Origin: a virus
Strand: one strand, 5' to 3'
IMG/VR virus record: IMGVR_UViG_3300025168_013869
Span: 1-63,378 of that record
Length of the DNA: 63,378 bases
The translations under genes were made by a program, and so were the position numbers. Below are positions 1-63,378 of the stretch, one piece after another (position 1 is the first letter of the stretch; every line of letters begins with the position of its first letter). The notes beneath the pieces are model-generated. The model searched no databases, was not told where the DNA came from, and saw only the letters and a list, made by a program, of their open reading frames with translations.

Positions 1-397
1 CATCTGCAATTTGAGGTATATGAGTATCAGTTGCTTCTTCTATCTCACCTCCTTTAGTAACATGCTTCTTAAGTAGATGTTTTAAGCTTACTTTGAACTC
101 AGTATCATCTTCTGTTTCAACTTCATTCATACCTGGCATATAATCTCTTACCCAATGAGTACTACTTAATCTTTCCATTGATACTCGTTCTACTTCTTTT
201 TGTTGTATATTAAAGAATACAACCTCATTCTTCTTAGTATCAAGGAATGCTATCTCACTTGGATATCTATGATCATTGGTTGCAATATATTGTACTTGAT
301 CATTAGGCTTAGATTTTAGTTTAGGATCTACAAATGGTTTCACTTCATTAAGCTTTGCTTCTGATAATACTTCGTTTAATAATTTTTTTAGTTTCAT
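1..397 (-). CDS. Partial gene with N-terminal [L/I]-x-E leader, function unknown
   Basis: Open reading frame entering from the left edge; its 3' end lies outside the window. The ATG at 397 lies 1 nt after the stop of the gene upstream (TAA, T, ATG), so the two are probably translationally coupled. The visible 132 residues start MKLKKLLNEVLSEA, the Lys/Leu leader shared with six other proteins here, with candidate L-N-E and L-S-E cleavage points at residues 7-9 and 11-13. The rest is charged, with no family I recognise. By analogy with T4 capsid-targeting sequences it may be a head-packaged protein; that is inference. Confidence 0.75.
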   Translation of the reverse strand, partial: MKLKKLLNEVLSEAKLNEVKPFVDPKLKSKPNDQVQYIATNDHRYPSEIAFLDTKKNEVVFFNIQQKEVERVSMERLSSTHWVRDYMPGMNEVETEDDTEFKVSLKHLLKKHVTKGGEIEEATDTHIPQIAD

Positions 398-398
398 A

Positions 399-1340
399 TT
401 ATCTTCTTTCTATTTCAGCTAATGCCTTTGCACAAGCTGCTCTAAAACTTTCCATGAAATCTTCTACTCTAGGTTCATCTGGTCCTGTATCTTGAAACCA
501 CTCAATTGCATTTCCAAGATCTGCTCCTTCTCTATGATAATTAACATCTGTAAATGATTCTGAAGCAGCTTCCATTGTTCCTATGTTATCAAATGTGATA
601 TCAGGTGCTTCTGCTCCCCATCGTAACATACCAGTATAATCAAAATCATTTGACCACTTATCACCTGGTTCAAATATCCCAGTTCCTGCTGCTTCATTTA
701 CACCTTCGAAAGCTGATTTAGTTGGTTTTCCTTTTAATGCATCTACACATGCTTTATTAAATTTCTTAAACCAACCTCTTGCTTCTGATGGTGATCTATC
801 TTGCATTAGTTCAATTCCCATATTTAGATGACTTGCTATATCATCTGCTTGTTCATCATCTATATCTTCAAATTTATCTGATAGTTTAACTAGGGCATCT
901 TCACCAACATTACTCTTGATAGTTGAACCTATCATCAATAAAGGTTTTAGGCCTCTTGCTAATGCTTCAGTCATAGTTGCACGATCAACACTTTCTGCTC
1001 TAGGTGCATCTTGCATAATTGCATCCATTGCATCTCTATCTAAATCTACACTTGGAAGAACATCTGCTGGAATTGGATGTTTACTATGTAATTGCTTTAC
1101 TATGTTTATCCACTCTTTATCAAATTGAGTACCAGTAGGTGGTAATTGACCTTGGTGCCAGTATACATATGTCATTATATCATCTGGTTGGTATTCCCAC
1201 CAAGTGTTTAAGTCAGGAAACTTCTCTCCTGGTATTCTTGTTCTTAAAGATTTAAGCATAGGATCACTTCCTGGTCCTTCGTTTAAATTTCTTTGCCATT
1301 TCTGATGATTGAATACACCATTTTTTATATAATTACTCAT
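399..1340 (-). CDS. Hypothetical protein, possible head-packaged protein
   Basis: 313 residues, soluble and acidic, with no domain I recognise. The N-terminus contains QRNLNE followed by GPG near residues 16-24; this fits the [L/I]-x-E protease pattern seen in other proteins here but lacks the canonical MKLKxLL start, so the link is weak. The C-terminal half is rich in Trp, Asp and Glu and ends in an amphipathic helix. The ATG is preceded by AAGGGAAAA, a usable ribosome binding site. It is the second gene of a unit that also holds the 1353-1568 membrane protein upstream and the leader-bearing partial gene downstream. Confidence 0.7.
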   Translation of the reverse strand: MSNYIKNGVFNHQKWQRNLNEGPGSDPMLKSLRTRIPGEKFPDLNTWWEYQPDDIMTYVYWHQGQLPPTGTQFDKEWINIVKQLHSKHPIPADVLPSVDLDRDAMDAIMQDAPRAESVDRATMTEALARGLKPLLMIGSTIKSNVGEDALVKLSDKFEDIDDEQADDIASHLNMGIELMQDRSPSEARGWFKKFNKACVDALKGKPTKSAFEGVNEAAGTGIFEPGDKWSNDFDYTGMLRWGAEAPDITFDNIGTMEAASESFTDVNYHREGADLGNAIEWFQDTGPDEPRVEDFMESFRAACAKALAEIERR

Positions 1341-1352
1341 ATTGTTTTCCCT

Positions 1353-1568
1353 TTATTTCTTTGCAAATTTTTCTGCGCCAGCTATTCCAAAACAGCCTAT
1401 TACAATCCACATAAATGAATTGTATATAATTTCATTGATAACTAAATCTTTCCCTAAATATCCAGTAACTAGGTCCATTAGAGCAAAAATGGTCATTACT
1501 ATAAATGCTATAAAACCTACTACAGTTTTTTCATTCCATTCATTATCATTCTTAAATATACCCCACAT
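1353..1568 (-). CDS. Small two-helix membrane protein (holin-like?)
   Basis: 71 residues with two predicted transmembrane stretches, about residues 15-36 and 46-65, a short N-terminal cytoplasmic part and a basic C-terminus (EKFAKK). Size and topology fit a class II-like holin, but many small phage membrane proteins look the same, so the role is a guess. It sits directly behind a strong promoter-like element (about 1584-1608), with AAAAGGAAAA ahead of the ATG. It is the first gene of the leftmost transcription unit in the window. Confidence 0.65.
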   Translation of the reverse strand: MWGIFKNDNEWNEKTVVGFIAFIVMTIFALMDLVTGYLGKDLVINEIIYNSFMWIVIGCFGIAGAEKFAKK

Positions 1569-1583
1569 AGTTTTCCTTTTATA

Positions 1584-1611
1584 TAAATATCAAGTTAATT
1601 AGAATTCCTCC
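1584..1611 (-). promoter_or_regulatory. Promoter-like element upstream of 1353-1568
   Basis: On the minus strand the core reads TGATATTTATAT, matching the recurrent TTATATTWATAT core of this genome. A GG pair lies about 15-19 nt upstream, one base off the spacing seen elsewhere. The element overlaps the 3' end of the 1599-1976 gene. The assignment rests on similarity to the better-conserved copies. Confidence 0.5.
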
Positions 1612-1976
1612 ATTATGATTTCATCTATCTTATCTTGTACTTCTTTCTTTGTTGCTTCCATTTCCATCATAATGTTTGCTTGGTATCTCTTAGTTTCTTT
1701 ACCATTAACAAATACTATAACTGTCGGAGTAACTACTATACTAAAATCTTTTTGCCAATCACCTTTGTCTATTAAAATTCGTTTTGTTCCTACATCAGAT
1801 AAGTCATGTAACCATTCTACATTATTACCTGCATTCCAACTAGCATTAAATTCTACTACACATATATCTTCATCACAAGTATAAGTTTGGCCTTTTGCGG
1901 AACTACATACTAACATTAAAAATAATATTAATATGTAACCGGCCATCATTTTTATCCATGTATAATCTTTTTTCAT
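1599..1976 (-). CDS. Exported thioredoxin-fold protein lacking the CxxC motif
   Basis: 125 residues. Residues 1-29 look like a signal peptide or N-terminal anchor: a basic start, the hydrophobic stretch GYILILFLMLV, then SSAKGQ. The remainder has thioredoxin-fold hallmarks: VVEFNASWNAG where active thioredoxins have WCxxC, then a cis-Pro region TPTVIVFVNGKE. Both catalytic cysteines are absent, so dithiol redox activity is unlikely. A Cys after LMLV could make it a lipoprotein, but the -1 residue is Val, a poor lipobox. It is encoded close to two other envelope-targeted proteins (2542-3633 and 3940-7341). Confidence 0.7.
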   Translation of the reverse strand: MKKDYTWIKMMAGYILILFLMLVCSSAKGQTYTCDEDICVVEFNASWNAGNNVEWLHDLSDVGTKRILIDKGDWQKDFSIVVTPTVIVFVNGKETKRYQANIMMEMEATKKEVQDKIDEIIMEEF

Positions 1977-1989
1977 AACTTATCCTTTA

Positions 1990-2274
1990 TTATCTTAATG
2001 CGTCAATTTTATCATTTAACTTCTCAAGTTGTTCTTTAATTTCTTTAACATCTTCTTGAGTTGTCATGATAGTTTGTCTAACCAATTGGTCTTTCATGTC
2101 AAATTCCATTCTTGTTATTTCAGGTGATGGTGGTTCTGGTAATTCTCTAGCTTCGGCTATATCAGCCTGCAACATAAACCACATAGATATTACTGTAGCC
2201 ATTGCAGCTCCTATTCCAATTAAGGTTTTTATTGATACCTTAAATCCACTATCTTCATTTAACTCTTTACTCAT
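1990..2274 (-). CDS. Membrane-anchored coiled-coil protein
   Basis: 94 residues: a short polar N-terminus, one transmembrane helix at about 18-38 (LIGIGAAMATVISMWFML), a Pro-rich hinge (LPEPPSP), and a C-terminal coiled coil at about 55-94 with regular Leu/Ile heptads. The layout resembles an inner-membrane spanin or another anchored lysis or adsorption factor, but no motif proves this. The next gene (2286-2540) has the mirror layout, coiled coil first and helix last, so the two may act as a pair. Confidence 0.65.
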   Translation of the reverse strand: MSKELNEDSGFKVSIKTLIGIGAAMATVISMWFMLQADIAEARELPEPPSPEITRMEFDMKDQLVRQTIMTTQEDVKEIKEQLEKLNDKIDALR

Positions 2275-2285
2275 TTACTTTCTCC

Positions 2286-2540
2286 TTAATTCCAAAAGAT
2301 TAGTTTACCTAATATACCTATTAAAACTACCCAAATAGACCATAAAGTCTTTTGAGCACCTTTTCTGAATGTGGTATTTTTATTGACTCTTGCGATGGCA
2401 CCATCATCTGGACCTAACAGTTGTTTCTTTATCATTGTTAAATCGTCTTGCATCTTTACTTGATTGTCTTTAATATGACATACGTCATTCTTTACTACCT
2501 TTATCTCGGTATATAAATTTTCATTTGTTGGTCTTGCCAT
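2286..2540 (-). CDS. Small coiled-coil protein with C-terminal membrane helix
   Basis: 84 residues from the ATG at 2540, which lies 1 nt past the stop of the upstream gene. An upstream in-frame alternative would overlap that gene by about 80 nt and is less likely. The N-terminal 50 residues are charged and heptad-like (EIKVVKNDVCHIKDNQVKMQDDL); the C-terminus is one hydrophobic helix (TLWSIWVVLIGILGKLIFWN). A tail-anchored topology is likely. No family recognised. Confidence 0.65.
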   Translation of the reverse strand: MARPTNENLYTEIKVVKNDVCHIKDNQVKMQDDLTMIKKQLLGPDDGAIARVNKNTTFRKGAQKTLWSIWVVLIGILGKLIFWN

Positions 2541-2541
2541 C

Positions 2542-3633
2542 TTAAAATACCCTATAATTAATTCCTGCACTAAATCCGTGCCACTTTCTATTCCAATACT
2601 TGTTATAAGTACCTTCTGCAAATATACCTAAATTCTTAGAAAACCAATGTCCAAATATTATTCCTCCAGAATAATCAGACCATTGTCCTTCATTATATTT
2701 ATGATAACTAAATTCTCCACCATCATCATAATGATATGGCATTACATTACCCCATACATGTAACCAACTCTTCTTAGTATAATTATAGTAATCAAACCCA
2801 AGAACCATAGAATATTGTATAGTATTTTTTAATTCTCCTCGTTTCTTTTCAGTATAATCAGATAACATATTTGGTATTGCAACTGCTTCCCAGACTTCTG
2901 TACTTGTTGCAACTGAATTACCTGATGGGTCTAAGTATTCAACTCCACCTTCACCATCAAAGTTAACTGAATATCCTTCTTCAAGTGCTAAAAATGTATA
3001 ATGTAAATTGTTATTTGATAATAGCCATTCCTCTAATGGATCATATCCATAAGGTTCTGATAACCTTTGAGCTGCTCCTATGTTAACAGATAATCCATCT
3101 ACTTTATCAATATTATATCTATATCTTTGTGATGCTTCAAAGTATTCAATATCTGCAAAACCATCTTGAAGGTATTCTACTTTTGCTATAAAGTGTTTCC
3201 AACAGTATTTATTACTACATCCATCATCTGCTATATATCTAATAAAGTGATGTTGATCTAAGTAACGTTCTCCTTCCTGTCTCTTAAGCTTTCCTTCAAA
3301 TAGAAATTCTACATTATTTGACCATCTTCCAACTGTTGCTGCATCTGAGAATGAATTTTCTGTTCCGTTCTTAAATGCTTCTTTAGGTTGATATCCGAAT
3401 TTCTTAAATTTTCTAATTCCTAATATAATAGAATAATCATAAGGAGTTTCTACCACAGAAGTATTTAATCCATTTGTAACTGAATAGACATCTCTATCTG
3501 ATAAAGAGGTTCCTCCATTAACAGCTCCATACACTGTTCCAAATTTGAATATCTTTTTGAAATCAATTTTTTTCTCTTGAGCACTAACTTGTAAGCTAAT
3601 TACTGCAAGTATTATTATTATTAGTTTTTTCAT
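2542..3633 (-). CDS. Exported outer-membrane beta-barrel-like protein
   Basis: Start chosen at the ATG at 3633, 4 nt after the upstream stop; this gives a clean signal peptide (MKKLIIIILAVISLQVSAQ) with a Bacteroidota-style cut before Gln. An upstream in-frame TTG at 3657 is possible but would bury the signal. The mature part (about 345 residues) is rich in Tyr, Phe, Trp and Gly with alternating strands, and ends in an aromatic strand, SAGINYRVF, as barrel proteins do for BAM-dependent insertion. It lies next to the T9SS-targeted protein. A virion component or an infection-time change to the host surface are both possible. Confidence 0.7.
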   Translation of the reverse strand: MKKLIIIILAVISLQVSAQEKKIDFKKIFKFGTVYGAVNGGTSLSDRDVYSVTNGLNTSVVETPYDYSIILGIRKFKKFGYQPKEAFKNGTENSFSDAATVGRWSNNVEFLFEGKLKRQEGERYLDQHHFIRYIADDGCSNKYCWKHFIAKVEYLQDGFADIEYFEASQRYRYNIDKVDGLSVNIGAAQRLSEPYGYDPLEEWLLSNNNLHYTFLALEEGYSVNFDGEGGVEYLDPSGNSVATSTEVWEAVAIPNMLSDYTEKKRGELKNTIQYSMVLGFDYYNYTKKSWLHVWGNVMPYHYDDGGEFSYHKYNEGQWSDYSGGIIFGHWFSKNLGIFAEGTYNKYWNRKWHGFSAGINYRVF

Positions 3634-3637
3634 ATTA

Positions 3638-3943
3638 TTAGTTCCAATGGTTATCAAATATTGCTTTACCAGTTTTCTTAAACGCTTCCCAGTTTTTCCA
3701 AAATGTAGATCTTGGATCTAATACATCTTTTTGTACTGCATCATACATAGCATTAGCTTCTTTTTCAAATAAAGGTGCATTAGGTTTGTTTCTATGTTTT
3801 TTAGATACTGCTGCTAATTTCTGTACTGCCTTGTCCAATGTTACTGCAGCCTTAATTACTCTTTCATGAGCCTTCTGTATTACAATTGCATCTTTAACTT
3901 GCCATTGTTGACTAGCTTCAGTTAATAAGTCTTTTAATTTCAT
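3638..3943 (-). CDS. Small protein with canonical MKLKDLLTE leader
   Basis: 101 residues starting MKLKDLLTE followed by Ala, an almost exact match in layout to T4 internal-protein capsid-targeting sequences (about ten residues ending [L/I]-x-E, then Ala). The remainder is helical and basic (AHERVIKAAVTLDKAVQKLAAV, then KKHRNKPN), as expected of a DNA-associated internal head protein. It overlaps the stop of the 3940-7341 gene by 4 nt. Inference: processed in the prohead and perhaps injected. Confidence 0.75.
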   Translation of the reverse strand: MKLKDLLTEASQQWQVKDAIVIQKAHERVIKAAVTLDKAVQKLAAVSKKHRNKPNAPLFEKEANAMYDAVQKDVLDPRSTFWKNWEAFKKTGKAIFDNHWN

Positions 3944-6900
3944 TGTTTAATCACCTTTTTACTATATCTACTACTATTATAAAGTATAACCATATTATAT
4001 ATACCATTCGGTAACTTGGATAAATCTAAGCGTTTAGTATTTCGTTCACTAACCACCTTAGACCCTATCATATCATACAATTCTACTTCTATTTCTAATC
4101 TTGTTTCTATTGTTACTATATCCTTAGTTGGATTAGGATAAACTACAATTCCTAATGCTGATATATCTTCTATTGAAGTTGGCCAACCTAATTGACAATA
4201 GTCATACATTGATTGACATGATGCATCCCAATCATTAGTACAACAAAAATCATCAACGTCTATTACCCAAGCATAACAACCATCATTTAACCAATAAGGA
4301 ATTCCAGGTCCTCCATAACAACCTGCATCATATAAACATGCTAATGTATCAGATACATTTGCAGCTGGATTATAATTATAAGCTGCCACATCTGTACATC
4401 CTGATACTGCTGTTATACATGTATTAACTGGTTCATAACATGCATTTGGATCATAGTTCAATGCAGTTGCATCCATACAACCTGAGATGTAACAACATGT
4501 ATTATCTGATGTATTTGCTAATGGATTGTAATTTAATGCTGATACATCATTACATCCATATATGAAAGGAATACAATTTCCATTATCCACATTTGCTAAT
4601 GCATTATAATTAAACATTATACTATCCATACATCCATATATTGGATTGATACATGTACCATCATCTGTATTAGCATTAGCATTATAATTTAATGCATTTG
4701 GATTAGTACATCCATATATAAACGGCACACAAGTATTATTATCTGTATTGGCTAATGGATTGTAATTGAATTGAGTTGAGTCTGTACATCCGTATATTGG
4801 ATTGATACAAGAACCATCATCTGTATTTGCTAGTAAATTGTAATTTAACGCTACAGGGTTTGTACATCCATACACATATCCTACACATGAATTATTATCT
4901 GTATTTGCTAAAGGATCATAATTAAATGAGGTTGAATCTGTACACCCATATACAAATGGAATACATGAATTATTATCTGTATTTGCATTTTGGTTATAGT
5001 TCCACATTGTATTGTCCATACATCCATATATAAATGGAACACAACTACCATTGTCTGTATTTGCTAAAGGATCATAATTAAATTGAGTTGCATCTGTACA
5101 ACCTAATACTGGATATATACATCCTATATTAATATTTGCTAATGAATCATAGTTAAGTGCTGTTGGATCAGTACAACCTAACACTTCTGCAATACATGTT
5201 CCATTATCTGTATTGGCATTTACATCGTAATTAAATGCTAAAGGATCTATACATCCTTCAATAACTGGAATACAACCTACACTTGTATTTGCTGTTATAT
5301 CATAATTAAATGCTGATGTATCTGTACAACCATATACAAATGGAATACAATTACCGTCATCAGTATTAGCAGCTGCATTATAATTAAATTGTGTAATGTC
5401 CATGCAACCATTAATAACTGGTATACATGATGATTGATCATTTGAATTTGCTGATGGATTAAAGTTAAATGCTGTAGTATCCATACACCCAATTACTTCT
5501 GCAATACATCCTCCATCATCTACATTTGCAGTTGGATCATAATTAAATGCTAAATCATTTGTACATCCTAACACTATTGGTATACATGTACTAGGCATAT
5601 TAGCTAATGGATCATAATTAAATGCTAATGCATCCATACAACCAATTATACCATCTGTACAGTAGTCACCACATTCAGGTACATTATTATACTTGAACGG
5701 AAATTTCTTTATAGGATCTAACCAAGCATTTGTTCCTCCTGATAATGTAGTATCTCCTTCAGGTCCTATTAAATAGAATCCATTTTGATCTGCTGTTGAT
5801 GATGAATTACCTGGAGCAAAGAACATTATATCTACTGGACTTAATGCACTTAAACTAATTGTAAATGTTTGTTGTCCGCCATCATATGGTCCCATCATAA
5901 ATGGACCGAATGTTGTAGTATCTTGTAATACTCCTAACCATGCTCCAAACCAACCATCTTGAGCTGCATCTGTAATTACTAATGTATAATCACAAGTTGG
6001 AATTATATCCATTGTGTTTGCTGATGAATTATAATCTGGTGAAGTAGGATCTATACAACCTAATACTACTGGTGTTAAACAAGTACTATCATCTTGTGTT
6101 GCTTGAGGATTGTATTCTGTAAATCCGGGAGTTGTACATCCTAAGATGGCATTAACAGTACATGGAGCAACAGTATATAGTACTGACGTATCCGTTCCAA
6201 AATTAGCATTAGGAGATTGTATTGATAATATAGTATCACCACAAAGAGTTTGTACTAAAGCACTACCATCTACTCCTCCGTAACATGAACCACAAAGCCC
6301 ATCACCAAAATTATCCATTAATGTAAATTCTACAACAGTACCATTAGGTACACATACTTCAGTTATAACTGTTTCACCTTCTCCTGAATATAATGAAGAC
6401 ACAGCTAATATATTACCTGTTGTGTCTGCTAATTCCCAACTAGTTTCACCAAAATAAGTATCCGTCATTATTGTCACTACTATGTTGGATTCTCCAGCTG
6501 CGCAATTTGCAGGTGGAGCTTGACATGAACTATCATCTGAATTGGCCCATGGATTATAATTTAATGCAGTTGGATCTGTACAACCAGGTATACAATCAGG
6601 AGTTGTAATTACTAAAGTGTCTGTATAAGTTGAATCGGTTAACATACCTACAAAATAGTATGTCATGTTAGGTTGCTGGTTTTGGTAAATTAATGCTGTA
6701 TTTGACCAATTAGAAGGATAAGGATACCATTGTGATCCTAAATTATAAAGATCTGTTGATCTAGTATATGAAGCCATTCTACAATTAGGATTCGGCATAT
6801 TAGACCAATTATATTTAACTGTGGCAGTAGCTCCTGTACAATAAGTTTCTACATAGAAAGTATCTAAACCATTACATGGTGGATAGATGCAAGAACCATC

Positions 6901-7341
6901 ATCAGTTGTTGCAGTATTATCATAGTTAGTTGCTATTGAATCTGTACACCCTGATAATGGTGGTGCACATGGTTGTATATTGACTAATGTATCTAATTGA
7001 AAGAACATCATCCATAAAGGATCATAGTTTAATATTTGACCTTGGCAATCATTTTGCATCTTAAACCAAGCTGGATTGTTTGAATTCCAACCATCACCAT
7101 AAGAATCATTTAATGTAATAACATAATTACCTGAGTTAATGCTAATTGTAGTATCTAAATATTGATATGCAATTGTTGGTTGATGAAAAATTGCTGTATC
7201 GCCATTAACAGTATCTTCAACCATAAACCAATTGGACTCTTGTGGAGCCCAACTATCATATTGTACTTTGAATTGTACCCAACTATCTTGCGCTAATAAC
7301 ATTGTTGGCAATAAAGCCAGTAATAATATAAACTTCTTCAT
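3940..7341 (-). CDS. Giant secreted Cys-repeat protein with T9SS sorting domain
   Basis: 1133 residues. Residues 1-17 are a signal peptide (MKKFILLLALLPTMLLA, then QDS). N-terminal beta-rich domains follow, holding a few scattered repeats. About residues 565-1005 are a near-continuous array of a 22-26 residue unit of the form GCTDxxAxNYDPxANTDDGSC, about 21 copies in all. A Cys-rich module follows (about 1007-1050), then a C-terminal domain beginning YPNPTKDIVTIE and ending SRYSKKVIKQ, a type A T9SS sorting domain (Por secretion tail). In Bacteroidota this tail routes proteins through the type IX system to the surface. The gene lies in tight phage context, between a small membrane protein gene and a leader-bearing gene. 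An AGGAGA site precedes the start. Confidence 0.9.
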   Translation of the reverse strand: MKKFILLLALLPTMLLAQDSWVQFKVQYDSWAPQESNWFMVEDTVNGDTAIFHQPTIAYQYLDTTISINSGNYVITLNDSYGDGWNSNNPAWFKMQNDCQGQILNYDPLWMMFFQLDTLVNIQPCAPPLSGCTDSIATNYDNTATTDDGSCIYPPCNGLDTFYVETYCTGATATVKYNWSNMPNPNCRMASYTRSTDLYNLGSQWYPYPSNWSNTALIYQNQQPNMTYYFVGMLTDSTYTDTLVITTPDCIPGCTDPTALNYNPWANSDDSSCQAPPANCAAGESNIVVTIMTDTYFGETSWELADTTGNILAVSSLYSGEGETVITEVCVPNGTVVEFTLMDNFGDGLCGSCYGGVDGSALVQTLCGDTILSIQSPNANFGTDTSVLYTVAPCTVNAILGCTTPGFTEYNPQATQDDSTCLTPVVLGCIDPTSPDYNSSANTMDIIPTCDYTLVITDAAQDGWFGAWLGVLQDTTTFGPFMMGPYDGGQQTFTISLSALSPVDIMFFAPGNSSSTADQNGFYLIGPEGDTTLSGGTNAWLDPIKKFPFKYNNVPECGDYCTDGIIGCMDALAFNYDPLANMPSTCIPIVLGCTNDLAFNYDPTANVDDGGCIAEVIGCMDTTAFNFNPSANSNDQSSCIPVINGCMDITQFNYNAAANTDDGNCIPFVYGCTDTSAFNYDITANTSVGCIPVIEGCIDPLAFNYDVNANTDNGTCIAEVLGCTDPTALNYDSLANINIGCIYPVLGCTDATQFNYDPLANTDNGSCVPFIYGCMDNTMWNYNQNANTDNNSCIPFVYGCTDSTSFNYDPLANTDNNSCVGYVYGCTNPVALNYNLLANTDDGSCINPIYGCTDSTQFNYNPLANTDNNTCVPFIYGCTNPNALNYNANANTDDGTCINPIYGCMDSIMFNYNALANVDNGNCIPFIYGCNDVSALNYNPLANTSDNTCCYISGCMDATALNYDPNACYEPVNTCITAVSGCTDVAAYNYNPAANVSDTLACLYDAGCYGGPGIPYWLNDGCYAWVIDVDDFCCTNDWDASCQSMYDYCQLGWPTSIEDISALGIVVYPNPTKDIVTIETRLEIEVELYDMIGSKVVSERNTKRLDLSKLPNGIYNMVILYNSSRYSKKVIKQ
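4323..5643 (-). repeat. Tandem protein-coding repeat array (Cys/Asn/Asp units)
   Basis: About 1.3 kb of in-frame tandem units of roughly 70-78 bp inside the 3940-7341 gene, each coding for G-C-[TM]-[DN]-x2-[AQ]-[FL]-N-Y-[DN] followed by x-A-N-[TV]-[DN]-[DN]-x-[ST]-C. Two Cys per unit and runs of Asp/Asn suggest disulfide-pinned, calcium-binding turns. Units vary at synonymous sites, so the array is not freshly amplified. Four or so more degenerate copies lie upstream, between about 6000 and 6960. Confidence 0.9.
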
Positions 7342-7361
7342 ATAGATGTCTCCTAATAGAT

Positions 7362-7661
7362 TTAGTTTTTACAACAACCGGTGTTTCCACCTTTACATAA
7401 TTTACAACCACATGTAGTTAGATATGCCCAACCTAATGCTCCTGCTAATATTATAGTTCCCCATACAAAACTTACACCAAATGAGCATCCAGCTCCTACT
7501 GCTAATATGTATCCACCATAACATTTACAGTGACATAATATTAAATCATACATTGATTTATTTTCTTTATACTCTGCTACTAACTTTTCATCTAACTCAG
7601 TACTATCAAGTACTTTCTTTACTACTTTCTTTACTACTTTTTTTGCTGTTTTCTTTGCCAT
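7362..7661 (-). CDS. Small Cys-rich membrane protein with Lys-rich start
   Basis: 99 residues. The N-terminal 18 residues repeat KKVV (MAKKTAKKVVKKVVKKVL). A hydrophobic segment spans about residues 50-80 (ILAVGAGCSFGVSFVWGTIILAGALGW). Cysteines cluster before it (CHCKC) and in the tail (CGCKLCKGG, CCKN), enough to bind a metal. No known family. It lies just upstream of the T9SS-targeted gene in the same unit, 20 nt away. Confidence 0.6.
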   Translation of the reverse strand: MAKKTAKKVVKKVVKKVLDSTELDEKLVAEYKENKSMYDLILCHCKCYGGYILAVGAGCSFGVSFVWGTIILAGALGWAYLTTCGCKLCKGGNTGCCKN

Positions 7662-7681
7662 TTTAATGTCCTTTAAATTAA

Positions 7682-8023
7682 TTAATCTTTATCTGGATGA
7701 TATTCCAGAGTAACTTTCTTTACTGCTTTTCCTTTTGATGTACCATCAGCTATTAACCCAATTGGTACTATATTATCAGGAGTAGTATACCAATATTGAA
7801 CTTCGTATCCTTTACCATCAGTCCATTTTACTATTAATCCTCTATCTGCTCCTCCTGGCTCTACCTCGGCTTTAAGTACTATTTCTTTTTTTGGTGGTAA
7901 TACCATATCAATAGCTTTTTTACCTGCTCTTTTTGGTGAATCACTATCATGCCAATCTTTAGGAATTTCTACAAATCCTGATCCTTTAACTAGGTCTGCT
8001 AATTTAATTTTTTTATCGGCCAT
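7682..8023 (-). CDS. Hypothetical small basic protein
   Basis: 113 residues with no recognised domain. The N-terminus MADKKIKLADLV recalls the leaders of neighbouring genes but has no [L/I]-x-E site within the first 20 residues, so I do not count it in that set. Residues 60-105 look like a small beta domain. Start and upstream stop overlap as TAATG, so translation is coupled to the 8023-8841 gene. Confidence 0.6.
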   Translation of the reverse strand: MADKKIKLADLVKGSGFVEIPKDWHDSDSPKRAGKKAIDMVLPPKKEIVLKAEVEPGGADRGLIVKWTDGKGYEVQYWYTTPDNIVPIGLIADGTSKGKAVKKVTLEYHPDKD

Positions 8024-8457
8024 TACATTTTCTCTAATTGATCTGATTGTTTTGTTAATACATCACCAGGTCTATATGATTTAGATTTATCTCCATTAGT
8101 TACTGAATATTTAACTTCGCCAGCATTTGGTAAATCTATTACAATTCCTTTAGAACCAAAATGAGGACATCCTGGATCTTTATCATTTACAATATCTCCA
8201 GTACCAAATTTATATCCGTCATGATCTTCTGATACATATACATCTTCAATTGGTTTCTTTTTAAGTTCTTTTTCTTTTTCTTTAGCCGCTTTAATTTTAG
8301 CATCAGCTGCATCAGCCATTGCATCAATAGCTAACTGTTCTGCATCTGCCTCATCTTGACTAATTTCTGCTAAAGGATTATATTTCATCTTTATCATATT
8401 TCTTTCAGATGGTAATTGTCCTAATATACTCTCACTTATTAAATCTTTTAATTTCAT
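8023..8457 (-). CDS. Nested in-frame product with MKLKDLISE leader
   Basis: In-frame internal ATG at 8457 within the 8023-8841 gene, giving 144 residues that begin MKLKDLISE then Ser, the same leader as neighbouring head-protein candidates. AGGAGG sits 7 nt upstream, a far better ribosome binding site than most genes in this window have. I infer independent initiation. Alternatively the two proteins were once separate genes and became fused by loss of the stop between them, leaving the second start intact. Confidence 0.6.
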   Translation of the reverse strand: MKLKDLISESILGQLPSERNMIKMKYNPLAEISQDEADAEQLAIDAMADAADAKIKAAKEKEKELKKKPIEDVYVSEDHDGYKFGTGDIVNDKDPGCPHFGSKGIVIDLPNAGEVKYSVTNGDKSKSYRPGDVLTKQSDQLEKM

Positions 8458-8841
8458 ATCTTTTCCTCCTGGGTTATAATGATCTGACATTGATGGTCCT
8501 GATTTAGCTTCTCCATCTTTCTCATCTTCATCTTTTGGATCTTCTTCATCCTCTGGTTCTTTTTGTGCTGGAGCTTCATCTCCACTATGTAAAGTTTCCA
8601 TTCCTTTATTGTATGTTGCTATATCTATTTTATTACCGTTAACTTGTAAAAATTCAACTTCTGGATATGAAAATTGTACCATCTCACCATGTTCATCCAT
8701 TCCAAATCCTATTAATGCATCCTCTATATCATCTGCATCTGTAAGTGTTAAAAATCTACCAGAAGTATATACCTTAATTGGTATTCCTGTTAATACAAAT
8801 TGTCCTATTATTACGTTATTAAATACTTTTGGTGCTGGCAT
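8023..8841 (-). CDS. Two-part protein with an internal leader and start
   Basis: 272 residues in one frame. Residues 1-75 are a small domain of unknown type. About residues 85-128 are acidic and low-complexity (EDEEDPKDEDEKDGEAKSG). At residue 129 the sequence MKLKDLISE restarts, preceded by a strong ribosome binding site (see 8465-8470). Residues about 160-200 are a charged Ala/Lys helix and the C-terminal 70 form a beta-rich domain (HFGSKGIVIDL, YRPGDVL) that looks KOW/SH3-like. Either one long protein is cut at the internal I-S-E, or two products arise from nested starts. Confidence 0.7.
   Translation of the reverse strand: MPAPKVFNNVIIGQFVLTGIPIKVYTSGRFLTLTDADDIEDALIGFGMDEHGEMVQFSYPEVEFLQVNGNKIDIATYNKGMETLHSGDEAPAQKEPEDEEDPKDEDEKDGEAKSGPSMSDHYNPGGKDMKLKDLISESILGQLPSERNMIKMKYNPLAEISQDEADAEQLAIDAMADAADAKIKAAKEKEKELKKKPIEDVYVSEDHDGYKFGTGDIVNDKDPGCPHFGSKGIVIDLPNAGEVKYSVTNGDKSKSYRPGDVLTKQSDQLEKM
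8465..8470 (-). promoter_or_regulatory. Strong internal ribosome binding site
   Basis: Perfect AGGAGG on the minus strand, 7 nt before an in-frame ATG (8457) inside the 8023-8841 gene. It decides for a nested start. Confidence 0.7.
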
Positions 8842-8842
8842 A

Positions 8843-9745
8843 TTATTTCCCTTTCTTTATATTTGCAATCTTCTGGAAATGTTCTTTAAGAGTAACTCCT
8901 TCACCAAATGGTTCAGATACATTTATCATTCCTTTTGCTAACGCCTTTAATTTATTTTCTGGATCACCACCTACGTCTGATTGAGGCATTGACTTTCTAC
9001 CAGGCGCGCCTGTTGCATATTTTCTTTTAATCATAAGTTCTAGATTAGTAAAGATTGCAGTTGCAATATCTCCTGGGTTCGTAAGTTCTATTTTCTTTCT
9101 TCCTGCATATACAGGTGAATTATCCATCCAAACCTTTTCAACATTTGTTCCTAAGTTGTCTTGTACCTTTTGTTGAATTATAGATAAATCAACTCCTTTC
9201 AATAAATTCTCACCTTTTGGATCTGCTGCTGGAACTTTGCCTAACTCTGCTGCAATTGCACCATGAACTACTTTTAACATATCTGTATGAGTGAATCCCG
9301 GTTTCTCTGCTATATCCAAAGCTTCAAGCTTTGCAAATGGATTAGCTGCAAATACCTGACTCCATCTATGATGTCCATCAATAATATATTGTCCTGCATA
9401 TGTTACAATTGGACCGCCTACATCAGCATTTCCTTTAAGGAAAGAATCTAATGAACCATACTGATCAGTTAATAGATTCATAACACTTTGATCAAAGCCA
9501 ATTTCATTTTGAGTTGGTAACAACTTCATTACTTGAATTGTAGTAGATGTATATGGAAATTTATCATCATTAGGATCACCATCTTTATCACCTGCATTTA
9601 ATAATGCTTGTACTTTTGGGTCACTAATTACATTGGACAACTTTTTTCTTCCAATTGCAACCGATCCTCCTTTTTGTGAATCGCCGTAAACTTTTTCTAA
9701 TTCATCAGACGGTGCTTCTGTGAGTAGTGATTTTAATTTTAACAT
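8843..9745 (-). CDS. ParB/sulfiredoxin-like domain protein with leader
   Basis: 300 residues. It starts MLKLKSLLTE then Ala, the capsid-targeting-like leader. A ParB/Srx-superfamily signature lies at about 118-145: QYIIDGHHRWSQ, with the DGHHR motif at 123-127, preceded by a typical KLLPTQNEIG strand at about 74-83. Members of this superfamily are nucleases, CTPases or small-molecule kinases. The C-terminal third is helical and basic. If packaged with the genome and injected, it could act on host DNA or nucleotides at once; that is inference. A promoter lies 31 nt upstream, and GGGAAA precedes the ATG. Confidence 0.75.
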   Translation of the reverse strand: MLKLKSLLTEAPSDELEKVYGDSQKGGSVAIGRKKLSNVISDPKVQALLNAGDKDGDPNDDKFPYTSTTIQVMKLLPTQNEIGFDQSVMNLLTDQYGSLDSFLKGNADVGGPIVTYAGQYIIDGHHRWSQVFAANPFAKLEALDIAEKPGFTHTDMLKVVHGAIAAELGKVPAADPKGENLLKGVDLSIIQQKVQDNLGTNVEKVWMDNSPVYAGRKKIELTNPGDIATAIFTNLELMIKRKYATGAPGRKSMPQSDVGGDPENKLKALAKGMINVSEPFGEGVTLKEHFQKIANIKKGK

Positions 9746-9775
9746 GTTGTTTTCCCTTGTTTATTTATTTTAATA

Positions 9776-9801
9776 TAAATATGCAGATGGATACTATTTC
9801 C
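9776..9801 (-). promoter_or_regulatory. Promoter-like element upstream of 8843-9745
   Basis: Minus-strand GCATATTTATATTAAA core at 9776-9784, with a GG pair exactly 14 nt upstream of the 9-mer. The same spacing is found at 38007-38032 and 61933-61958. It overlaps the 3' end of the 9794-10138 gene. Confidence 0.6.
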
Positions 9802-10138
9802 AGAGAATTTGTACCAGAACTAATGTACAAGCTAATACTAATGATATTGCAGTCTTAGCATTTATCCCTTCTCCCATATAATAATTGGTTAGAATTGTAA
9901 ATGTTAACATTCCACATGCAAATCCTATAAATCTACCTGGCCATAACTGACCATCGAAATGTTCTACTACAAACTTAGTTCCCCATATAAACCCATATGA
10001 TATTGGTATTGAAAATATCAATGCCATATAACCTGGATTATTCTTTGCCCAAGGCCAAACAAATTGTCCATTTGTCTGATACCATATAAGCGCCTGTCCT
10101 ACTGTATATAATAATATACCTGCTACTAATTTACTCAT
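9794..10138 (-). CDS. Four-helix membrane protein
   Basis: 114 residues with about four transmembrane helices (near 3-22, 36-54, 66-86, 93-112) separated by short loops. No family recognised. The start overlaps the stop of the 45-residue gene upstream (ATGAGTAA). Co-transcribed with DNA ligase. Confidence 0.65.
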   Translation of the reverse strand: MSKLVAGILLYTVGQALIWYQTNGQFVWPWAKNNPGYMALIFSIPISYGFIWGTKFVVEHFDGQLWPGRFIGFACGMLTFTILTNYYMGEGINAKTAISLVLACTLVLVQILWK

Positions 10139-10268
10139 AACTTTTATTTTTTATTAATCTTATTCCAATCCACCAAAGGTCTATTCTTATAAACCAAATT
10201 CCTTTATGCTTTCCAAACCCAAACCGTAACATACGATTTTCTTTATCTAAATTTATTTTACTAAACAT
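10131..10268 (-). CDS. 45-residue small protein
   Basis: A short gene filling the space between ligase and the 9794-10138 membrane protein. ATG at 10268 overlaps the ligase stop by 8 nt, and its TAA overlaps the next ATG by 8 nt, the tight packing expected of a real gene. The product ends in a basic aromatic segment (RFGFGKHKGIWFIRIDLWW, then IGIRLIKNKSYE). The pattern IRIDLWWIGIR is one I associate with small phage proteins of unknown function. Likely membrane-peripheral. Confidence 0.65.
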   Translation of the reverse strand: MFSKINLDKENRMLRFGFGKHKGIWFIRIDLWWIGIRLIKNKSYE

Positions 10269-11553
10269 TTCTACCATTTTCAAATACATGCTTCACCGTC
10301 GGAAATCTTAAACTAATTCCTCCATCTTGATTCTTTGTTTCTTCAAAGTATTGAACGGTAATTGTTTTGCCAATTAATTGTTCTGGATGAGCTTCATATC
10401 TAATTCTTTGCTCTTGGTTCCAACCAGATCCAACTGCTACTTCATTTCCTTTATGAGTAATATATGCCTGAGCTAACATTGGCATTTGTACTTCTTTACC
10501 ATCTCTAATAACCCTATGAGTATCAAAGTCTACACTTTCTACTACATACTCTGCATCAAAGAACTTCTTACACTTCAATAAGTTTTTAGTTCTCTTACCT
10601 TGATAACCAACATTCTTTCTTAACATGATACCTTCATATCCGGCCTTATCAGCTTCTGCAATCATATCATTTAGGTGTTCTACATCTTTAACATATACTT
10701 GATCAAGTACACTTAATGTATCATAATATCCATTATGATGAATTTCACCTTTAAGTTCTTTTATTCTTTCAGATAATTTCATATCACTTTCCTTAGCATC
10801 AAATTCTTTTAATGACAAGTAATCAAATATAACATATCTTGGATTCTCAATAGTATGGTTCTTTCTTTTGATTTGTTTCATTACACCTTGGAAGTCTTCA
10901 TTACCATTTTCATCCATCAAACATATCTCTCCATCTAATACAAAATCTCCTGACATTAATGATACATCATCTAATACCTTTTGTATGGTTGTAAATTCAT
11001 TTCCTTGTCTAGAATAAGCAATTACCATATCTCCTTCCTTTCTAATGATACATCTTACACCATCTAATTTTCTAGATGATAACCACCTTTCATTTTCAAA
11101 GTCACAAAATTTCTCTTCATATTTAGTTGCTAAGGCAACATCAAAGGTTGGAATTAATCCTGGTATAACTTTATTGATAACTGAATCGGATGCTCTAAGT
11201 TCTAGGTTCCTATCTATAATAGAGAAGATCAAATCTTTATATTCTTTATGTTCTCCAACATATCCATTTACCATTGCAATTGCATCATGTCCAGTATATG
11301 TTCTATTATTAAGATCATCAAATAAATCAAATATATCATCATAATTAGAATTCATATCACATATAGCTGCATTCTTTTTACAATTCTTTGAAGTAAGATA
11401 ATACTTCTTATATGGATCATATGTATAATTTAACGCGGTTGTAATGAACTTATTATCTTTAACTGAACCAATAATAACCTTTTTCTCTAATAGAGAAGAA
11501 GTGGATTTCATATTGTTAACAAATTCTTGGAGTTCTTTTAGCTTTTCTTTCAT
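10261..11553 (-). CDS. ATP-dependent DNA ligase
   Basis: 430 residues. It seals nicks using ATP through an enzyme-AMP intermediate. The nucleotidyltransferase motif I is SSRKLDGVRC, with the adenylated Lys at 162. Further motifs are FVLDGEICLMD (about 205-215), GYEGIMLRK (about 304-312) and LLKCKKFFDAEY. A C-terminal OB-fold follows, ending near LRFPTVKHVF. The N-terminal 130 residues resemble the helical extension of T4 gp30-type ligases. It starts its own transcription unit behind the promoter at 11578-11609. Confidence 0.92.
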   Translation of the reverse strand: MKEKLKELQEFVNNMKSTSSLLEKKVIIGSVKDNKFITTALNYTYDPYKKYYLTSKNCKKNAAICDMNSNYDDIFDLFDDLNNRTYTGHDAIAMVNGYVGEHKEYKDLIFSIIDRNLELRASDSVINKVIPGLIPTFDVALATKYEEKFCDFENERWLSSRKLDGVRCIIRKEGDMVIAYSRQGNEFTTIQKVLDDVSLMSGDFVLDGEICLMDENGNEDFQGVMKQIKRKNHTIENPRYVIFDYLSLKEFDAKESDMKLSERIKELKGEIHHNGYYDTLSVLDQVYVKDVEHLNDMIAEADKAGYEGIMLRKNVGYQGKRTKNLLKCKKFFDAEYVVESVDFDTHRVIRDGKEVQMPMLAQAYITHKGNEVAVGSGWNQEQRIRYEAHPEQLIGKTITVQYFEETKNQDGGISLRFPTVKHVFENGRNV

Positions 11554-11577
11554 CTTATATTAATTTTTAATTATATA

Positions 11578-11609
11578 TAAAGATAAGGAAAATATCTCGT
11601 ACTACCAAA
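11578..11609 (-). promoter_or_regulatory. Promoter-like element upstream of DNA ligase
   Basis: Minus strand TTTGGTAGT, 14 nt, then TTATCTTTA. Spacing is identical to the copies at 53354 and 47134. The upstream box forms the right arm of a small hairpin (11605-11617), so a regulator or RNA structure could compete for it. Confidence 0.65.
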
Positions 11610-11638
11610 TCTTTTGGCAGCTTTTTTACAGAAAAGTT
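11597..11638 (-). repeat. 42-bp intergenic repeat, copy 1 (double hairpin)
   Basis: 36 of 42 bases match copy 2 at 53373-53414. It holds two small stems: CTTTT with AAAAG, and CCAAA-AGA-TTTGG (11605-11617). It overlaps the last codons of the 11626-12072 gene and the upstream box of the ligase promoter. No U-run follows the second stem, so it is not an ordinary terminator. Confidence 0.7.
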
Positions 11639-12072
11639 TCAATTTTCTTTAAGATATCATTAGGTATTTTTTGGTCTTGTTTGCCTATTTCAGAATTTGA
11701 ATCTGGTATATCTTCTGCCATAACAACATCACCAGACATTTCCCATGGACCCCAAGTTCCATCCTCTGACATAAACCTTGCTGCTTCTTCTGGAGTATAA
11801 TATTTACATTCTTCTGGATTGATTCTTCCTAACGCATAATAAACTTTTGTTGGTACTTCTAATTTTCTTCCGTTGGAATGATCCATAACAGTATTCCTAG
11901 ATTCAACCCAACAATGACCATACCGCATACCTTCTAATGCACCTTGACCATTTACCATACCATGTACTAGTTTATGGTCTTTATCACCAAAGAAATTCAT
12001 TATAAGTCTTCCTCCGGCTTGATAACAGTCGCCTAACTTACCTTCTAATAATATTTGTTTTAATTTTATCAT
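11626..12072 (-). CDS. Leader-bearing protein with Cys/His/Asp papain-like signature
   Basis: 148 residues. Leader MIKLKQILLE followed by Gly fits [L/I]-x-E (L-L-E). The body has, in order, GDCYQAGGRLI (Cys16), YGHCWVES (His53) and VMDHSNG (Asp64), the Cys-His-Asp order and spacing of a minimal transglutaminase/papain-like fold. Hydrolase or amidase activity is inferred, not shown. The next gene upstream encodes another leader-plus-Cys/His/Asp protein, overlapping by 4 nt. A head-packaged enzyme acting on host protein or cell wall is one reading. Confidence 0.7.
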   Translation of the reverse strand: MIKLKQILLEGKLGDCYQAGGRLIMNFFGDKDHKLVHGMVNGQGALEGMRYGHCWVESRNTVMDHSNGRKLEVPTKVYYALGRINPEECKYYTPEEAARFMSEDGTWGPWEMSGDVVMAEDIPDSNSEIGKQDQKIPNDILKKIETFL

Positions 12073-12599
12073 AAATCCAGGTCCTCTATATTTGGGTCTT
12101 CTTCAACGTATCGGTCTGGATCTAAATCCTTTGCAAATTTTTTATCTACAAATTGTTCTTGTCCTACCGGATCATATATATTACCTTTTTTATCTACCAA
12201 CCAATAATGTGGAATATATTTCCAGGATTCTGAATACTTACTGTTTTCAATCCAAACCCGTCTTTCTTTAGCACTATTAAAGTTACCACCATCTTCTAAA
12301 AATTCTATTTTCATTTCTTGAGTAAAATCTTTTTTACCTGATACTACTCTATCTGCTCTAAAATATCCTTGTGTTTTGTTTGGAAATGGACTATCTAATT
12401 CTATACCATATTCTTTTTTTGCAAACATCATAATATCTAATGCGGCTGGTCCACAATTATCTCGTCTACAATAATATGCGTGCATATTTGTTCCGGTCCA
12501 ATTTTTATCATCAGCCTTTGTCTTTTCTCTCCAAGCATCTAGTACCTCTTCAGGTTTTGGAGTCATCGATTCTAATATGTCTTTTAATTTTATCGCCAT
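12069..12599 (-). CDS. Second leader-bearing Cys/His/Asp papain-like protein
   Basis: 176 residues. Leader MAIKLKDILE then Ser, with I-L-E as the cleavage pattern. The catalytic-type order is RRDNCGPAALDI (Cys49), IPHYWLVDKKG (His131) and IYDPVGQ (Asp143). NCGPAA at a helix start, then HYW and YDP, is typical of papain-like peptidase folds. It is only distantly similar to the 11626-12072 protein, so the pair may be an old duplication or convergent recruitment. Acidic C-terminal tail. Confidence 0.72.
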   Translation of the reverse strand: MAIKLKDILESMTPKPEEVLDAWREKTKADDKNWTGTNMHAYYCRRDNCGPAALDIMMFAKKEYGIELDSPFPNKTQGYFRADRVVSGKKDFTQEMKIEFLEDGGNFNSAKERRVWIENSKYSESWKYIPHYWLVDKKGNIYDPVGQEQFVDKKFAKDLDPDRYVEEDPNIEDLDL

Positions 12600-12826
12600 G
12601 GTAACATTGTCATTCCAATTTTATTTAATATGAATTCCATTATAATTACAAATGATATTCCACCTACTATCTGCCATACCCAAAACTTCCAACCTGTCAA
12701 TCCTTCTTGCCATTTACGGAATCTGCTTTTCTTTGCCCACTCATACAATCCTAATTTAGAATTAATCTTATCTGCCCACCAACTCATATCAAATATGTTT
12801 CCTAACATCTTATAGAATTTTAACAT
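12590..12826 (-). CDS. Small single-pass membrane protein
   Basis: 78 residues from the ATG at 12826, which overlaps the previous stop as TAATG and has AGGAAG upstream; an in-frame GTG three codons earlier is a poorer choice. It has a basic, aromatic N-terminal half and one transmembrane helix near residues 46-66 (FWVWQIVGGISFVIIMEFIL). No family recognised. Confidence 0.65.
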   Translation of the reverse strand: MLKFYKMLGNIFDMSWWADKINSKLGLYEWAKKSRFRKWQEGLTGWKFWVWQIVGGISFVIIMEFILNKIGMTMLPWR

Positions 12827-13014
12827 TATTCCCACTTCCTATTATATTTGTCCCTCTGGTCGACCATAACATATTCAACTGTATCGTGTTCACCACAATG
12901 AGGACATCTCAATTTTTCAATATGCTCTGCTTCATTGATTTTCCATTCACCTCCACATTTCTTATTACTACATTTATAAATATACGTGTGTCGTATAAAT
13001 ACCTTGTGCCCCAT
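12826..13014 (-). CDS. Small zinc-ribbon protein
   Basis: 62 residues from the ATG at 13014, coupled as TAATG to the gene upstream; an upstream in-frame TTG would extend it by six residues but lacks support. Two Cys pairs, CSNKKC and CPHC, about 20 residues apart, form a zinc ribbon. Role unknown. Confidence 0.65.
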   Translation of the reverse strand: MGHKVFIRHTYIYKCSNKKCGGEWKINEAEHIEKLRCPHCGEHDTVEYVMVDQRDKYNRKWE

Positions 13015-14015
13015 TAGATATACTCTCGCCAATTCTTTTCTGCATTAGATGCTTCTTTTTCAAATGGATTATTTTCATATCCTCCTTCTCTATATTCTTT
13101 CCATTTTGATGGGTCTTGTAATGAATGAGTATATTCATGTAACAGAGCTTTAATAATATGTTCTTCACTATGCATATTTGGATAATAGATAAATATCTTA
13201 TTTTCTTCATCATCATATTGTGCTTCTGAACTATGACTTTCTTCTCCTGTTGCTCCTGGAATTCCACTTAGTCTTGCATATATATCTGTATGTAATTCTA
13301 CTACCGGGACAGTATTTCCAAATATACTTTTTCCTAAGTCATTTACTATGCTAGGATATACCCTATCTATTATATCTTTTATTACATTCTTAGACATTCC
13401 TTCTGATAATATAGCGTTTATTTTAGAACTTTTTATATTAGAAAAGTTTATTTTACTAGTTGGTAATACCCTTTCTTTAATCAATTTTGTTATTGACTGT
13501 ACATCAGGATATCGTTTTAACATATTTCTTACGGCTGCTATATTCTTATTTGAGTCGTCCATAAAATATACTGTATCGTAACCTTTAAGTATTTGTTGTT
13601 CTATCCAATCAGCTTTTAATTTTGGGTCTGCACTTCCTATAGGAACTACATATGCATCTATACCTACAGTCTTTAAAAAACTAGTTACTGGAGCTCCCAA
13701 TCTTCTTGCAGTTAATATAGTTACCTTCCTAGTTCCTCTTGAAGCTCTCTTTGCTTTATCTATCTGCCTTCTTAATAAATCTGCATTCAATTTAATTAAT
13801 CTTGGATTTCGTAAAGGTCGATCAAAATCTTTGAAGTCAAATTCTTCTCCTGGTTTTTGTTTGTATACTGCAAATTGTGCAGGATCTAACTTTTTTGTAA
13901 CTCTTCCTGCCCGCGTGACATATATCCATGCATCTGATTTTGCTATTGTGTCATCAAAATCAAATACTGATAAAACTTTACGTTCTACTAAATACATATC
14001 TTTTAGAGTTAGCAT
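13014..14015 (-). CDS. HAD phosphatase-metallopeptidase fusion with leader
   Basis: 333 residues. Leader MLTLKDMYLVE then Arg (L-V-E). Residues about 14-180 are a HAD phosphatase: DFDDT (19-23), the strand ending TILTARR, and FMDDSNKN as the acidic motif. Around residues 200-206, NAILSE then Gly offers a second [L/I]-x-E site just between the domains. The C-terminal part holds LLHEYTHSLQ (about 292-301), the HExxH motif of a zinc metallopeptidase, with a Glu-rich helix (EKEASNAEKNW) that could give the third ligand. Packaging followed by cutting into two enzymes is a testable inference. Confidence 0.8.
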   Translation of the reverse strand: MLTLKDMYLVERKVLSVFDFDDTIAKSDAWIYVTRAGRVTKKLDPAQFAVYKQKPGEEFDFKDFDRPLRNPRLIKLNADLLRRQIDKAKRASRGTRKVTILTARRLGAPVTSFLKTVGIDAYVVPIGSADPKLKADWIEQQILKGYDTVYFMDDSNKNIAAVRNMLKRYPDVQSITKLIKERVLPTSKINFSNIKSSKINAILSEGMSKNVIKDIIDRVYPSIVNDLGKSIFGNTVPVVELHTDIYARLSGIPGATGEESHSSEAQYDDEENKIFIYYPNMHSEEHIIKALLHEYTHSLQDPSKWKEYREGGYENNPFEKEASNAEKNWREYI

Positions 14016-14644
14016 CCTACTTCATCAAGATCTTTAGATTCTAATAATGTATATGAAAATGAATTACCATGTATTTCTCTAGCTGCTTGGCAGATATCTA
14101 AAAATTCATGCCAATCATCATTATCAGCAATTACCTGACATCCTGCAGACCATTTATCTACTCTTGTAGATTTATTTCCTGCCCGACCAGTTGCTCTATG
14201 AATATTAATTCCAAATAATCCTGTATCTGTTTTTGATTCATCTAAGTCATAATTACCATCACGGTCATTATCTCTATAAACAGTTACATCTTTCTTTTGA
14301 CCTAATGCTAAATATTTTCCTGCATGCAATCTAAGTTTATGTGAACCTCTATATTGGCCTGGCTTTAGTATAGCAGTACCCTTACTTTCTACTATTGGAT
14401 TATTCATATATGCAGATCCTGGATCTGTTGTACAATCGAATACATGAAATTCCCATTCACCATCTATTTTATATGATATCGTTATTTTATCATCAAAGGC
14501 ATTTGTAACTCTACCTTTTGTTTCATTGTTTCGTATTCCTACGATATTAACATCATATCCTTTGTTACTGTTATCTTCAAACCATTTGTAGCCTTTATCT
14601 TTTACGGCATTTTCAATTTGATTAAGATTTAATTCATCTAACAT
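14009..14644 (-). CDS. L,D-transpeptidase (YkuD)-like protein, lysin candidate
   Basis: 211 residues. The C-terminal half has GLFGINIHRATGRAG and, about 15 residues later, WSAGCQVI, the H-x-n-S-x-G-C arrangement of the YkuD L,D-transpeptidase catalytic loop. The N-terminal half is a beta domain of unknown type. In phages such folds may serve as cell-wall hydrolases, so this is my best candidate for an endolysin. It has no signal peptide, and no [L/I]-x-E leader in the canonical position. It is the first gene after a promoter core, with a good AAAGGAGA site. Confidence 0.65.
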   Translation of the reverse strand: MLDELNLNQIENAVKDKGYKWFEDNSNKGYDVNIVGIRNNETKGRVTNAFDDKITISYKIDGEWEFHVFDCTTDPGSAYMNNPIVESKGTAILKPGQYRGSHKLRLHAGKYLALGQKKDVTVYRDNDRDGNYDLDESKTDTGLFGINIHRATGRAGNKSTRVDKWSAGCQVIADNDDWHEFLDICQAAREIHGNSFSYTLLESKDLDEVGC

Positions 14645-14680
14645 TTGTTTTTCTCCTTTACTGTTGGTTGTTATTTAATA

Positions 14681-14689
14681 TAAATATAA
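14681..14689 (-). promoter_or_regulatory. Promoter core upstream of 14009-14644
   Basis: Minus-strand TTATATTTATATTAAA, an exact core match, in the 58-nt gap between the glycan cluster and the lysin candidate. No GG-containing upstream box at the usual 14-nt spacing, so it may be weaker or activator-dependent. Confidence 0.5.
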
Positions 14690-14702
14690 GGAAATAAGTA
14701 AA

Positions 14703-14945
14703 TTACTGAGTTCTGACTTGTAGCTTTTTTATCTGATCTAAAAATTCTTCTACTGTATACTTCTTTCCTGTATCATCTAGTAGAATAATATGTTCTAACA
14801 CGTCAGGAGCTTCTTTAATTATCTTTTGTAAACTTTCAAAACCCGTTCCTGCCCAGAAAACTTTGAAAGAGCTTTCTCCTAATAAATATCTCTCATTTAT
14901 TAGATCCTGTTGTTTATATCCTAATGGTAATATAAAGTATTGCAT
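14703..14945 (-). CDS. Hypothetical small protein at end of glycan cluster
   Basis: 80 residues, soluble, mixed alpha/beta, no family recognised. Its start abuts the stop of the dehydrogenase gene upstream, so it is the last gene of the glycan transcription unit. Confidence 0.6.
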   Translation of the reverse strand: MQYFILPLGYKQQDLINERYLLGESSFKVFWAGTGFESLQKIIKEAPDVLEHIILLDDTGKKYTVEEFLDQIKKLQVRTQ

Positions 14946-15784
14946 TATATAATTGATCTACCTTTAAGATCTTCCCAATCTCTTTCTTTTCTTACTGTTA
15001 AATTTGTAGACCATACACCTACTAATGTATTTGGATGAATTCCTAATTCTTCTGCGAACCCAATCATTGCTCTTACATCTTTAGGAAAACATGAGCCACC
15101 AAAACCATTTTTACCATCAGGTCCAGGAACACTTAAATGACTATGTCCAATTCTACCATCTCTAACAAATCCATCTACTGCTGTATCCCAATCTACTCCA
15201 CATTTATCTGATATTAGCTTCATTTCATTTAAGAAAGAAATTTTGGTTGCAAAGAAACAGTTATTCATATATTTTATCATTTCAGCTGTTTCATAATTAG
15301 TTTCAATACATGGTGTTGAGTCTCCAAATCTCCATTGATATAATTTTTTAACTTTATTTGTATCTTCTATTTCTCCGCCTAAAACAAATCTAGCTTGATT
15401 AATAAAATCAAAGTTCGCAGATCTCTCTGTTAGGAATTCCGGATTAAATACTATTGGTAAATTAAATTTATTTTGTAGTTTTCTTGTTGTTCCAGGTGTT
15501 ACTGTAGATCGTATTAAGATAATTGGTCCAGCTTCATAAACATCTTTAATCTCTGATAATACTGATTCTAATATACCTAAGTGCATACTACCGTCTGGAT
15601 TAGATGGTGTAGGAACAGATAAGAATATAAAATCTGATTCATTAACTGTTTCTTTAAGTGTATGAGTTGATTTACTTTTGTCTTTATCATATATTCTAAT
15701 TTCTGCATCACAGCCAACATTTGGTGAAAACCCGAACTGTACTGCTGATCCAACAAATCCTCTTCCTATTATACCTATCTTCAT
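14945..15784 (-). CDS. Shortened UDP-glucose/GDP-mannose dehydrogenase family protein
   Basis: 279 residues. N-terminal NAD-binding Rossmann motif GIIGRGFVGSA (residues 4-14). The middle dimer domain ends in the catalytic-Cys loop GFGGSCFPKDV (Cys near 232). Family members run 400-450 residues; the C-terminal UDP-sugar-binding domain is missing here, with a clean stop rather than a frameshift. It may oxidise a different nucleotide sugar, or be an inactive or partner-dependent form. It overlaps the epimerase gene by 4 nt. In the pathway it would turn an NDP-hexose into the uronic acid. Confidence 0.85.
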   Translation of the reverse strand: MKIGIIGRGFVGSAVQFGFSPNVGCDAEIRIYDKDKSKSTHTLKETVNESDFIFLSVPTPSNPDGSMHLGILESVLSEIKDVYEAGPIILIRSTVTPGTTRKLQNKFNLPIVFNPEFLTERSANFDFINQARFVLGGEIEDTNKVKKLYQWRFGDSTPCIETNYETAEMIKYMNNCFFATKISFLNEMKLISDKCGVDWDTAVDGFVRDGRIGHSHLSVPGPDGKNGFGGSCFPKDVRAMIGFAEELGIHPNTLVGVWSTNLTVRKERDWEDLKGRSII

Positions 15785-16686
15785 ATTCCTAATTCCGTTT
15801 TATATTTGTTAATCCATTTTTGTAAGTCACCATTTGGTTTCCAATCTAAATCTAAATCAATTTTTGCTGTACTAGCCAATGTCTCAAATGGTTCAATAAC
15901 TTTATTACCATAACTCTTTTCTCCTCCCATCATATCAACTATTTCATTTACTGATACATTATCTCCATTCCCTATATTATACACCTCTCCATTGAATTCC
16001 TTTTCTGATGATGCAACTAACATATTTGCATTTACAACATCTCCTACATATGTCATATCTCTTTTTTGATTACCATCATTATTAATAGTACATGGGTTAC
16101 CTGCTTTTATCTGAGAAGCAAAGATTGGTATGGCTAATCTATATGCACCATCTAATGCCATCCTATCACCATACACATTAAAGTATCTTAAACATACAGT
16201 ATCAATATCATATAAAGTACTAAATAGTTTACAGTATTGTTCTCCAATTAATTTATGTAATGCATAAGGTGATATTGGATTCAGTTTATGATCTTCACTA
16301 GTTGGTACAGATGCATTTCCGTATACAGAACTTGATGAACTGAATATAAATTTAGGAACTCCTGCTTTTACGGCAGCTGCTAATAAATTATGTGTTCCAG
16401 TTACATTGACATTATGGTATGGAATTGGTTCTTCAATAGATGGTTGAACTCTTGCTAATGCTGCTAAATGGAATATTGCATCTACACCATCCATAAATAC
16501 TGCAAGGTCTTCTATAGGCGCTGATGCAATATCTACTTTCCAACAATATGCAGCTGGGTTAACATTTTCTACTTTACCTGTTGAGAAGTCGTCTAATATA
16601 GATACTTGTACTCCATCACTAATCAATCTATCTACTATATGAGAACCTATAAAACCGGCTCCTCCTGTTACTATTACTTTTTGCAT
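15781..16686 (-). CDS. NAD-dependent sugar-nucleotide epimerase/dehydratase
   Basis: 301 residues, extended short-chain dehydrogenase. Cofactor motif VTGGAGFIGSH (residues 5-15), the catalytic Ser in FSSSSSVYG, and YALHK (Tyr-x-x-x-Lys) near 140. Size and the SPYALHK pattern fit the UDP-glucose 4-epimerase (GalE) or UDP-GlcA epimerase class. Next to the dehydrogenase at 14945-15784 it suggests a uronic acid branch. Overlaps the upstream glycosyltransferase by 13 nt. Confidence 0.85.
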   Translation of the reverse strand: MQKVIVTGGAGFIGSHIVDRLISDGVQVSILDDFSTGKVENVNPAAYCWKVDIASAPIEDLAVFMDGVDAIFHLAALARVQPSIEEPIPYHNVNVTGTHNLLAAAVKAGVPKFIFSSSSSVYGNASVPTSEDHKLNPISPYALHKLIGEQYCKLFSTLYDIDTVCLRYFNVYGDRMALDGAYRLAIPIFASQIKAGNPCTINNDGNQKRDMTYVGDVVNANMLVASSEKEFNGEVYNIGNGDNVSVNEIVDMMGGEKSYGNKVIEPFETLASTAKIDLDLDWKPNGDLQKWINKYKTELGI

Positions 16687-17930
16687 ACTATTAAATCTTT
16701 TTCTAATGTTTCTAAACTATTTATTGTTATTTTTAAACTACCTAACTCAAATGAATTTAAAAGAGTATCATTCTTAGTTTGAAGTTCATAAACTAGATCA
16801 TGTAATGATTCATCTGTAGCTATTATTTCTTGTAACTGAACTAAATATTGATAATCTAGTTTAGAAAGTTTCCTTCCATCCATCTCAACCAATACAGAAT
16901 TATTTTTATTATTATCATATGGTTGTACTCTTTCACTTAAATCATATAATGTATTTCTTTTTTCATCTTGGAAGTATGCATTTGTTAAATTATTAAAGTC
17001 ATCTATATAGATGGTGTTACACCATGGTTCAAGTTCTTTTAACAATATATCATTACAATTCTTAATAATGAACCCCAGGTCATACTTAGGTGTAATGATA
17101 GGTTTCAAAAATTCATCATGTTTAACCATCTGTCCCCATTTTCTTATAAAATTTCTAGTTGATTTATGGTTTTGAGTCAACCATTCATCTGTTTCTCTAT
17201 TCTTCATAAAAACATTTCCATCTGGATTTCTTTTAGCTCCATCTGCAAATCTAGATCCTCTACATGTCATATGATATACAAATCCTCTCCATGTTTGAAT
17301 AAACTTAATTCCATTTAACTGAAATCTATTAAAGATATCTGAATCTTCTTTTGATTGTGGCGCATATAATGGATCATGTCCATTTATCTCTTGAAAATCC
17401 TTTTTATAGAATGCCCATGGAGCAAATATACCATCAGTAGTTGGAATTTCATCTCCTTGCATAAATCCGGCTAACCATCTTAATAATTCATCTTCCTTAA
17501 ACTCTTCAGGCTCTATTCCAAAATCTTCTAATATCTTTTCTGGTCCTGGTGGATGTAATGGTGGTTCTATTCTTGTAAGAGATACTATTGTTTTTTCTTT
17601 TATTTCAGACTGGATTGCATCTAATGCTCCTGGACATAAATACATATCAGCATGATATATCATACAAATATCACTTGTGGCTACTTCATTAACTAATCTA
17701 TCATATAATATAGTATGGCCTAATCTAGTCGGACCTTCATTTCGTATTGCTGCAAAATTAGAATCTTCATTCATCATTTGTTGACACCATTCCCATGTAC
17801 CATCATTTGAAAAGTCATCTGCTATACAAATTTCTACTTCATGATTACCTTGGTTCTTTCTTATCGAATCATAAGACCATTTAAGATACTTAAGATTATT
17901 TCTTCCTGGTTGTATTAAACTTATTTTCAT
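16674..17930 (-). CDS. Family 2-like glycosyltransferase with C-terminal extension
   Basis: 418 residues. The N-terminal GT-A domain (about 1-240) opens ISLIQPGRNNLKYLKWS and has DDFSNDGTWEW for nucleotide binding and YHADMYLC as the DxD-like metal site. The C-terminal 170 residues, of unknown fold, could be an acceptor-binding or partner domain. Overlaps the methyltransferase-like gene upstream by 4 nt. Confidence 0.8.
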   Translation of the reverse strand: MKISLIQPGRNNLKYLKWSYDSIRKNQGNHEVEICIADDFSNDGTWEWCQQMMNEDSNFAAIRNEGPTRLGHTILYDRLVNEVATSDICMIYHADMYLCPGALDAIQSEIKEKTIVSLTRIEPPLHPPGPEKILEDFGIEPEEFKEDELLRWLAGFMQGDEIPTTDGIFAPWAFYKKDFQEINGHDPLYAPQSKEDSDIFNRFQLNGIKFIQTWRGFVYHMTCRGSRFADGAKRNPDGNVFMKNRETDEWLTQNHKSTRNFIRKWGQMVKHDEFLKPIITPKYDLGFIIKNCNDILLKELEPWCNTIYIDDFNNLTNAYFQDEKRNTLYDLSERVQPYDNNKNNSVLVEMDGRKLSKLDYQYLVQLQEIIATDESLHDLVYELQTKNDTLLNSFELGSLKITINSLETLEKDLIVCKK

Positions 17931-18541
17931 TTTTTCCTTTTTAATGCTACTATAGTTTGTAATGTATCTTGTACAGAATCAATAACATCATAATACTCTG
18001 TTATGACTTGGTATGGTGGACGCTTCCAATAATCATGTATAAATACAATTGAATCATCATCTATATAATTAAGTATCTTAAATGCACAATCAGCTCGGGC
18101 CCTTCCATCTATTAGTACAAAATCATATATCTTAGTTTTTAATTTATCTACCCAATCTATATATTCATGAAATACAAATCTATTTTTTGGATAGATGCAA
18201 TAATCTAAATCTGGAATGCTATTAGTTGTTAATTTGGATAACTCATGAATTTCCGTTTCCCATTTATCATAGAAAGCTTTTTTAGCAGTTGGAACTTCTT
18301 TTGATATATCTACTAAATTAAAATCTATATTACTAAGGCCGGATTCTTTAATTGTATCCTGTACATTAATGTACCAATCTAAATTATGTTCTATACTTAC
18401 ATAATGATTTACTTCTTTAGAAAATATTAATGTACTTCCACCACAACCCCATTCTAACATTGTAGAGTCTGGCTTCTGTTGTATATACTTTAGTATTAAT
18501 TCCTTTTCTTTTGGGTCCATCCAAAGATTTATATCTGACAT
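17927..18541 (-). CDS. SAM-dependent methyltransferase-like protein
   Basis: 204 residues, class I methyltransferase fold: motif I MLEWGCGGSTLIFS (about 28-41), motif II acidic residue in YVSIEHN, and FVLIDGRARADCAF as the post-I strand. Likely methylates a sugar in the glycan made by this cluster; substrate unknown. Confidence 0.7.
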   Translation of the reverse strand: MSDINLWMDPKEKELILKYIQQKPDSTMLEWGCGGSTLIFSKEVNHYVSIEHNLDWYINVQDTIKESGLSNIDFNLVDISKEVPTAKKAFYDKWETEIHELSKLTTNSIPDLDYCIYPKNRFVFHEYIDWVDKLKTKIYDFVLIDGRARADCAFKILNYIDDDSIVFIHDYWKRPPYQVITEYYDVIDSVQDTLQTIVALKRKK

Positions 18542-18542
18542 A

Positions 18543-19445
18543 TTATTCTTTATCTAATTTAAACTTACTCTCATGATAATATTCCTTATAATTTTTTCGC
18601 GCTTCATTACTACAATATAAATAAAATTCTTCATCTTTCCTAAGCATTTTTGCTATTTGTTTTGCTTTTGTTAAATCTCCTACATCTACTGTACATGCAG
18701 GGTGGCATATCATTTGAGTATCCAATCCTTCATACCCAATACATGGAATTCCTAAATATGCACAATTAAGAGCAAATGTTCCTGCTGCATGAGTTCTCAT
18801 TAAATGAACTCCATATTTTCTTTTACTTAATTCTACTATCCAATTAGTCCAATTCAAATATGATAAATGAGTTAAATTTTCCATTTGCTCTTCACCTTCT
18901 ATTTTTCTACCCATACTTGGTACTGTTACATCTGTACCAAATTCTTGTGCTACCATATATGAATCAAATCCACCATACCAATGACAGAAATTTCCACCCA
19001 TCATTACTCCTTCTCGTAGTACATATGTATTACTGATAGTATCTTCTATCATTAGACTTGATAATACTTTACATTCTTTGCCTGTAAGTCCGTGGTAGTA
19101 CTTTTTATCTATTTCATTATGTACATATAGAAAATCCATATCTTGTAATGTATTATAATACCATATTTGTAGATCTAATGGATAGTCTTGGAAATACCAA
19201 TGAGGTCCTTCTTGCATTGATGCTACCTGCTTACAATGTTTACGAATTCTTTCAACATTAAATTGAGGATTCTTTTTAGGTATAATACATACTGCTAGAT
19301 CATATTCACCTTGAATATCACCTCCGTGTATATTATAATGATCTGCTTCAAGTGTGCACATCCAGGCCATTTCAGTTCTCATATTTGGATTATCTCTTGA
19401 GACTTTACCTGTCCAATTACCTTCTGTAAAAAATGCTATTTTCAT
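18543..19445 (-). CDS. GT-B-like glycosyltransferase
   Basis: 300 residues. The N-terminal half resembles a Rossmann-like acceptor domain (KIAFFTEGNWTGKVS). The C-terminal half ends with a nucleotide-sugar-type stretch, THAAGTFALNCAYLGIPCIGYEGLDT, as in GT-B enzymes where small residues and Glu/Asp line the donor pocket. Shorter than usual for GT4 (350-400 residues). 4-nt overlap with the deacetylase gene downstream. Confidence 0.65.
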   Translation of the reverse strand: MKIAFFTEGNWTGKVSRDNPNMRTEMAWMCTLEADHYNIHGGDIQGEYDLAVCIIPKKNPQFNVERIRKHCKQVASMQEGPHWYFQDYPLDLQIWYYNTLQDMDFLYVHNEIDKKYYHGLTGKECKVLSSLMIEDTISNTYVLREGVMMGGNFCHWYGGFDSYMVAQEFGTDVTVPSMGRKIEGEEQMENLTHLSYLNWTNWIVELSKRKYGVHLMRTHAAGTFALNCAYLGIPCIGYEGLDTQMICHPACTVDVGDLTKAKQIAKMLRKDEEFYLYCSNEARKNYKEYYHESKFKLDKE

Positions 19446-20113
19446 AATTGTCCTAATGTTTTAAATTGTATATCCTGTTGTGATAAATGATCTAGTGATA
19501 CTCTTAGTTGTTGATAGTTAGTTTCATTCCATACATTATCATTATGGTCACCTGCTATATGTGATTGAAACATTATATTTCCATCATGTATTGATATATC
19601 TGTTTCATGTATTCCATCTGCACCAAAAATCATTTTACAATCCCATTGTAAATTATGATTATGTTCGTAATGTACAGCTGCATATTTGAAAATTGGACCT
19701 AACCATTTAATTGCCTCTGGATGTGCTAACCAGCCTGGATTCCTCCAACCTACAGGTATATGATCTACATCACTCCATTCTTCCATCATTTGCCAAATTC
19801 TAGATTTTGCTTTATCTGCAGTATCTATTTCATAGAACTCACATTCTCCTATATCCTTTCTATCACACATATGATAATGTCCATGTGCCGCTAATTCAAA
19901 ATATTCTTTTGACTTTAACCAGTCAATCCATTCCTGATGGTCTGAGATAGGAAACTTGTTATGGTAATTAGATGGAATGAATAATGTAAACTTAGCTCCA
20001 AACTCTCTATTAAGTTCTTCCAAATAACCCATACAGTCATCACCTTCCATTCCCCACCCTTTCTCTGGATGGATATCATCTATGGATATTGTTATATTAG
20101 TTTTGGCTTGCAT
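19442..20113 (-). CDS. Polysaccharide deacetylase-like protein
   Basis: 223 residues. ISIDDIHPEKG near residue 10 carries the paired Asp of NodB-type (CE4 or related DUF2334) enzymes. AAHGHYHMCD near 85 is the His-x-x-x-His metal site, WRNPGWL the Arg-Pro motif and FQSHIAG the last His motif. It would remove acetyl groups from an amino sugar. No signal peptide, so it acts in the cytoplasm on a precursor. Confidence 0.75.
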   Translation of the reverse strand: MQAKTNITISIDDIHPEKGWGMEGDDCMGYLEELNREFGAKFTLFIPSNYHNKFPISDHQEWIDWLKSKEYFELAAHGHYHMCDRKDIGECEFYEIDTADKAKSRIWQMMEEWSDVDHIPVGWRNPGWLAHPEAIKWLGPIFKYAAVHYEHNHNLQWDCKMIFGADGIHETDISIHDGNIMFQSHIAGDHNDNVWNETNYQQLRVSLDHLSQQDIQFKTLGQL

Positions 20114-20450
20114 GATTTTGTTTAGTCTCTATAAAGCCTTCTTTATATAAAGTTGTAATTTCATTTTTACATGCTACACGTTCATTATTAATATTACGAA
20201 TCAATAATGCCCTACGACCGACTTCCTCAAGTCCTAATTCTTTTTCTTTTCCTCTACGTATATCAGATTCTAAATCCCATATTCTCCCATTAATTACTTT
20301 TAGGTTTTCTACCCAAATATTAATACCAATGTATGGTGCTATTGCTGATTTATAATCATCTACTTCTTGAGTAATTTCTAAATCTGTACGTTCTAATTTT
20401 AATAATAGAATTGAATATCTATCTGCTATTTCTCCAATTTGCATTTTCAT
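20097..20450 (-). CDS. Small helical protein of glycan clusters (DUF6165-like)
   Basis: 117 residues, mostly helical. The N-terminal pattern QIGEIADRYSILLLKLERT recalls DUF6165-type proteins found beside glycosyltransferases; I hold this loosely. Function unknown, perhaps a scaffold. Overlaps its neighbours by 17 and 4 nt. Confidence 0.6.
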   Translation of the reverse strand: MKMQIGEIADRYSILLLKLERTDLEITQEVDDYKSAIAPYIGINIWVENLKVINGRIWDLESDIRRGKEKELGLEEVGRRALLIRNINNERVACKNEITTLYKEGFIETKQNHASQN

Positions 20451-21460
20451 AATTTATTTATCTCTTTTTGATGGTCTTCAAATGTTAAAAACTTATCTTG
20501 GTTTACTCTTAATTTACTTAAATTTGACTTGGACATGTTTGATATCAGTTTCCACCAATCACCTTTTCCATGATCACAATCACCACGTGGGTTGTCTTCA
20601 TCTTTTATATATAATCTCTTTTGTGGATGTCGTCTATTATGTACTCTTAGGATATTTTTAATGACAAATTGTATATATTTATCTCCCATCATAAATTCAG
20701 CCATGTCTGCAAAACTAGTATCTTCTCCACATACTAATAATGCATGCGGAATATTAACACCTGCTTTAATTAAATCTGTTGATATAACTAAACATGATCC
20801 ATCAAATTTTGGTTTGTTCAATATCCTAATATCTAATTCATCTGCCTTATCATTAATCTCATTCATTTGTTCTAATGACATATATGATTTAGGACTCTCA
20901 GGTGCATTAAGATTCCATTCTTTTGTATCAATGAATGGCTTATCTGTCATATCAACATGTTCTAAAGGTTTCCAATCAGCTCCCCACATCTTTCTATACG
21001 CAAATGTTACAACATATCTGTTTATCTTATTTGATCTTGCATGATCATCGATCATTTCAATTGATGAAAATGTTTCTTTTGGCCATAGACTATCCGTCTC
21101 TCCCCATAATACAAAATCACATTCATCACAGTAATTATAATTCAAATCTCTTCTGTATGCTGCGATATTATAAATCTTATCATCATTAGTTTTAATATCT
21201 AAATCAACTGGACATCCTATATCTGATAATCGTTTTATTTGTTTATTGAATCTAGATTCTAATTCTTCTATAGTTATTTTTTCTGTATCTATTCTTTCAA
21301 AAAATTCTGATTTATTAAAACAGAAATGGAATGTAACATTTTCTTTATTCTTAACTATCTCTAATGCCTGAATACAACTATCTATATATTCTGATACCAT
21401 CTCTATTTCATAGAACTGCACCAATACTCCTATTGTATATTTATTTTTTATATCTATCAT
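20447..21460 (-). CDS. GT-A-like glycosyltransferase
   Basis: 337 residues. N-terminal strand YTIGVLVQFYEIEMVSEYI, then AYRRDLNYNYCDECDFVLW followed by GETDSLWP, an ETDS acidic motif that fits the DxD metal site of GT-A enzymes. The C-terminal part holds a VHNRRHPQ motif that may bind phosphate. Donor and acceptor unknown. Confidence 0.65.
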   Translation of the reverse strand: MIDIKNKYTIGVLVQFYEIEMVSEYIDSCIQALEIVKNKENVTFHFCFNKSEFFERIDTEKITIEELESRFNKQIKRLSDIGCPVDLDIKTNDDKIYNIAAYRRDLNYNYCDECDFVLWGETDSLWPKETFSSIEMIDDHARSNKINRYVVTFAYRKMWGADWKPLEHVDMTDKPFIDTKEWNLNAPESPKSYMSLEQMNEINDKADELDIRILNKPKFDGSCLVISTDLIKAGVNIPHALLVCGEDTSFADMAEFMMGDKYIQFVIKNILRVHNRRHPQKRLYIKDEDNPRGDCDHGKGDWWKLISNMSKSNLSKLRVNQDKFLTFEDHQKEINKL

Positions 21461-21463
21461 AAT

Positions 21464-22072
21464 TTATTTCCTTAAAAACATTATTGACTCTGCTTGAGTT
21501 GTTTTATATGTGTTAATTATATTCTTATTATGTCCGGTTTTCACTAACCGTTCATTTAATTCATCTATAAATAGTTCATGGATGTCTTCTATAATATAAA
21601 TTCCTCCTTCCTTTAATTTTGGCCAGAAATTCTCAATAGTTGGTTGCCATGCATTTGGTCTATGACATCCATCATCAATTATAAAATCAAAGTCTGGATA
21701 TGAATGTATACGTTTATCCCAGGTATCTATTTCATCAGATGCTCCTTGACAGACTAACTTTAGATTTTTGTTTGCAAATGCTCCTAATTTCTCTAATTCA
21801 GGCTTCATTAATTCAAATTCCTTTATTGATAAATCAACTCCATATAGTTCTCCATTAACAAAATAATCTGAGAACGTTGCTAATTTACGTCCTTGGAATA
21901 CTCCAATTTCTAATAATCTAATATTAGATGTTCTCCAAGCCTGAAAGTACTTATCATATAATGTTGTATAACCATGTTGATTCATATCACCTCCTGAATT
22001 AGTAAATCCAGTACCCCTATTAAGAGCTGATTTGTACTTATAATGACTGCTAATTTCTGTTAATGTTTTCAT
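21464..22072 (-). CDS. Class I methyltransferase (CmcI/TylF-like)
   Basis: 202 residues from the ATG at 22072; a longer frame starting at 22135 would overlap the upstream gene by 86 nt and adds a poorly conserved end. Motif I is RLLEIGVFQGRKL; then GVDLSI, and FDFIIDDGCHRPN, the metal/acceptor Asp-Asp-Gly motif of the small-molecule O-methyltransferases of sugar and antibiotic pathways. Likely methylates a sugar in this cluster. Confidence 0.75.
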   Translation of the reverse strand: MKTLTEISSHYKYKSALNRGTGFTNSGGDMNQHGYTTLYDKYFQAWRTSNIRLLEIGVFQGRKLATFSDYFVNGELYGVDLSIKEFELMKPELEKLGAFANKNLKLVCQGASDEIDTWDKRIHSYPDFDFIIDDGCHRPNAWQPTIENFWPKLKEGGIYIIEDIHELFIDELNERLVKTGHNKNIINTYKTTQAESIMFLRK

Positions 22073-22811
22073 ATAATTCTTTATAAGTTTTTTCCATCCA
22101 ATTGTATGTCGATGAATCTCCTCCAGGTATTGCATTGAATTGATATATTCCAGGTATCTTTATATACCTCATGTCATCCGATAACAATCCATGTCGTGGC
22201 AAATCCACCATACAATAAATATATGGTAATTGTTTACATTCAATTTGCTTCATATGAACATAATGATTTAATAATGGTTGGTCTGTTCCTACACCATATT
22301 TTTGTTGTACTGCATTAATCTTATCTTTATTTTTCCAGAAAAATTCCATGAAGTCCTTAAAGAATTCTTTATGTTGTTTATTGATAATTAAAAATCCTGA
22401 ATTGAAATATGACCATATATCAAACTTATTGAATTCATCAAACTCGTGAGCATAATTTTCCATGCTTCTGATAGTCCAATCATAATCGCCATCACAATGA
22501 GTTACATATAATTTATCATCTGTTAGTTCAAAAAAGTTAGGACAATCTGGATGTATTATACTATCTACATCTGTTATACAAACTTTATCGTATTCAATAC
22601 CAGACTGTTCCAATAATTCTAAAGCATAATATCTAGAAAAATTGACTTTCATTTCATCTGGTTGAGCTATTAACTCATCAAGTATGAATAATTCTACATT
22701 GTTCTTCTTACACCAATGTCTATAACTATCTATTCCATATCTATAAGGTGCCGACCTAGATTCTTTACCAGGCACTGTTATTGCAACTAGAAATAATACG
22801 TTCTTTTTCAT
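22050..22811 (-). CDS. GT8-like glycosyltransferase, copy A
   Basis: 253 residues. VCITDVDSIIHPDCPNFFEL holds the DxD motif (DVD); FNSGFLIINK is the family-8 style NxG strand. It pairs with the paralogue immediately upstream (22811-23557), which has the same layout. Probably transfers a sugar from a nucleotide donor to the growing glycan. Confidence 0.72.
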   Translation of the reverse strand: MKKNVLFLVAITVPGKESRSAPYRYGIDSYRHWCKKNNVELFILDELIAQPDEMKVNFSRYYALELLEQSGIEYDKVCITDVDSIIHPDCPNFFELTDDKLYVTHCDGDYDWTIRSMENYAHEFDEFNKFDIWSYFNSGFLIINKQHKEFFKDFMEFFWKNKDKINAVQQKYGVGTDQPLLNHYVHMKQIECKQLPYIYCMVDLPRHGLLSDDMRYIKIPGIYQFNAIPGGDSSTYNWMEKTYKELYENINRN

Positions 22812-23557
22812 TAATACTTGTCTTTATATTGTGTCCATGTCTGTTCCATAAGCCTTTTACGATCTTCTACAGGAAATCCAGTAAAGTGCCATACATTAGC
22901 ATATTTTACAAAATATGGATCTGTATCTATATTGAGTTGCCAATTATGAGTAAACATATTTCTTCTATGTATAGATAAAAGATTCCAGGCTGGTGTTAGG
23001 AATTTCTTTTTTACATTATTTTTTACTAGTATGTAATTTAATATTGTCTGTTCACGGCCACCTCCTTTATTCCAATTATCAAGCTCTTCTTGATTATCTA
23101 GATATAAATCTAAAACTTGCTTAAACACATCTAGATATTTATTATGAAAGAATAATACTCCTGCGTTCATATATTTCATTAAATCAATTTCTGTTCCTGG
23201 AAAGAACTTTTTATATTGTGATATACTATTCATCAACCAAGAGAAATCTGCAATATCATTTACTCCACAAAACTCATCTTCAAATGTTTCGAATATATTT
23301 GGTGCGTTCCATTTGACCATAGTATCTGAATCTACTACTCCAATTTTCTCATACTCTTTTCCTATTTCATATATAAGTTCTTTATTCCAAATTGGTCTAC
23401 CAAATCTACTATCATGGTCTGTATTAACTATTATATCAATATCATATTTTTTACACCATGCTGTCCATGATGCAATACAATATTTAGAATAATCGCTACA
23501 TTTGTTTTCTGAAGTATTATGATCAATAGATACTATATATATTAGATTCTTTTTCAT
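22811..23557 (-). CDS. GT8-like glycosyltransferase, copy B
   Basis: 248 residues. IGVVDSDTMVKWNAPNIFE holds the DxD motif (DSD), then MNAGVLFFHNK and, near the C-terminus, NVWHFTGFP, which could be the HxxGxxKP-like nucleotide motif of family 8. Paralogue of the downstream gene; shared start MKKN and the same spacing of motifs. Start abuts it without a gap. Confidence 0.72.
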   Translation of the reverse strand: MKKNLIYIVSIDHNTSENKCSDYSKYCIASWTAWCKKYDIDIIVNTDHDSRFGRPIWNKELIYEIGKEYEKIGVVDSDTMVKWNAPNIFETFEDEFCGVNDIADFSWLMNSISQYKKFFPGTEIDLMKYMNAGVLFFHNKYLDVFKQVLDLYLDNQEELDNWNKGGGREQTILNYILVKNNVKKKFLTPAWNLLSIHRRNMFTHNWQLNIDTDPYFVKYANVWHFTGFPVEDRKRLMEQTWTQYKDKY

Positions 23558-24177
23558 ATTTTATCTAGATCCGGTGTATAATCAACATCTAATTTTTCTC
23601 CTATATAATAAAATCCAGTCTTATTATTATATAATAACCCGTTAAGAAATTGATGTTCAGAGGCCTTTGCCATTATCAAGTAATGTGATGTCTTAAAACA
23701 TTTTGGATAATCTTGTCTTCTATAGAAATCATGACTATTAATAATAGACGAATAAATTCCTTCTTCATGTAGACAAAGATATGGATGAGTTTTTACATCT
23801 TCTTTACATAATGCAGATGTTAAATTATGTTTATAATAAAATTCTTTAAATTTTAATATCTCATCTAATGTTCTTCCTGGGTATGTTGGGTATAATGTTA
23901 GTATGTCTGCGGCAGGATCTAGTTCTAAATCTTGTATTACATTTAGAATTACTGATCTCATACTAGCAGTATCTGAAGAATACTTGGTTGGTCGGTCATG
24001 GACTGTTATACCATATCGTTCTCCATATTTTTGTAAGATTGGATCATCGCTTGATAAAATTACATTATCTAATAAGTTAAATTTATCAAGTTTTCTTAAT
24101 AATTGAGGTACTAATTTACGATTCTTAAATGGTGCGCCTTTAGAGCCTAATCTTGCTGGTATTAATATATATTGCAT
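23554..24177 (-). CDS. CMP-sugar synthetase (NeuA-like cytidylyltransferase)
   Basis: 207 residues. The N-terminal nucleotide loop IPARLGSKGAPFKNRKL (residues 5-21) and VILSSDDPILQKYGERYG are the CTP-binding hallmarks of the NeuA/KdsB/PseF family; DILTLYPTYPGR continues the fold. Family role: activates a nonulosonic acid as its CMP form. With the NeuB homologue at 26466-27935 and the GT29-like protein at 27990-28769 it completes a make-activate-transfer route. The overlap with the radical SAM gene suggests coupling. Confidence 0.85.
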   Translation of the reverse strand: MQYILIPARLGSKGAPFKNRKLVPQLLRKLDKFNLLDNVILSSDDPILQKYGERYGITVHDRPTKYSSDTASMRSVILNVIQDLELDPAADILTLYPTYPGRTLDEILKFKEFYYKHNLTSALCKEDVKTHPYLCLHEEGIYSSIINSHDFYRRQDYPKCFKTSHYLIMAKASEHQFLNGLLYNNKTGFYYIGEKLDVDYTPDLDKI

Positions 24178-25859
24178 TACATTTCTAATATTTTTTCAAT
24201 CTCATCATTATCTATATGTTCCCTTGCTTGTAAGAACTCTTCCATACTCATTGATCCAAAATTAACTGGATTCCCATCTCTATCATTTAGTATCTTTGTT
24301 GCATCATCTAATTCTAATACATACCTATGGAAGTTATCATCACATATAGGATTACCAAATTTATCATGACTTAAACCAAAATGTTTTTCCAAGTTAGGTC
24401 GTACCACTCTCCACATTTCTGTACCTGGATATGCTGTAGCTGTAAACATTCTTCTATTTACTCCGTCTCTAAGTCTTTCATAATCTGGTGATCCAGGCTC
24501 ATGTCCATCTGTCCAGAATTGTTGTTGCCAAATTATAAATGCAACACTAGTTTTTAAGTGTTCTAATTCTTCTCCTGGATATGCCATTATCCAAGTACAA
24601 TTAGCATGTATTCCTGCTTTAGCGCAATTTCTAATAGCAGTCATCATTGTTTTAGGAAAATTATATATTTTACCGTTTACCTCTGTAGGTACTAGTCCGT
24701 TTCTTAATATGAACCCACCTTTTTGCATTAAAGTAAGAACATGATCAGATGCAGATTCTGCTCCAAATCCTATATAGATGCAACCCGCGGCCGCCATTGA
24801 AAATGCTCTGTCGTCAGCTTCATCCATCCTTGTATGGGTTCCCCATTTTACATGATCTATACCATACTCCTTAAACACTGGAACCATGTTTAATATTCTT
24901 TTTTTCTGTACAGCAAAATTATCATCTGGAAATGCTATGAAATCTAAATTATACTTATCAACATATTCTCTGATTTGAATAGCTATAGCTTCTGTGCTCC
25001 TTACTCCGTAATTTCTTTCTCCTGTTGAACCTCTATAACAAAACGCACAGGAATAAGGACAGCCTCTACTACTAACAGTTGATAAACTTCGTTTCATAGT
25101 AAATGGAGTTGCTGAACTATTATTTGCAGCTGTACCCCATATTGATGCATTAATATAATCTTCTAATACATTATGGCCATATGGATCACATTCTAATAAA
25201 TCATATGCTGGGTTTGGGATATCATCTAAGTTTGCAGGCCTACTTCCTTCATATACACATCTATTCTTTCCTTCAATTTCTCCAACAAAAAAAGGACTTA
25301 ATTTACCAGAAGAAATAGCCTTAGGCCATCCTAATTCTTTAATTAGTTTCCCGTCCTTACATATATCAAATATGATTCCATCACCTTCAGATCTTGCTAT
25401 TGCGTCAAGTCCTGGAATCCATGTAAATAAACCTCTTTTAATTTCTGTTGCTAATCCATTTCCAGATACTAAAAAACAATCTGGTTGTAACTTTTTTATT
25501 ATCTTTGCTGTATCTTCTTGCCATTGCAAAGTTGTTATTTTTCCAGAGAATGCAAATATATCTTGTTCACCAACATTATCTAAATGTTTTGCAATTAAAT
25601 CTTCGGCCTCTTTAAGAGTTAAATGTCTACCATTCGATAAATTTCGATCGGCTGCAAGGTCATCTTTTATTCTATATGCATTTAAGTCTATAACATGAGG
25701 TTCTCCACCATACTTCCTAATTATAGCAGATAAGATACATGGACCTTCTGGAGGGAAATTAGGTGTCGCAGATTCTCTTAAAGGCATATTAACAAATGTA
25801 ATTTTGATGTCTTTTAACTCGTCATATGAAATATCAGTAAATTGTATATGTTTTTTCAT
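24177..25859 (-). CDS. B12-binding-type radical SAM enzyme
   Basis: 560 residues. The N-terminal 200 residues look like a cobalamin-binding domain, with an early ITFVNMPL strand, VIDLNAYR and VSGNGLATE. The radical SAM core carries SRGCPYSCAFCYRG (Cys at about 265, 269, 272) for the [4Fe-4S] cluster. Enzymes of this type methylate unactivated carbons or remodel sugars. Lying between cytidylyltransferase and methyltransferase genes, it probably alters a sugar precursor. It would need host cobalamin, as the phage NrdJ also does. Confidence 0.85.
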   Translation of the reverse strand: MKKHIQFTDISYDELKDIKITFVNMPLRESATPNFPPEGPCILSAIIRKYGGEPHVIDLNAYRIKDDLAADRNLSNGRHLTLKEAEDLIAKHLDNVGEQDIFAFSGKITTLQWQEDTAKIIKKLQPDCFLVSGNGLATEIKRGLFTWIPGLDAIARSEGDGIIFDICKDGKLIKELGWPKAISSGKLSPFFVGEIEGKNRCVYEGSRPANLDDIPNPAYDLLECDPYGHNVLEDYINASIWGTAANNSSATPFTMKRSLSTVSSRGCPYSCAFCYRGSTGERNYGVRSTEAIAIQIREYVDKYNLDFIAFPDDNFAVQKKRILNMVPVFKEYGIDHVKWGTHTRMDEADDRAFSMAAAGCIYIGFGAESASDHVLTLMQKGGFILRNGLVPTEVNGKIYNFPKTMMTAIRNCAKAGIHANCTWIMAYPGEELEHLKTSVAFIIWQQQFWTDGHEPGSPDYERLRDGVNRRMFTATAYPGTEMWRVVRPNLEKHFGLSHDKFGNPICDDNFHRYVLELDDATKILNDRDGNPVNFGSMSMEEFLQAREHIDNDEIEKILEM

Positions 25860-26458
25860 TTTAATGCTTTTTTACATTTATAATATCCTTGGTCTTTCGT
25901 TTCGCCATCTGTAAATGTTGTTTCGATAAAATACGAGTCTTGAATTTCGAACCCAGTTTTATTTAATAATTCTGTAAAGTCTTTGTTTGAATATTCTAAA
26001 CTATGAAATTTATTACTAGGATTGTAATTAGTTTCTGGTACTATTGGTGTTGTAATTACAAAGTCTCCATCTTTTTTTAATAATGTATTTAATGTTGTTA
26101 AGAATTCAATTCCTTTATTAGATGGCATATGTTCTATTGTCTCTATAGATAAAATTACATTAAATTGTTGATCTTTAATAGTTGAAAGGTCGTTTACAAA
26201 TGTACAATCAGGTGTTTTATATATTTTTTGTGCATACTTGATAGCATCTTTATTTATATCATATCCAATAACATGCTTTGTAAAGTTTGAAAGTAAATTT
26301 GTACCATACCCACAACCACAAGCACAATCTAACCATAACTCATTCGGGCCTAATTTCTTTAAAATTTTTATACATTCAGAATATCGTTCAAAGTGTCTTA
26401 AAGATGGATCAAAATCCATTTCAAATTTCTTTGGAAAAAAGGTTTCAATAGCTTTCAT
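25856..26458 (-). CDS. Class I SAM-dependent methyltransferase
   Basis: 200 residues, UbiE/Methyltransf_11 type. Motif I LWLDCACGCGYGTNLL (Cys in place of the usual Gly at one spot), HVIGYDINKDAIKYA for ribose binding, and ILSIETIEHMPSNKG. Substrate unknown, presumably a sugar intermediate. Overlaps the radical SAM gene by 4 nt. Confidence 0.8.
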   Translation of the reverse strand: MKAIETFFPKKFEMDFDPSLRHFERYSECIKILKKLGPNELWLDCACGCGYGTNLLSNFTKHVIGYDINKDAIKYAQKIYKTPDCTFVNDLSTIKDQQFNVILSIETIEHMPSNKGIEFLTTLNTLLKKDGDFVITTPIVPETNYNPSNKFHSLEYSNKDFTELLNKTGFEIQDSYFIETTFTDGETKDQGYYKCKKALK

Positions 26459-26465
26459 ATCTATA

Positions 26466-27935
26466 TTATTTTATTAAGTCGATTTTTATTTTTCTATCAT
26501 CCAACTCTAATTTATTAATCTTTGGGTTTTGATATATAGAATCACCTGGTATATGAGTTGTAGAGACTTCTTCTACTACACATCCTCCTTTGCTACTAAA
26601 TGAATGATCAACTTTAGTATTAATTAATTTTGGTGCACCTAATTTAAGATCAATTACTCTCCCATTTAATACTAATTCACAATCACCATATAGTAATTCA
26701 AATGATTCTTCTTTGATCATATGCCGATGAGTAGGATGAGATTGGCCTGGTAACATTACTATAATCTTTTTACAATATCGTCTATTAATTTTAGATATAA
26801 TAACAGCTCCAATATTAATAAACTCATCTAATCCATAATGACATGAAATATCAACATCATCCTTTTCTGTTATTGTTACATTTGCTGCATGTAATATATC
26901 ACTAACTTGAGATTTTATTTTATGAATAATAGATTGCTTCTTAACATCTACTATGTCAGAATATTTTAATCCTTCGTTAGATTTCAAATCTCGAGTTAAC
27001 TCTGATCCAATAATATCATAATACGATGATGCATTTAACATACCTTCTTGCACCGGCATTGCGTAATAAATATCATTATCAGTTATGGTATGTCCTTTAT
27101 AAATATCATTTCTTAAATATACTCCCCTCTTAAGAGCAACTAAAGCTTTCTTTTCATTTTTAGATTTTCCTTGTGATGCTTGGAATAATTGATCTACTTC
27201 TTTTATAACCGTTTCCATTTGGTCTGGTGTTAATGAATAATCATTTAATGCAATATCATTAGTTTTTACTCCTATATGCTTTTCAATGATTGTACATCCC
27301 ATTGCAATTGCATATGGCGTCATTGATTTTTCTAATGGAGATTCATGAGTAGAAAATCCAATTTCTATATCAGGAAATTCTCGTTTCATATCTTTAATTC
27401 TATCTAAATTTGAAACGTTTATTGGAGTTGGATATTCTCCTACACAATGCATGAAAGCAAAATCTCTTCCCTTTTTCTTAAATAAATTATAAACACGTCT
27501 TACTGTATTTAACTCGACGCCAGCCGTTGAAATTATTATTTTTTTATTAATATTCGATAATTCTTCTAGTAATGGCCAATCATCAACAGAACAACTTGCT
27601 ACTTTTAGAACATCAATATTCAATTCATTTGTTAATGGGATTGACTCATTATCGAACGGAGTAGTAATAGCTAATAATCCTTTAGATTTAATATAATCTA
27701 CAATTTCCTTGAACTCAGATTTATCTAATCGAGTTTCATTAAATCGTTTAACATATTTCAGGTCACTACGAGTCTGATATTCTGGATGTATAAATGTATC
27801 TAGGTTACGGAATTGTAACTTAATACCAGCTGTTAGATTATTATCCTTAGATAATATAGCAAATTCATCTACTATTTTTTTTGCGTGATCAACACTTCCC
27901 ATATGGTTATTAGCCATTTCAAATATATATAACAT
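26466..27935 (-). CDS. NeuB-family nonulosonic acid synthase fused to a cupin
   Basis: 489 residues. About 1-260 is the NeuB TIM barrel: YIFEMANNHMGSVDHA, KVASCSVDDWPLLEEL, IISTAGVE, MHCVGEYPTP and EKHIGVK. About 270-345 is the SAF (antifreeze-like) domain: RGVYLRNDIYKGHTIT. About 370-475 is a cupin: MLPGQSHPTHRHMIKEESFE supplies metal His/Glu. NeuB enzymes join phosphoenolpyruvate to an N-acetylated hexosamine to give sialic, legionaminic or pseudaminic acid; which one is not readable here. The added cupin is unusual for the family and may isomerise or bind the sugar. First gene after promoter 27956-27987. Confidence 0.88.
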   Translation of the reverse strand: MLYIFEMANNHMGSVDHAKKIVDEFAILSKDNNLTAGIKLQFRNLDTFIHPEYQTRSDLKYVKRFNETRLDKSEFKEIVDYIKSKGLLAITTPFDNESIPLTNELNIDVLKVASCSVDDWPLLEELSNINKKIIISTAGVELNTVRRVYNLFKKKGRDFAFMHCVGEYPTPINVSNLDRIKDMKREFPDIEIGFSTHESPLEKSMTPYAIAMGCTIIEKHIGVKTNDIALNDYSLTPDQMETVIKEVDQLFQASQGKSKNEKKALVALKRGVYLRNDIYKGHTITDNDIYYAMPVQEGMLNASSYYDIIGSELTRDLKSNEGLKYSDIVDVKKQSIIHKIKSQVSDILHAANVTITEKDDVDISCHYGLDEFINIGAVIISKINRRYCKKIIVMLPGQSHPTHRHMIKEESFELLYGDCELVLNGRVIDLKLGAPKLINTKVDHSFSSKGGCVVEEVSTTHIPGDSIYQNPKINKLELDDRKIKIDLIK

Positions 27936-27955
27936 AATTCTTTTTTTTATTTATA

Positions 27956-27987
27956 TAAATATAACAAATTTTTCTCGGATATCCTAG
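27956..27987 (-). promoter_or_regulatory. Promoter-like element upstream of the NeuB fusion
   Basis: Minus strand CTAGGATAT, exactly 14 nt, then TTATATTTATAT. One of the clearest copies; it divides the glycan cluster into two transcription units. Confidence 0.7.
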
Positions 27988-27989
27988 TA

Positions 27990-28769
27990 CTAATAACTCT
28001 TTATTCTTCCAATTGATTCTAAATATGCAATGGATTGTTCTTCAGCTGCAAAATTATGTAGTTCCAGTCCGGGTGAATATACCTGTTCAAAATAATGTAA
28101 ATTTTGGGTGGTATCTGCATTTTTATAAAAATCAAAACCAAATATATTAACTGATTTAAAGAATGATAAGAATAAATGTATTCCAAAAAATCCTGCACTA
28201 GGTTCAGTAGCTGATAAATTTTCTAGTATTGTTTTCTGAACTGATGGTTGTACTATACTTATTTTATTTGATCCATTAATGTTATTAATTAAACCACCAA
28301 CTAAATATCTAGATGATAAGTTCATATCAGATTTTAATATAAAATGTTCATCTTTAAGTGTTGGTATAAAATTAGAATCAAAACTTGTTAACTGATTACA
28401 TTCTTTATATCCAAAAACTTTTGCTGATATTACTCTGAAGTTTGTTTTTGTGCCGACCTGTATTTCATATCCTTTTGTCTGGCTATGATTGAATCGTACT
28501 ATTATATCATGTGCATCAATAAAATTACCATATTGATTTTCTAACACGGTTGGAGCATTTCCAACTATTGCACAGGTTTTGTCAGAAAAATTATAATTAA
28601 ATTTATCATCAATTATATTATTTGATAATAATAATATTTCATCTAAACTATAATCATCTTTATTTACGCCAAACTCTTTATCAAAATATGAACTTCCAAT
28701 GGAATGTTCATGTTTAATCATATCCTGATAGTCATGTTTTGAAATGAATATATCTTCTTTAAGCTTCAT
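27990..28769 (-). CDS. GT29-like sialyltransferase
   Basis: 259 residues. All four sialyltransferase motifs appear in order: L (66-95, CAIVGNAPTVLENQYGNFID and on through HDIIVRFN), S (190-212, PSAGFFGIHLF then VNIFGFDFY), motif III (HYFE, 225-228) and VS (HNFAAE, 238-243, His-x4-Glu). GT29 enzymes use CMP-sialic acid and are best known from eukaryotes, with scattered bacterial and viral members. Together with NeuB and NeuA homologues one transcription unit away, it predicts transfer of a nonulosonic acid. No signal peptide or membrane anchor, unlike Golgi enzymes. Confidence 0.85.
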   Translation of the reverse strand: MKLKEDIFISKHDYQDMIKHEHSIGSSYFDKEFGVNKDDYSLDEILLLSNNIIDDKFNYNFSDKTCAIVGNAPTVLENQYGNFIDAHDIIVRFNHSQTKGYEIQVGTKTNFRVISAKVFGYKECNQLTSFDSNFIPTLKDEHFILKSDMNLSSRYLVGGLINNINGSNKISIVQPSVQKTILENLSATEPSAGFFGIHLFLSFFKSVNIFGFDFYKNADTTQNLHYFEQVYSPGLELHNFAAEEQSIAYLESIGRIKSY

Positions 28770-29703
28770 AAAGATCTTCTATTTGTAATGGACCATCATT
28801 GATATGCATATTAAATAAAGCTTTTTGTATAGTATTATCATACTTATCTATTACAGATTGAAACTCATTTCTTAAATTTTTATTTCTATAACCCCAGCCC
28901 CATCCATATTTTTTCCTCCAGTTCATTTGATGATCTTGAGAATTAGTATCACCAAAATAATGAGGGTTATATGTCTGTGAGTCTGGTACTCCTGCTGCAT
29001 GTTTTAAGCTTATATGATGTTTAACTATTAAATCCGTGAAACCTATATTACAAATATTATTAAACATAAATTGGTGTGCGACATCATCACCCCAGAGGTT
29101 CAAATTATAATCTGTATCGATATTGATACATGTCTTAAATAGATTAATATTAATACCAGTTGCTATATAATTTGTTGATTCGACTACACAATAATCTTTC
29201 TTTAAATAACTATCTGGTACATTTTGATACCAACTTGAATATGGAGGTTCAAGTATACCTTTAATTAAATTTCCTCTTCCTAATCTATTAGATGTATCTA
29301 CATCATTGAATCCAAACATTCCAACGACTTGTTTGAAATTTTCATGTTCTATAAGTTTGTCATCTAATTTTTTCCAAAAGTCTTCAGTTACAGGATATGC
29401 ATCATGCTGGAACACTATTAGCCAATCAATATCTGTATCAGTATTATCTAGAAATTTAATAGCTTCATCTACACAGTTCTGCATTGGTAATGTATCTCGA
29501 TCGGTTTCTATATTTGTAATATTAAATTTTTTACAAATCTCTTTACCATATTTCACTTGTTCATCTGTAGATTGTACATCTATATTTAAGAATAAAACAT
29601 CTTCTACAGATTTTACATCTACCTTTTTATAGAATAATTCCTCGAATAAGATATAATTATTTCTACTTGCAAATAAAACGGCATACTTCTTTTTATATTT
29701 CAT
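28759..29703 (-). CDS. GT-A-like glycosyltransferase
   Basis: 314 residues. YAVLFASRNNYILFEELF start, then LIVFQHDAYPVTEDFWKKL where HDA is the likely acidic metal motif, and a downstream NLWGDDVAHQFMF stretch of acceptor-type residues. Overlaps the sialyltransferase gene by 11 nt. Confidence 0.7.
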   Translation of the reverse strand: MKYKKKYAVLFASRNNYILFEELFYKKVDVKSVEDVLFLNIDVQSTDEQVKYGKEICKKFNITNIETDRDTLPMQNCVDEAIKFLDNTDTDIDWLIVFQHDAYPVTEDFWKKLDDKLIEHENFKQVVGMFGFNDVDTSNRLGRGNLIKGILEPPYSSWYQNVPDSYLKKDYCVVESTNYIATGININLFKTCINIDTDYNLNLWGDDVAHQFMFNNICNIGFTDLIVKHHISLKHAAGVPDSQTYNPHYFGDTNSQDHQMNWRKKYGWGWGYRNKNLRNEFQSVIDKYDNTIQKALFNMHINDGPLQIEDLYEA

Positions 29704-29707
29704 ATTA

Positions 29708-30694
29708 TTACTTAATTTTATTTATACTATAAACTTCTAACCAATGATCACACATTTCATGCATCATAGATTCAAATGTATATTCTGGTTTCCATCCTAG
29801 TTCTGTTTTTATTTTAGTCGGATCTCCTTTAAGGTATGGTAACTCCTCTGGTCTTAAGAACTTTGGGTTTTGAGTGACATATTCTTTATAATCTAGTCCT
29901 AGATACTTAAATACTAAATCACACATTTCTCTAACCGAATGAGTTTTTCCTGTAGCTACTACCCAATCACCTGGTTCATCTTGTTGCATCATTAAGTGCA
30001 TTGCTCTAACATAATCTTTAGAATGGCCCCAATCTCTATATGAATCTATATTACCTAGTTCAAGTTTGTCTTGAAGACCTAACTTGATTCTTACAGCTGC
30101 CTTAACTACTTTATTAGTTACAAAATTACTTCCCCTCCTAGGCGACTCATGATTAAATAAAATTCCATTAACTGCATGTAGTTTATAAGCTCTTCTATAA
30201 TTTCTTACTATATTATACCCAAATACTTTTGAACAACCATATGGTGATACTGGATTCATTGGTGTTGTTTCTTTCTGGGAGTTATTTGATTCTATTGATA
30301 ACCCAAACATTTCAGATGAACTTGCTTGATAAAATTTTGCTTTTGGGCATGCTCTTCTATATGCTTCTAATACATTGAGTACACCCATTGCATTTGTTTG
30401 AACTGTAAATTGTGGAATATCAAAACTAATTCTTACATGGCTTTGGGCTGCTATGTTATATATCTCATCAGGTTGTATTTTATCTAATAACCTTTCTATA
30501 CCACCTTGATCTAATAAGTCGCCATAATATGTATGAACCATATCTTCCAAATGGGATATTCTACTGTCTTGTGTCTCTGCTGTAGAATGTCGTCTGACTA
30601 TTCCGTGCACTTCATATCCTAAGTTTAATAAGTATTCTGCTAAATAACTTCCATCTTGGCCTCCTATTCCTGTAATAAATGCTTTCTTTTTCAT
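29708..30694 (-). CDS. gmd: GDP-mannose 4,6-dehydratase
   Basis: 328 residues, extended SDR. FITGIGGQDGSYLAEYLL is the Gmd-specific cofactor loop; GIVRRHSTAETQ, the catalytic AQSHVRISFD and SSSEMFG, then YGCSKVFGY (Tyr-x-x-x-Lys), and NHESPRRG are all typical. It makes GDP-4-keto-6-deoxymannose, precursor of fucose, rhamnose or perosamine. With the aminotransferase gene directly downstream (30697-31335), perosamine is a reasonable guess. Confidence 0.92.
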   Translation of the reverse strand: MKKKAFITGIGGQDGSYLAEYLLNLGYEVHGIVRRHSTAETQDSRISHLEDMVHTYYGDLLDQGGIERLLDKIQPDEIYNIAAQSHVRISFDIPQFTVQTNAMGVLNVLEAYRRACPKAKFYQASSSEMFGLSIESNNSQKETTPMNPVSPYGCSKVFGYNIVRNYRRAYKLHAVNGILFNHESPRRGSNFVTNKVVKAAVRIKLGLQDKLELGNIDSYRDWGHSKDYVRAMHLMMQQDEPGDWVVATGKTHSVREMCDLVFKYLGLDYKEYVTQNPKFLRPEELPYLKGDPTKIKTELGWKPEYTFESMMHEMCDHWLEVYSINKIK

Positions 30695-30696
30695 AA

Positions 30697-31335
30697 TTAT
30701 CTTGTTTGTAAATATATATCTACTTCATTTTTTTTATTGAATATTCTCATCTTTGATACATCTGGCCAATCATCTATTGACCATTGCCTTGGAGTTGTTT
30801 TTATTGCATCATCTAATTTATTTAGGCCTTGTTGTGCAGTTTCTGGTGTCATATAATAATGATATCCCATGGAACTAATGTCCTGATCTCCCCATGGAGA
30901 ATCTGGTGATCTACCATCGTATGACATTCGTTTAAGTTCGATTGCTGCATCTTTATTATCTGTTAATATAATACCTCCCCTACCCAGACTTAGGTGTTTC
31001 CTGAATTGAAAACTTATACACATAAATGATCTAGGAATATAACTATCCTCCTTCCATAGTATTGCAGCATCTATTATCGGATCAAAGCCTTCATGATTAG
31101 TTAGATAATAATAGTCTTTCCATTTTTCATCTGTCCATTTTAATTGAATACCTAATTTTTTAGAAAGAAATGGAACTGAGATATATGTATGCCTAGGAAC
31201 GTTAATATAACTAAAGTTTTGGTATCTTAAACATAATTCCAATCCATGTGTACAACAATCTACTGCAACTGCAAAAGGCGCACCAAAGAATTCTGCTATT
31301 TTATTCTCAAATGTTTTAATTACTTCAAAACTCAT
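30697..31335 (-). CDS. Shortened DegT/DnrJ-type sugar aminotransferase
   Basis: 212 residues against 360-400 for the family. CISFQFRKHLSLGRGGIILTD carries the internal aldimine Lys in the usual SF-x-x-x-K-x-L context. The N-terminal cofactor strand FAVAVDCCTHGLELCLRYQ is present, but the C-terminal small domain is reduced to a remnant. Likely uses PLP to put an amino group on the 4-keto sugar from Gmd. The shortening may mean altered dimer contacts or loss of activity. Confidence 0.78.
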   Translation of the reverse strand: MSFEVIKTFENKIAEFFGAPFAVAVDCCTHGLELCLRYQNFSYINVPRHTYISVPFLSKKLGIQLKWTDEKWKDYYYLTNHEGFDPIIDAAILWKEDSYIPRSFMCISFQFRKHLSLGRGGIILTDNKDAAIELKRMSYDGRSPDSPWGDQDISSMGYHYYMTPETAQQGLNKLDDAIKTTPRQWSIDDWPDVSKMRIFNKKNEVDIYLQTR

Positions 31336-31736
31336 ATTATTATATTATCAACTCTAAATGTATCTGATTCATAATCTTTGCCTCCTCTTTTCCCTTGTGA
31401 GAATACTACAAACTCATTACCTTCAGGTCCAATTCTTAATGCATGTATCTCATTAGGACCAGTCGAAACTAAATCTCCTTTGGTTGCTACAACCATCTTT
31501 GCTTTCTCATTTGAATTTACTGGCTTGTACCAGTATTCTAATGAACCTCTAGTCATTAGCATATGTTGAGTAGTTTCTTTATGATAATGATTTCCTCTAA
31601 TTGCGTTTGGTTCTGATATAACAGTTGCTACATGATTTATATCTTCTGCGTAAAATAAATCTACTATAGTACCTCTATCATCTATATGCATTTCTAATGG
31701 TTCTTCTACGTCTTTCCAAATATTTTTTATTTTCAT
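31332..31736 (-). CDS. Cupin sugar epimerase/isomerase-like protein
   Basis: 134 residues, one cupin barrel: DDRGTIVDLFYAEDINHVA, IRGNHYHKETTQHMLM (metal His), GSLEYWYKP, and ISTGPNEIHAL-like closing strand (VSTGPNEIHALR). Resembles the 3,4-ketoisomerase/3,5-epimerase group (FdtA/RmlC-like) that works on dTDP- or GDP-keto sugars. 4-nt overlap with the aminotransferase gene. Confidence 0.75.
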   Translation of the reverse strand: MKIKNIWKDVEEPLEMHIDDRGTIVDLFYAEDINHVATVISEPNAIRGNHYHKETTQHMLMTRGSLEYWYKPVNSNEKAKMVVATKGDLVSTGPNEIHALRIGPEGNEFVVFSQGKRGGKDYESDTFRVDNIII

Positions 31737-31740
31737 TATG

Positions 31741-32901
31741 TTATATTGTTAAAAATGTTATGTTTGCTTTACTAATTTTTTGTAGTTTTTCTTTTAATAA
31801 ATCTGATATATTCCATGAAAGTATTATTGCATATACTTCATCGTACTTTTCAAATACAGTTTTATCATCAAGTATAGGTATTCTAGTTAAAGGTGTATAT
31901 TTTCCAATTTTATACTCAGAAACATCAGTTACATAATCTAAAACAGTATTATCTATGTTATAGAAATTTAGAAATGTATTACCTTTGGCAGCTGCTCCTA
32001 TACCTACTATAGGTTTACCTGTTTTTGAAATTGCATACAATTTTTCTAGAAAGAGTGCTCTTGATTTTTTAATATCTTTCATAAATCTATCATACCGCTC
32101 TTGTGTAAATAGTCCTTCCTTTTCCTCTTGGTGTATAAACCTATTCACAGCTTCAGAAATAGAACATTTTCCTTTCTTAGCAAAAACTCTAATTGAACCA
32201 CCATGATAATCTACCCATTGTACATCATATACTGTTAGTCCAGCCTTTGCTAATAATTTTACTGCTGCTTTAACTGTAAAGTAACTAACATGTTCATGAT
32301 ATATTTGATCAAATCTTTTATCAACTATTGTATTATACCAATAAGGAACTTCAAATACAAATGTTCCTTTGTTTGATAATACTCTTTCTACATCTTTTGC
32401 AAATTCTAATGGATCATTTGCATGATTGAATACATTATTAGCTACTACTAAATCGTAACTATCAGATGACAGTGCATCATAACTAAATAAACCGCATATA
32501 GTATCTATACCTCTTTCATTTGCTATGTCACACATTTTTCTTGATGGATCAATTCCTAATACAGAATGACCTTGATCTTTAAATTGCTTAGAAAGATATC
32601 CATCATTAGATCCTATTTCAAGTACCTTACCAATTGTTTCCCAGAATACATTATTAGTTACAGATGTAGCAAATGAATCCCAATGTTCTCTAGATACTTT
32701 AGAATTAGCAGATGTATATGAATAATCATATAAATTATATCTTTGGTCTGCACTTGTTTCATATACTAATTTAACTAAACCTGATTCTTGATCTAATTTA
32801 CATTGTAATGGGTAAACTGGTTCTGGTAAGTTAAGTTGGGCTTCAGATACAAATGTGTCTGCAAATGGATGCATTCCTAAATCTATTATTATGTCTTTCA
32901 T
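31741..32901 (-). CDS. Sugar C-methyltransferase (NovU/TylC3-like)
   Basis: 386 residues. N-terminal GMHPFADTF and PLQCKLDQESGLVKL recall the zinc-binding domain of the family, though most Cys ligands are gone. The SAM core has VLEIGSNDGYLSKQF and GIDPSRKMC. A C-terminal domain with VGIGAAAKGNTFLNF and LDYVTDVSEYKIGKYTPL is diagnostic of deoxysugar C-methyltransferases. It would add a branch methyl to a keto-deoxy sugar. Confidence 0.82.
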   Translation of the reverse strand: MKDIIIDLGMHPFADTFVSEAQLNLPEPVYPLQCKLDQESGLVKLVYETSADQRYNLYDYSYTSANSKVSREHWDSFATSVTNNVFWETIGKVLEIGSNDGYLSKQFKDQGHSVLGIDPSRKMCDIANERGIDTICGLFSYDALSSDSYDLVVANNVFNHANDPLEFAKDVERVLSNKGTFVFEVPYWYNTIVDKRFDQIYHEHVSYFTVKAAVKLLAKAGLTVYDVQWVDYHGGSIRVFAKKGKCSISEAVNRFIHQEEKEGLFTQERYDRFMKDIKKSRALFLEKLYAISKTGKPIVGIGAAAKGNTFLNFYNIDNTVLDYVTDVSEYKIGKYTPLTRIPILDDKTVFEKYDEVYAIILSWNISDLLKEKLQKISKANITFLTI

Positions 32902-33308
32902 TATATCTTTTCTTTATCTATATCTATACCAAAATATGGACCTGTTTTAAATTCATAGAATATAGTATCTTCTTCTACTACCTCTAATGAATGTCCACCT
33001 CTATATAATACAATACAATCACCATCAGTTAAAATAGACTCATATAGTATACTATTATCTAAATCATAAAAGATTCCTTTAACCTTTCCGTTCAATATTA
33101 TCCAAGCTTCTTGAGTTATATTAGTAGTTCTATCTATTTGTAAATGTTTATGTGCAGGTACTATAGTTCCTAATTTTAATTTTCTACCAGATACTTGTAA
33201 AAATTCTTCGTCCGGACTTAAATCTGTTCTATACTCTGATATCTCATGAAACCTTAGTTCTGATAGTATCAATTTTGTTGGATCTATTTTTGAGTATATT
33301 TTCTTCAT
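32901..33308 (-). CDS. WbuC-like cupin protein
   Basis: 135 residues. Single cupin: GTIVPAHKHLQIDRTTNITQ supplies His ligands, then AWIILNGKVKGIFYD and CIVLYRGGHSLEVVEED. Such cupins often sit in O-antigen clusters without a known reaction. Start abuts the methyltransferase gene. Confidence 0.7.
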   Translation of the reverse strand: MKKIYSKIDPTKLILSELRFHEISEYRTDLSPDEEFLQVSGRKLKLGTIVPAHKHLQIDRTTNITQEAWIILNGKVKGIFYDLDNSILYESILTDGDCIVLYRGGHSLEVVEEDTIFYEFKTGPYFGIDIDKEKI

Positions 33309-33309
33309 A

Positions 33310-34035
33310 TTAAGCTATCTTATGTTTATTAAATATATCTAAAAGTTCTCGTGATAACAAGTCTTTTCCTAAAAAGTTATTAATATCTTTTGGTTCATCA
33401 GGTTTGAAGGCTCCTACATATATTGGCTTATTAGCTGAATTATATCTCATATCAAATTGAGTACAACCTACATTAAATTGGTTATTCAATAATGTAAATC
33501 TACGTTGTATATCTGGATATAGATTATAAACCATATTTACTATATTCTCATCACCTTTATTATCAACTGCGGGATGTGTTCTATTTTCTTTCATAAACTT
33601 GATAATTAATTCCCATATATCAACACTTGATGGTTTCACAAAAATTGATCCTGTATTCCATTGTTCTGCATTAATATATCTACACATTCCTATATCTGCA
33701 CCAAATGCTGGAAATTCAAATTTCTGTAGTGGCCAATCATCAAAATCATGAAACCAGAACGGTTCGGTGATTAATCCTTTATCTAATAATTCCCAAATAC
33801 CAAATTGTTTATTGAAATACTTATTAAATTTACATTCATGTTCTAATCTGATTATTGTAACATCTTTATATTCGAAATCTAAATTTGTACATATTACAAT
33901 GTCTTCAGCTTTCCAACCTAACTGTAAACTATTATCAATCTGTGCTCTGAAATAATTAAATAACTCTTCTTGTTGCCATTGGTGTCCATAAGTTACATCA
34001 TTAACAAAGTCTTGAAATATAACTACATTCTTCAT
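33310..34035 (-). CDS. GT-A-like glycosyltransferase
   Basis: 241 residues. FWFHDFDDWPLQKFEFP contains the DxD (DFDD) expected in GT-A enzymes; QWNTGSIFVKPS forms the acceptor-side strand. Overlaps the next GT gene by 4 nt. Confidence 0.68.
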   Translation of the reverse strand: MKNVVIFQDFVNDVTYGHQWQQEELFNYFRAQIDNSLQLGWKAEDIVICTNLDFEYKDVTIIRLEHECKFNKYFNKQFGIWELLDKGLITEPFWFHDFDDWPLQKFEFPAFGADIGMCRYINAEQWNTGSIFVKPSSVDIWELIIKFMKENRTHPAVDNKGDENIVNMVYNLYPDIQRRFTLLNNQFNVGCTQFDMRYNSANKPIYVGAFKPDEPKDINNFLGKDLLSRELLDIFNKHKIA

Positions 34036-34658
34036 ATTGTTTCATAAAATGCATTTTGCTTTTCTTGTCTTCCAATATCCTTTGGATGGTATAAACAGAA
34101 TTTTTCTTCTGCTGGAAGATTTGCAAATTTAGTGTAACCTCGTAATTGTTCATGTACTGGTTTTATCCAATATATGTTTTCTATATTTCTATAGATTCTC
34201 ATTTGCCAGTCTGGAAAGTTAACCCATTTATCTTCATTTACTCTCCAGCCCCATTTAGCAATATGACCATCCGTAATACCTGCAACTGTGTTTACTCTTG
34301 GGACCCAATATGCTTCTACATCTGCATTTGATTCTAGAATAAATGGTAAAGCTTCTAATAGGTATTCATTTGGTATTTCATCTGCATCAATAGCAAATAT
34401 CCAATTACCATCACAATTCTTATTAAGATTGTTCTTATGTGCTGCAAAGTTTTTATTTAATTTATGCTCAATGAGTCTATATTCATCAAATGGTTTATTT
34501 TCAAACTTTTCGCATACACTCCATACTTCTTTAGTAGCAGTTGTATCCATTTGGACTACTACTTGATCTTCTTTTCTTTTATGCTCAAATAGAAATGTTA
34601 ATAATTTCTCTATTTCTTTGTGTTCATTACATACTGTAATTGCGTAACTAATTTTCAT
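34032..34658 (-). CDS. Family 2 glycosyltransferase
   Basis: 208 residues. SYAITVCNEHKEIEKLLTFL is the family 2 start; WIFAIDADEIPNEYL carries the DxD motif (DAD). WRVNEDKWVNFPDWQMRIYR is a typical product-domain stretch of small waaE/KdtX-like enzymes that add heptose or glucose to a lipopolysaccharide core. Complete though short. Confidence 0.82.
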   Translation of the reverse strand: MKISYAITVCNEHKEIEKLLTFLFEHKRKEDQVVVQMDTTATKEVWSVCEKFENKPFDEYRLIEHKLNKNFAAHKNNLNKNCDGNWIFAIDADEIPNEYLLEALPFILESNADVEAYWVPRVNTVAGITDGHIAKWGWRVNEDKWVNFPDWQMRIYRNIENIYWIKPVHEQLRGYTKFANLPAEEKFCLYHPKDIGRQEKQNAFYETI

Positions 34659-34659
34659 A

Positions 34660-35175
34660 TTATTTTCCTATTATAGAATAGAATTTATCCATTGCACTCT
34701 TGAACTCTTTTTGTGGATATGGTATTGCATTTTCAATATCTATTATATGAGTATGGTATTCAACTGGGTCTTTACCTTCTACTGGATATTCTATTCTTTC
34801 ATCAAGCGTTAACTCTCTTACTAATGCAAGCTTCCATTCATAATTATCTTTATCCATTCCTTCTGCATATAAACAAGCAGCTGGAGTTCTTAATGTTACT
34901 AGATACCATATTTGATCTAATAAATTATCTGCATACTTAGTATCTTTATATAGTTGTGGAATTCTTGTTTCATATTCTGTTACTGCATCACTTCCAAACT
35001 TAAGTTTTTCTGTTGTAGTATATCCAGTTTCCATACATATACGAGATTCTATATTTGTGGCTTCGTCTGCTTCTATTAAGACACATTTATTTCCTGTAAA
35101 TGGAGAGATATCATCATAATCTAATTTTAACCCTGCCGGGTTTGTAATTTCTATTTTTGTTTTTTCTTCTTTCAT
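34660..35175 (-). CDS. Hypothetical acidic protein in the glycan cluster
   Basis: 171 residues, no family recognised. Segments FTGNKCVLIEADEA and RICMETGYTTTEKLKFG look like a small beta domain; the C-terminal 90 residues are mixed alpha/beta (WKLALVREL, YHTHIIDIENA). Overlaps the glycosyltransferase gene upstream by 4 nt, so it is made together with it. Confidence 0.6.
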   Translation of the reverse strand: MKEEKTKIEITNPAGLKLDYDDISPFTGNKCVLIEADEATNIESRICMETGYTTTEKLKFGSDAVTEYETRIPQLYKDTKYADNLLDQIWYLVTLRTPAACLYAEGMDKDNYEWKLALVRELTLDERIEYPVEGKDPVEYHTHIIDIENAIPYPQKEFKSAMDKFYSIIGK

Positions 35176-36518
35176 GCTTCTACCTTTTTTAATTTTGGTA
35201 ATTTTAATTTAGGTACACTACCAACCTTTTGTAGTTTTGGTAATTTTAATTGAACTTGTTCAGGTGTATTTACTTTAGATAATATCTCAGTAAATCTTTC
35301 TGTCATATTGTCCATACTAAAATTATTACGTATATGTTGAGATTGTTTTCTAGATTTTTCTAGATATTTTTTATAATGTTTATATACATCCTTTAATACT
35401 TTACTTGCGTATTGATATTGTACAGTAAACCACCTAGAATCTTTTAATAAAAATCGATCGGCTGATGATTGATGAACTGGTTTCAATTCTCCAGGTAATA
35501 AGTTTGTATACATTGGATGTAAAAAGTCTAGGTGTCCTGACCAATTAGATGCTATTATTGGTTTACCTGTTAATCCAAATTCAGCTAATGGCCTTCCATA
35601 TCCTTCACCTTTTGTAAATGACACCATGGCTTTTACTTTAGGATGATTATATAATGAATTCATTTCATTATCTGTTAAGTCTCCATGTAAGAGATATACA
35701 TTTGGTGCAGAGGAACCATATGGTTCTAAAATTGATGATACCTTTTCTTGTATATGATCTCTATCCATAATACTAAAAACTGCTCCGCTTACCTTCAAGA
35801 TTAAGGCTGGCTTATTCTTTGATTGACCATTTTTGAATGTTTCACAGAATGTTTTAATTGTCATTCCTAAATCTTTCCTATCCTCTCCTAAGGATCCTTT
35901 TATCCAATGGCCTACTACAAGATAACAAAACTGTTCTGGTATTTGTGATAATTCGTTTATAACTGATTTATCTAATTGGTCTGTTTTGTGATATATATCT
36001 AAATCAGTTCCTTCAAATAATACTTCGATAGGTGTTGTACATCTTAATTCACCTTCTTTTTGTTTTGACTCATTATTGATTTTATCAAATGCAGTCTTTA
36101 CAATTGTATCAGCTGTAAAATTTGATGTCGCAATTACCATATCCATTCTATTACATCCTTCAATGCAATCTGCTGGCATAACAGTTGTTTCAACTCCTGC
36201 CGTAACACCAATATTAAATTTTCCTGGTTTTACTAGTTGGCCATTAGGACCCATACAAAATTCATTTGGAACTGAAACTTGTATAAATATATCTGGCTGG
36301 CGTTGTAAATTTGTTGTTAATAAGCAATTAATAATTTCTGCATCTTTTGGGTCCTGTTGATTTAATGCATTCATTGGACAGTTACCCCATGGTAAAGATA
36401 TAATCTTAATATCATACTTATTCATTGCAATTAAACTTCTTACAAGATCTCTTGTATGGTTTCCATAACCTGATCTAGTTGCTACTGGTCCTTGTACTAC
36501 TATTAATGGTTTTGTCAT
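35172..36518 (-). CDS. GT4-like glycosyltransferase with C-terminal KLPKL tag
   Basis: 448 residues, GT-B fold. N-terminal VVQGPVATRSGYGNHTRDLV; the donor-site EGYGRPLAEFGLTGKPIIAS (E-x7-E-like) near 330 and the VVGHWIKGSLGEDRKDL stretch are family 4 features. The last 30 residues hold two copies of KLPKL[KQ]KV. The upstream-encoded partner (36515-37972) has a matching KLPKL at its N-terminus, which suggests the tags bring the two enzymes to one scaffold. Confidence 0.8.
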   Translation of the reverse strand: MTKPLIVVQGPVATRSGYGNHTRDLVRSLIAMNKYDIKIISLPWGNCPMNALNQQDPKDAEIINCLLTTNLQRQPDIFIQVSVPNEFCMGPNGQLVKPGKFNIGVTAGVETTVMPADCIEGCNRMDMVIATSNFTADTIVKTAFDKINNESKQKEGELRCTTPIEVLFEGTDLDIYHKTDQLDKSVINELSQIPEQFCYLVVGHWIKGSLGEDRKDLGMTIKTFCETFKNGQSKNKPALILKVSGAVFSIMDRDHIQEKVSSILEPYGSSAPNVYLLHGDLTDNEMNSLYNHPKVKAMVSFTKGEGYGRPLAEFGLTGKPIIASNWSGHLDFLHPMYTNLLPGELKPVHQSSADRFLLKDSRWFTVQYQYASKVLKDVYKHYKKYLEKSRKQSQHIRNNFSMDNMTERFTEILSKVNTPEQVQLKLPKLQKVGSVPKLKLPKLKKVEA

Positions 36519-37972
36519 ATTATAACTCCTGGTTTTTCTATTTTTTGTTGTGGTTCTGATTTATACATGGTAAATCTTTTTCTGGGGGTCCAGTTTGTAA
36601 AACAACCATCTATATATTTCACCATTAATTTACACATATTCTTTGCTGACATATTAGCCTCATCTCCTATTACCCAATCATATCCAGCTTCTCCGCATTC
36701 CTCTCTTTCTTCTTTGGACATATCATACCAATACTTTATTGCAACTGCTACATCTTCAAAATTTGCTCTATCAGAAAATATATAAGGTGTCATTGGTGAT
36801 CCTTGTAGAGACCTACATGCAGGGAATACTGGTTTTGCCCATACTCCACATTTCTTATATGTTCCTGTATGGTTTGATGGAAAATCTGTTGTGAATTCAA
36901 TCCATTTTCCATTTTCATCTTCAAATCTCATATGATCTTGTAACCCACCTGTTACATTATTAATGATAGGTGTTTTAGTTATTAATGATTCTGCTCCTGA
37001 TAACCCAAATCCTTCGTTATCTGCAATATTAATTGTTACATCAGCTATATTATAAAAGAAATTTAATGTTTTAAGATCTACTCCTCCATTAGTTATTTCA
37101 ATTTTATAATCTGGACATAATGCCGTTTTCACTGCTCTTAGATCTGTACCATTTTCATCACTGATTTGGGTATTCATTAATAATAGACATTTATCAGCCT
37201 TTTCCTTTGGTAGAGAATCACAGAATGTCTTGTATGATAAAATTAAATCACCTGGCTGTTTCCTTCTAATATTTCTATTGTTCCAAAACAAAATAAAGTC
37301 TACATTATGTTTCTTCTTAAAACTATCTTCAAAGTTTGAATATGCTGTAAAGTCTGAATGTAGTGCATCAATCGGATAAAATTCTTTTTCATTAATTCCA
37401 TGAGGAACATATTGAACTGCCCAATCTGGTTTAGGATGTTTTCTAATTACATTCTTTACAATATTTTGGGTTTGTCTTGATATATTCATTATCAAATCAC
37501 ATGATTCATAAAATGGTTCATTCCAGAATGGATATGGTACATCATCCCATATATTAAGATACATTAATGGAACTTCTTGTCTTAATTCATGTTCCATATT
37601 ATATAACCATCCCCAAAATCTTGGATCAGTAAAGTGTAGTATTGCATCTGGTTTTTCTATCTTAAGCAATTCTCGTAATTTTTGAGGATTTCCATATCCT
37701 GTTGATGCATATACCTTAAGATATGCATCTTGTATGCCTTGTTTCTGGCCTACCTCTTGTGATAAATCAAATACTTGATTTTCTTGTGGATGTTTAACTG
37801 CTCCTCCTAATTGTACCCAATCATATTTATCTAATGTTCCAAAAACGAAATCACGTGATACATTTGCTATACCAGAATGCATTCTTAAATCATCTGATAA
37901 TAGTAATATCTTTTTCTTTTTTGGTTTGTTTGGGTCAATCTGTCTTAGCTTTGGTAACTTTATTGTTTGCAT
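36515..37972 (-). CDS. GT4-like glycosyltransferase with N-terminal KLPKL tag
   Basis: 485 residues, GT-B fold. It starts MQTIKLPKLRQIDPNKPKKKK, then KILLLSDDLRMHSGIANVSRD. Donor site near 320-345 reads INIADNEGFGLSGAESLITK followed by TPIIN, matching the family E-G-F-G-x-x-x-x-E pattern. First gene of the glycan cluster, behind promoter 38007-38032, with AGGAGAATT ahead of the ATG. 4-nt overlap with the next GT gene. Confidence 0.82.
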   Translation of the reverse strand: MQTIKLPKLRQIDPNKPKKKKILLLSDDLRMHSGIANVSRDFVFGTLDKYDWVQLGGAVKHPQENQVFDLSQEVGQKQGIQDAYLKVYASTGYGNPQKLRELLKIEKPDAILHFTDPRFWGWLYNMEHELRQEVPLMYLNIWDDVPYPFWNEPFYESCDLIMNISRQTQNIVKNVIRKHPKPDWAVQYVPHGINEKEFYPIDALHSDFTAYSNFEDSFKKKHNVDFILFWNNRNIRRKQPGDLILSYKTFCDSLPKEKADKCLLLMNTQISDENGTDLRAVKTALCPDYKIEITNGGVDLKTLNFFYNIADVTINIADNEGFGLSGAESLITKTPIINNVTGGLQDHMRFEDENGKWIEFTTDFPSNHTGTYKKCGVWAKPVFPACRSLQGSPMTPYIFSDRANFEDVAVAIKYWYDMSKEEREECGEAGYDWVIGDEANMSAKNMCKLMVKYIDGCFTNWTPRKRFTMYKSEPQQKIEKPGVII

Positions 37973-38006
37973 ATAATTCTCCTATAACCGTTCTTTTAAT
38001 TTAATA

Positions 38007-38032
38007 TAAATATGCTTATGCATACTTTAACC
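38007..38032 (-). promoter_or_regulatory. Promoter-like element of the glycan cluster
   Basis: Minus-strand GCATATTTATATTAAA core with GG exactly 14 nt upstream of the 9-mer, the same as at 9776 and 61933. The GG box overlaps the stop region of the 38027-38212 gene. It would start a transcript of about 10 kb reaching the NeuB promoter or beyond. Confidence 0.65.
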
Positions 38033-38212
38033 TTTAATTTTTCTGAAAATAAATTTATCAATTGGCCAGAATACTATTGCTCCTACAAATTGAAATCCAA
38101 TAATTGTAGCCCAATGTGGCCAATGAAATATATCTTCAAATAAATACATACATGGTAATGATACTATGATACCTAATTGCCATTTAGCATGATATGTTAA
38201 ATATTTTTTCAT
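38027..38212 (-). CDS. Small two-helix membrane protein
   Basis: 61 residues with two hydrophobic helices (about 12-27 and 34-53) and basic ends (FIFRKIKG). Function unknown. Overlaps the HAD gene upstream by 4 nt. Confidence 0.62.
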   Translation of the reverse strand: MKKYLTYHAKWQLGIIVSLPCMYLFEDIFHWPHWATIIGFQFVGAIVFWPIDKFIFRKIKG

Positions 38213-38502
38213 AATTCTTCTATTCTTTTTGTTTTATCACATATTAATAAATCATAAGCAGGTTTTTCACCAACACTTAAGTTGTGATGTTTACACCCCC
38301 ATAATTCTAATTGTTTCTTAGTTGTCAGTACCCAATCTAGTCCAGTAACCGTTCCTCTCGCTGTCCAATATGTTATTTCATTTCCTTCATCATATAGCTT
38401 ATTTATTTTAGCTATATTTTCCATATTAGGAATTGCATCTGGATAATGTCTTTCTTCATCATAGAAACATATTGTTTCGTCGATATCTACATATATTTTC
38501 AT
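38209..38502 (-). CDS. Small HAD-fold hydrolase-like protein
   Basis: 97 residues. YVDIDETICFYDE (motif I, residues 4-16) and TYWTARGTVTG (motif II) mark a compact HAD phosphatase without a cap, like those in capsule clusters and phage nucleotide metabolism. The last acidic motif is only partly visible (LLICDKTKR). Substrate unknown. Confidence 0.75.
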   Translation of the reverse strand: MKIYVDIDETICFYDEERHYPDAIPNMENIAKINKLYDEGNEITYWTARGTVTGLDWVLTTKKQLELWGCKHHNLSVGEKPAYDLLICDKTKRIEEL

Positions 38503-38900
38503 GATACTATTGTTACTGGTTTATTTAATTTTTTAACAGTCTTAATTGCACTTAAACTACCATTTGCATCACAGCCATTTGGAATAAATGCCATCATTAC
38601 ATCACAATCTTTTGCTATTAGCATATTTCTATGATGGAACTGTGATACATGATATGTTTTATTATAATAATTATCTGTCATAGCTGAGTATAAGTTTTTT
38701 GTTGTATGAGCTGGATTGAATTCTTTATATTTAATTCCAAATTCCAATGCATACTTTCTTGCAAATTTATCAGCTCCATCTTTTGCTCCTCCCGATATGA
38801 TAATTAGATCGTCATTGAATTTTTCTTTTAGTTGAAATAATGTATCTTTTATTTTACGTGTATTTTCATACATCCGACTACCTATTATTGCTACTTTCAT
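38499..38900 (-). CDS. SLOG-family (DUF2493/YspA-like) protein
   Basis: 133 residues. VAIIGSRMYEN at the start and LIIISGGAKDGADKFARKYA are the signature of SLOG Rossmann domains, which bind nucleotides or cleave N-glycosidic bonds; MMAFIPNGCDANGS is the third conserved loop. In phages they may sense or destroy a signalling nucleotide. Overlaps both neighbours by 4 nt. Confidence 0.75.
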   Translation of the reverse strand: MKVAIIGSRMYENTRKIKDTLFQLKEKFNDDLIIISGGAKDGADKFARKYALEFGIKYKEFNPAHTTKNLYSAMTDNYYNKTYHVSQFHHRNMLIAKDCDVMMAFIPNGCDANGSLSAIKTVKKLNKPVTIVS

Positions 38901-39832
38901 TCTTTAATTCTATTTGCTTTTGGACATAAATCAAATTGATCTTTAAATTCACACCATTTACAATGTTTATTATTTTTTCCAGCTACTGCTACATGTTGTT
39001 TATCTATATAAGAACCATCTAATGCAAAGTTTAAATCAACGAATGACTTAATCGAACTGGCTAATTTATTTCTAGTTGGTTTTCCACTAGCAGGCATAAA
39101 TTCTGTAACGCGTTTCTGAGGAAACATTGCTCCATCAATTAACTTACGTTTCATTATCATATACTTGATATCAATTTTCTCTACATCATATCCATATTGT
39201 TCTGCAAAGTACTTTTTATATAGTACCAATTGTGATGTCTTTGTCTTATCAGCTTTTTGATATTTATTCCATCCCATTGTACTAGTTTTAATATCAATAA
39301 TAGTTATTTTACCATCTCTCTTATCTCTTACTACTATATCTAAATAACCTAACATCATAACCACATCATTAGTATCATTTACTGGATGATAAATTGGAAC
39401 TTCAATTCCTAATAATTCTTCATTCTTTGCAGAGAAATATTGTCCTCGTTTCTTTTTGAACCAATCAAGTATTTCAACACCATCAGAATAAAATTCGTTT
39501 AGTTCTTTTTGTGTACTAAAATGCTTTCCATCCATTTTCTCAACAGCTTCTTTATATAAAGAATGCATTTGATCTGCCAAATATTTATTAATATCAATTT
39601 GGTCAGCTTTCTTAACAGACTCATTAAACATTACAGTTAAATAATTTTGTAATGTTTCATGGAATGCTGTTCCAAATATTGTATGTATTGATTGATTGAA
39701 AGTTCTTAGACCTTTAACATATGCTAACTCCCAATGCTTAGGACAACTGGAATACATTGCAAATTGAGAATAAGATATCTTTTTGTCGCCTTTGACAGGC
39801 TCTCTTTGGTTATACTTTAAAAATTTATTCAT
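38897..39832 (-). CDS. RecB/Cas4-like PD-(D/E)xK nuclease
   Basis: 311 residues. SYSQFAMYSSCPKHWELAYV near the start supplies the first Cys; LGYLDIVVRDKRDGKITII then DIKTS gives the D...DxK active site; KHCKWCEFKDQFDLCP near the end supplies three more Cys, as in iron-sulfur-bearing Cas4/AddB nucleases. A role in recombination or DNA end processing is likely. The ATG lies only 3 nt after the promoter core, so its own mRNA may be leaderless. Confidence 0.83.
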   Translation of the reverse strand: MNKFLKYNQREPVKGDKKISYSQFAMYSSCPKHWELAYVKGLRTFNQSIHTIFGTAFHETLQNYLTVMFNESVKKADQIDINKYLADQMHSLYKEAVEKMDGKHFSTQKELNEFYSDGVEILDWFKKKRGQYFSAKNEELLGIEVPIYHPVNDTNDVVMMLGYLDIVVRDKRDGKITIIDIKTSTMGWNKYQKADKTKTSQLVLYKKYFAEQYGYDVEKIDIKYMIMKRKLIDGAMFPQKRVTEFMPASGKPTRNKLASSIKSFVDLNFALDGSYIDKQHVAVAGKNNKHCKWCEFKDQFDLCPKANRIKE

Positions 39833-39835
39833 ATA

Positions 39836-39867
39836 TAAATATAAGAAAAATTATCCGTAATTCCTAA
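39836..39867 (-). promoter_or_regulatory. Promoter-like element adjoining the nuclease start
   Basis: Minus strand TTAGGAATT, 14 nt, TTATATTTATAT; the box begins right after the stop of the 39868-40260 gene. The nuclease ATG follows the 9-mer by 3 nt. Confidence 0.65.
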
Positions 39868-40260
39868 TTATTTACCCCATTTCTTTGCAGAAACTATTTG
39901 AGCAATAATACCATATATTGACATGTCTTGAAATGTATCTTGTTCAGATTCTCCAACTTCATCTTCATGTCCTAATATAATTAATTGTTTTAATCTTTGA
40001 ATTTTATCATTCATTCTAAACCATAATCCTGTTAATGATAATTTAACATCATCTTTAGTTTCTAGACTAGTTCCTACTGATATATTACCAGGACCATAAT
40101 TCTTTTGTTTTTTACAAAACATTAGATATTGATCCTTCATTATTTTCTTGAACTCGTTACAGGTTTCTGGATAATTAGATTCACAATAATCTACGGCTGG
40201 GTTTCCTGTTGATGTTTTTTCTTTGAAATCTACTCTTGGTCTATCTTTTATTGTCTTCAT
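39868..40260 (-). CDS. Nmad1-like (DUF1599) protein
   Basis: 130 residues. MFCKKQKNYGPGNISVGTSL, then KLSLTGLWFRMNDKIQRLKQL and DTFQDMSIYGIIAQIV match the helical nucleotide-modification-associated domain 1 family, which turns up in phages with modified DNA. It may hydrolyse or bind a non-canonical nucleotide, which fits the 7-deazaguanine genes nearby. Overlaps the gp62-like gene by 4 nt. Confidence 0.7.
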   Translation of the reverse strand: MKTIKDRPRVDFKEKTSTGNPAVDYCESNYPETCNEFKKIMKDQYLMFCKKQKNYGPGNISVGTSLETKDDVKLSLTGLWFRMNDKIQRLKQLIILGHEDEVGESEQDTFQDMSIYGIIAQIVSAKKWGK

Positions 40261-40703
40261 TTTAATAACTTTTTAATTTCTTTTTCTGTTTTACCATATA
40301 TTTTCATTGCATCAACTAAAGATTGTAATCCTTTATTAGTTAGTATTAACACATCAATCATATCTTCCGCTTCTCGTTTACTAGTCACATAATGATCTTT
40401 AACAAATTTAACAAGATCTTTATTATACTTATCAGCCTTCTTACCTTTAATATATTTAGCTCTTACATTGGCATTTGGTAAAATTTCATAGTATAATTGA
40501 TATACATGCTTTTTACTTAAAGGTCCAATTGTATATTGCTGAAACATTGCAATATATTCAATTAAATCTGGATGCATAGATAACCATCTATTAATGATAT
40601 ATGGAGTAAAAGATTTTTGATCTGTTTCTGATAACTTTTCCCAAGGTTTCTTCTTGGCAGTAATGCCTGATATATGATCAAATATAGTAGCTGGTTTTTT
40701 CAT
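40257..40703 (-). CDS. Clamp-loader small subunit (T4 gp62-like)
   Basis: 148 residues, all-helical. FDHISGITAKKKPWEKLSE, YIINRWLSMHPDLIEYIAMF and YQLYYEILPNANVRAKYIK fit the short gp62 proteins of T4-like marine phages. It would join gp44 (42620-43549) to open the sliding clamp. In T4 gp44 and gp62 genes are adjacent; here GroEL and a zinc protein lie between them. The call rests on remembered pattern and context. Confidence 0.65.
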   Translation of the reverse strand: MKKPATIFDHISGITAKKKPWEKLSETDQKSFTPYIINRWLSMHPDLIEYIAMFQQYTIGPLSKKHVYQLYYEILPNANVRAKYIKGKKADKYNKDLVKFVKDHYVTSKREAEDMIDVLILTNKGLQSLVDAMKIYGKTEKEIKKLLK

Positions 40704-40704
40704 A

Positions 40705-42360
<1,656 letters not shown>

Positions 42361-42609
42361 TTATTTCTTTTCTATTGGTAAAAATTCTTTATTAATATGT
42401 CCACATTCATCACATCTAAATACTGGAACTGGCATGATTTGCTCCTTTCCTGTAGGTGATATTAATGCTGATAGTTTTTTGAATGCACTTACTTGTCTGA
42501 AGAATTTACCTTCACAGTTTTCACAGACAATATCTATTAGATCGTTAAGATCTATCTTTACTTGAGTTTTTGGTTGGTCTTTACCACCCAGTCCTATTAC
42601 CTTTCCCAT
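42361..42609 (-). CDS. Small zinc-finger protein
   Basis: 82 residues. Two Cys pairs, VCENCEGKFF and FRCDECGHINKE, about 35 residues apart. It lies between GroEL and the clamp loader, 3 nt before GroEL. Function unknown; a transcription or replication adaptor is possible. Confidence 0.65.
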   Translation of the reverse strand: MGKVIGLGGKDQPKTQVKIDLNDLIDIVCENCEGKFFRQVSAFKKLSALISPTGKEQIMPVPVFRCDECGHINKEFLPIEKK

Positions 42610-42619
42610 AATTTTCCTT

Positions 42620-43549
42620 TTATTTTAATTCGTTAATTATTTTTATCATTGTAGCCATTATATGTATCTCTTTATCAACTGCAAATGCATCTTGATATTG
42701 GGATTCTGCTAAAATTAATATAATGGATGCAATATGTCCTTTACCATAGTTATCTATTTCATCAAATAGAAATTTATATAATGCTGTAAAATCTTTTACT
42801 TTGCTATCATTAATTAATTGTCTTATATTTTGAAAACAAGATTTTTTATCATTTTCATTTTGTAAGATATCTAAAAGCTTAGTCATATAATTTGCTTGTA
42901 CTAAACTTTGTTTATCTATTTCTAATTTACCATCAATTACCTGTCGTTGAGCCGAATTTAATATCCTTCTGATATCTGGATATCCGCTATTAATTAAAGT
43001 TGCCAGATCACTCATCTGAAATTCTACATTTTCATCTTTCAAAATTTCAACAATCCTTTTAGCTACCTCTTTCTTGTTAGGTGGAGTAATGCCAAATACT
43101 TGACATCTAGATTGAATAGGGTCTATAATCTTTTCAACATAATTACATGTTAATATAAATCTAGTTGTTTTAGAAAACGTCTCCATTAAATTTCTTAATG
43201 CTGCTTGTCCATTAGGAGTCATATAATCTGCTTCATCTAATATAACAATTTTCCATTTCTTAAATCCAATTGTACTCGCGTAATTTTTAATCTTAGTACG
43301 TACTGTTTCTACATTATTCTCATCAGATGCATTTATATACATCAAATCTGCATCAATATTATTTGCAATAATTTTTGCTAATGTAGTTTTACCTGTACCA
43401 GCTTGGCCGTAAAATAATAAATGAGGAACATCTCCATTCTTAAGATATAATTGTACCTTACTTATAACTGCTTCGTTACCAACATAACCATCTAGGGTTC
43501 CAGGTCGAAACTTTTCTACCCATAATGTATTTTCTTGATTTCCAAACAT
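42620..43549 (-). CDS. Clamp-loader ATPase (T4 gp44-like)
   Basis: 309 residues, AAA+ RFC type. LLFYGQAGTGKTTLAKIIAN is Walker A (about 41-60), VILDEADYMTPNGQAAL Walker B, and DPIQSRCQVFGI the SRC motif with the arginine finger. N-terminal LWVEKFRPGTLDGYVG is typical of RFC small subunits. It loads the gp45 clamp encoded immediately upstream. Confidence 0.93.
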   Translation of the reverse strand: MFGNQENTLWVEKFRPGTLDGYVGNEAVISKVQLYLKNGDVPHLLFYGQAGTGKTTLAKIIANNIDADLMYINASDENNVETVRTKIKNYASTIGFKKWKIVILDEADYMTPNGQAALRNLMETFSKTTRFILTCNYVEKIIDPIQSRCQVFGITPPNKKEVAKRIVEILKDENVEFQMSDLATLINSGYPDIRRILNSAQRQVIDGKLEIDKQSLVQANYMTKLLDILQNENDKKSCFQNIRQLINDSKVKDFTALYKFLFDEIDNYGKGHIASIILILAESQYQDAFAVDKEIHIMATMIKIINELK

Positions 43550-43550
43550 A

Positions 43551-44270
43551 TTAATTAGCTTGTAATTGTACTAGGTAATATGTAGATGAATAATCTTTAC
43601 CTGTAAATGATACTCTTGCAAGTCCTGCACTAGATACTTCAATAAATCCAGTTTCATGTTCTTTATTTGCAACTAATATTTCTTTGAATAGATTAGCTGA
43701 GAAACATGTCGCCTTTAAATCACTTTGAGCTCCTTCTGTAATTGTAGGCCATGTAATTCTATTCGTATTCAAAGTTGAATAATTTAATATCATATTAGTC
43801 CCCATTGCATCACTTTCAATTGCAAAGTTTTCTGTTTCTGGTAATGCATTCTTAGATTTAACAAACTTATCTGCAAAATCTTTTGTTAATTTAATTTTAA
43901 CATTAAAGTCTGGTAATTGTTTCATTGCCGGGACTTGTCTGATTACAGATAAATCAGCTAACATAAATGTTACATCTGTTGTCTTATCTGATAAGTTAAT
44001 TGAATATGCTGTACTATCTGCATTATTAACTCTCATTTTGATATCGACATCTAATGCAGTTAATAACTTTGTTAATTGAGAAGTTGCATATACTCCTAAT
44101 GTTACATCATCAATATCAAAATTGTCCATTGATACTGTACCTACTACGTTTTGATCATCTGTAATAAAATTACAGCTTAATGTTTTATCCTTAACATCTA
44201 ATCTAACAGAATTTGCATTTCCTGCTAAATGATATTTATCGATAAAACCTGTTAATTGTTTCTTTTCCAT
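43551..44270 (-). CDS. Sliding clamp (T4 gp45-like)
   Basis: 239 residues, size and strand pattern of gp45. Segments TLSCNFITDDQNVVGTVSM, YSINLSDKTTDVTFMLADL and FIEVSSAGLARVSFTGKDY resemble the duplicated clamp fold. The call is helped by position, directly ahead of gp44. In T4 the clamp also activates late transcription, which may matter for the shared promoter set here. Confidence 0.82.
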   Translation of the reverse strand: MEKKQLTGFIDKYHLAGNANSVRLDVKDKTLSCNFITDDQNVVGTVSMDNFDIDDVTLGVYATSQLTKLLTALDVDIKMRVNNADSTAYSINLSDKTTDVTFMLADLSVIRQVPAMKQLPDFNVKIKLTKDFADKFVKSKNALPETENFAIESDAMGTNMILNYSTLNTNRITWPTITEGAQSDLKATCFSANLFKEILVANKEHETGFIEVSSAGLARVSFTGKDYSSTYYLVQLQAN

Positions 44271-44283
44271 TGTTTACTTTTTT

Positions 44284-45468
44284 TTATTCGAAAAATTGAT
44301 TAAATACTTCATTGTTTACTAAGTCTCTTGTTGTTCCACCAAACTTGTCATATAATTGTCTATTCTTATTATAGATATGAATTGCTTTATCTGGGTCTTG
44401 GAACATTTCTTCCATGCTCATTAGTATTGCATAAAAATCTCTTGGTATTACTGTTTGTAATAACTCGTTATGACATTTTACTATTTCTTCTACTTGCCTA
44501 ACAGTTTCATTAAATACAAATAAATTATTTAATGTCATCTTCATTGTTACATCACCTTTATAATTTGATACCTCACCAAATGTCATTCCTTCACATACTG
44601 GATGACCTAATGGATTAGGAACTAAATCATCTGCATTATACGGAAGATTATCTCCTTTTGGAAAATATAAATCTGTAAAAGTCATTTTACTTAATTGAGG
44701 TGAATGTAAATGAGTTCCATATACAGGATATAAACCTGGTGAACTTGAATCTGTTGATACTTGTATGTTACCTCCATGATATTTATTTAACATCTTTTGT
44801 AAGAAGCTTAACATAAAGAAATCAGAAATCTTTGATATACCTAATACATGTATAAATTGATTTCTTACCTTTTCAAATTCTCTATTCTTAATCATTGGAA
44901 CTAATGCAGACATAAACATAGTAACTCTCTTTTGAGCTCCTCCAATACACCAACCATTAAATTCAAAGTCTTTCATCTTTTGATACCATGTCTCATACTC
45001 CTCAACATTATTACCTTGAATAACATTTAAGAATTTACATTTACCAGTCTGGTTATCTGCAAAATATTTGAAGTTATCATAACTAATATTTAAACATTCA
45101 TTAAACTTTCCATCATACTTAGCTCTAGGTGGAATATCTAAATTAACTCCAATATCACAATTTGCTTCTAACCAATCAAATATTTTTACTTTAAATGATG
45201 GATCCCATTTAATTGCTCCTGTTGCTAACTGGAACCCTCCGGAATCACCCATTACTAATACATCATCTTCTAATCCATAACGCTGTCTTGCATCTGGCCA
45301 TTTGTAATGATGACCTGCCGTTATTAGGAAATAAGGATGTCTCCATCTTTCAGGAAAGTCTTTATCATAGAATCTACATGATAATCCTGGTTTTACTTCT
45401 TTGTTCTTTTTGAAATCACCTGCGCAACCTCCTGCAGATAATGACGGGTAATAAATTAAATCTTTCAT
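44284..45468 (-). CDS. dpdA: DNA 7-deazaguanine transglycosylase (DpdA-like TGT)
   Basis: 394 residues, TGT superfamily. VMGDSGGFQLATGA carries the base-handling Asp75, VNLDIPPRAKY the nucleophile Asp111, and NGWCIGGAQ a substrate loop. The zinc-site Cys cluster of tRNA-type TGTs is not evident, and tRNA-binding extensions are missing. The family swaps guanine in DNA for a 7-deazaguanine made by FolE-QueD-QueE, all encoded in this window. Modified DNA would resist host restriction. Confidence 0.85.
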   Translation of the reverse strand: MKDLIYYPSLSAGGCAGDFKKNKEVKPGLSCRFYDKDFPERWRHPYFLITAGHHYKWPDARQRYGLEDDVLVMGDSGGFQLATGAIKWDPSFKVKIFDWLEANCDIGVNLDIPPRAKYDGKFNECLNISYDNFKYFADNQTGKCKFLNVIQGNNVEEYETWYQKMKDFEFNGWCIGGAQKRVTMFMSALVPMIKNREFEKVRNQFIHVLGISKISDFFMLSFLQKMLNKYHGGNIQVSTDSSSPGLYPVYGTHLHSPQLSKMTFTDLYFPKGDNLPYNADDLVPNPLGHPVCEGMTFGEVSNYKGDVTMKMTLNNLFVFNETVRQVEEIVKCHNELLQTVIPRDFYAILMSMEEMFQDPDKAIHIYNKNRQLYDKFGGTTRDLVNNEVFNQFFE

Positions 45469-45469
45469 T

Positions 45470-46690
45470 TTATTTTTCTTTCCATTCTAATTCGTATTGA
45501 CTTAATATCTTTGTTTCATGTGACTGAAACGTTTCTTGTTCTAATAAAGACTCGCATAGTTCTTTTTCATGCCATACACATAATTCATTCTCATAATCAT
45601 TAGCAATAATATATCCTTCCATTTGTCTTCCTAGGTCTGATATGTCTACTATATTTTTATGAACCTTTGGTGTCTCTAATGCATCTTCTATTGTCTCTAA
45701 TGCATCTTTAACATCAAATGGTTTATACATTCTATCTGCATCTATAAATTCTGGAAAACTTCTGAAGTATGGAAATACTACATCTGCTCCAAATGTAGTC
45801 GATTCAATAACTGTCCATGATACATAATCTTGTAATGCGGAATTGAATTGAATTTTACAAGTTGCTAACTCTGTATAATATTCTTCTTTTGTTAATCCTG
45901 TCATCAGTACAAACCTAGGTTGATCTTTTGCTAATTTTTCTAATGCATCTATTACACCTGGTAACATACTCTTAAATCCTTTACCTGATGTGGTTACATG
46001 CCATTCATAATCTGGGTGATTTTCTAAAAATGCTTCTGCTACTTTCATCATAAAGAAAGGATTCTTTTCTTTATCTAATCTAGATGAATATACAATAGTA
46101 TTTTTCTTTTTATATGTTCCTGCAGGAAGTTTTTCTAATGTAGCTTGTTTATGTATTGGTAATGATACAACATGTATTGGCGCTTCAAATCCTGCTGCTC
46201 TTAACTGTTCTTTATGTATAGAACTTCCAACAAATATACCAGTCAATCTTTTATCTAATCCTAATTCATATGGCCTCATCCAATCTCTCATAGGATATGT
46301 AAAATCATATTCATCAACTGATTGCGCATGACACATGGTATATACCTTTACATCTTTATAGCCATACAGGTCTAATGCATACCATATGGCTTCGACTCCT
46401 GGTGTCCAATAGTCTTGCAAGAATATTATATCACCATCTTGGACTTTGTCATTATACAGCATTTCTAAGAAGTTTTGGCATTGAGATAAACTATACTTTC
46501 CTCTTCCGATTGCATCTAAAACTGCGCCAACTTTAATCTCACAATCAGGATCAAAATCACCTTCAACATCAATAAAATTTAATTTATCTTGATATTTTTC
46601 AAATGTTTTCGGCATCCATTCTTTACATAATTGATATGTATACCTTGCTTTTAATGGCTCTAGGCCGAAGTAAAATAAATTTCTTTTCAT
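45470..46690 (-). CDS. GT-B glycosyltransferase next to DpdA
   Basis: 406 residues. VYSSRLDKEKNPFFMMKVAEA (about 200-220) and VIESTTFGADVVFPYFRSF (near 295) fit the family 4 donor site. It lies 1 nt from the dpdA gene, 8 kb from the glycan cluster and in the replication region, so a DNA-base glucosylation role is worth testing; capsule or tail glycan is the alternative. Confidence 0.75.
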   Translation of the reverse strand: MKRNLFYFGLEPLKARYTYQLCKEWMPKTFEKYQDKLNFIDVEGDFDPDCEIKVGAVLDAIGRGKYSLSQCQNFLEMLYNDKVQDGDIIFLQDYWTPGVEAIWYALDLYGYKDVKVYTMCHAQSVDEYDFTYPMRDWMRPYELGLDKRLTGIFVGSSIHKEQLRAAGFEAPIHVVSLPIHKQATLEKLPAGTYKKKNTIVYSSRLDKEKNPFFMMKVAEAFLENHPDYEWHVTTSGKGFKSMLPGVIDALEKLAKDQPRFVLMTGLTKEEYYTELATCKIQFNSALQDYVSWTVIESTTFGADVVFPYFRSFPEFIDADRMYKPFDVKDALETIEDALETPKVHKNIVDISDLGRQMEGYIIANDYENELCVWHEKELCESLLEQETFQSHETKILSQYELEWKEK

Positions 46691-46691
46691 A

Positions 46692-47111
46692 TTATTCTTT
46701 TATTCTATCAAATTTATAATCATCAGGATTAATCTCCATCATATTACATTTTGTAATTTGATGTACTCTATACCATCCTGCATCTATAGATAATGTATCT
46801 GTATTCTTTAGTTTTGCAACATGTTCATCTGCTATTCTATATATGACATGAGCTCTATTAAATATAGACATTGGAATTTTACTCATTAACTTATCATTTG
46901 CTTCTACAGTAACATATTGTTTAGTTTCTAATATATCATGTATCTCTTTCCAATTACCATGAACACATGCTATTTCCATATATTCAATTGTAAAATAGAT
47001 ATGTGGATAATCTTTATAGTTTTTAGGAACTTGTCCTCGAACAAATACCGTTTCAATATCAGATAACCGACCTTCTACTTCCTTTCCATACCAATAACTT
47101 TTTCCGTACAT
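46692..47111 (-). CDS. Hypothetical protein
   Basis: 139 residues, no family recognised. Aromatic N-terminus (MYGKSYWYGKEVEG), mixed alpha/beta body. It starts the unit behind promoter 47134-47165 and precedes the glycosyltransferase and dpdA genes, so it may belong to base modification. Confidence 0.6.
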   Translation of the reverse strand: MYGKSYWYGKEVEGRLSDIETVFVRGQVPKNYKDYPHIYFTIEYMEIACVHGNWKEIHDILETKQYVTVEANDKLMSKIPMSIFNRAHVIYRIADEHVAKLKNTDTLSIDAGWYRVHQITKCNMMEINPDDYKFDRIKE

Positions 47112-47133
47112 AACCTTTTATTTTTTATTTATA

Positions 47134-47165
47134 TTAATATAATAAATTTTTTGCAAACAACCAAA
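47134..47165 (-). promoter_or_regulatory. Promoter-like element of the dpdA/clamp unit
   Basis: Minus strand TTTGGTTGT, exactly 14 nt, TTATATTAATATAAATA. It also contains TATAAATA, the T4 late promoter core, on the coding strand. Confidence 0.7.
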
Positions 47166-47181
47166 TGAATTCATCTAAAAG

Positions 47182-47202
47182 TTAACTAAACTATTTAGTT
47201 AA
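47182..47202 (-). terminator. Perfect 9-bp hairpin with the stop codon as its loop
   Basis: TTAACTAAA, loop, TTTAGTTAA on the minus strand. The loop TAG is exactly the stop codon of the 47191-47523 gene. No long U-run follows (CTTTTAG), so termination would be weak; pausing or mRNA 3'-end protection is also possible. Confidence 0.6.
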
Positions 47203-47523
47203 TCCTTTTATTTTATCCATATTTGGATTAATTGTTTTGTCTAATCTATGAACTTCATCCCACACCTTATCAAAACGCCTATCCGTACTACTTTCAACTT
47301 GAACTTGATATTCATCTATTCTTCTGTGAATATCTTGTTGTTGTTCACCTCTTTCTCGGGTTTCATGATCAAGTCCTTTTTCAAACTTATCATCTAAATC
47401 CACCATCTCCATTCTTACTAGCTCCAGATCATTGACCCTTTTGCTCAACCTTATTACACCCGCAAACGCATACGATAACGCACCCACCCCGATTGTACTT
47501 AAAACTGTTATTATTGTTTCCAT
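47191..47523 (-). CDS. Membrane-anchored coiled-coil protein with unusual codon use
   Basis: 110 residues: one N-terminal transmembrane helix (about 3-25, IITVLSTIGVGALSYAFAGVI), then a long charged coiled coil. The DNA coding for residues 5-45 uses GCG, TCG, CTG and GGG codons that are rare in neighbouring genes, which suggests recent acquisition. Role unknown. It follows the polymerase gene, ahead of the hairpin at 47182-47202. Confidence 0.65.
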   Translation of the reverse strand: METIITVLSTIGVGALSYAFAGVIRLSKRVNDLELVRMEMVDLDDKFEKGLDHETRERGEQQQDIHRRIDEYQVQVESSTDRRFDKVWDEVHRLDKTINPNMDKIKGLTK

Positions 47524-47555
47524 ATTTTTTCTCTCTTTTTAATTGATGGAATCAT

Positions 47556-50039
47556 TTAATTGAATGCAAAAAACTTACCTAAATTATTATTTTCTGGGAT
47601 TCCTCCCCATTTCATTGCTCCATAGAAATCATTCAATTTGTTAGCAAATGCAGATGTAAATACTTTATTGTAATTAATATTATCTTGCACAAATTTTTCT
47701 ATTGGAGGTGGATCTTCAAATCCTTTCATTGCCATTGTATCTAATCCCATATTGTTAGCTTTAACATATGTCCATTTTATTTTTTCACCGTTAATGATTT
47801 CTCGAATATTTTTTATATTATGATGTTTTAACATGTCATTATAATTTAATGCAGATTTAACATGTACTGGAGTTCCTTTCATTCTTACTGCAAATTTACC
47901 ATCACCTTTCCTTTGCCATTTTTTAACATTCTTAACACCAATCGGAAACATTACATCAATTAAAGGAAGGGTTTTCATATGTTCTTTGAAATTAAGAATC
48001 TTTTCATCTAATTCTTCTTTTGAAATATCATTCAATATATCTTCTAACACTTCGGCCATAAATTTTCTAAATGAAGGCGGAAAGGATGACCTAACAACAT
48101 CTAAACCTTTTACATCTAATTTAGATACTGTATGTCCTTCTATATTGATAATCCATTGAGCATATCGCTTCTTTGCAATCCATAAACCAGCTTTAGCTAC
48201 ATTCTCTTGTTTAATATCAAACTTATGAACATTTACATTATGAAATTTATCAGCATATATATCATATGATCTATTAATGAAATCTTGAACCTCATCTGCA
48301 ACCTCTATAGTTTTATCTGCCATCCACTTTTCATCTGTTATATCAAAATCTGGATACCTATGTTTAATAATTGGTAATGATGAGAAGAAGGTAGAATCTG
48401 TATCTGTATAAATACAATAATCTTCTTTCTTTTTTAATTCGTTTGTATAGAATTTATTTCCTATGTTAGCCGTAAATTTAATTAACTGCTGACCTGTACT
48501 TGTAATTGCAACTGCATTATCAGGATCATTAAATCTAAAAGTTGGATTACCTAGAACTCCATAAAATGAATTTAACAAAATCTTAGTAACTAATTGCAAT
48601 CTATCAAAATATTCAGCTTTGGCAGCATCACCTTCTGATTCGTATTTCTTTCTTAAATTTTTATATTCAACTCTTTCTGCAAACCATTTTTCAAGTATAG
48701 ACGATATAAAACCTTTTTGTTTCGTATCATATATAACACCATTTGCCGCTACCGAATATTTATTTTCTGTTAAATACGTTCTTAATGCTTGAGGTGATTC
48801 CCAACCATCTTTACCCATTGAATATTCCATTGGAATATCTTTAATATATTTATGGCCGTCAAAGTCTTCAAGTTTGCCTATCTTAGTTTCTGGTGAAACA
48901 TTAAGTGTCATGATGATACTAGGATATAGAGATGTTAAATCAAGGTCATATACCCACTTATATCTACCTGGATTAGGTGCTTTTACATATGCTCCTAATA
49001 AGTCAACATGTTTTATTTCATCATGCCTAGGCTTATTAGGTGCTACAATACCTAATCGTTTCATGTATGTTAATGCAGCTCCATCTAAATATCTAGTTGG
49101 AAATAAGAAATCTTCATATGGAACATGACCTTTATGACATATACCACGAGCTAGATCCATTAGTTTCATTTTTTGATCTATTTCATATACTAGATCTACA
49201 TCATTCATGTTATAATCAATATAACCTTGTATATCATTTTTCATCAAATCATCTAAGGTTCCTTCATATTTCATTTTACCTTTACCTAATTCTTTTTGAG
49301 ATATAGCTTCTAGTGAATAACTAGATTCTTCATTATAAGTAAAGTTTTTATATAATGCCATATAATCTAAACATGATACTCCAGATATTCTATATCTATT
49401 TCTATGCTTTAACCAAATTACATCTTTAATAGGTGATAATGTTCTTGCTTGAGATTCTCCTAACACATGACATATTCTATTATAAAGATATGGTATATCA
49501 AAAAAGTCAATATTCCATCCTGTAATTAAGGTTGGCATTATCTCATAATATTTCAATAAGAACTTACTTAATAAAGTGGCTTCATCCTGACAAGAGGTTG
49601 TTTCAAAATTACCTTTCTTTGTTGATGCAACTTTACAGTCTTTATCTAAAATCCAAACATGTTTTTGATCTCCTGCTTCATCGTAAATTGCAATTGCAGT
49701 TACTTCATTCTGAGCTAACTCTGGTGTTGGAAATCCATCTTCAATATCAACCTCGATATCAATAAATAAAGTTCTATGGCCAGTTGATATTTCATCTGAA
49801 TCTGGATATTGGTCTATTAGAGTCCTCATTTCAGGATTCAAATCAGATTCGTATAACCCTGGTGCATTTTCATCTGGGTTCCATACTTTATCTACTCGAG
49901 TTCCATCTAATGTTGTTAAATCACCAGATGGATTCTTTGCATATGCATACGGCTTATACTTTATTTTAACATGACCTTTAATATCATCCCATATATGGAC
50001 TGTATTATTACGTCTTTGATATGCTACTGCTTGATACAT
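47556..50039 (-). CDS. Family B DNA polymerase (T4 gp43-like)
   Basis: 827 residues. Exonuclease motif I FIDIEVD (Asp94, Glu96), Exo II LITGWNIDFFDIPYLYNR, polymerase motif A DLTSLYPSII (about 366-375), motif B KILLNSFYGVLGN, and motif C YTDTDSTFF (about 544-552). The C-terminal end (GAMKWGGIPENNNLGKFFAFN) is shaped like the clamp-binding tail of gp43. About 70 residues shorter than T4 gp43. No intein or split. Replicates the phage genome with the gp44/62/45 machinery. Confidence 0.95.
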   Translation of the reverse strand: MYQAVAYQRRNNTVHIWDDIKGHVKIKYKPYAYAKNPSGDLTTLDGTRVDKVWNPDENAPGLYESDLNPEMRTLIDQYPDSDEISTGHRTLFIDIEVDIEDGFPTPELAQNEVTAIAIYDEAGDQKHVWILDKDCKVASTKKGNFETTSCQDEATLLSKFLLKYYEIMPTLITGWNIDFFDIPYLYNRICHVLGESQARTLSPIKDVIWLKHRNRYRISGVSCLDYMALYKNFTYNEESSYSLEAISQKELGKGKMKYEGTLDDLMKNDIQGYIDYNMNDVDLVYEIDQKMKLMDLARGICHKGHVPYEDFLFPTRYLDGAALTYMKRLGIVAPNKPRHDEIKHVDLLGAYVKAPNPGRYKWVYDLDLTSLYPSIIMTLNVSPETKIGKLEDFDGHKYIKDIPMEYSMGKDGWESPQALRTYLTENKYSVAANGVIYDTKQKGFISSILEKWFAERVEYKNLRKKYESEGDAAKAEYFDRLQLVTKILLNSFYGVLGNPTFRFNDPDNAVAITSTGQQLIKFTANIGNKFYTNELKKKEDYCIYTDTDSTFFSSLPIIKHRYPDFDITDEKWMADKTIEVADEVQDFINRSYDIYADKFHNVNVHKFDIKQENVAKAGLWIAKKRYAQWIINIEGHTVSKLDVKGLDVVRSSFPPSFRKFMAEVLEDILNDISKEELDEKILNFKEHMKTLPLIDVMFPIGVKNVKKWQRKGDGKFAVRMKGTPVHVKSALNYNDMLKHHNIKNIREIINGEKIKWTYVKANNMGLDTMAMKGFEDPPPIEKFVQDNINYNKVFTSAFANKLNDFYGAMKWGGIPENNNLGKFFAFN

Positions 50040-50266
50040 TAAACTAATTCTTCTATTATTCCTACCATTTCACTTAATATAAGAAAAATAACTGACATTA
50101 CCAAATTAAATGGCAACAATCCATATCCTAATATTCTAATTCCTGATTTAATAAAACTTATAATCTGATGCTTTCTTGCATCTGGTAATTGTTGTTTATT
50201 ATCATTCGCTTGATAAGTTTTATTAGCCGTCCATTTATCTGTTTTTCCGTTGTAAAATCCTTGCAT
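50039..50266 (-). CDS. Small membrane protein
   Basis: 75 residues: polar N-terminal half (KTDKWTANKTYQANDNKQQL), then two hydrophobic stretches (about 34-48 and 50-68). Stop overlaps the polymerase start. Function unknown. Confidence 0.6.
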   Translation of the reverse strand: MQGFYNGKTDKWTANKTYQANDNKQQLPDARKHQIISFIKSGIRILGYGLLPFNLVMSVIFLILSEMVGIIEELV

Positions 50267-50269
50267 ATT

Positions 50270-50776
50270 CTAATTTATTTTGTAAATATTTCTATAATTT
50301 CTTTTTAGTCCGTTATCATCTAAACCATAACCTACTACCCATTCTTTATCTATTTCAAAACAAAAATGATCTACTGGTGGACTATCTTCTTTTCTTTTTA
50401 ACAAAGTAACAATTTTTACTGATGTTGGCATCATATCATTTACTCTTAATAAAATTTCTAACATTGTTTTTCCTGTATCAACTATATCATCTACAATATA
50501 AACTCTTCTGCCTTTGCAATGTAATTCTAATTCTTTGGTAAACTTGACTCCTGCAGAATTATCTTGTCCTTCATATGATTTAGCTCTAATAAAATCTATA
50601 GATACGTCTATACCCATATCTTTAACTAGATCTGTAAAGAACATGAATCCACCATTTAATACACATATCATTACTGGTGGTAATGAATCTCCTGAAGCTC
50701 TATGTTCTTCTGATATTTTATGTGCCATGGCTCTGACACGTCTTTCTATCTTAAACTCTGGTATTAATATATCCAT
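50270..50776 (-). CDS. Hypoxanthine/guanine phosphoribosyltransferase
   Basis: 168 residues. YIVDDIVDTGKTML is the PRPP-binding motif (about 94-107); VICVLNGGFMFFTDLV and DFIRAKSYEG complete the HPRT pattern. It turns guanine or hypoxanthine into the nucleotide. Next to folE it may salvage guanine released when DpdA swaps bases; inference. Confidence 0.88.
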   Translation of the reverse strand: MDILIPEFKIERRVRAMAHKISEEHRASGDSLPPVMICVLNGGFMFFTDLVKDMGIDVSIDFIRAKSYEGQDNSAGVKFTKELELHCKGRRVYIVDDIVDTGKTMLEILLRVNDMMPTSVKIVTLLKRKEDSPPVDHFCFEIDKEWVVGYGLDDNGLKRNYRNIYKIN

Positions 50777-51432
50777 TAATAACCTTTTACAAATTCGTAA
50801 TACTCATTTCTTGTTGATGGATCATCTTTGAATGCACCAGTTAATTTACTAGTCTTCATACTTGCACCACCATGTTTAACTCCCCTACATTGTACACAAT
50901 TATGAGTTGCATCAATCATTACAGCTACACCATTATTATCTGAAATAATAGTATGCATTGCATTATGTATTGCAACAGTCAATTGTTCTTGAATTGCACC
51001 TCGTCTTGCAAAATGTTCTACTAATCTATTTAATTTAGATAATCCAATTACTTGACTATCTTTACCTGGAATATATGCAACATGTACTTTACCCATTATA
51101 GTTTGATGATGATGTGAACACATACTAGTTAATGGAATTCCTCCTTCAAATACCATTCCGTCATAACCATCACTAGGAAAGGTTGTTATACTCGGTGGAG
51201 CTTCATATCTACCTGCCCATAAGTCATTTACATATGCTTTAGCAACTCTAAAAGGAGTTTTATCTGAATTTGGATCTTCTCTCCAATTCACTTTTAACGC
51301 ATCAAGAAACTGACCAAATGCTATTTCTGCTTCGGCAATCATAATTCCTTTTTCTGCTACTGTTAAAGGTCTTCCGTCAGCAACTCCATTTGCATAACCT
51401 GCCTTTACTAGTTCTAAATTTAATTTTTCCAT
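50776..51432 (-). CDS. folE: GTP cyclohydrolase I
   Basis: 218 residues. GIPLTSMCSHHHQTIMGKVH carries zinc Cys and the His pair, then QEQLTVAIHNAM and THNCVQCRGVKH with the second zinc Cys. It converts GTP to dihydroneopterin triphosphate, the first step of the 7-deazaguanine pathway. Start overlaps the GroES unit closely. Confidence 0.93.
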   Translation of the reverse strand: MEKLNLELVKAGYANGVADGRPLTVAEKGIMIAEAEIAFGQFLDALKVNWREDPNSDKTPFRVAKAYVNDLWAGRYEAPPSITTFPSDGYDGMVFEGGIPLTSMCSHHHQTIMGKVHVAYIPGKDSQVIGLSKLNRLVEHFARRGAIQEQLTVAIHNAMHTIISDNNGVAVMIDATHNCVQCRGVKHGGASMKTSKLTGAFKDDPSTRNEYYEFVKGY

Positions 51433-51433
51433 A

Positions 51434-51739
51434 TTACTTTTTTATTGATACCATTGCTATATCTGATTCTCTTACTAGTACATAAGTTTCATCCTTAAGA
51501 ATAATTTCATTTCCATTTTTACCACTTAACTTACTAGTAAGTGCTATTACAGTGTCTCCCACTTTACATGTCATTTCAATTAAATCGCCTGTCATAGTAC
51601 GTACACCATCTCCTGTTGCAATAACTTCTGCTCTTCCAAATGTTTCTGCATCTGCAGATAATATTATTCCACTTGCTGATTTAGTTTCTTTTTTTACTGC
51701 TTTAAGCAATAATTGGTCTCCCATTGGTTTCATTTTCAT
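51434..51739 (-). CDS. groES: GroES co-chaperonin
   Basis: 101 residues. KPMGDQLLLKAVKKETKSAS, GIILSADAE and GDTVIALTSKLSGKNGNE fit the GroES lid, with the mobile loop near residues 16-30. The N-terminus and size are those of bacterial GroES, not the divergent T4 gp31. It works with the GroEL at 40705-42357. Confidence 0.9.
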   Translation of the reverse strand: MKMKPMGDQLLLKAVKKETKSASGIILSADAETFGRAEVIATGDGVRTMTGDLIEMTCKVGDTVIALTSKLSGKNGNEIILKDETYVLVRESDIAMVSIKK

Positions 51740-51755
51740 AATTTTTCTTTTTTTA

Positions 51756-52529
51756 TTATACCATTATTTGTGTATCATATGCAATTATATGATCTCTACC
51801 GGTCATATTATAACCATGTTCTGCCACCATTTCAAATACTAATGGATACATTTTAATTAATGTTTCTCTATTATCTCCTGCAGGCATTATATATGTCTTA
51901 TCTTTAGGAGCTCCAAGTAATGTTCTGAAATTTTCTATTTCTTCTAAATTTTTATCTGTTCCATCCCATACTGGTTTATAATGATAATCTTTATGAAACA
52001 TTATCATTTGTTTCATTGCATCAAGATTTAAACGTTTCTTGTTATGTGTATCAATAAATCTTTGATCTACTACTTTATCACCTGGAGTTGAGATTCCTAA
52101 TTTAGGAACACTGTTTTCAAATTTAGGACTTAAACTAATTAATCCAATTGGATAATCTGTTTCAACAAATGCCGATCCTTCTGTTTCAATAGTAATTGTA
52201 ATTCCTCTATCATTTGCAAAATGAGTTAATTCATTTACTAATGCCGGATGCATTGTTGGTGAACCACCTGTTAACATCATTTCTTTTACATGCGGATTCT
52301 CATCATACATATTGATAATATCATTAAATGTATGTATTCCTTTTTCTGGATGAATTGAAGTATACCAGGAATCACACCATCCGCCTTCTCCAAAATAACA
52401 TCTATGTGTACATCCTGTAGTTCTAACTGTTATAGTAGGTCTACCTACTCTACTTCCTTCTGATTGTACACACCTATATAATTCTAATACAGGTAATACT
52501 TTATTATAATCTTCTATTCTTTTATTCAC
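51756..52529 (-). CDS. queE: 7-carboxy-7-deazaguanine synthase (QueE) with odd cluster spacing
   Basis: 257 residues. It starts at GTG (52529) directly after the QueD stop; no earlier ATG is in frame. YRCVQSEGSRVGRPTI, then TTGCTHRCYFGEGGWCDSWY carries the iron-sulfur Cys in a C-x3-C-x7-C pattern, five residues longer than the usual C-x3-C-x2-C. MMLTGGSPTMH and IETEGS follow as normal. It makes 7-carboxy-7-deazaguanine from carboxytetrahydropterin. QueC, which would make preQ0, is absent from this window. Confidence 0.9.
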   Translation of the reverse strand: MNKRIEDYNKVLPVLELYRCVQSEGSRVGRPTITVRTTGCTHRCYFGEGGWCDSWYTSIHPEKGIHTFNDIINMYDENPHVKEMMLTGGSPTMHPALVNELTHFANDRGITITIETEGSAFVETDYPIGLISLSPKFENSVPKLGISTPGDKVVDQRFIDTHNKKRLNLDAMKQMIMFHKDYHYKPVWDGTDKNLEEIENFRTLLGAPKDKTYIMPAGDNRETLIKMYPLVFEMVAEHGYNMTGRDHIIAYDTQIMV

Positions 52530-53018
52530 TTACTCTTGATATATTGATGAATTTCTGTCAGCTTCCCAACACTCTACCTTTACTACCTTTACTCTACCAC
52601 CACCAGTTAACTTCATTCGTTCATTGAATTTATCGTAAACTAATTTAGCACAGGATTCAGCACCCATTTTATCCATAATTCGTAAATCCAATACTCCTAA
52701 CTCTTCCATCATCTTGAATGATTCTAATTGCGGATCATCTTTCTCGATTAAACAAGTATGATCCCACATATGATTCATCCACTTCTTTAATCCATTACCT
52801 GGAGTTGGTTCAGCATCAGTATCTTTAAATCCACCATAATCCATGATCCAATTCATTTCATCTAATTGCTTACCTTCCATTATTTCGTTTGATTCAAACC
52901 ATACTTTAAATTTTAAAGCATATCCATGTAGTAATTCACAATGAGAATGAGCTGCTTTCCATTGTCTTAATGCTACCGAATAATTGTCGAATATTTTTGT
53001 TGATTGATACTTTGCCAT
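52530..53018 (-). CDS. queD: 6-carboxytetrahydropterin synthase (QueD) with an HGY variant
   Basis: 162 residues. KAAHSHCELLHGYALKFKVWF carries the first zinc His, the catalytic Cys and the second His, but the third ligand of the normal LHGH motif is Tyr (HGY). WDHTCLIEKDDP and GAESCAKLVYDKF give the catalytic Asp-His pair and Glu. HGY forms may be a phage clade, but whether zinc is held differently should be tested. Second step of the pathway. Confidence 0.87.
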   Translation of the reverse strand: MAKYQSTKIFDNYSVALRQWKAAHSHCELLHGYALKFKVWFESNEIMEGKQLDEMNWIMDYGGFKDTDAEPTPGNGLKKWMNHMWDHTCLIEKDDPQLESFKMMEELGVLDLRIMDKMGAESCAKLVYDKFNERMKLTGGGRVKVVKVECWEADRNSSIYQE

Positions 53019-53024
53019 AACTAT

Positions 53025-53327
53025 TTAATCTTTAACGTAACTCCAAACTAACCAATATTTTCTTCCTCTTGGATGAGGAAATAATAAATGAGTGGCTTGT
53101 TCGGCTGAATGATAAAACTTCTCTTTATAAAGGTCTTTTGCGGCTGGATCATTAAATAATGCAAAATCTTCTGCTTCTGGGTACATTGTATTAAATGGTA
53201 TTCCACTATCTAGATAAGATCTAGCATTGACAGCTTCTTTGTACATGGTTGATAAATATTCTTTATCTTTCCAACTTACACGACTCCAATCAAATCCTTT
53301 TACAAATTTTGAGACATCTTTTGACAT
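53025..53327 (-). CDS. Hypothetical protein
   Basis: 100 residues, aromatic and charged, no family recognised (FDWSRVSWKDKEYLSTMYKE at the N-terminal end). First gene of the queD-queE-groES-folE-HPRT-polymerase unit behind promoter 53354-53385. Confidence 0.6.
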   Translation of the reverse strand: MSKDVSKFVKGFDWSRVSWKDKEYLSTMYKEAVNARSYLDSGIPFNTMYPEAEDFALFNDPAAKDLYKEKFYHSAEQATHLLFPHPRGRKYWLVWSYVKD

Positions 53328-53353
53328 AACTTTTATTTTTTAATTAATATATA

Positions 53354-53385
53354 TTAATATAACAATTTTTTATCGAACTTCCAAA
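53354..53385 (-). promoter_or_regulatory. Promoter-like element of the queDE-folE-polymerase unit
   Basis: Minus strand TTTGGAAGT, exactly 14 nt, TTATATTAATAT. As at the ligase promoter, the upstream box is the right arm of the CCAAA-AGA-TTTGG hairpin (53381-53393). Confidence 0.68.
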
Positions 53386-53414
53386 TCTTTTGGCTACTTT
53401 TTTTAAGAAAAGTT
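53373..53414 (-). repeat. 42-bp intergenic repeat, copy 2 (double hairpin)
   Basis: Matches copy 1 (11597-11638) at 36 of 42 bases. First stem ACTTTT with AAAAGT (53396-53413), second CCAAA with TTTGG. The NrdJ stop codon lies at its left end on the coding strand. Confidence 0.7.
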
Positions 53415-55269
53415 AAACTATTTCACATGCACCACCTGCACATGCTAATTCACCTTTAAGATCTGTTTCATCTTCTGTTTCAATTATATTTGATAAATTA
53501 ACAGATGTTAATGTTTCCATTAATCTATTGTACTCCTCTTCTGTAATATCTTCAAAGGGGGCTTGTGTATATGTACCTCCATCATATGGTAATACTGCTA
53601 ATCCATTATAATAATTTTTATTATCCCACATCCATTCACCTGCTGCATCCCATTCATGATCTCTCAACGAAATTGTAGCAGATACATTATGAGTATTTGA
53701 TCCAGCTCTATGGCCTGGCTTGATCCATTCTTGAGCAACTTTCTTAACTCTCTCTAACAATTGAAATGGAGATTCTGTTCTCATAATAGCCCCTGTTGGT
53801 GCTTTTTGTGGTATACTAATGACTGCAGTATCATGGGCTCTAAAGAATTCATCTTCAACTAATTCTGGATGGGTTTCGTTTAGGTATTTATATATTGATT
53901 CATTCTTACCTACTCTAATTCTTCTAATGTAATAATCATTATGCCATGCATGAATTCCAGATGATGTTCCTAATGTTAAAGAAGTTGTTCCTGCAGGTTT
54001 TACTGTAGTTGCTCTTGCTGTTTTATTTATTCCAATTAAGTCTGCTACTCTCGCATTCTCTTCTTTTACTACCTTAGCTGCAGATTTCATATCATATCCT
54101 AATACTGTACCACTTCCTATTCCTGTCATTGAGACTCCTATTAAAGCATCCTTCTCTGTAGTTCTTTGCCATACAGGTCTCAAATAATGGAACTCTGTAT
54201 ATCCTGCTTGTAATGTACCAATAAATGCTGCAGCTTTTACTCTTGATTCAAAATCTTCTTGAGATTCTATATTTGAAACATTTACTTCACAAAGGTTACA
54301 GAATTGAAATGGTCGTAATGCTATTTCACAACATGGATTAGTTCCCCAGTCTTTATCATTTGATAAATAAATTCCAGGTTCACCTGCTCCGGATAATTCA
54401 ACTCTTTTCCATATATCTAAGAAAAATTCTTTTGTAATTTTATGCCTCATCAATACAGCTGAATTATTAGATCTACCTCTTTGTGGATTAAGTTCCCACC
54501 AATTACCTGTTTTACATGAAATCATTTCCTCATCATGTGCGCTAAATAAACTAATCAACGCTGCTCTTCTAATACCTCCTGCTAATACAGCATCTGCTAT
54601 ATGACATACTATATCATGTACTTCCAATGTAGATAATTTATCACCATCTTGCTTTTGTTTTAACATACCTTCAATCTTAACCAAACATTCTTTCAAAGGT
54701 TGTGGTCCTGGGGCTTTTCCTCCTGAGGTCACAAGCCTTGCTCCTTTAGCTCTAATATCTGTATAATCAAATTTAATTGAAGATCCATCGAAAAAGTATG
54801 ACTTCATTAAAATTTTAACAGCATCTGCCCATCCTTCAATTGAATCTGCAATTAAAAATCTTCTACTTCTATTTGGGTTAGGTTTTCTAATTTCTGGTAG
54901 TTCGTCTACATGATGTTTCTGTACAGAATATCCAACTCCAGTACCACCTAGCAATAAAAACATTGTTTCAGAAAATGCTCTCCAATCGTCTATTGGAAGA
55001 TATGCACAATTATAAACTCTATTTGGAGAGATTTCAATTGGTTTTCCTGCAAATTGCATACTTCTCATTGAAGGAAGTATCTTTTTATTATGAACTAGTT
55101 TATATGCTGACATGATCTCATCTTTAAGGTCAGGATATTTTTTAAGATGCATCTTTCTATTCCTATTAACTAATTCTTTCCAAGTTTCTCGTCTATTCTT
55201 ACTTGGAATGTATTTTGCATACTTCATGTAGACTGTAATCTCTGAGAGTATTTTTGTAGATATATTCAT
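53413..55269 (-). CDS. nrdJ: Class II ribonucleotide reductase (NrdJ, B12-dependent)
   Basis: 618 residues. LLLGGTGVGYSVQ, NPCCEIALRPFQFCNLCEVN (active-site Cys and partner), VSMTGIGSG and the C-terminal redox pair CAGGACEIV match the monomeric adenosylcobalamin-dependent RTPR group. Somewhat shorter than the roughly 700-740 usual. It supplies dNTPs from NTPs without oxygen or a separate small subunit. Promoter core 55359-55367 lies about 90 nt upstream. Confidence 0.92.
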   Translation of the reverse strand: MNISTKILSEITVYMKYAKYIPSKNRRETWKELVNRNRKMHLKKYPDLKDEIMSAYKLVHNKKILPSMRSMQFAGKPIEISPNRVYNCAYLPIDDWRAFSETMFLLLGGTGVGYSVQKHHVDELPEIRKPNPNRSRRFLIADSIEGWADAVKILMKSYFFDGSSIKFDYTDIRAKGARLVTSGGKAPGPQPLKECLVKIEGMLKQKQDGDKLSTLEVHDIVCHIADAVLAGGIRRAALISLFSAHDEEMISCKTGNWWELNPQRGRSNNSAVLMRHKITKEFFLDIWKRVELSGAGEPGIYLSNDKDWGTNPCCEIALRPFQFCNLCEVNVSNIESQEDFESRVKAAAFIGTLQAGYTEFHYLRPVWQRTTEKDALIGVSMTGIGSGTVLGYDMKSAAKVVKEENARVADLIGINKTARATTVKPAGTTSLTLGTSSGIHAWHNDYYIRRIRVGKNESIYKYLNETHPELVEDEFFRAHDTAVISIPQKAPTGAIMRTESPFQLLERVKKVAQEWIKPGHRAGSNTHNVSATISLRDHEWDAAGEWMWDNKNYYNGLAVLPYDGGTYTQAPFEDITEEEYNRLMETLTSVNLSNIIETEDETDLKGELACAGGACEIV

Positions 55270-55415
55270 TGCGTTTTCGCCTTTTTTATTAAAATTGAGT
55301 GTATAAAACGTAAAAAATCGTAACCTTCATTGTTAACGTTTCATCTTATTATCATATATAAATATGGTGTTGGCATGCATTCATGAACGCTTTTGATGAA
55401 AAAATATTTGCTTTT
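55270..55415 (-). promoter_or_regulatory. NrdJ upstream region with promoter core at 55359-55367
   Basis: 146 nt without a gene. Minus-strand CCATATTTATAT core, no GG upstream box at 14 nt, and a near-palindrome GCGTTCATGAATGC just upstream. The leader of about 85 nt before the ATG is longer than for other units here. I see no cobalamin-riboswitch B12 box. Confidence 0.5.
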
Positions 55416-56771
55416 TTACTCAAAACCTTCATTTGTTATTTCTTGGTATTTGCGTGCTAGTAATTTTCTCGTAAGCTCATTGCCGCCATCCATTTGCTTC
55501 TGTGTATCCTTCCCTCCTACTGATGTCTCTGCATATAAATGAAATTGTCCATTTGATGTATTCATTTTACTTGGTAATGTAATACCATCTGGACCAAATC
55601 TATTTTTAATAACATGCCATCTTCCAGTTCCTGCTAACTTATCTGCTACCTTTCTTGATAATGATAATACAAAGTCAGCAACCATTACTTTACCATATGA
55701 TTCTGATATCTTACTTGCATCAATAATATCTTCTTCCAATGCTGATCTATTTGCTTGAGATGCAGTCCAAACAGGTATATCATATTCTCCGGCCATACCT
55801 CTAAGGTCTTCATAAATACCTTCTAACTCATGCCTTTTTTCTTGTCCATGACCTCTTAACAAATCCGCGTAATCAACTATTATACAATCTGGTTTCTTGT
55901 CCTGCATTATACATTTTTCAACATGGGCTCTAATACCCATTACAGATACAGACTTTGTCGGATAATGTTTAATAATTAACTCACCTTTTAGTTTTGCTAA
56001 TTGTTCTTTAATATCTTCTTTATAATGTTTAAGATTCTGATTTGCAATACCTGTTATAACCGAATCATATCTTAACCCAACATATGCTTGATTTAACTCT
56101 AATGTATAATGAACAACTGTTTTACCTTGTTTAACTAAATGGGCACCTACATTCATTAATGCCCAAGACTTACCAATACCAGCTGGTGCAACCATTACTC
56201 CTAGTTCACCTTTGCCTAAACCTCCATCTGTTAATTCATTAATAACATCCCATGGAGTAGGTTGTACATCTCTAACTGCATCTGTATACCGTTCATCTAT
56301 TTCCTCCATATAATCATGCCCAATATCTTTATCAGCTCCGGCCTTTAAGGCTTCATCAACTCTAGCTTTAATGCCATCATAATCTCCATTTTTTAGTAAC
56401 TCTACAGATCCTAAAATAGCTTTTTTGATTTCTTGGTTCTTACAGAAGTCCATTGCCTGATCTTTGATGTATGCTAAATCAGGTGATTCTGTATACTTCC
56501 AAGCATCTTTCAGATGAGCAATTATTTGTTCTTTTAATATATCATGATCAACCTTTTCAAGTTTTACTTTCATCACTTCCAAAGTAGGAGATGATTTATA
56601 CTCAGTAAAATATTCTAAGATTGTATCTACAATCCAACTGTTAGCATCCGATTCAAAATATGATGATAACATGATATCTGAAATTTGTTGTAGAAATGAT
56701 TTATCTACTAGTAATGCTGTTATTACCTTTATCTGAAATGCGTACCCGTACGAGCTTAATCTATCTGTCAT
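55416..56771 (-). CDS. Replicative DNA helicase (T4 gp41/DnaB-like)
   Basis: 451 residues. N-terminal helical domain (1-150), linker, then the RecA-like core with Walker A APAGIGKS (195-202), CIIVDYADLLRG as Walker B (Asp300) and a later SESYGKVMVADFVLSLSR. It unwinds the fork ahead of gp43. The ATG lies 3 nt after the promoter core, so the mRNA may be leaderless. Confidence 0.92.
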   Translation of the reverse strand: MTDRLSSYGYAFQIKVITALLVDKSFLQQISDIMLSSYFESDANSWIVDTILEYFTEYKSSPTLEVMKVKLEKVDHDILKEQIIAHLKDAWKYTESPDLAYIKDQAMDFCKNQEIKKAILGSVELLKNGDYDGIKARVDEALKAGADKDIGHDYMEEIDERYTDAVRDVQPTPWDVINELTDGGLGKGELGVMVAPAGIGKSWALMNVGAHLVKQGKTVVHYTLELNQAYVGLRYDSVITGIANQNLKHYKEDIKEQLAKLKGELIIKHYPTKSVSVMGIRAHVEKCIMQDKKPDCIIVDYADLLRGHGQEKRHELEGIYEDLRGMAGEYDIPVWTASQANRSALEEDIIDASKISESYGKVMVADFVLSLSRKVADKLAGTGRWHVIKNRFGPDGITLPSKMNTSNGQFHLYAETSVGGKDTQKQMDGGNELTRKLLARKYQEITNEGFE

Positions 56772-56774
56772 ACT

Positions 56775-56806
56775 TTAATATAATAATTTTTTTTCTAATA
56801 TCCTAA
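56775..56806 (-). promoter_or_regulatory. Promoter-like element adjoining the helicase start
   Basis: Minus strand TTAGGATAT, exactly 14 nt, TTATATTAA. The upstream box contains the TAG stop of the exonuclease gene. Confidence 0.68.
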
Positions 56807-57873
56807 TCTTTTCGCATCTGAATAAATGCGTTAAGAGTATTGAAGGAAGTTGCTAACCAAGTATCTAAATCTTTTATGATTGTATACATTTTATCTGCCA
56901 TGAACATCTTCTTGAATTGTAATGTATTTAATTTGTCAACAGGACCTTTTACCTTATCATGTATCATTAACTTTATAGATCCTGCAATATCAACCTCTTT
57001 GAGTTGCATAAGATTATGGTTCAAGTCAACCTGGTCCTCTGATTCTACTACGGACTTATAGATTTTGTAGCGGCCTTCTTCTGCTCCATCTTTTGCATGA
57101 TTTATAATTTCATGTATCTGTACTTCTCTATTTTCTGTAACCATTGGAAAGAATTTCTTAAGTGATTTCAATGCAACACCTTTCACTCCAGGAATATTAT
57201 CTGATTTATCACCTAGGAATGTTCTATATAATAAATAGTTAGAAGCATTAATTCCAAATTCTTCTTGCATTAATCTTGGATTATACATTTTCTTTTTAAT
57301 TGGACTCCAAACAGAAATTCTATTATTTACTAATTGTAAAAAATCTCTATCAGTTGATACAATTTGAACTTTTTGATTTGGCTCTGTATATACTTCATTT
57401 GCAATATATGCTATTGCATCATCAGCTTCGATATTATCAACTGATAATAATGTTACTGGTAAACAATCTAAGTATTCTATTAGTCTACCAAATTGCTTTT
57501 TCATAGAATCAGATTCATCTGTTAATGATGCAAATTCTTTATATCTATTAAATGCAGTTTTAACAGCTCTATTTGCTTTATAATCTGGAAAAATCTTTTT
57601 TCTACGTTTAGAACCTCCTTTACCATCAAAACAAACAATGACTCTAGTAGGTTTTAATAATCGAATATTAGCAGCTAGTGATCTTAAAAATCCTGTTACT
57701 CCTCCAATGTGATCTCCATCATCATTCAATGCAGGTACTGCGGAGAATACTCTAATGAAGGTATTAAGACCATCGAGTATCAATATGTTACTATTAATAT
57801 CCGATGGCCTACCCTCTTGATGTTCCTTGACAACGTCTTGGAAAAATTTCTGAAGTTGTTTATGATTCTTCAC
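56803..57873 (-). CDS. RNase H/FEN-type 5' nuclease
   Basis: 356 residues from a GTG at 57873 that overlaps the uvsX end; no ATG lies nearby, and the first conserved segment ILILDGLNTFIRVF begins near residue 30. VIVCFDGKGGSKRRKKIFPDYKANR is the metal-site and arch region; IEADDAIAYIANE and STDRDFLQLVNN give further acidic ligands; DKSDNIPGVKGVALKSLKKF is the helix-hairpin-helix. Removes RNA primers and flaps. GTG start is unusual in this window. Confidence 0.9.
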   Translation of the reverse strand: MKNHKQLQKFFQDVVKEHQEGRPSDINSNILILDGLNTFIRVFSAVPALNDDGDHIGGVTGFLRSLAANIRLLKPTRVIVCFDGKGGSKRRKKIFPDYKANRAVKTAFNRYKEFASLTDESDSMKKQFGRLIEYLDCLPVTLLSVDNIEADDAIAYIANEVYTEPNQKVQIVSTDRDFLQLVNNRISVWSPIKKKMYNPRLMQEEFGINASNYLLYRTFLGDKSDNIPGVKGVALKSLKKFFPMVTENREVQIHEIINHAKDGAEEGRYKIYKSVVESEDQVDLNHNLMQLKEVDIAGSIKLMIHDKVKGPVDKLNTLQFKKMFMADKMYTIIKDLDTWLATSFNTLNAFIQMRKD

Positions 57874-59014
57874 CTACAAAGTCTTCTTCAATTTCAACAT
57901 CATCAATTCCAATATTATCACCAGGTTTATATGTTAATATATACGCATCACAAATACCTTTGTATATCTCATCCTTCAATTCTGGATCGGCTTCAAGTTT
58001 ACCTTGAAAGTCTTTTGATAAGAATTTTACAGCTGTACCATCTGCTTTTGTATATGTATACCATGCTCCTGCTATACTCACCAGTTTATATTGCTTCATA
58101 ACATTTAACCAGCCACCAAAGTTATCTATTCCACTTTCAAAGTAAATATCATAATCGATAGTCTTTAAAGGTGGACCCATTCTATTTTTAATAACTTGGC
58201 ATCTAGTTTTGATACCAACAGTTTGATCAACCCCATCCTTCTTGACTTTGATCTGTCCTACTGATTTCAATCGTAACCGTACTGATGAGTGAAATGGAAT
58301 TGCTTTTCCTCCACTAGTTGTCCATGGATCACCAAATGCTACTCCTAGCCTTGAACGAAGCTGATTAGTAAACAATAATGCAACTTTTTGTCTACCAAGT
58401 AGATTTGTAATCTTACGCATACCTTTTGATAATATAATAGCCTTGGATGTTGCCCAACCTGCTTTATCATAATCATCTGCTTGTTCAATCTTTGTTGATG
58501 CACCCATTACTGAGTCTACTACAATTGTTACCAATCTATCCTTACTAGATTTTCTAACTGATTCTATAATACTTTCAATTGCTTCAAAGATATCTTCAAT
58601 AGTATCTAATGGAACATAAAGCATTTTTTCTAAATCTAATCCAATTGCTTCAAGGAATTCTCTACTGACTGCATTTTCTGTATCAATATAAACTGCTAAG
58701 CCTCCTTGCTTTTGTGTATCTGCTAAAGCATGAGCTGCCAATAATGATTTACCTGATGCTTCTAATCCTGTTATCTCAGTTATTCTTCCAACTGGAAATC
58801 CTCCTACAGGTCTATTTGCAATAGCCAAGTCTAACATGGATGAACCTGATCCTACCCATCCTCTAACTTCTGATGGTGAATCCGTATCTCCATCTAAGAA
58901 ATATGCAACTTTATAGTTAGTATGTTTGAATTTCTTATTAAGACCTTCTCTAATATTTTCTCCTAAGGCCGTTGCGAGCTCGTCTGCTTGTTCTGCTTTA
59001 CTTTTCTTTGCCAT
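57860..59014 (-). CDS. uvsX: UvsX/RecA-like recombinase
   Basis: 384 residues. Walker A GLEASGKS (83-90), LAVYIDTENAVSREFLEAI, VTIVVDSVMG as Walker B, and KVALLFTNQLRSRLGVAFG as the L2 region. Acidic C-terminal tail. It carries out strand exchange for recombination-dependent replication. Confidence 0.93.
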   Translation of the reverse strand: MAKKSKAEQADELATALGENIREGLNKKFKHTNYKVAYFLDGDTDSPSEVRGWVGSGSSMLDLAIANRPVGGFPVGRITEITGLEASGKSLLAAHALADTQKQGGLAVYIDTENAVSREFLEAIGLDLEKMLYVPLDTIEDIFEAIESIIESVRKSSKDRLVTIVVDSVMGASTKIEQADDYDKAGWATSKAIILSKGMRKITNLLGRQKVALLFTNQLRSRLGVAFGDPWTTSGGKAIPFHSSVRLRLKSVGQIKVKKDGVDQTVGIKTRCQVIKNRMGPPLKTIDYDIYFESGIDNFGGWLNVMKQYKLVSIAGAWYTYTKADGTAVKFLSKDFQGKLEADPELKDEIYKGICDAYILTYKPGDNIGIDDVEIEEDFVGEES

Positions 59015-59027
59015 ATATAACCTCTAT

Positions 59028-59804
59028 TTATTCGTTAAACAAATCATCAAATGCTGCTGATACATCATCTACTTTATTAACACTTGCCGGTGCTTTTGTT
59101 TCTTGCTTAACTGGTTCTGGTGCTGTTGATGATGGATCTACTGTGTCTGATCCTTCTGGGTTTAACCAAATTGCTAATGCTTCTTTTAACTCATCATAAG
59201 ATGGTTCTTTAAAGATATCAGATAAATTAGGTTGACTATCAGTTGCTGCTTTTGAAACATTACTATCTTCTGATAATGCTGTAACATTAGGTTTAACTCT
59301 AATAGTAGTTTTTGGAAAGTTACCTGCTCCTTCTGCTGGAGTAAATTCAACTAAGATATCTCTTCCATTCATTGGATCTGTAATATCACCATAATCTGGA
59401 TCTGCTATTACTCCTAAAAGTTCTTGATAAACTAGTTTACCAAAGCCCCAAAATTTAACACCTTCTGATTCTTTACCTCTTACTAATACCGGAGCATAAG
59501 TTCTCATTTTAGGTTCCATTTTCTTTCCTAATTTCCATTCATCTGAATTACCAGAAGATTTTAATTTTTCAGAAAATTCTACTACTGGATCTGGTCTACC
59601 ATGAGTTACTGGTGATAAGAAGTTTTTCTTACCTAAGTCATAATGAAAGTACAATTCATTGAATGGATTGTCTTTGTTGTGCTGATAAGGTACGATTCTG
59701 ATTATTTGTTTGCCTGGTTCAGGCTTCCATAAGGTTGACGTTCTGTTGTTCGTCGTTTGTAATTGATTAAGCTTTGCCTTAATCGCGTCTAAGTTAATTG
59801 CCAT
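59028..59804 (-). CDS. Single-stranded DNA-binding protein (T4 gp32-like)
   Basis: 258 residues. N-terminal basic region with LDAIKAKLNQLQTTNNRTS, a core with TLWKPEPGKQIIRIVPYQ and NELYFHYDLGKKNFLSP, and the acidic C-terminal tip VSAAFDDLFNE that usually recruits partners. The zinc Cys/His of T4 gp32 are absent. Two promoters and a possible autoregulatory leader lie upstream (59805-59995). Confidence 0.88.
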   Translation of the reverse strand: MAINLDAIKAKLNQLQTTNNRTSTLWKPEPGKQIIRIVPYQHNKDNPFNELYFHYDLGKKNFLSPVTHGRPDPVVEFSEKLKSSGNSDEWKLGKKMEPKMRTYAPVLVRGKESEGVKFWGFGKLVYQELLGVIADPDYGDITDPMNGRDILVEFTPAEGAGNFPKTTIRVKPNVTALSEDSNVSKAATDSQPNLSDIFKEPSYDELKEALAIWLNPEGSDTVDPSSTAPEPVKQETKAPASVNKVDDVSAAFDDLFNE

Positions 59805-59837
59805 TTTTCTTTTTCTTTTTTTAATGGTTAATAATTA

Positions 59838-59869
59838 TTAATATAACAACTTTATTTCATTTAACCTAA
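59838..59869 (-). promoter_or_regulatory. Proximal gp32 promoter-like element
   Basis: TTAGGTTAA, exactly 14 nt, TTATATTAA on the minus strand, 34 nt before the gp32 ATG. An mRNA from here omits the hairpin/repeat leader. Confidence 0.65.
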
Positions 59870-59963
59870 TGTTTATCGAAAAAAGTTGCAAAAAAGTTTT
59901 TAATTTTTAATTTTTAATTTTGAGTTTAATTATGGCTAAACTCTAATCCTTTTTATTTATATA

Positions 59964-59995
59964 TAAATATAATGAAAATATTTCATATATCCTAA
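59964..59995 (-). promoter_or_regulatory. Distal gp32 promoter-like element
   Basis: TTAGGATAT, exactly 14 nt, TTATATTTATAT on the minus strand, right after the stop of the 59996-60643 gene. An mRNA from here carries the hairpin and AAATTAA repeats. Confidence 0.65.
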
Positions 59996-60643
59996 TTATA
60001 CTACTTTAAATCTAGCACCTTGTATTCTGTTTCCTCGCTTTTTGACTGCAAATTTTATGTCTTTTACTATATAGTCTTCTAAACTATATTCTGTTGCACC
60101 ACCACCTAAATCAAATTCAAAAACTTTTTCCTTGAATGGATGGTTCCATTTACACCATGATTCGTCAATTGTAAAACCACCACGATCATGATTATATTCT
60201 GCCATCATTTCGATAGTCATTATACCATCAATGTTTATTTTTTCACCATCTTTCACCTCTTGGTGCTCCTCATCTGTTAGAACTTTGATGAATATTCGAA
60301 CAATACTTAAAAGTTGATTATCATCACTTCCACTTCCATGGTATCGAGGTTGTACTGTTCTGGAACGCACATACTGGACCCTAGACGTGAATGGGAAATG
60401 TACTATATTGTCTATATAATTACCATCTTTCTGCATCAGATTTCCATCTTTATCAAATATAGTTGAAGCTTCCATCTTATGCTTTTTCAATTCTTTTTCA
60501 AGACTTTTTTCAAAGTCATTCCAAAAGTCAAAGGGTTTGTGTATATCGATTAGTTCTCCTTCACTTGATTCGTTTAATAATTTAGAATCATTGCTTCTTG
60601 GTTTACCTTCAAACAATTGTTTATATTTTTTTCCTAAATTCAT
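59996..60643 (-). CDS. Leader-sharing protein 1 (MNLGKKYKQLFE)
   Basis: 215 residues. Residues 1-24 share the leader of the next two genes: L-F-E at 10-12, then the RSNDS segment and LLNE. The mature part (about 190 residues) is unrelated to the others; a beta-rich core with VQYVRSRTVQPRYHG and IMTIEMMAEYNHDRGGF, no family recognised. Second cleavage at L-N-E is possible. Inferred to be head-packaged. Confidence 0.72.
   Translation of the reverse strand: MNLGKKYKQLFEGKPRSNDSKLLNESSEGELIDIHKPFDFWNDFEKSLEKELKKHKMEASTIFDKDGNLMQKDGNYIDNIVHFPFTSRVQYVRSRTVQPRYHGSGSDDNQLLSIVRIFIKVLTDEEHQEVKDGEKINIDGIMTIEMMAEYNHDRGGFTIDESWCKWNHPFKEKVFEFDLGGGATEYSLEDYIVKDIKFAVKKRGNRIQGARFKVV
60587..60643 (-). repeat. 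Leader-coding DNA repeat, copy 1
   Basis: About 57 bp coding the MNLGKKYKQLFEGKxRSND leader; copies at 60984-61040 and 61416-61472 differ at only a few bases, while the DNA downstream in each gene is unrelated. The pattern suggests domain swapping behind a conserved leader. Confidence 0.8.
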
Positions 60644-60671
60644 GTTATTTATCCTAATTTATTTAGATATA

Positions 60672-61040
60672 TTACCAATCATCTGAATAATCATCTTCTT
60701 CTAATTCATACTCATAATCTACTACACCTAGTATAGGTTCATATAATGGTCCATCATTTTCTAAATCTTCTCCTTCCAAAGAGATAGACGTCATGCCGTC
60801 ATCTGTAGTTAAGACCCAATTAAAAGTAGCTCCTTCTATTTTAATAGTTCCATTTGCATCTCTATCCTTGCCACTAACAGATCCGTCTTCTATTGAGATT
60901 ACCTTTTCTAATTGTTCGTAACTCATTTTATCCGCTGCCTTAAGTGCAGCATCTACTAATGTATTTTCTTTAAGTAAATTAGAATCATTGCTTCTTGCTT
61001 TACCTTCAAATAATTGTTTGTATTTTTTTCCTAAGTTCAT
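60672..61040 (-). CDS. Leader-sharing protein 2 (MNLGKKYKQLFE)
   Basis: 122 residues. Same leader (L-F-E, then LLKE). The mature part is small, acidic and beta-rich (GTIKIEGATFNWVLTTDDGM), ending in a very acidic tail (YELEEDDYSDDW) that could mimic DNA. No family recognised. Confidence 0.7.
   Translation of the reverse strand: MNLGKKYKQLFEGKARSNDSNLLKENTLVDAALKAADKMSYEQLEKVISIEDGSVSGKDRDANGTIKIEGATFNWVLTTDDGMTSISLEGEDLENDGPLYEPILGVVDYEYELEEDDYSDDW
60984..61040 (-). repeat. Leader-coding DNA repeat, copy 2
   Basis: Second near-identical copy; synonymous changes only except at the Gly-Lys-x-Arg position (Ala instead of Pro or Thr). Confidence 0.8.
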
Positions 61041-61052
61041 TTTTTCTTCTTT

Positions 61053-61472
61053 TTATAAGTATTCTAATTCATCTTCAGACCAACTTCCTAATTCAGATTC
61101 TACTTGTTTTGGATCTAATCCGCCCTTCTTTAAGGCATCTATAGAAGCTTTATCAAAAATAAATGTATACTCATCATCATATTTTGTTTTATCTATTTTA
61201 GCTGTTAAGAATTCCTCAGAACCTAAAGCTGGTCCTACTGTGTCTTTTCTAATTCCAGATCCAACTTGAAACTCTCCTTGTTGTAGGAATATTTGAACAT
61301 CTGATCCATCTTCTGCAGCAGCATAATAGTCTTCAAACATGTTAGTCATTTTATCCATATCTAACACATCTTCGTAATCTAATTCAAAACTTCTATATTC
61401 TTTAAGTAAACTAGAATCATTGCTTCTTGTTTTACCTTCAAATAATTGTTTGTATTTTTTTCCTAAATTCAT
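61053..61472 (-). CDS. Leader-sharing protein 3 (MNLGKKYKQLFE)
   Basis: 139 residues from the ATG at 61472, chosen because it matches the other two paralogous starts; an upstream in-frame ATG at 61511 overlaps the previous stop as TAATG and would add 13 residues (MGYSEHYKKEEVK), so coupling may favour it. Mature part acidic (DYEDVLDMDKMTNMFEDYYA), no family recognised. Leader sites L-F-E and LLKE. Confidence 0.7.
   Translation of the reverse strand: MNLGKKYKQLFEGKTRSNDSSLLKEYRSFELDYEDVLDMDKMTNMFEDYYAAAEDGSDVQIFLQQGEFQVGSGIRKDTVGPALGSEEFLTAKIDKTKYDDEYTFIFDKASIDALKKGGLDPKQVESELGSWSEDELEYL
61416..61472 (-). repeat. Leader-coding DNA repeat, copy 3
   Basis: Third near-identical copy, closest to copy 2 at the DNA level. 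Confidence 0.8.
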
Positions 61473-61510
61473 TTTTACTTCTTCTTTTTTATAATGCTCT
61501 GAATACCCCA

Positions 61511-61903
61511 TTATACATCAAATCTTTTATAAAGTTCTAATACAATTCTACGGTATCCATCATTATTAGTTAGCAATAAACTATTTTTATAATTTTCCCA
61601 TGCAATAATAAATGTTTTATCTAGAACTCCATTATTTACGGCTTTGATAATTTCATTCAATGCATTAACTGTATACAATGTATTTGTATCTTTCTTTCTA
61701 TGTATTAGAATTGTATTTGGAGTTTTTTTATAATCTTCTTTTGGGTTAACATTATATGTAACATAAACATCATTTGGTTTATCCGCATCATTAAATACAA
61801 AGATTTTCTTCTCAACAATAGTATAGCTTTGTTTAACATAATCTATTATAAGATTTAAGTCTTTTCTATGTGCAAATGTACATAATAAGTTTGTTCTAGC
61901 CAA
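61511..61903 (-). CDS. Hypothetical protein with TTG start
   Basis: 130 residues, mixed alpha/beta (KIFVFNDADKPNDVYVTYNV; NTILIHRKKDTNTLYTVNAL), no family recognised. It begins at TTG (61903) with a strong GGAAGGGA site 5 nt before; no ATG occurs in the first 60 residues. First gene behind promoter 61933-61958. Confidence 0.65.
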   Translation of the reverse strand: MARTNLLCTFAHRKDLNLIIDYVKQSYTIVEKKIFVFNDADKPNDVYVTYNVNPKEDYKKTPNTILIHRKKDTNTLYTVNALNEIIKAVNNGVLDKTFIIAWENYKNSLLLTNNDGYRRIVLELYKRFDV

Positions 61904-61932
61904 AATGATCCCTTCCTGTTTTATTTCTATTA

Positions 61933-61958
61933 TAAATATCAGCTTTCCTTAAGAAACC
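61933..61958 (-). promoter_or_regulatory. Promoter-like element upstream of 61511-61903
   Basis: Minus-strand TGATATTTATAAT core with GG exactly 14 nt upstream of the 9-mer, the same spacing as at 9776 and 38007. Confidence 0.6.
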
Positions 61959-61973
61959 GAAGTATTATTGTTA

Positions 61974-63371
61974 CTATCCTTTAACTTCTGGAGTAGGTTT
62001 ATCATAGCCCCAACCACCAAAATATTCTACAAAATGTTCTGTAAATATTGGAGCTGAAGAATAATTATTCATCTTTCCATTCCATTGGCCAAATCCCCAC
62101 CTAAATTTATTTGGTACAGTTATTAATACATTACCTGTTGTTTTATCTATAATTTCAATGTCACGTAAATAATCTGCTTCATCTGATTTATATTTTTTGA
62201 TATTAACAGTTACATTATCTGCTTTTGAATCTATTTGTTTTTTAGATGGAATAACATGAGAATTCTTTCCTTCTTTTGAAACATATAGATATGCATAGTT
62301 ATCATCTGCACGTAATAAATATTTAACTAACTCAGTAAGGTTTGTTTCATCTGTTTGCTTATCTGTGAAGTATTTATCTATAGCTGGGTTTAACTTTTCC
62401 TTTTTTGCTATTATATAATCATTTTTAGTTTCAACTAAATTATAAAGCTTATAATATACATCTCTAATTACTTTACTACCTTGATATGCTTCATATGATA
62501 TACTTGGGTCTAATTTTCCATTCAATAAATATTGCGTTGGTATTAACTTTTGTAATTCTGAGATTGCTCTAATTCCATGGCCACCTTTCTTTGCACTACC
62601 TGCAGATAATGATGGTGCATCTTCGGCGGCTGCAAGAAGATCTCCTCCATATTTTTCATCAATAACATTATTAATTACTGTTATAAATGTTGTCAACGTT
62701 TCATCTATTCCGTTTTTATATCCTTCGGCACGCATGGTCTCAAGTAATCGTGTTGTGGTATCACCTTTTATTCCAAATGCCAATTCAAGTATTTGTTGTA
62801 CTGATAAACTTCCAAACTGGCCTGCTCCCATTTTTAAAGAAATTAATATTGTTTCTTCTACCCCTTCTGGTGTTCGTACTAAAACTACAGAATCTTCTAC
62901 TGGCTTTGTTCCATCTGCACGCTTTCCTGTCATTCGTTTAACACCTGTAATTTGTGGTAATGATGTTCCTCCATATAAGCTTTGTATAGCATTAAATGTA
63001 CGCTCAGCTGAATAAATTGCATCTTTAAACATATCTTCAAAGTCAGAGTTTCCTTTATAATTTATATTTTGATATCTAAATGGTTTACTTCCATCTTCTT
63101 TTGGATATACTAACCATTTTTCATTGGCTTTCAAATCAGCTAGAATTTTGTCTCCTTCTAGTAAAAAATTTAATCCTTTGATCAATTTGATTAACTCATC
63201 AAATCCTATCAATGAACCTTGATTCTCTACTCTCCCATCTGGTCCTTGTGTATAAAACTTATCAGGTGTTAATGGCTTACCTCCTAATATAGCTGCAAGT
63301 GCTATAGCAAAGAATGATTCATGAAATATTTCAGTTAGTCCAGCTGGTATCTTTTCTTTTGGAGCTTCCAT
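61974..63371 (-). CDS. Hypothetical protein, possible nuclease fold
   Basis: 465 residues from the ATG at 63371; the frame stays open to the window edge, so the real start may lie outside. A segment with EDSVVLVRTP then ETILISLKMGAGQFGSLSV could be the D...SxK of a PD-(D/E)xK-like site; this is weak. Phages often carry such proteins with no known role. It is the last gene of the unit entering from the right. Confidence 0.65.
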   Translation of the reverse strand: MEAPKEKIPAGLTEIFHESFFAIALAAILGGKPLTPDKFYTQGPDGRVENQGSLIGFDELIKLIKGLNFLLEGDKILADLKANEKWLVYPKEDGSKPFRYQNINYKGNSDFEDMFKDAIYSAERTFNAIQSLYGGTSLPQITGVKRMTGKRADGTKPVEDSVVLVRTPEGVEETILISLKMGAGQFGSLSVQQILELAFGIKGDTTTRLLETMRAEGYKNGIDETLTTFITVINNVIDEKYGGDLLAAAEDAPSLSAGSAKKGGHGIRAISELQKLIPTQYLLNGKLDPSISYEAYQGSKVIRDVYYKLYNLVETKNDYIIAKKEKLNPAIDKYFTDKQTDETNLTELVKYLLRADDNYAYLYVSKEGKNSHVIPSKKQIDSKADNVTVNIKKYKSDEADYLRDIEIIDKTTGNVLITVPNKFRWGFGQWNGKMNNYSSAPIFTEHFVEYFGGWGYDKPTPEVKG

Positions 63372-63378
63372 TACATCT

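Follow-up and report, generated by a model that had tools for sequence, protein, structure and literature searches.

Sialyltransferases of family GT29 are known from animals, where ST3Gal1, ST6GalNAc2 and ST8SiaIII (CAZy family GT29) share with the phage protein studied here a common fold, the four sialylmotifs and the catalytic His of motif VS. The phage protein, in contrast, is cytosolic, lacks both an N-terminal membrane anchor and the L-S cysteine pair, is about 20-25% identical to its animal counterparts, and is encoded by a phage that carries donor genes alongside. In 2018, 23 bacterial GT29 sequences were reported and a bacterial origin was proposed (Petit et al.; PMC5811610). These sequences, mostly alphaproteobacterial, lack the transmembrane segment and the disulfide cysteines, as does the phage protein; they were described from cellular genomes, and phages are not mentioned in that work (PMC5811610). 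Because bacterial members lack both traits, the L-S cysteines and the N-terminal anchor are features of a subgroup and not of the family. Among viruses, GT29 annotations exist for one uncultured Caudovirales entry as well as for algal viruses, herpesviruses and poxviruses, and the proteins of an E. huxleyi virus, Chelonid herpesvirus 5, squirrelpox virus and the mimivirus ChoanoV1 are likewise virus-encoded and similar in fold (PMC5371807). The four viruses named last infect eukaryotes, unlike a T4-like phage. To our knowledge, none of those eukaryotic viruses has a NeuB/CMP-synthetase/GT29 module. Since GT29 is already known in bacteria (PMC5811610) and in eukaryotic viruses (PMC5371807), the view of the family as chiefly eukaryotic, taken in a preliminary description of this DNA, needs qualifying.

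Two further systems are comparable. From genetic evidence, the plant GT29 RCKT1/MGP2 was put forward as a CMP-Kdo transferase, so that a GT29 enzyme can plausibly use a sugar of either the sialic or the Kdo class; it would combine the GT29 fold with a non-sialic ulosonate donor, much like the KdsA-bearing phage loci described below, although it is, unlike the phage enzyme, a Golgi enzyme acting on pectin and genetically identified (PMC11288761). The host-recognition glycosyltransferase islands of pelagimyophages and cyanomyophages likewise belong to aquatic phages of the T4-like kind whose hypervariable region carries glycan genes, but they hold chiefly GT8 and deoxy-sugar genes, and neither sialyl nor sialic is mentioned in their description (PMC7029224). 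As far as the literature was searched, no earlier description of a phage GT29 with a donor module was found.

The window (the whole analysed stretch of 63,378 nucleotides, IMG/VR record IMGVR_UViG_3300025168_013869) is that of a T4-like phage. It carries T4-type replication genes, namely a DNA polymerase (phrog_262, 635 bits; 43% to Microcystis phage Mel-JY01), UvsX, a DnaB-like helicase, an exonuclease and an AAA protein of clamp-loader type. Bacterial contamination of the contig was rejected on the strength of these genes, together with the T4-type capsid protein gp23 that shares a contig with the module in one relative (G002, the same as L021) and in others. A late-promoter motif, TATAAATA, was not above chance (23 observed, 23.1 expected). 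We propose, with a probability of about 0.77, that this phage encodes a module for CMP-ulosonate transfer consisting of a NeuB-family synthase, a cytidylyltransferase and a cytosolic GT29, whose chemistry, sugar and acceptor we infer. The proposal rests on the families to which the proteins belong, their predicted folds, the conservation of catalytic residues, the recurrence of the linkage and the swapping of NeuB and KdsA. NeuB would join an aldose to phosphoenolpyruvate, giving an acid of the nonulosonic or octulosonic type; the cytidylyltransferase would activate this acid as a CMP-sugar, and the GT29 would transfer the sugar, by an inverting mechanism with a His base, onto the end of a glycan assembled by neighbouring phage glycosyltransferases. 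The sugar is most likely sialic-acid-like, which need not mean classical Neu5Ac, and as acceptor a virion protein or a surface glycan of the infected host is most likely. The three open reading frames lie on the minus strand where they had been described, span 5.3 kb and are not all neighbours (Table 1).

Table 1. Features of the ulosonate module and its surroundings in the window
Feature	Position	Strand	Length, composition or basis
Glycan cluster	14945..37972	-	sugar dehydrogenase/epimerase, several GT-type proteins, methyltransferases, radical SAM enzyme, CMP-ulosonate module
CMP-ulosonate (NeuA/PseF-type) cytidylyltransferase (CTP gene)	23554..24177	-	207 aa; CTP_transf_3, CMP-Neu5Ac synthetase match, conserved GT29 neighbour
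NeuB-family ulosonic acid synthase	26466..27935	-	489 aa; NeuB barrel, SAF, C-terminal D-lyxose/D-mannose-isomerase-like cupin
C-terminal cupin domain of NeuB protein	26466..26933	-	residues 335-489; D-lyxose isomerase fold
GT29-family (sialyltransferase-type) glycosyltransferase	27990..28769	-	259 aa; Pfam, AF2 and Foldseek, residue conservation, hydropathy
Protein overlapping GT29 start by 11 nt	28759..29703	-	relatives in 5 GT29 loci (cluster 26)
GDP-mannose 4,6-dehydratase-like enzyme	29708..30694	-	PF16363 403.9 bits; TIGR01472 404.6 bits, cut-off 415
Short DegT-type sugar aminotransferase	30697..31335	-	PF01041 50.9 bits
Cupin sugar-modifying protein (Polysacc_synt_C/FdtA-like)	31332..31736	-	PF14667 37.7 bits
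C-methyltransferase, deoxysugar type	31741..32901	-	PF08484 132.3 bits
Small HAD-type (EcbF/BcbF-like) phosphatase candidate	38209..38502	-	97 aa; BLAST cluster, adjacency

By profile, motifs and predicted fold, the product of the GT29 gene is a real member of the family and a putative transferase of a sialic-acid-like sugar. It matched PF00777 with 88.3 bits (7.6e-25; cut-off 23), and its top PDB match in phmmer was porcine ST3Gal1 (6e-11). All four sialyl motifs were found, in agreement with the preliminary description: motif L as CAIVGNAP...IVRFN...VGTKTNFRV, motif S as PSAGFF...NIFGFDF, motif III as HYFE, with H225 and Y226 conserved, and motif VS as H238...E243. H238 is kept in 75 of 75 aligned viral relatives and E243 in 96% of them. 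The structure prediction that had been proposed as a check gave an AF2 model (pLDDT 87, pTM 0.89) with the GT-A variant 2 fold of ST3Gal1 and ST8SiaIII, and all 30 PDB structures that Foldseek matched at E<=1e-3 were GT29 enzymes. The GT42 enzyme CstII of Campylobacter was not among these 30 matches; it shows a distant profile likeness to the phage protein, whose sequence is clearly nearer to GT29, since a profile built from 36 phage relatives scored 5e-35 with ST3Gal1 and 1.5e-6 with CstII. On the phage-profile scores and the Foldseek matches, both a chance match and a GT42 relative were rejected. Hydropathy gave no transmembrane segment in this protein, and its motif S has no Cys.

The identification of the two donor enzymes also stood. 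The cytidylyltransferase matched CTP_transf_3 with 30.8 bits (cut-off 22.6), its best PDB match was the CMP-Neu5Ac synthetase 6ifd (6.7e-12, residues 5-206), and it carries ARLGSKGAPFKN at the ARxGSKG..KN signature of CMP-sialate synthetases; it missed the NCBIfam equivalog cut-off for PseF (39.4 vs 205.7 bits). The NeuB protein was above cut-off for both PF03102 (144.7 bits) and SAF (PF08666, 28.4 bits), and its K39, H197, H220 and R270, which comprise metal His and substrate residues, are invariant in 22 of 22 relatives. The cupin fused to its C-terminus (AF2 pLDDT 94) has 2y0o (1.7e-11, rmsd 1.8) and 7nzp/7nzq as best Foldseek matches, and its profile scored 4.8e-18 against 2y0o. Compared with the metal and active-site residues H75/H77/K86/E88/H143 of the D-lyxose isomerase TsLI (PMC8378251), the domain has the H-x-H, K, E, H set complete, with H403, H405, E410 and H444 as metal ligands and K408. 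Since the Pfam gathering score of Lyx_isomer was just missed (19.8 vs 20.8 bits), we term the cupin isomerase-like only.

Among the surrounding genes, the GDP-mannose 4,6-dehydratase-like enzyme is a possible source of sugar for the same glycan, and the protein that overlaps the GT29 start, with no Pfam family above cut-off, is possibly a glycosyltransferase. The family of the candidate HAD-type phosphatase occurs in 24 of 59 GT29 loci and adjoins module genes in 14; one relative (L084:11420-11716) scored 35.5 bits with TIGR01689, under its cut-off, and the copy in the window had no Pfam or NCBIfam match.

Judged from sequence, GT29 with putative donor genes is a widespread phage module, present in dozens of environmental phages with interchangeable enzymes for making the sugar. 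In a set of 59 non-redundant GT29 contigs, a CTP gene was found within 10 kb of GT29 in 36, together with NeuB in 27, and the spacing between GT29 and the CTP gene was below 60 nt in 18. The two genes abut in 17 loci, whereas ORFs drawn at random from these loci would be expected to do so in 3.0 (1000 draws, maximum 9, loci treated as independent). The 36 CTP-bearing loci had NeuB only (26), KdsA only (6), both (1) or neither (3), so that KdsA, the Kdo-8-P synthase, is found in six of the nine without NeuB; this mutual replacement gave a Fisher p of 2.8e-4, with relatedness of the loci ignored, and well-supported branches of the GT29 tree force at least three partner swaps. The recurrent linkage connects the GT29 of phages with a CMP-ulosonate as donor, and the use of KdsA in place of NeuB in related clusters means that the donor could be an octulosonic instead of a nonulosonic acid. 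Since the CTP gene was not seen in the stored stretch of 23 of the 59 contigs, some of them short, some phage GT29 may draw on a host CMP-sugar or another donor. Seven control phage loci gave no match to any of the three profiles. Loci L002-L008, found in a single-sequence search of viral contigs, were rejected as GT29, as their 'NIFGFDFY' match lies inside a different protein of ~318 aa. That protein resembles a major capsid protein, and these loci later became the controls. Scans of genome contigs and plasmid searches found no bacterial GT29, with patterns so strict that absence is not implied. Two eukaryotic GT29 fall within the phage set of the tree; as this placement is weak and the tree is unrooted and has no bacterial members, we claim no origin for GT29.

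The pairing of GT29, NeuB and CMP-synthetase on a T4-like contig is thus upheld, and it recurs elsewhere; the nonulosonic acid route, however, had been called complete, and its first committed step is missing, for the whole record has no match to Epimerase_2 (PF02350, the hydrolysing UDP-GlcNAc 2-epimerase of NeuC/LegG type). A classical route is tentatively conceivable, in which NeuB would take ManNAc or a 2,4-diacetamido-hexose from the host to form Neu5Ac, legionaminic or pseudaminic acid. NeuB does score 153.7 bits on NeuB_NnaB and 141.3 on PseI, and in four other GT29 loci an Epimerase_2 gene accompanies NeuB and CTP; both scores are nevertheless far under the NCBIfam equivalog cut-offs (399.65 and 340.25 bits), and the nearest solved relative is the SpsE-like synthase 3g8r (8e-74) rather than the Neu5Ac synthases (~3e-22). 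Rather unlikely in our judgement is a self-supplied Kdn or octulosonate, for which the cupin would act as an aldose-ketose isomerase (e.g., fructose to mannose, or xylulose to lyxose) feeding the fused synthase; it could in this way provide a 2-hydroxy aldose without NeuC. The fold of the cupin and its residues, of which H405, K408, E410 and H444 are invariant in 22 relatives, argue for this, as does the absence of Epimerase_2 from the window and also from four related contigs. Aldose-ketose isomerases require a C2 hydroxyl, which fits substrates of the Kdn type. Kdn is reported to be made by Bacteroides thetaiotaomicron and, from mannose-6-P, by the haptophyte Prymnesium parvum (PMC6200933). 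Against it, H403 is Gln in nine of these 22 relatives, so the cupin may merely bind sugar; the Lyx_isomer score falls short, ManNAc or another substrate may come from the host, and most other GT29 loci of phages have a NeuB that lacks the cupin.

As for the acceptor, the glycan might be placed on the LPS or capsule of the host, masking receptors or stopping superinfection, and not on the virion. We regard this as possible but not the expected outcome: modification of the O-chain has been proposed for marine T4-like pelagimyophages with glycosyltransferases in the host-recognition region (PMC7029224), but hydropathy predicted no transmembrane segment in any protein of the glycan cluster, which therefore encodes no flippase, polymerase or initiating transferase, and delivery would depend entirely on the export machinery of the host. 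This same lack of a membrane-spanning protein makes it plausible that the acceptor is cytosolic, a virion protein for example. Very improbable is a reading in which phage DNA, and not a protein or envelope glycan, is the target of the cluster; the cytosolic nature of the cluster and a weak match to Nmad1 (DUF1599) at 39868-40260 would agree with it, but the match is under its cut-off. We also know of no DNA modification that uses CMP-ulosonates.

At its widest, the transfer module could be read as a self-contained route of a T4-like phage, in which the isomerase-fused NeuB would make a Kdn or octulosonate sugar from an abundant ketose, the CMP-synthetase would activate it and the cytosolic GT29 would cap virion glycans, and in which phage GT29, having exchanged NeuB and KdsA as donor enzyme several times, would be a large reservoir near the source of the eukaryotic sialyltransferases; taken as a whole, this is improbable. 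If the proposed module is true, phages would be major and overlooked holders of the GT29 family with donor synthesis genes attached, and their enzymes would bear on the origin of eukaryotic sialyltransferases. They would also offer small, soluble, disulfide-free GT29 enzymes, for which easy expression in E. coli is expected, and some aquatic phages would be predicted to bear or install sialic-like sugars, which mass spectrometry can check.

The linear, 63,378-base IMG/VR virus record encodes a T4-type replication set (DNA polymerase, UvsX, DnaB-like helicase, exonuclease, ligase and RNR), its polymerase shares 43% identity with the Microcystis phage Mel-JY01 enzyme, and the main genes of the record are all encoded on the minus strand. 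As the preliminary description had proposed, one of them encodes a GT29-like protein with four sialylmotifs: PF00777 is matched at 88.3 bits (cut-off 23), and motifs L, S, III and VS are all legible, the VS histidine H238 being kept in all 75 aligned viral relatives. Structure prediction agreed with this assignment, since the good AF2 model (pLDDT 87, pTM 0.89) has 30 PDB matches at E<=1e-3, every one of them a GT29 enzyme, and the one that follows has an E-value of 0.05. The nearest solved proteins by sequence are mammalian sialyltransferases, and a profile built from 36 phage relatives reached ST3Gal1 at 5e-35, with GT42 CstII far behind (1.5e-6). Neither a hydrophobic anchor nor a motif S cysteine was found in the protein, and bacterial GT29 likewise lack both (Petit et al., PMC5811610).

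Features of the viral record (positions in nucleotides)
Feature	Position	Remarks
GT29	27990-28769	PF00777
NeuB-cupin	26466-27935	NeuB, SAF and cupin domains
CMP-ulosonate cytidylyltransferase (CTP)	23554-24177	short
Glycan cluster	~14.9-38 kb	densely packed genes
Radical SAM protein	24177-25859	560 aa; in glycan cluster, directly abuts CTP gene
DegT aminotransferase	30697-31335	212 aa (family about 360); lysine-containing stretch SFQFRKHLSLGRGG kept despite short length; relatives in 17 GT29 loci
Small HAD-like protein	38209-38502	
PD-(D/E)XK nuclease	38897-39832	adjoins Nmad1 match
Nmad1 (DUF1599, nucleotide modification associated)	39868-40260	weak match, slightly under cut-off
GroEL-type chaperonin	40705-42357	550 aa; phrog_5725, 572 bits
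1133-aa protein	3940-7341	C-terminal Por_Secre_tail at 3949-4143, 46 bits (cut-off 27)

The proposed donor enzymes were also recovered: NeuB and SAF domains were identified in the NeuB-family synthase, whose expected residues do not vary across 22 relatives, and the NeuA-like cytidylyltransferase resembles CMP-sialate synthetase. NeuB falls far under the Neu5Ac-specific and pseudaminate-specific cut-offs, its closest solved protein being the SpsE-like 3g8r. The nonulosonic acid route had been called complete, a description that does not hold because no NeuC-type epimerase was found across the record. Residues 335-489 of NeuB form a separate domain (AF2 pLDDT 94). In the PDB it matches D-lyxose isomerases best, two of them holding fructose or mannose; the sequence profile match to D-lyxose isomerase is 4.8e-18. 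The five active-site residues of the Thermofilum enzyme, H75, H77, K86, E88 and H143 (PMC8378251), correspond to H403, H405, K408, E410 and H444. Four of these five are invariant in 22 relatives, and H403 is replaced by Gln in nine. Because an aldose-ketose isomerase requires a free C2 hydroxyl, an active cupin domain would point to mannose (product Kdn) or a pentose (octulosonic acid) as substrate, not ManNAc, and would explain the absent epimerase. None of 87 plasmid records matched NeuB over 80% of the query, the alignments among the matches listed ending ahead of the cupin part, and a literature text search found no paper on the NeuB and cupin combination.

IMG/VR profile searches and one 484-kb phage record (five GT29 genes, NeuB and a CTP gene) yielded 83 GT29 loci, 59 of them non-redundant. 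A CTP gene lies within 10 kb of GT29 in 36/59, with NeuB as well in 27, and the GT29-CTP gap is below 60 nt in 18/59. By a stricter adjacency criterion, the CTP gene directly adjoins GT29 in 17 loci, where random ORFs drawn from these loci would give 3.0; none of seven unrelated phage loci had GT29, CTP or NeuB. T4 gp23 is encoded on six of the 36 contigs tested; one of the six is the contig of locus L021, on which GT29, CTP, NeuB-cupin and HAD genes stand in one row. Four to seven GT29 genes, partly tandem, occur per virus contig in LR756508.1 (L010:12946-30846), L107, L047 and L058, which suggests multi-step ulosonate capping or diversified acceptors.

Nine CTP loci lack NeuB; six of these have KdsA (Kdo-8-P synthase), in five cases alongside a DHDPS-like aldolase, and the KdsA of locus L012 passes NF003543 (267 bits versus 242). 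Both synthases occur together in one CTP locus only (Fisher p = 2.8e-4). NeuB- and KdsA-linked sequences are interleaved in the GT29 tree, with five changes, of which branches with SH-aLRT >=95 force three or more. Such exchange of the ulosonate synthase, with GT29 and CMP-synthetase retained, is what one expects if the donor is a CMP-ulosonate. One plant GT29 has been proposed to use CMP-Kdo (PMC11288761). The virus loci L012, L026, L029, L099 and L100 combine GT29 and CMP-synthetase with KdsA and a DHDPS/NanA-like aldolase, often preceded by a small HAD protein. The family of this protein, to which the product of 38209-38502 belongs, is represented in 24 loci, and in 14 its gene is next to module genes. 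Since the KdsA product is phosphorylated, the HAD-like protein may be the phosphatase step.

The Por_Secre_tail, a type IX secretion sorting domain, is likewise present in the nearest relative contig (G001:79282-79482; NeuB 76% identical). Type IX secretion being characteristic of Bacteroidota, the host may belong to this phylum, and the phage may exploit its type IX secretion system.

GT29 is already known in bacteria (PMC5811610) and in viruses (PMC5371807), the listed members including herpes, pox and mimivirus proteins and an uncultured Caudovirales entry that bears the GT29 annotation. A search of freely accessible literature found nothing on phage GT29 with donor genes. Probably, NeuB would produce an ulosonic acid, the CTP protein would activate it, and GT29 would transfer the activated sugar, with inversion, onto a glycan made by neighbouring enzymes. 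An envelope glycan exported by the host is a possible acceptor; this was put forward for the glycosyltransferases that related aquatic phages carry (PMC7029224). No protein of the glycan cluster looks membrane-spanning, so the phage contributes neither a flippase nor a polymerase or initiating transferase, and a virion protein or another cytosolic acceptor is therefore favoured.
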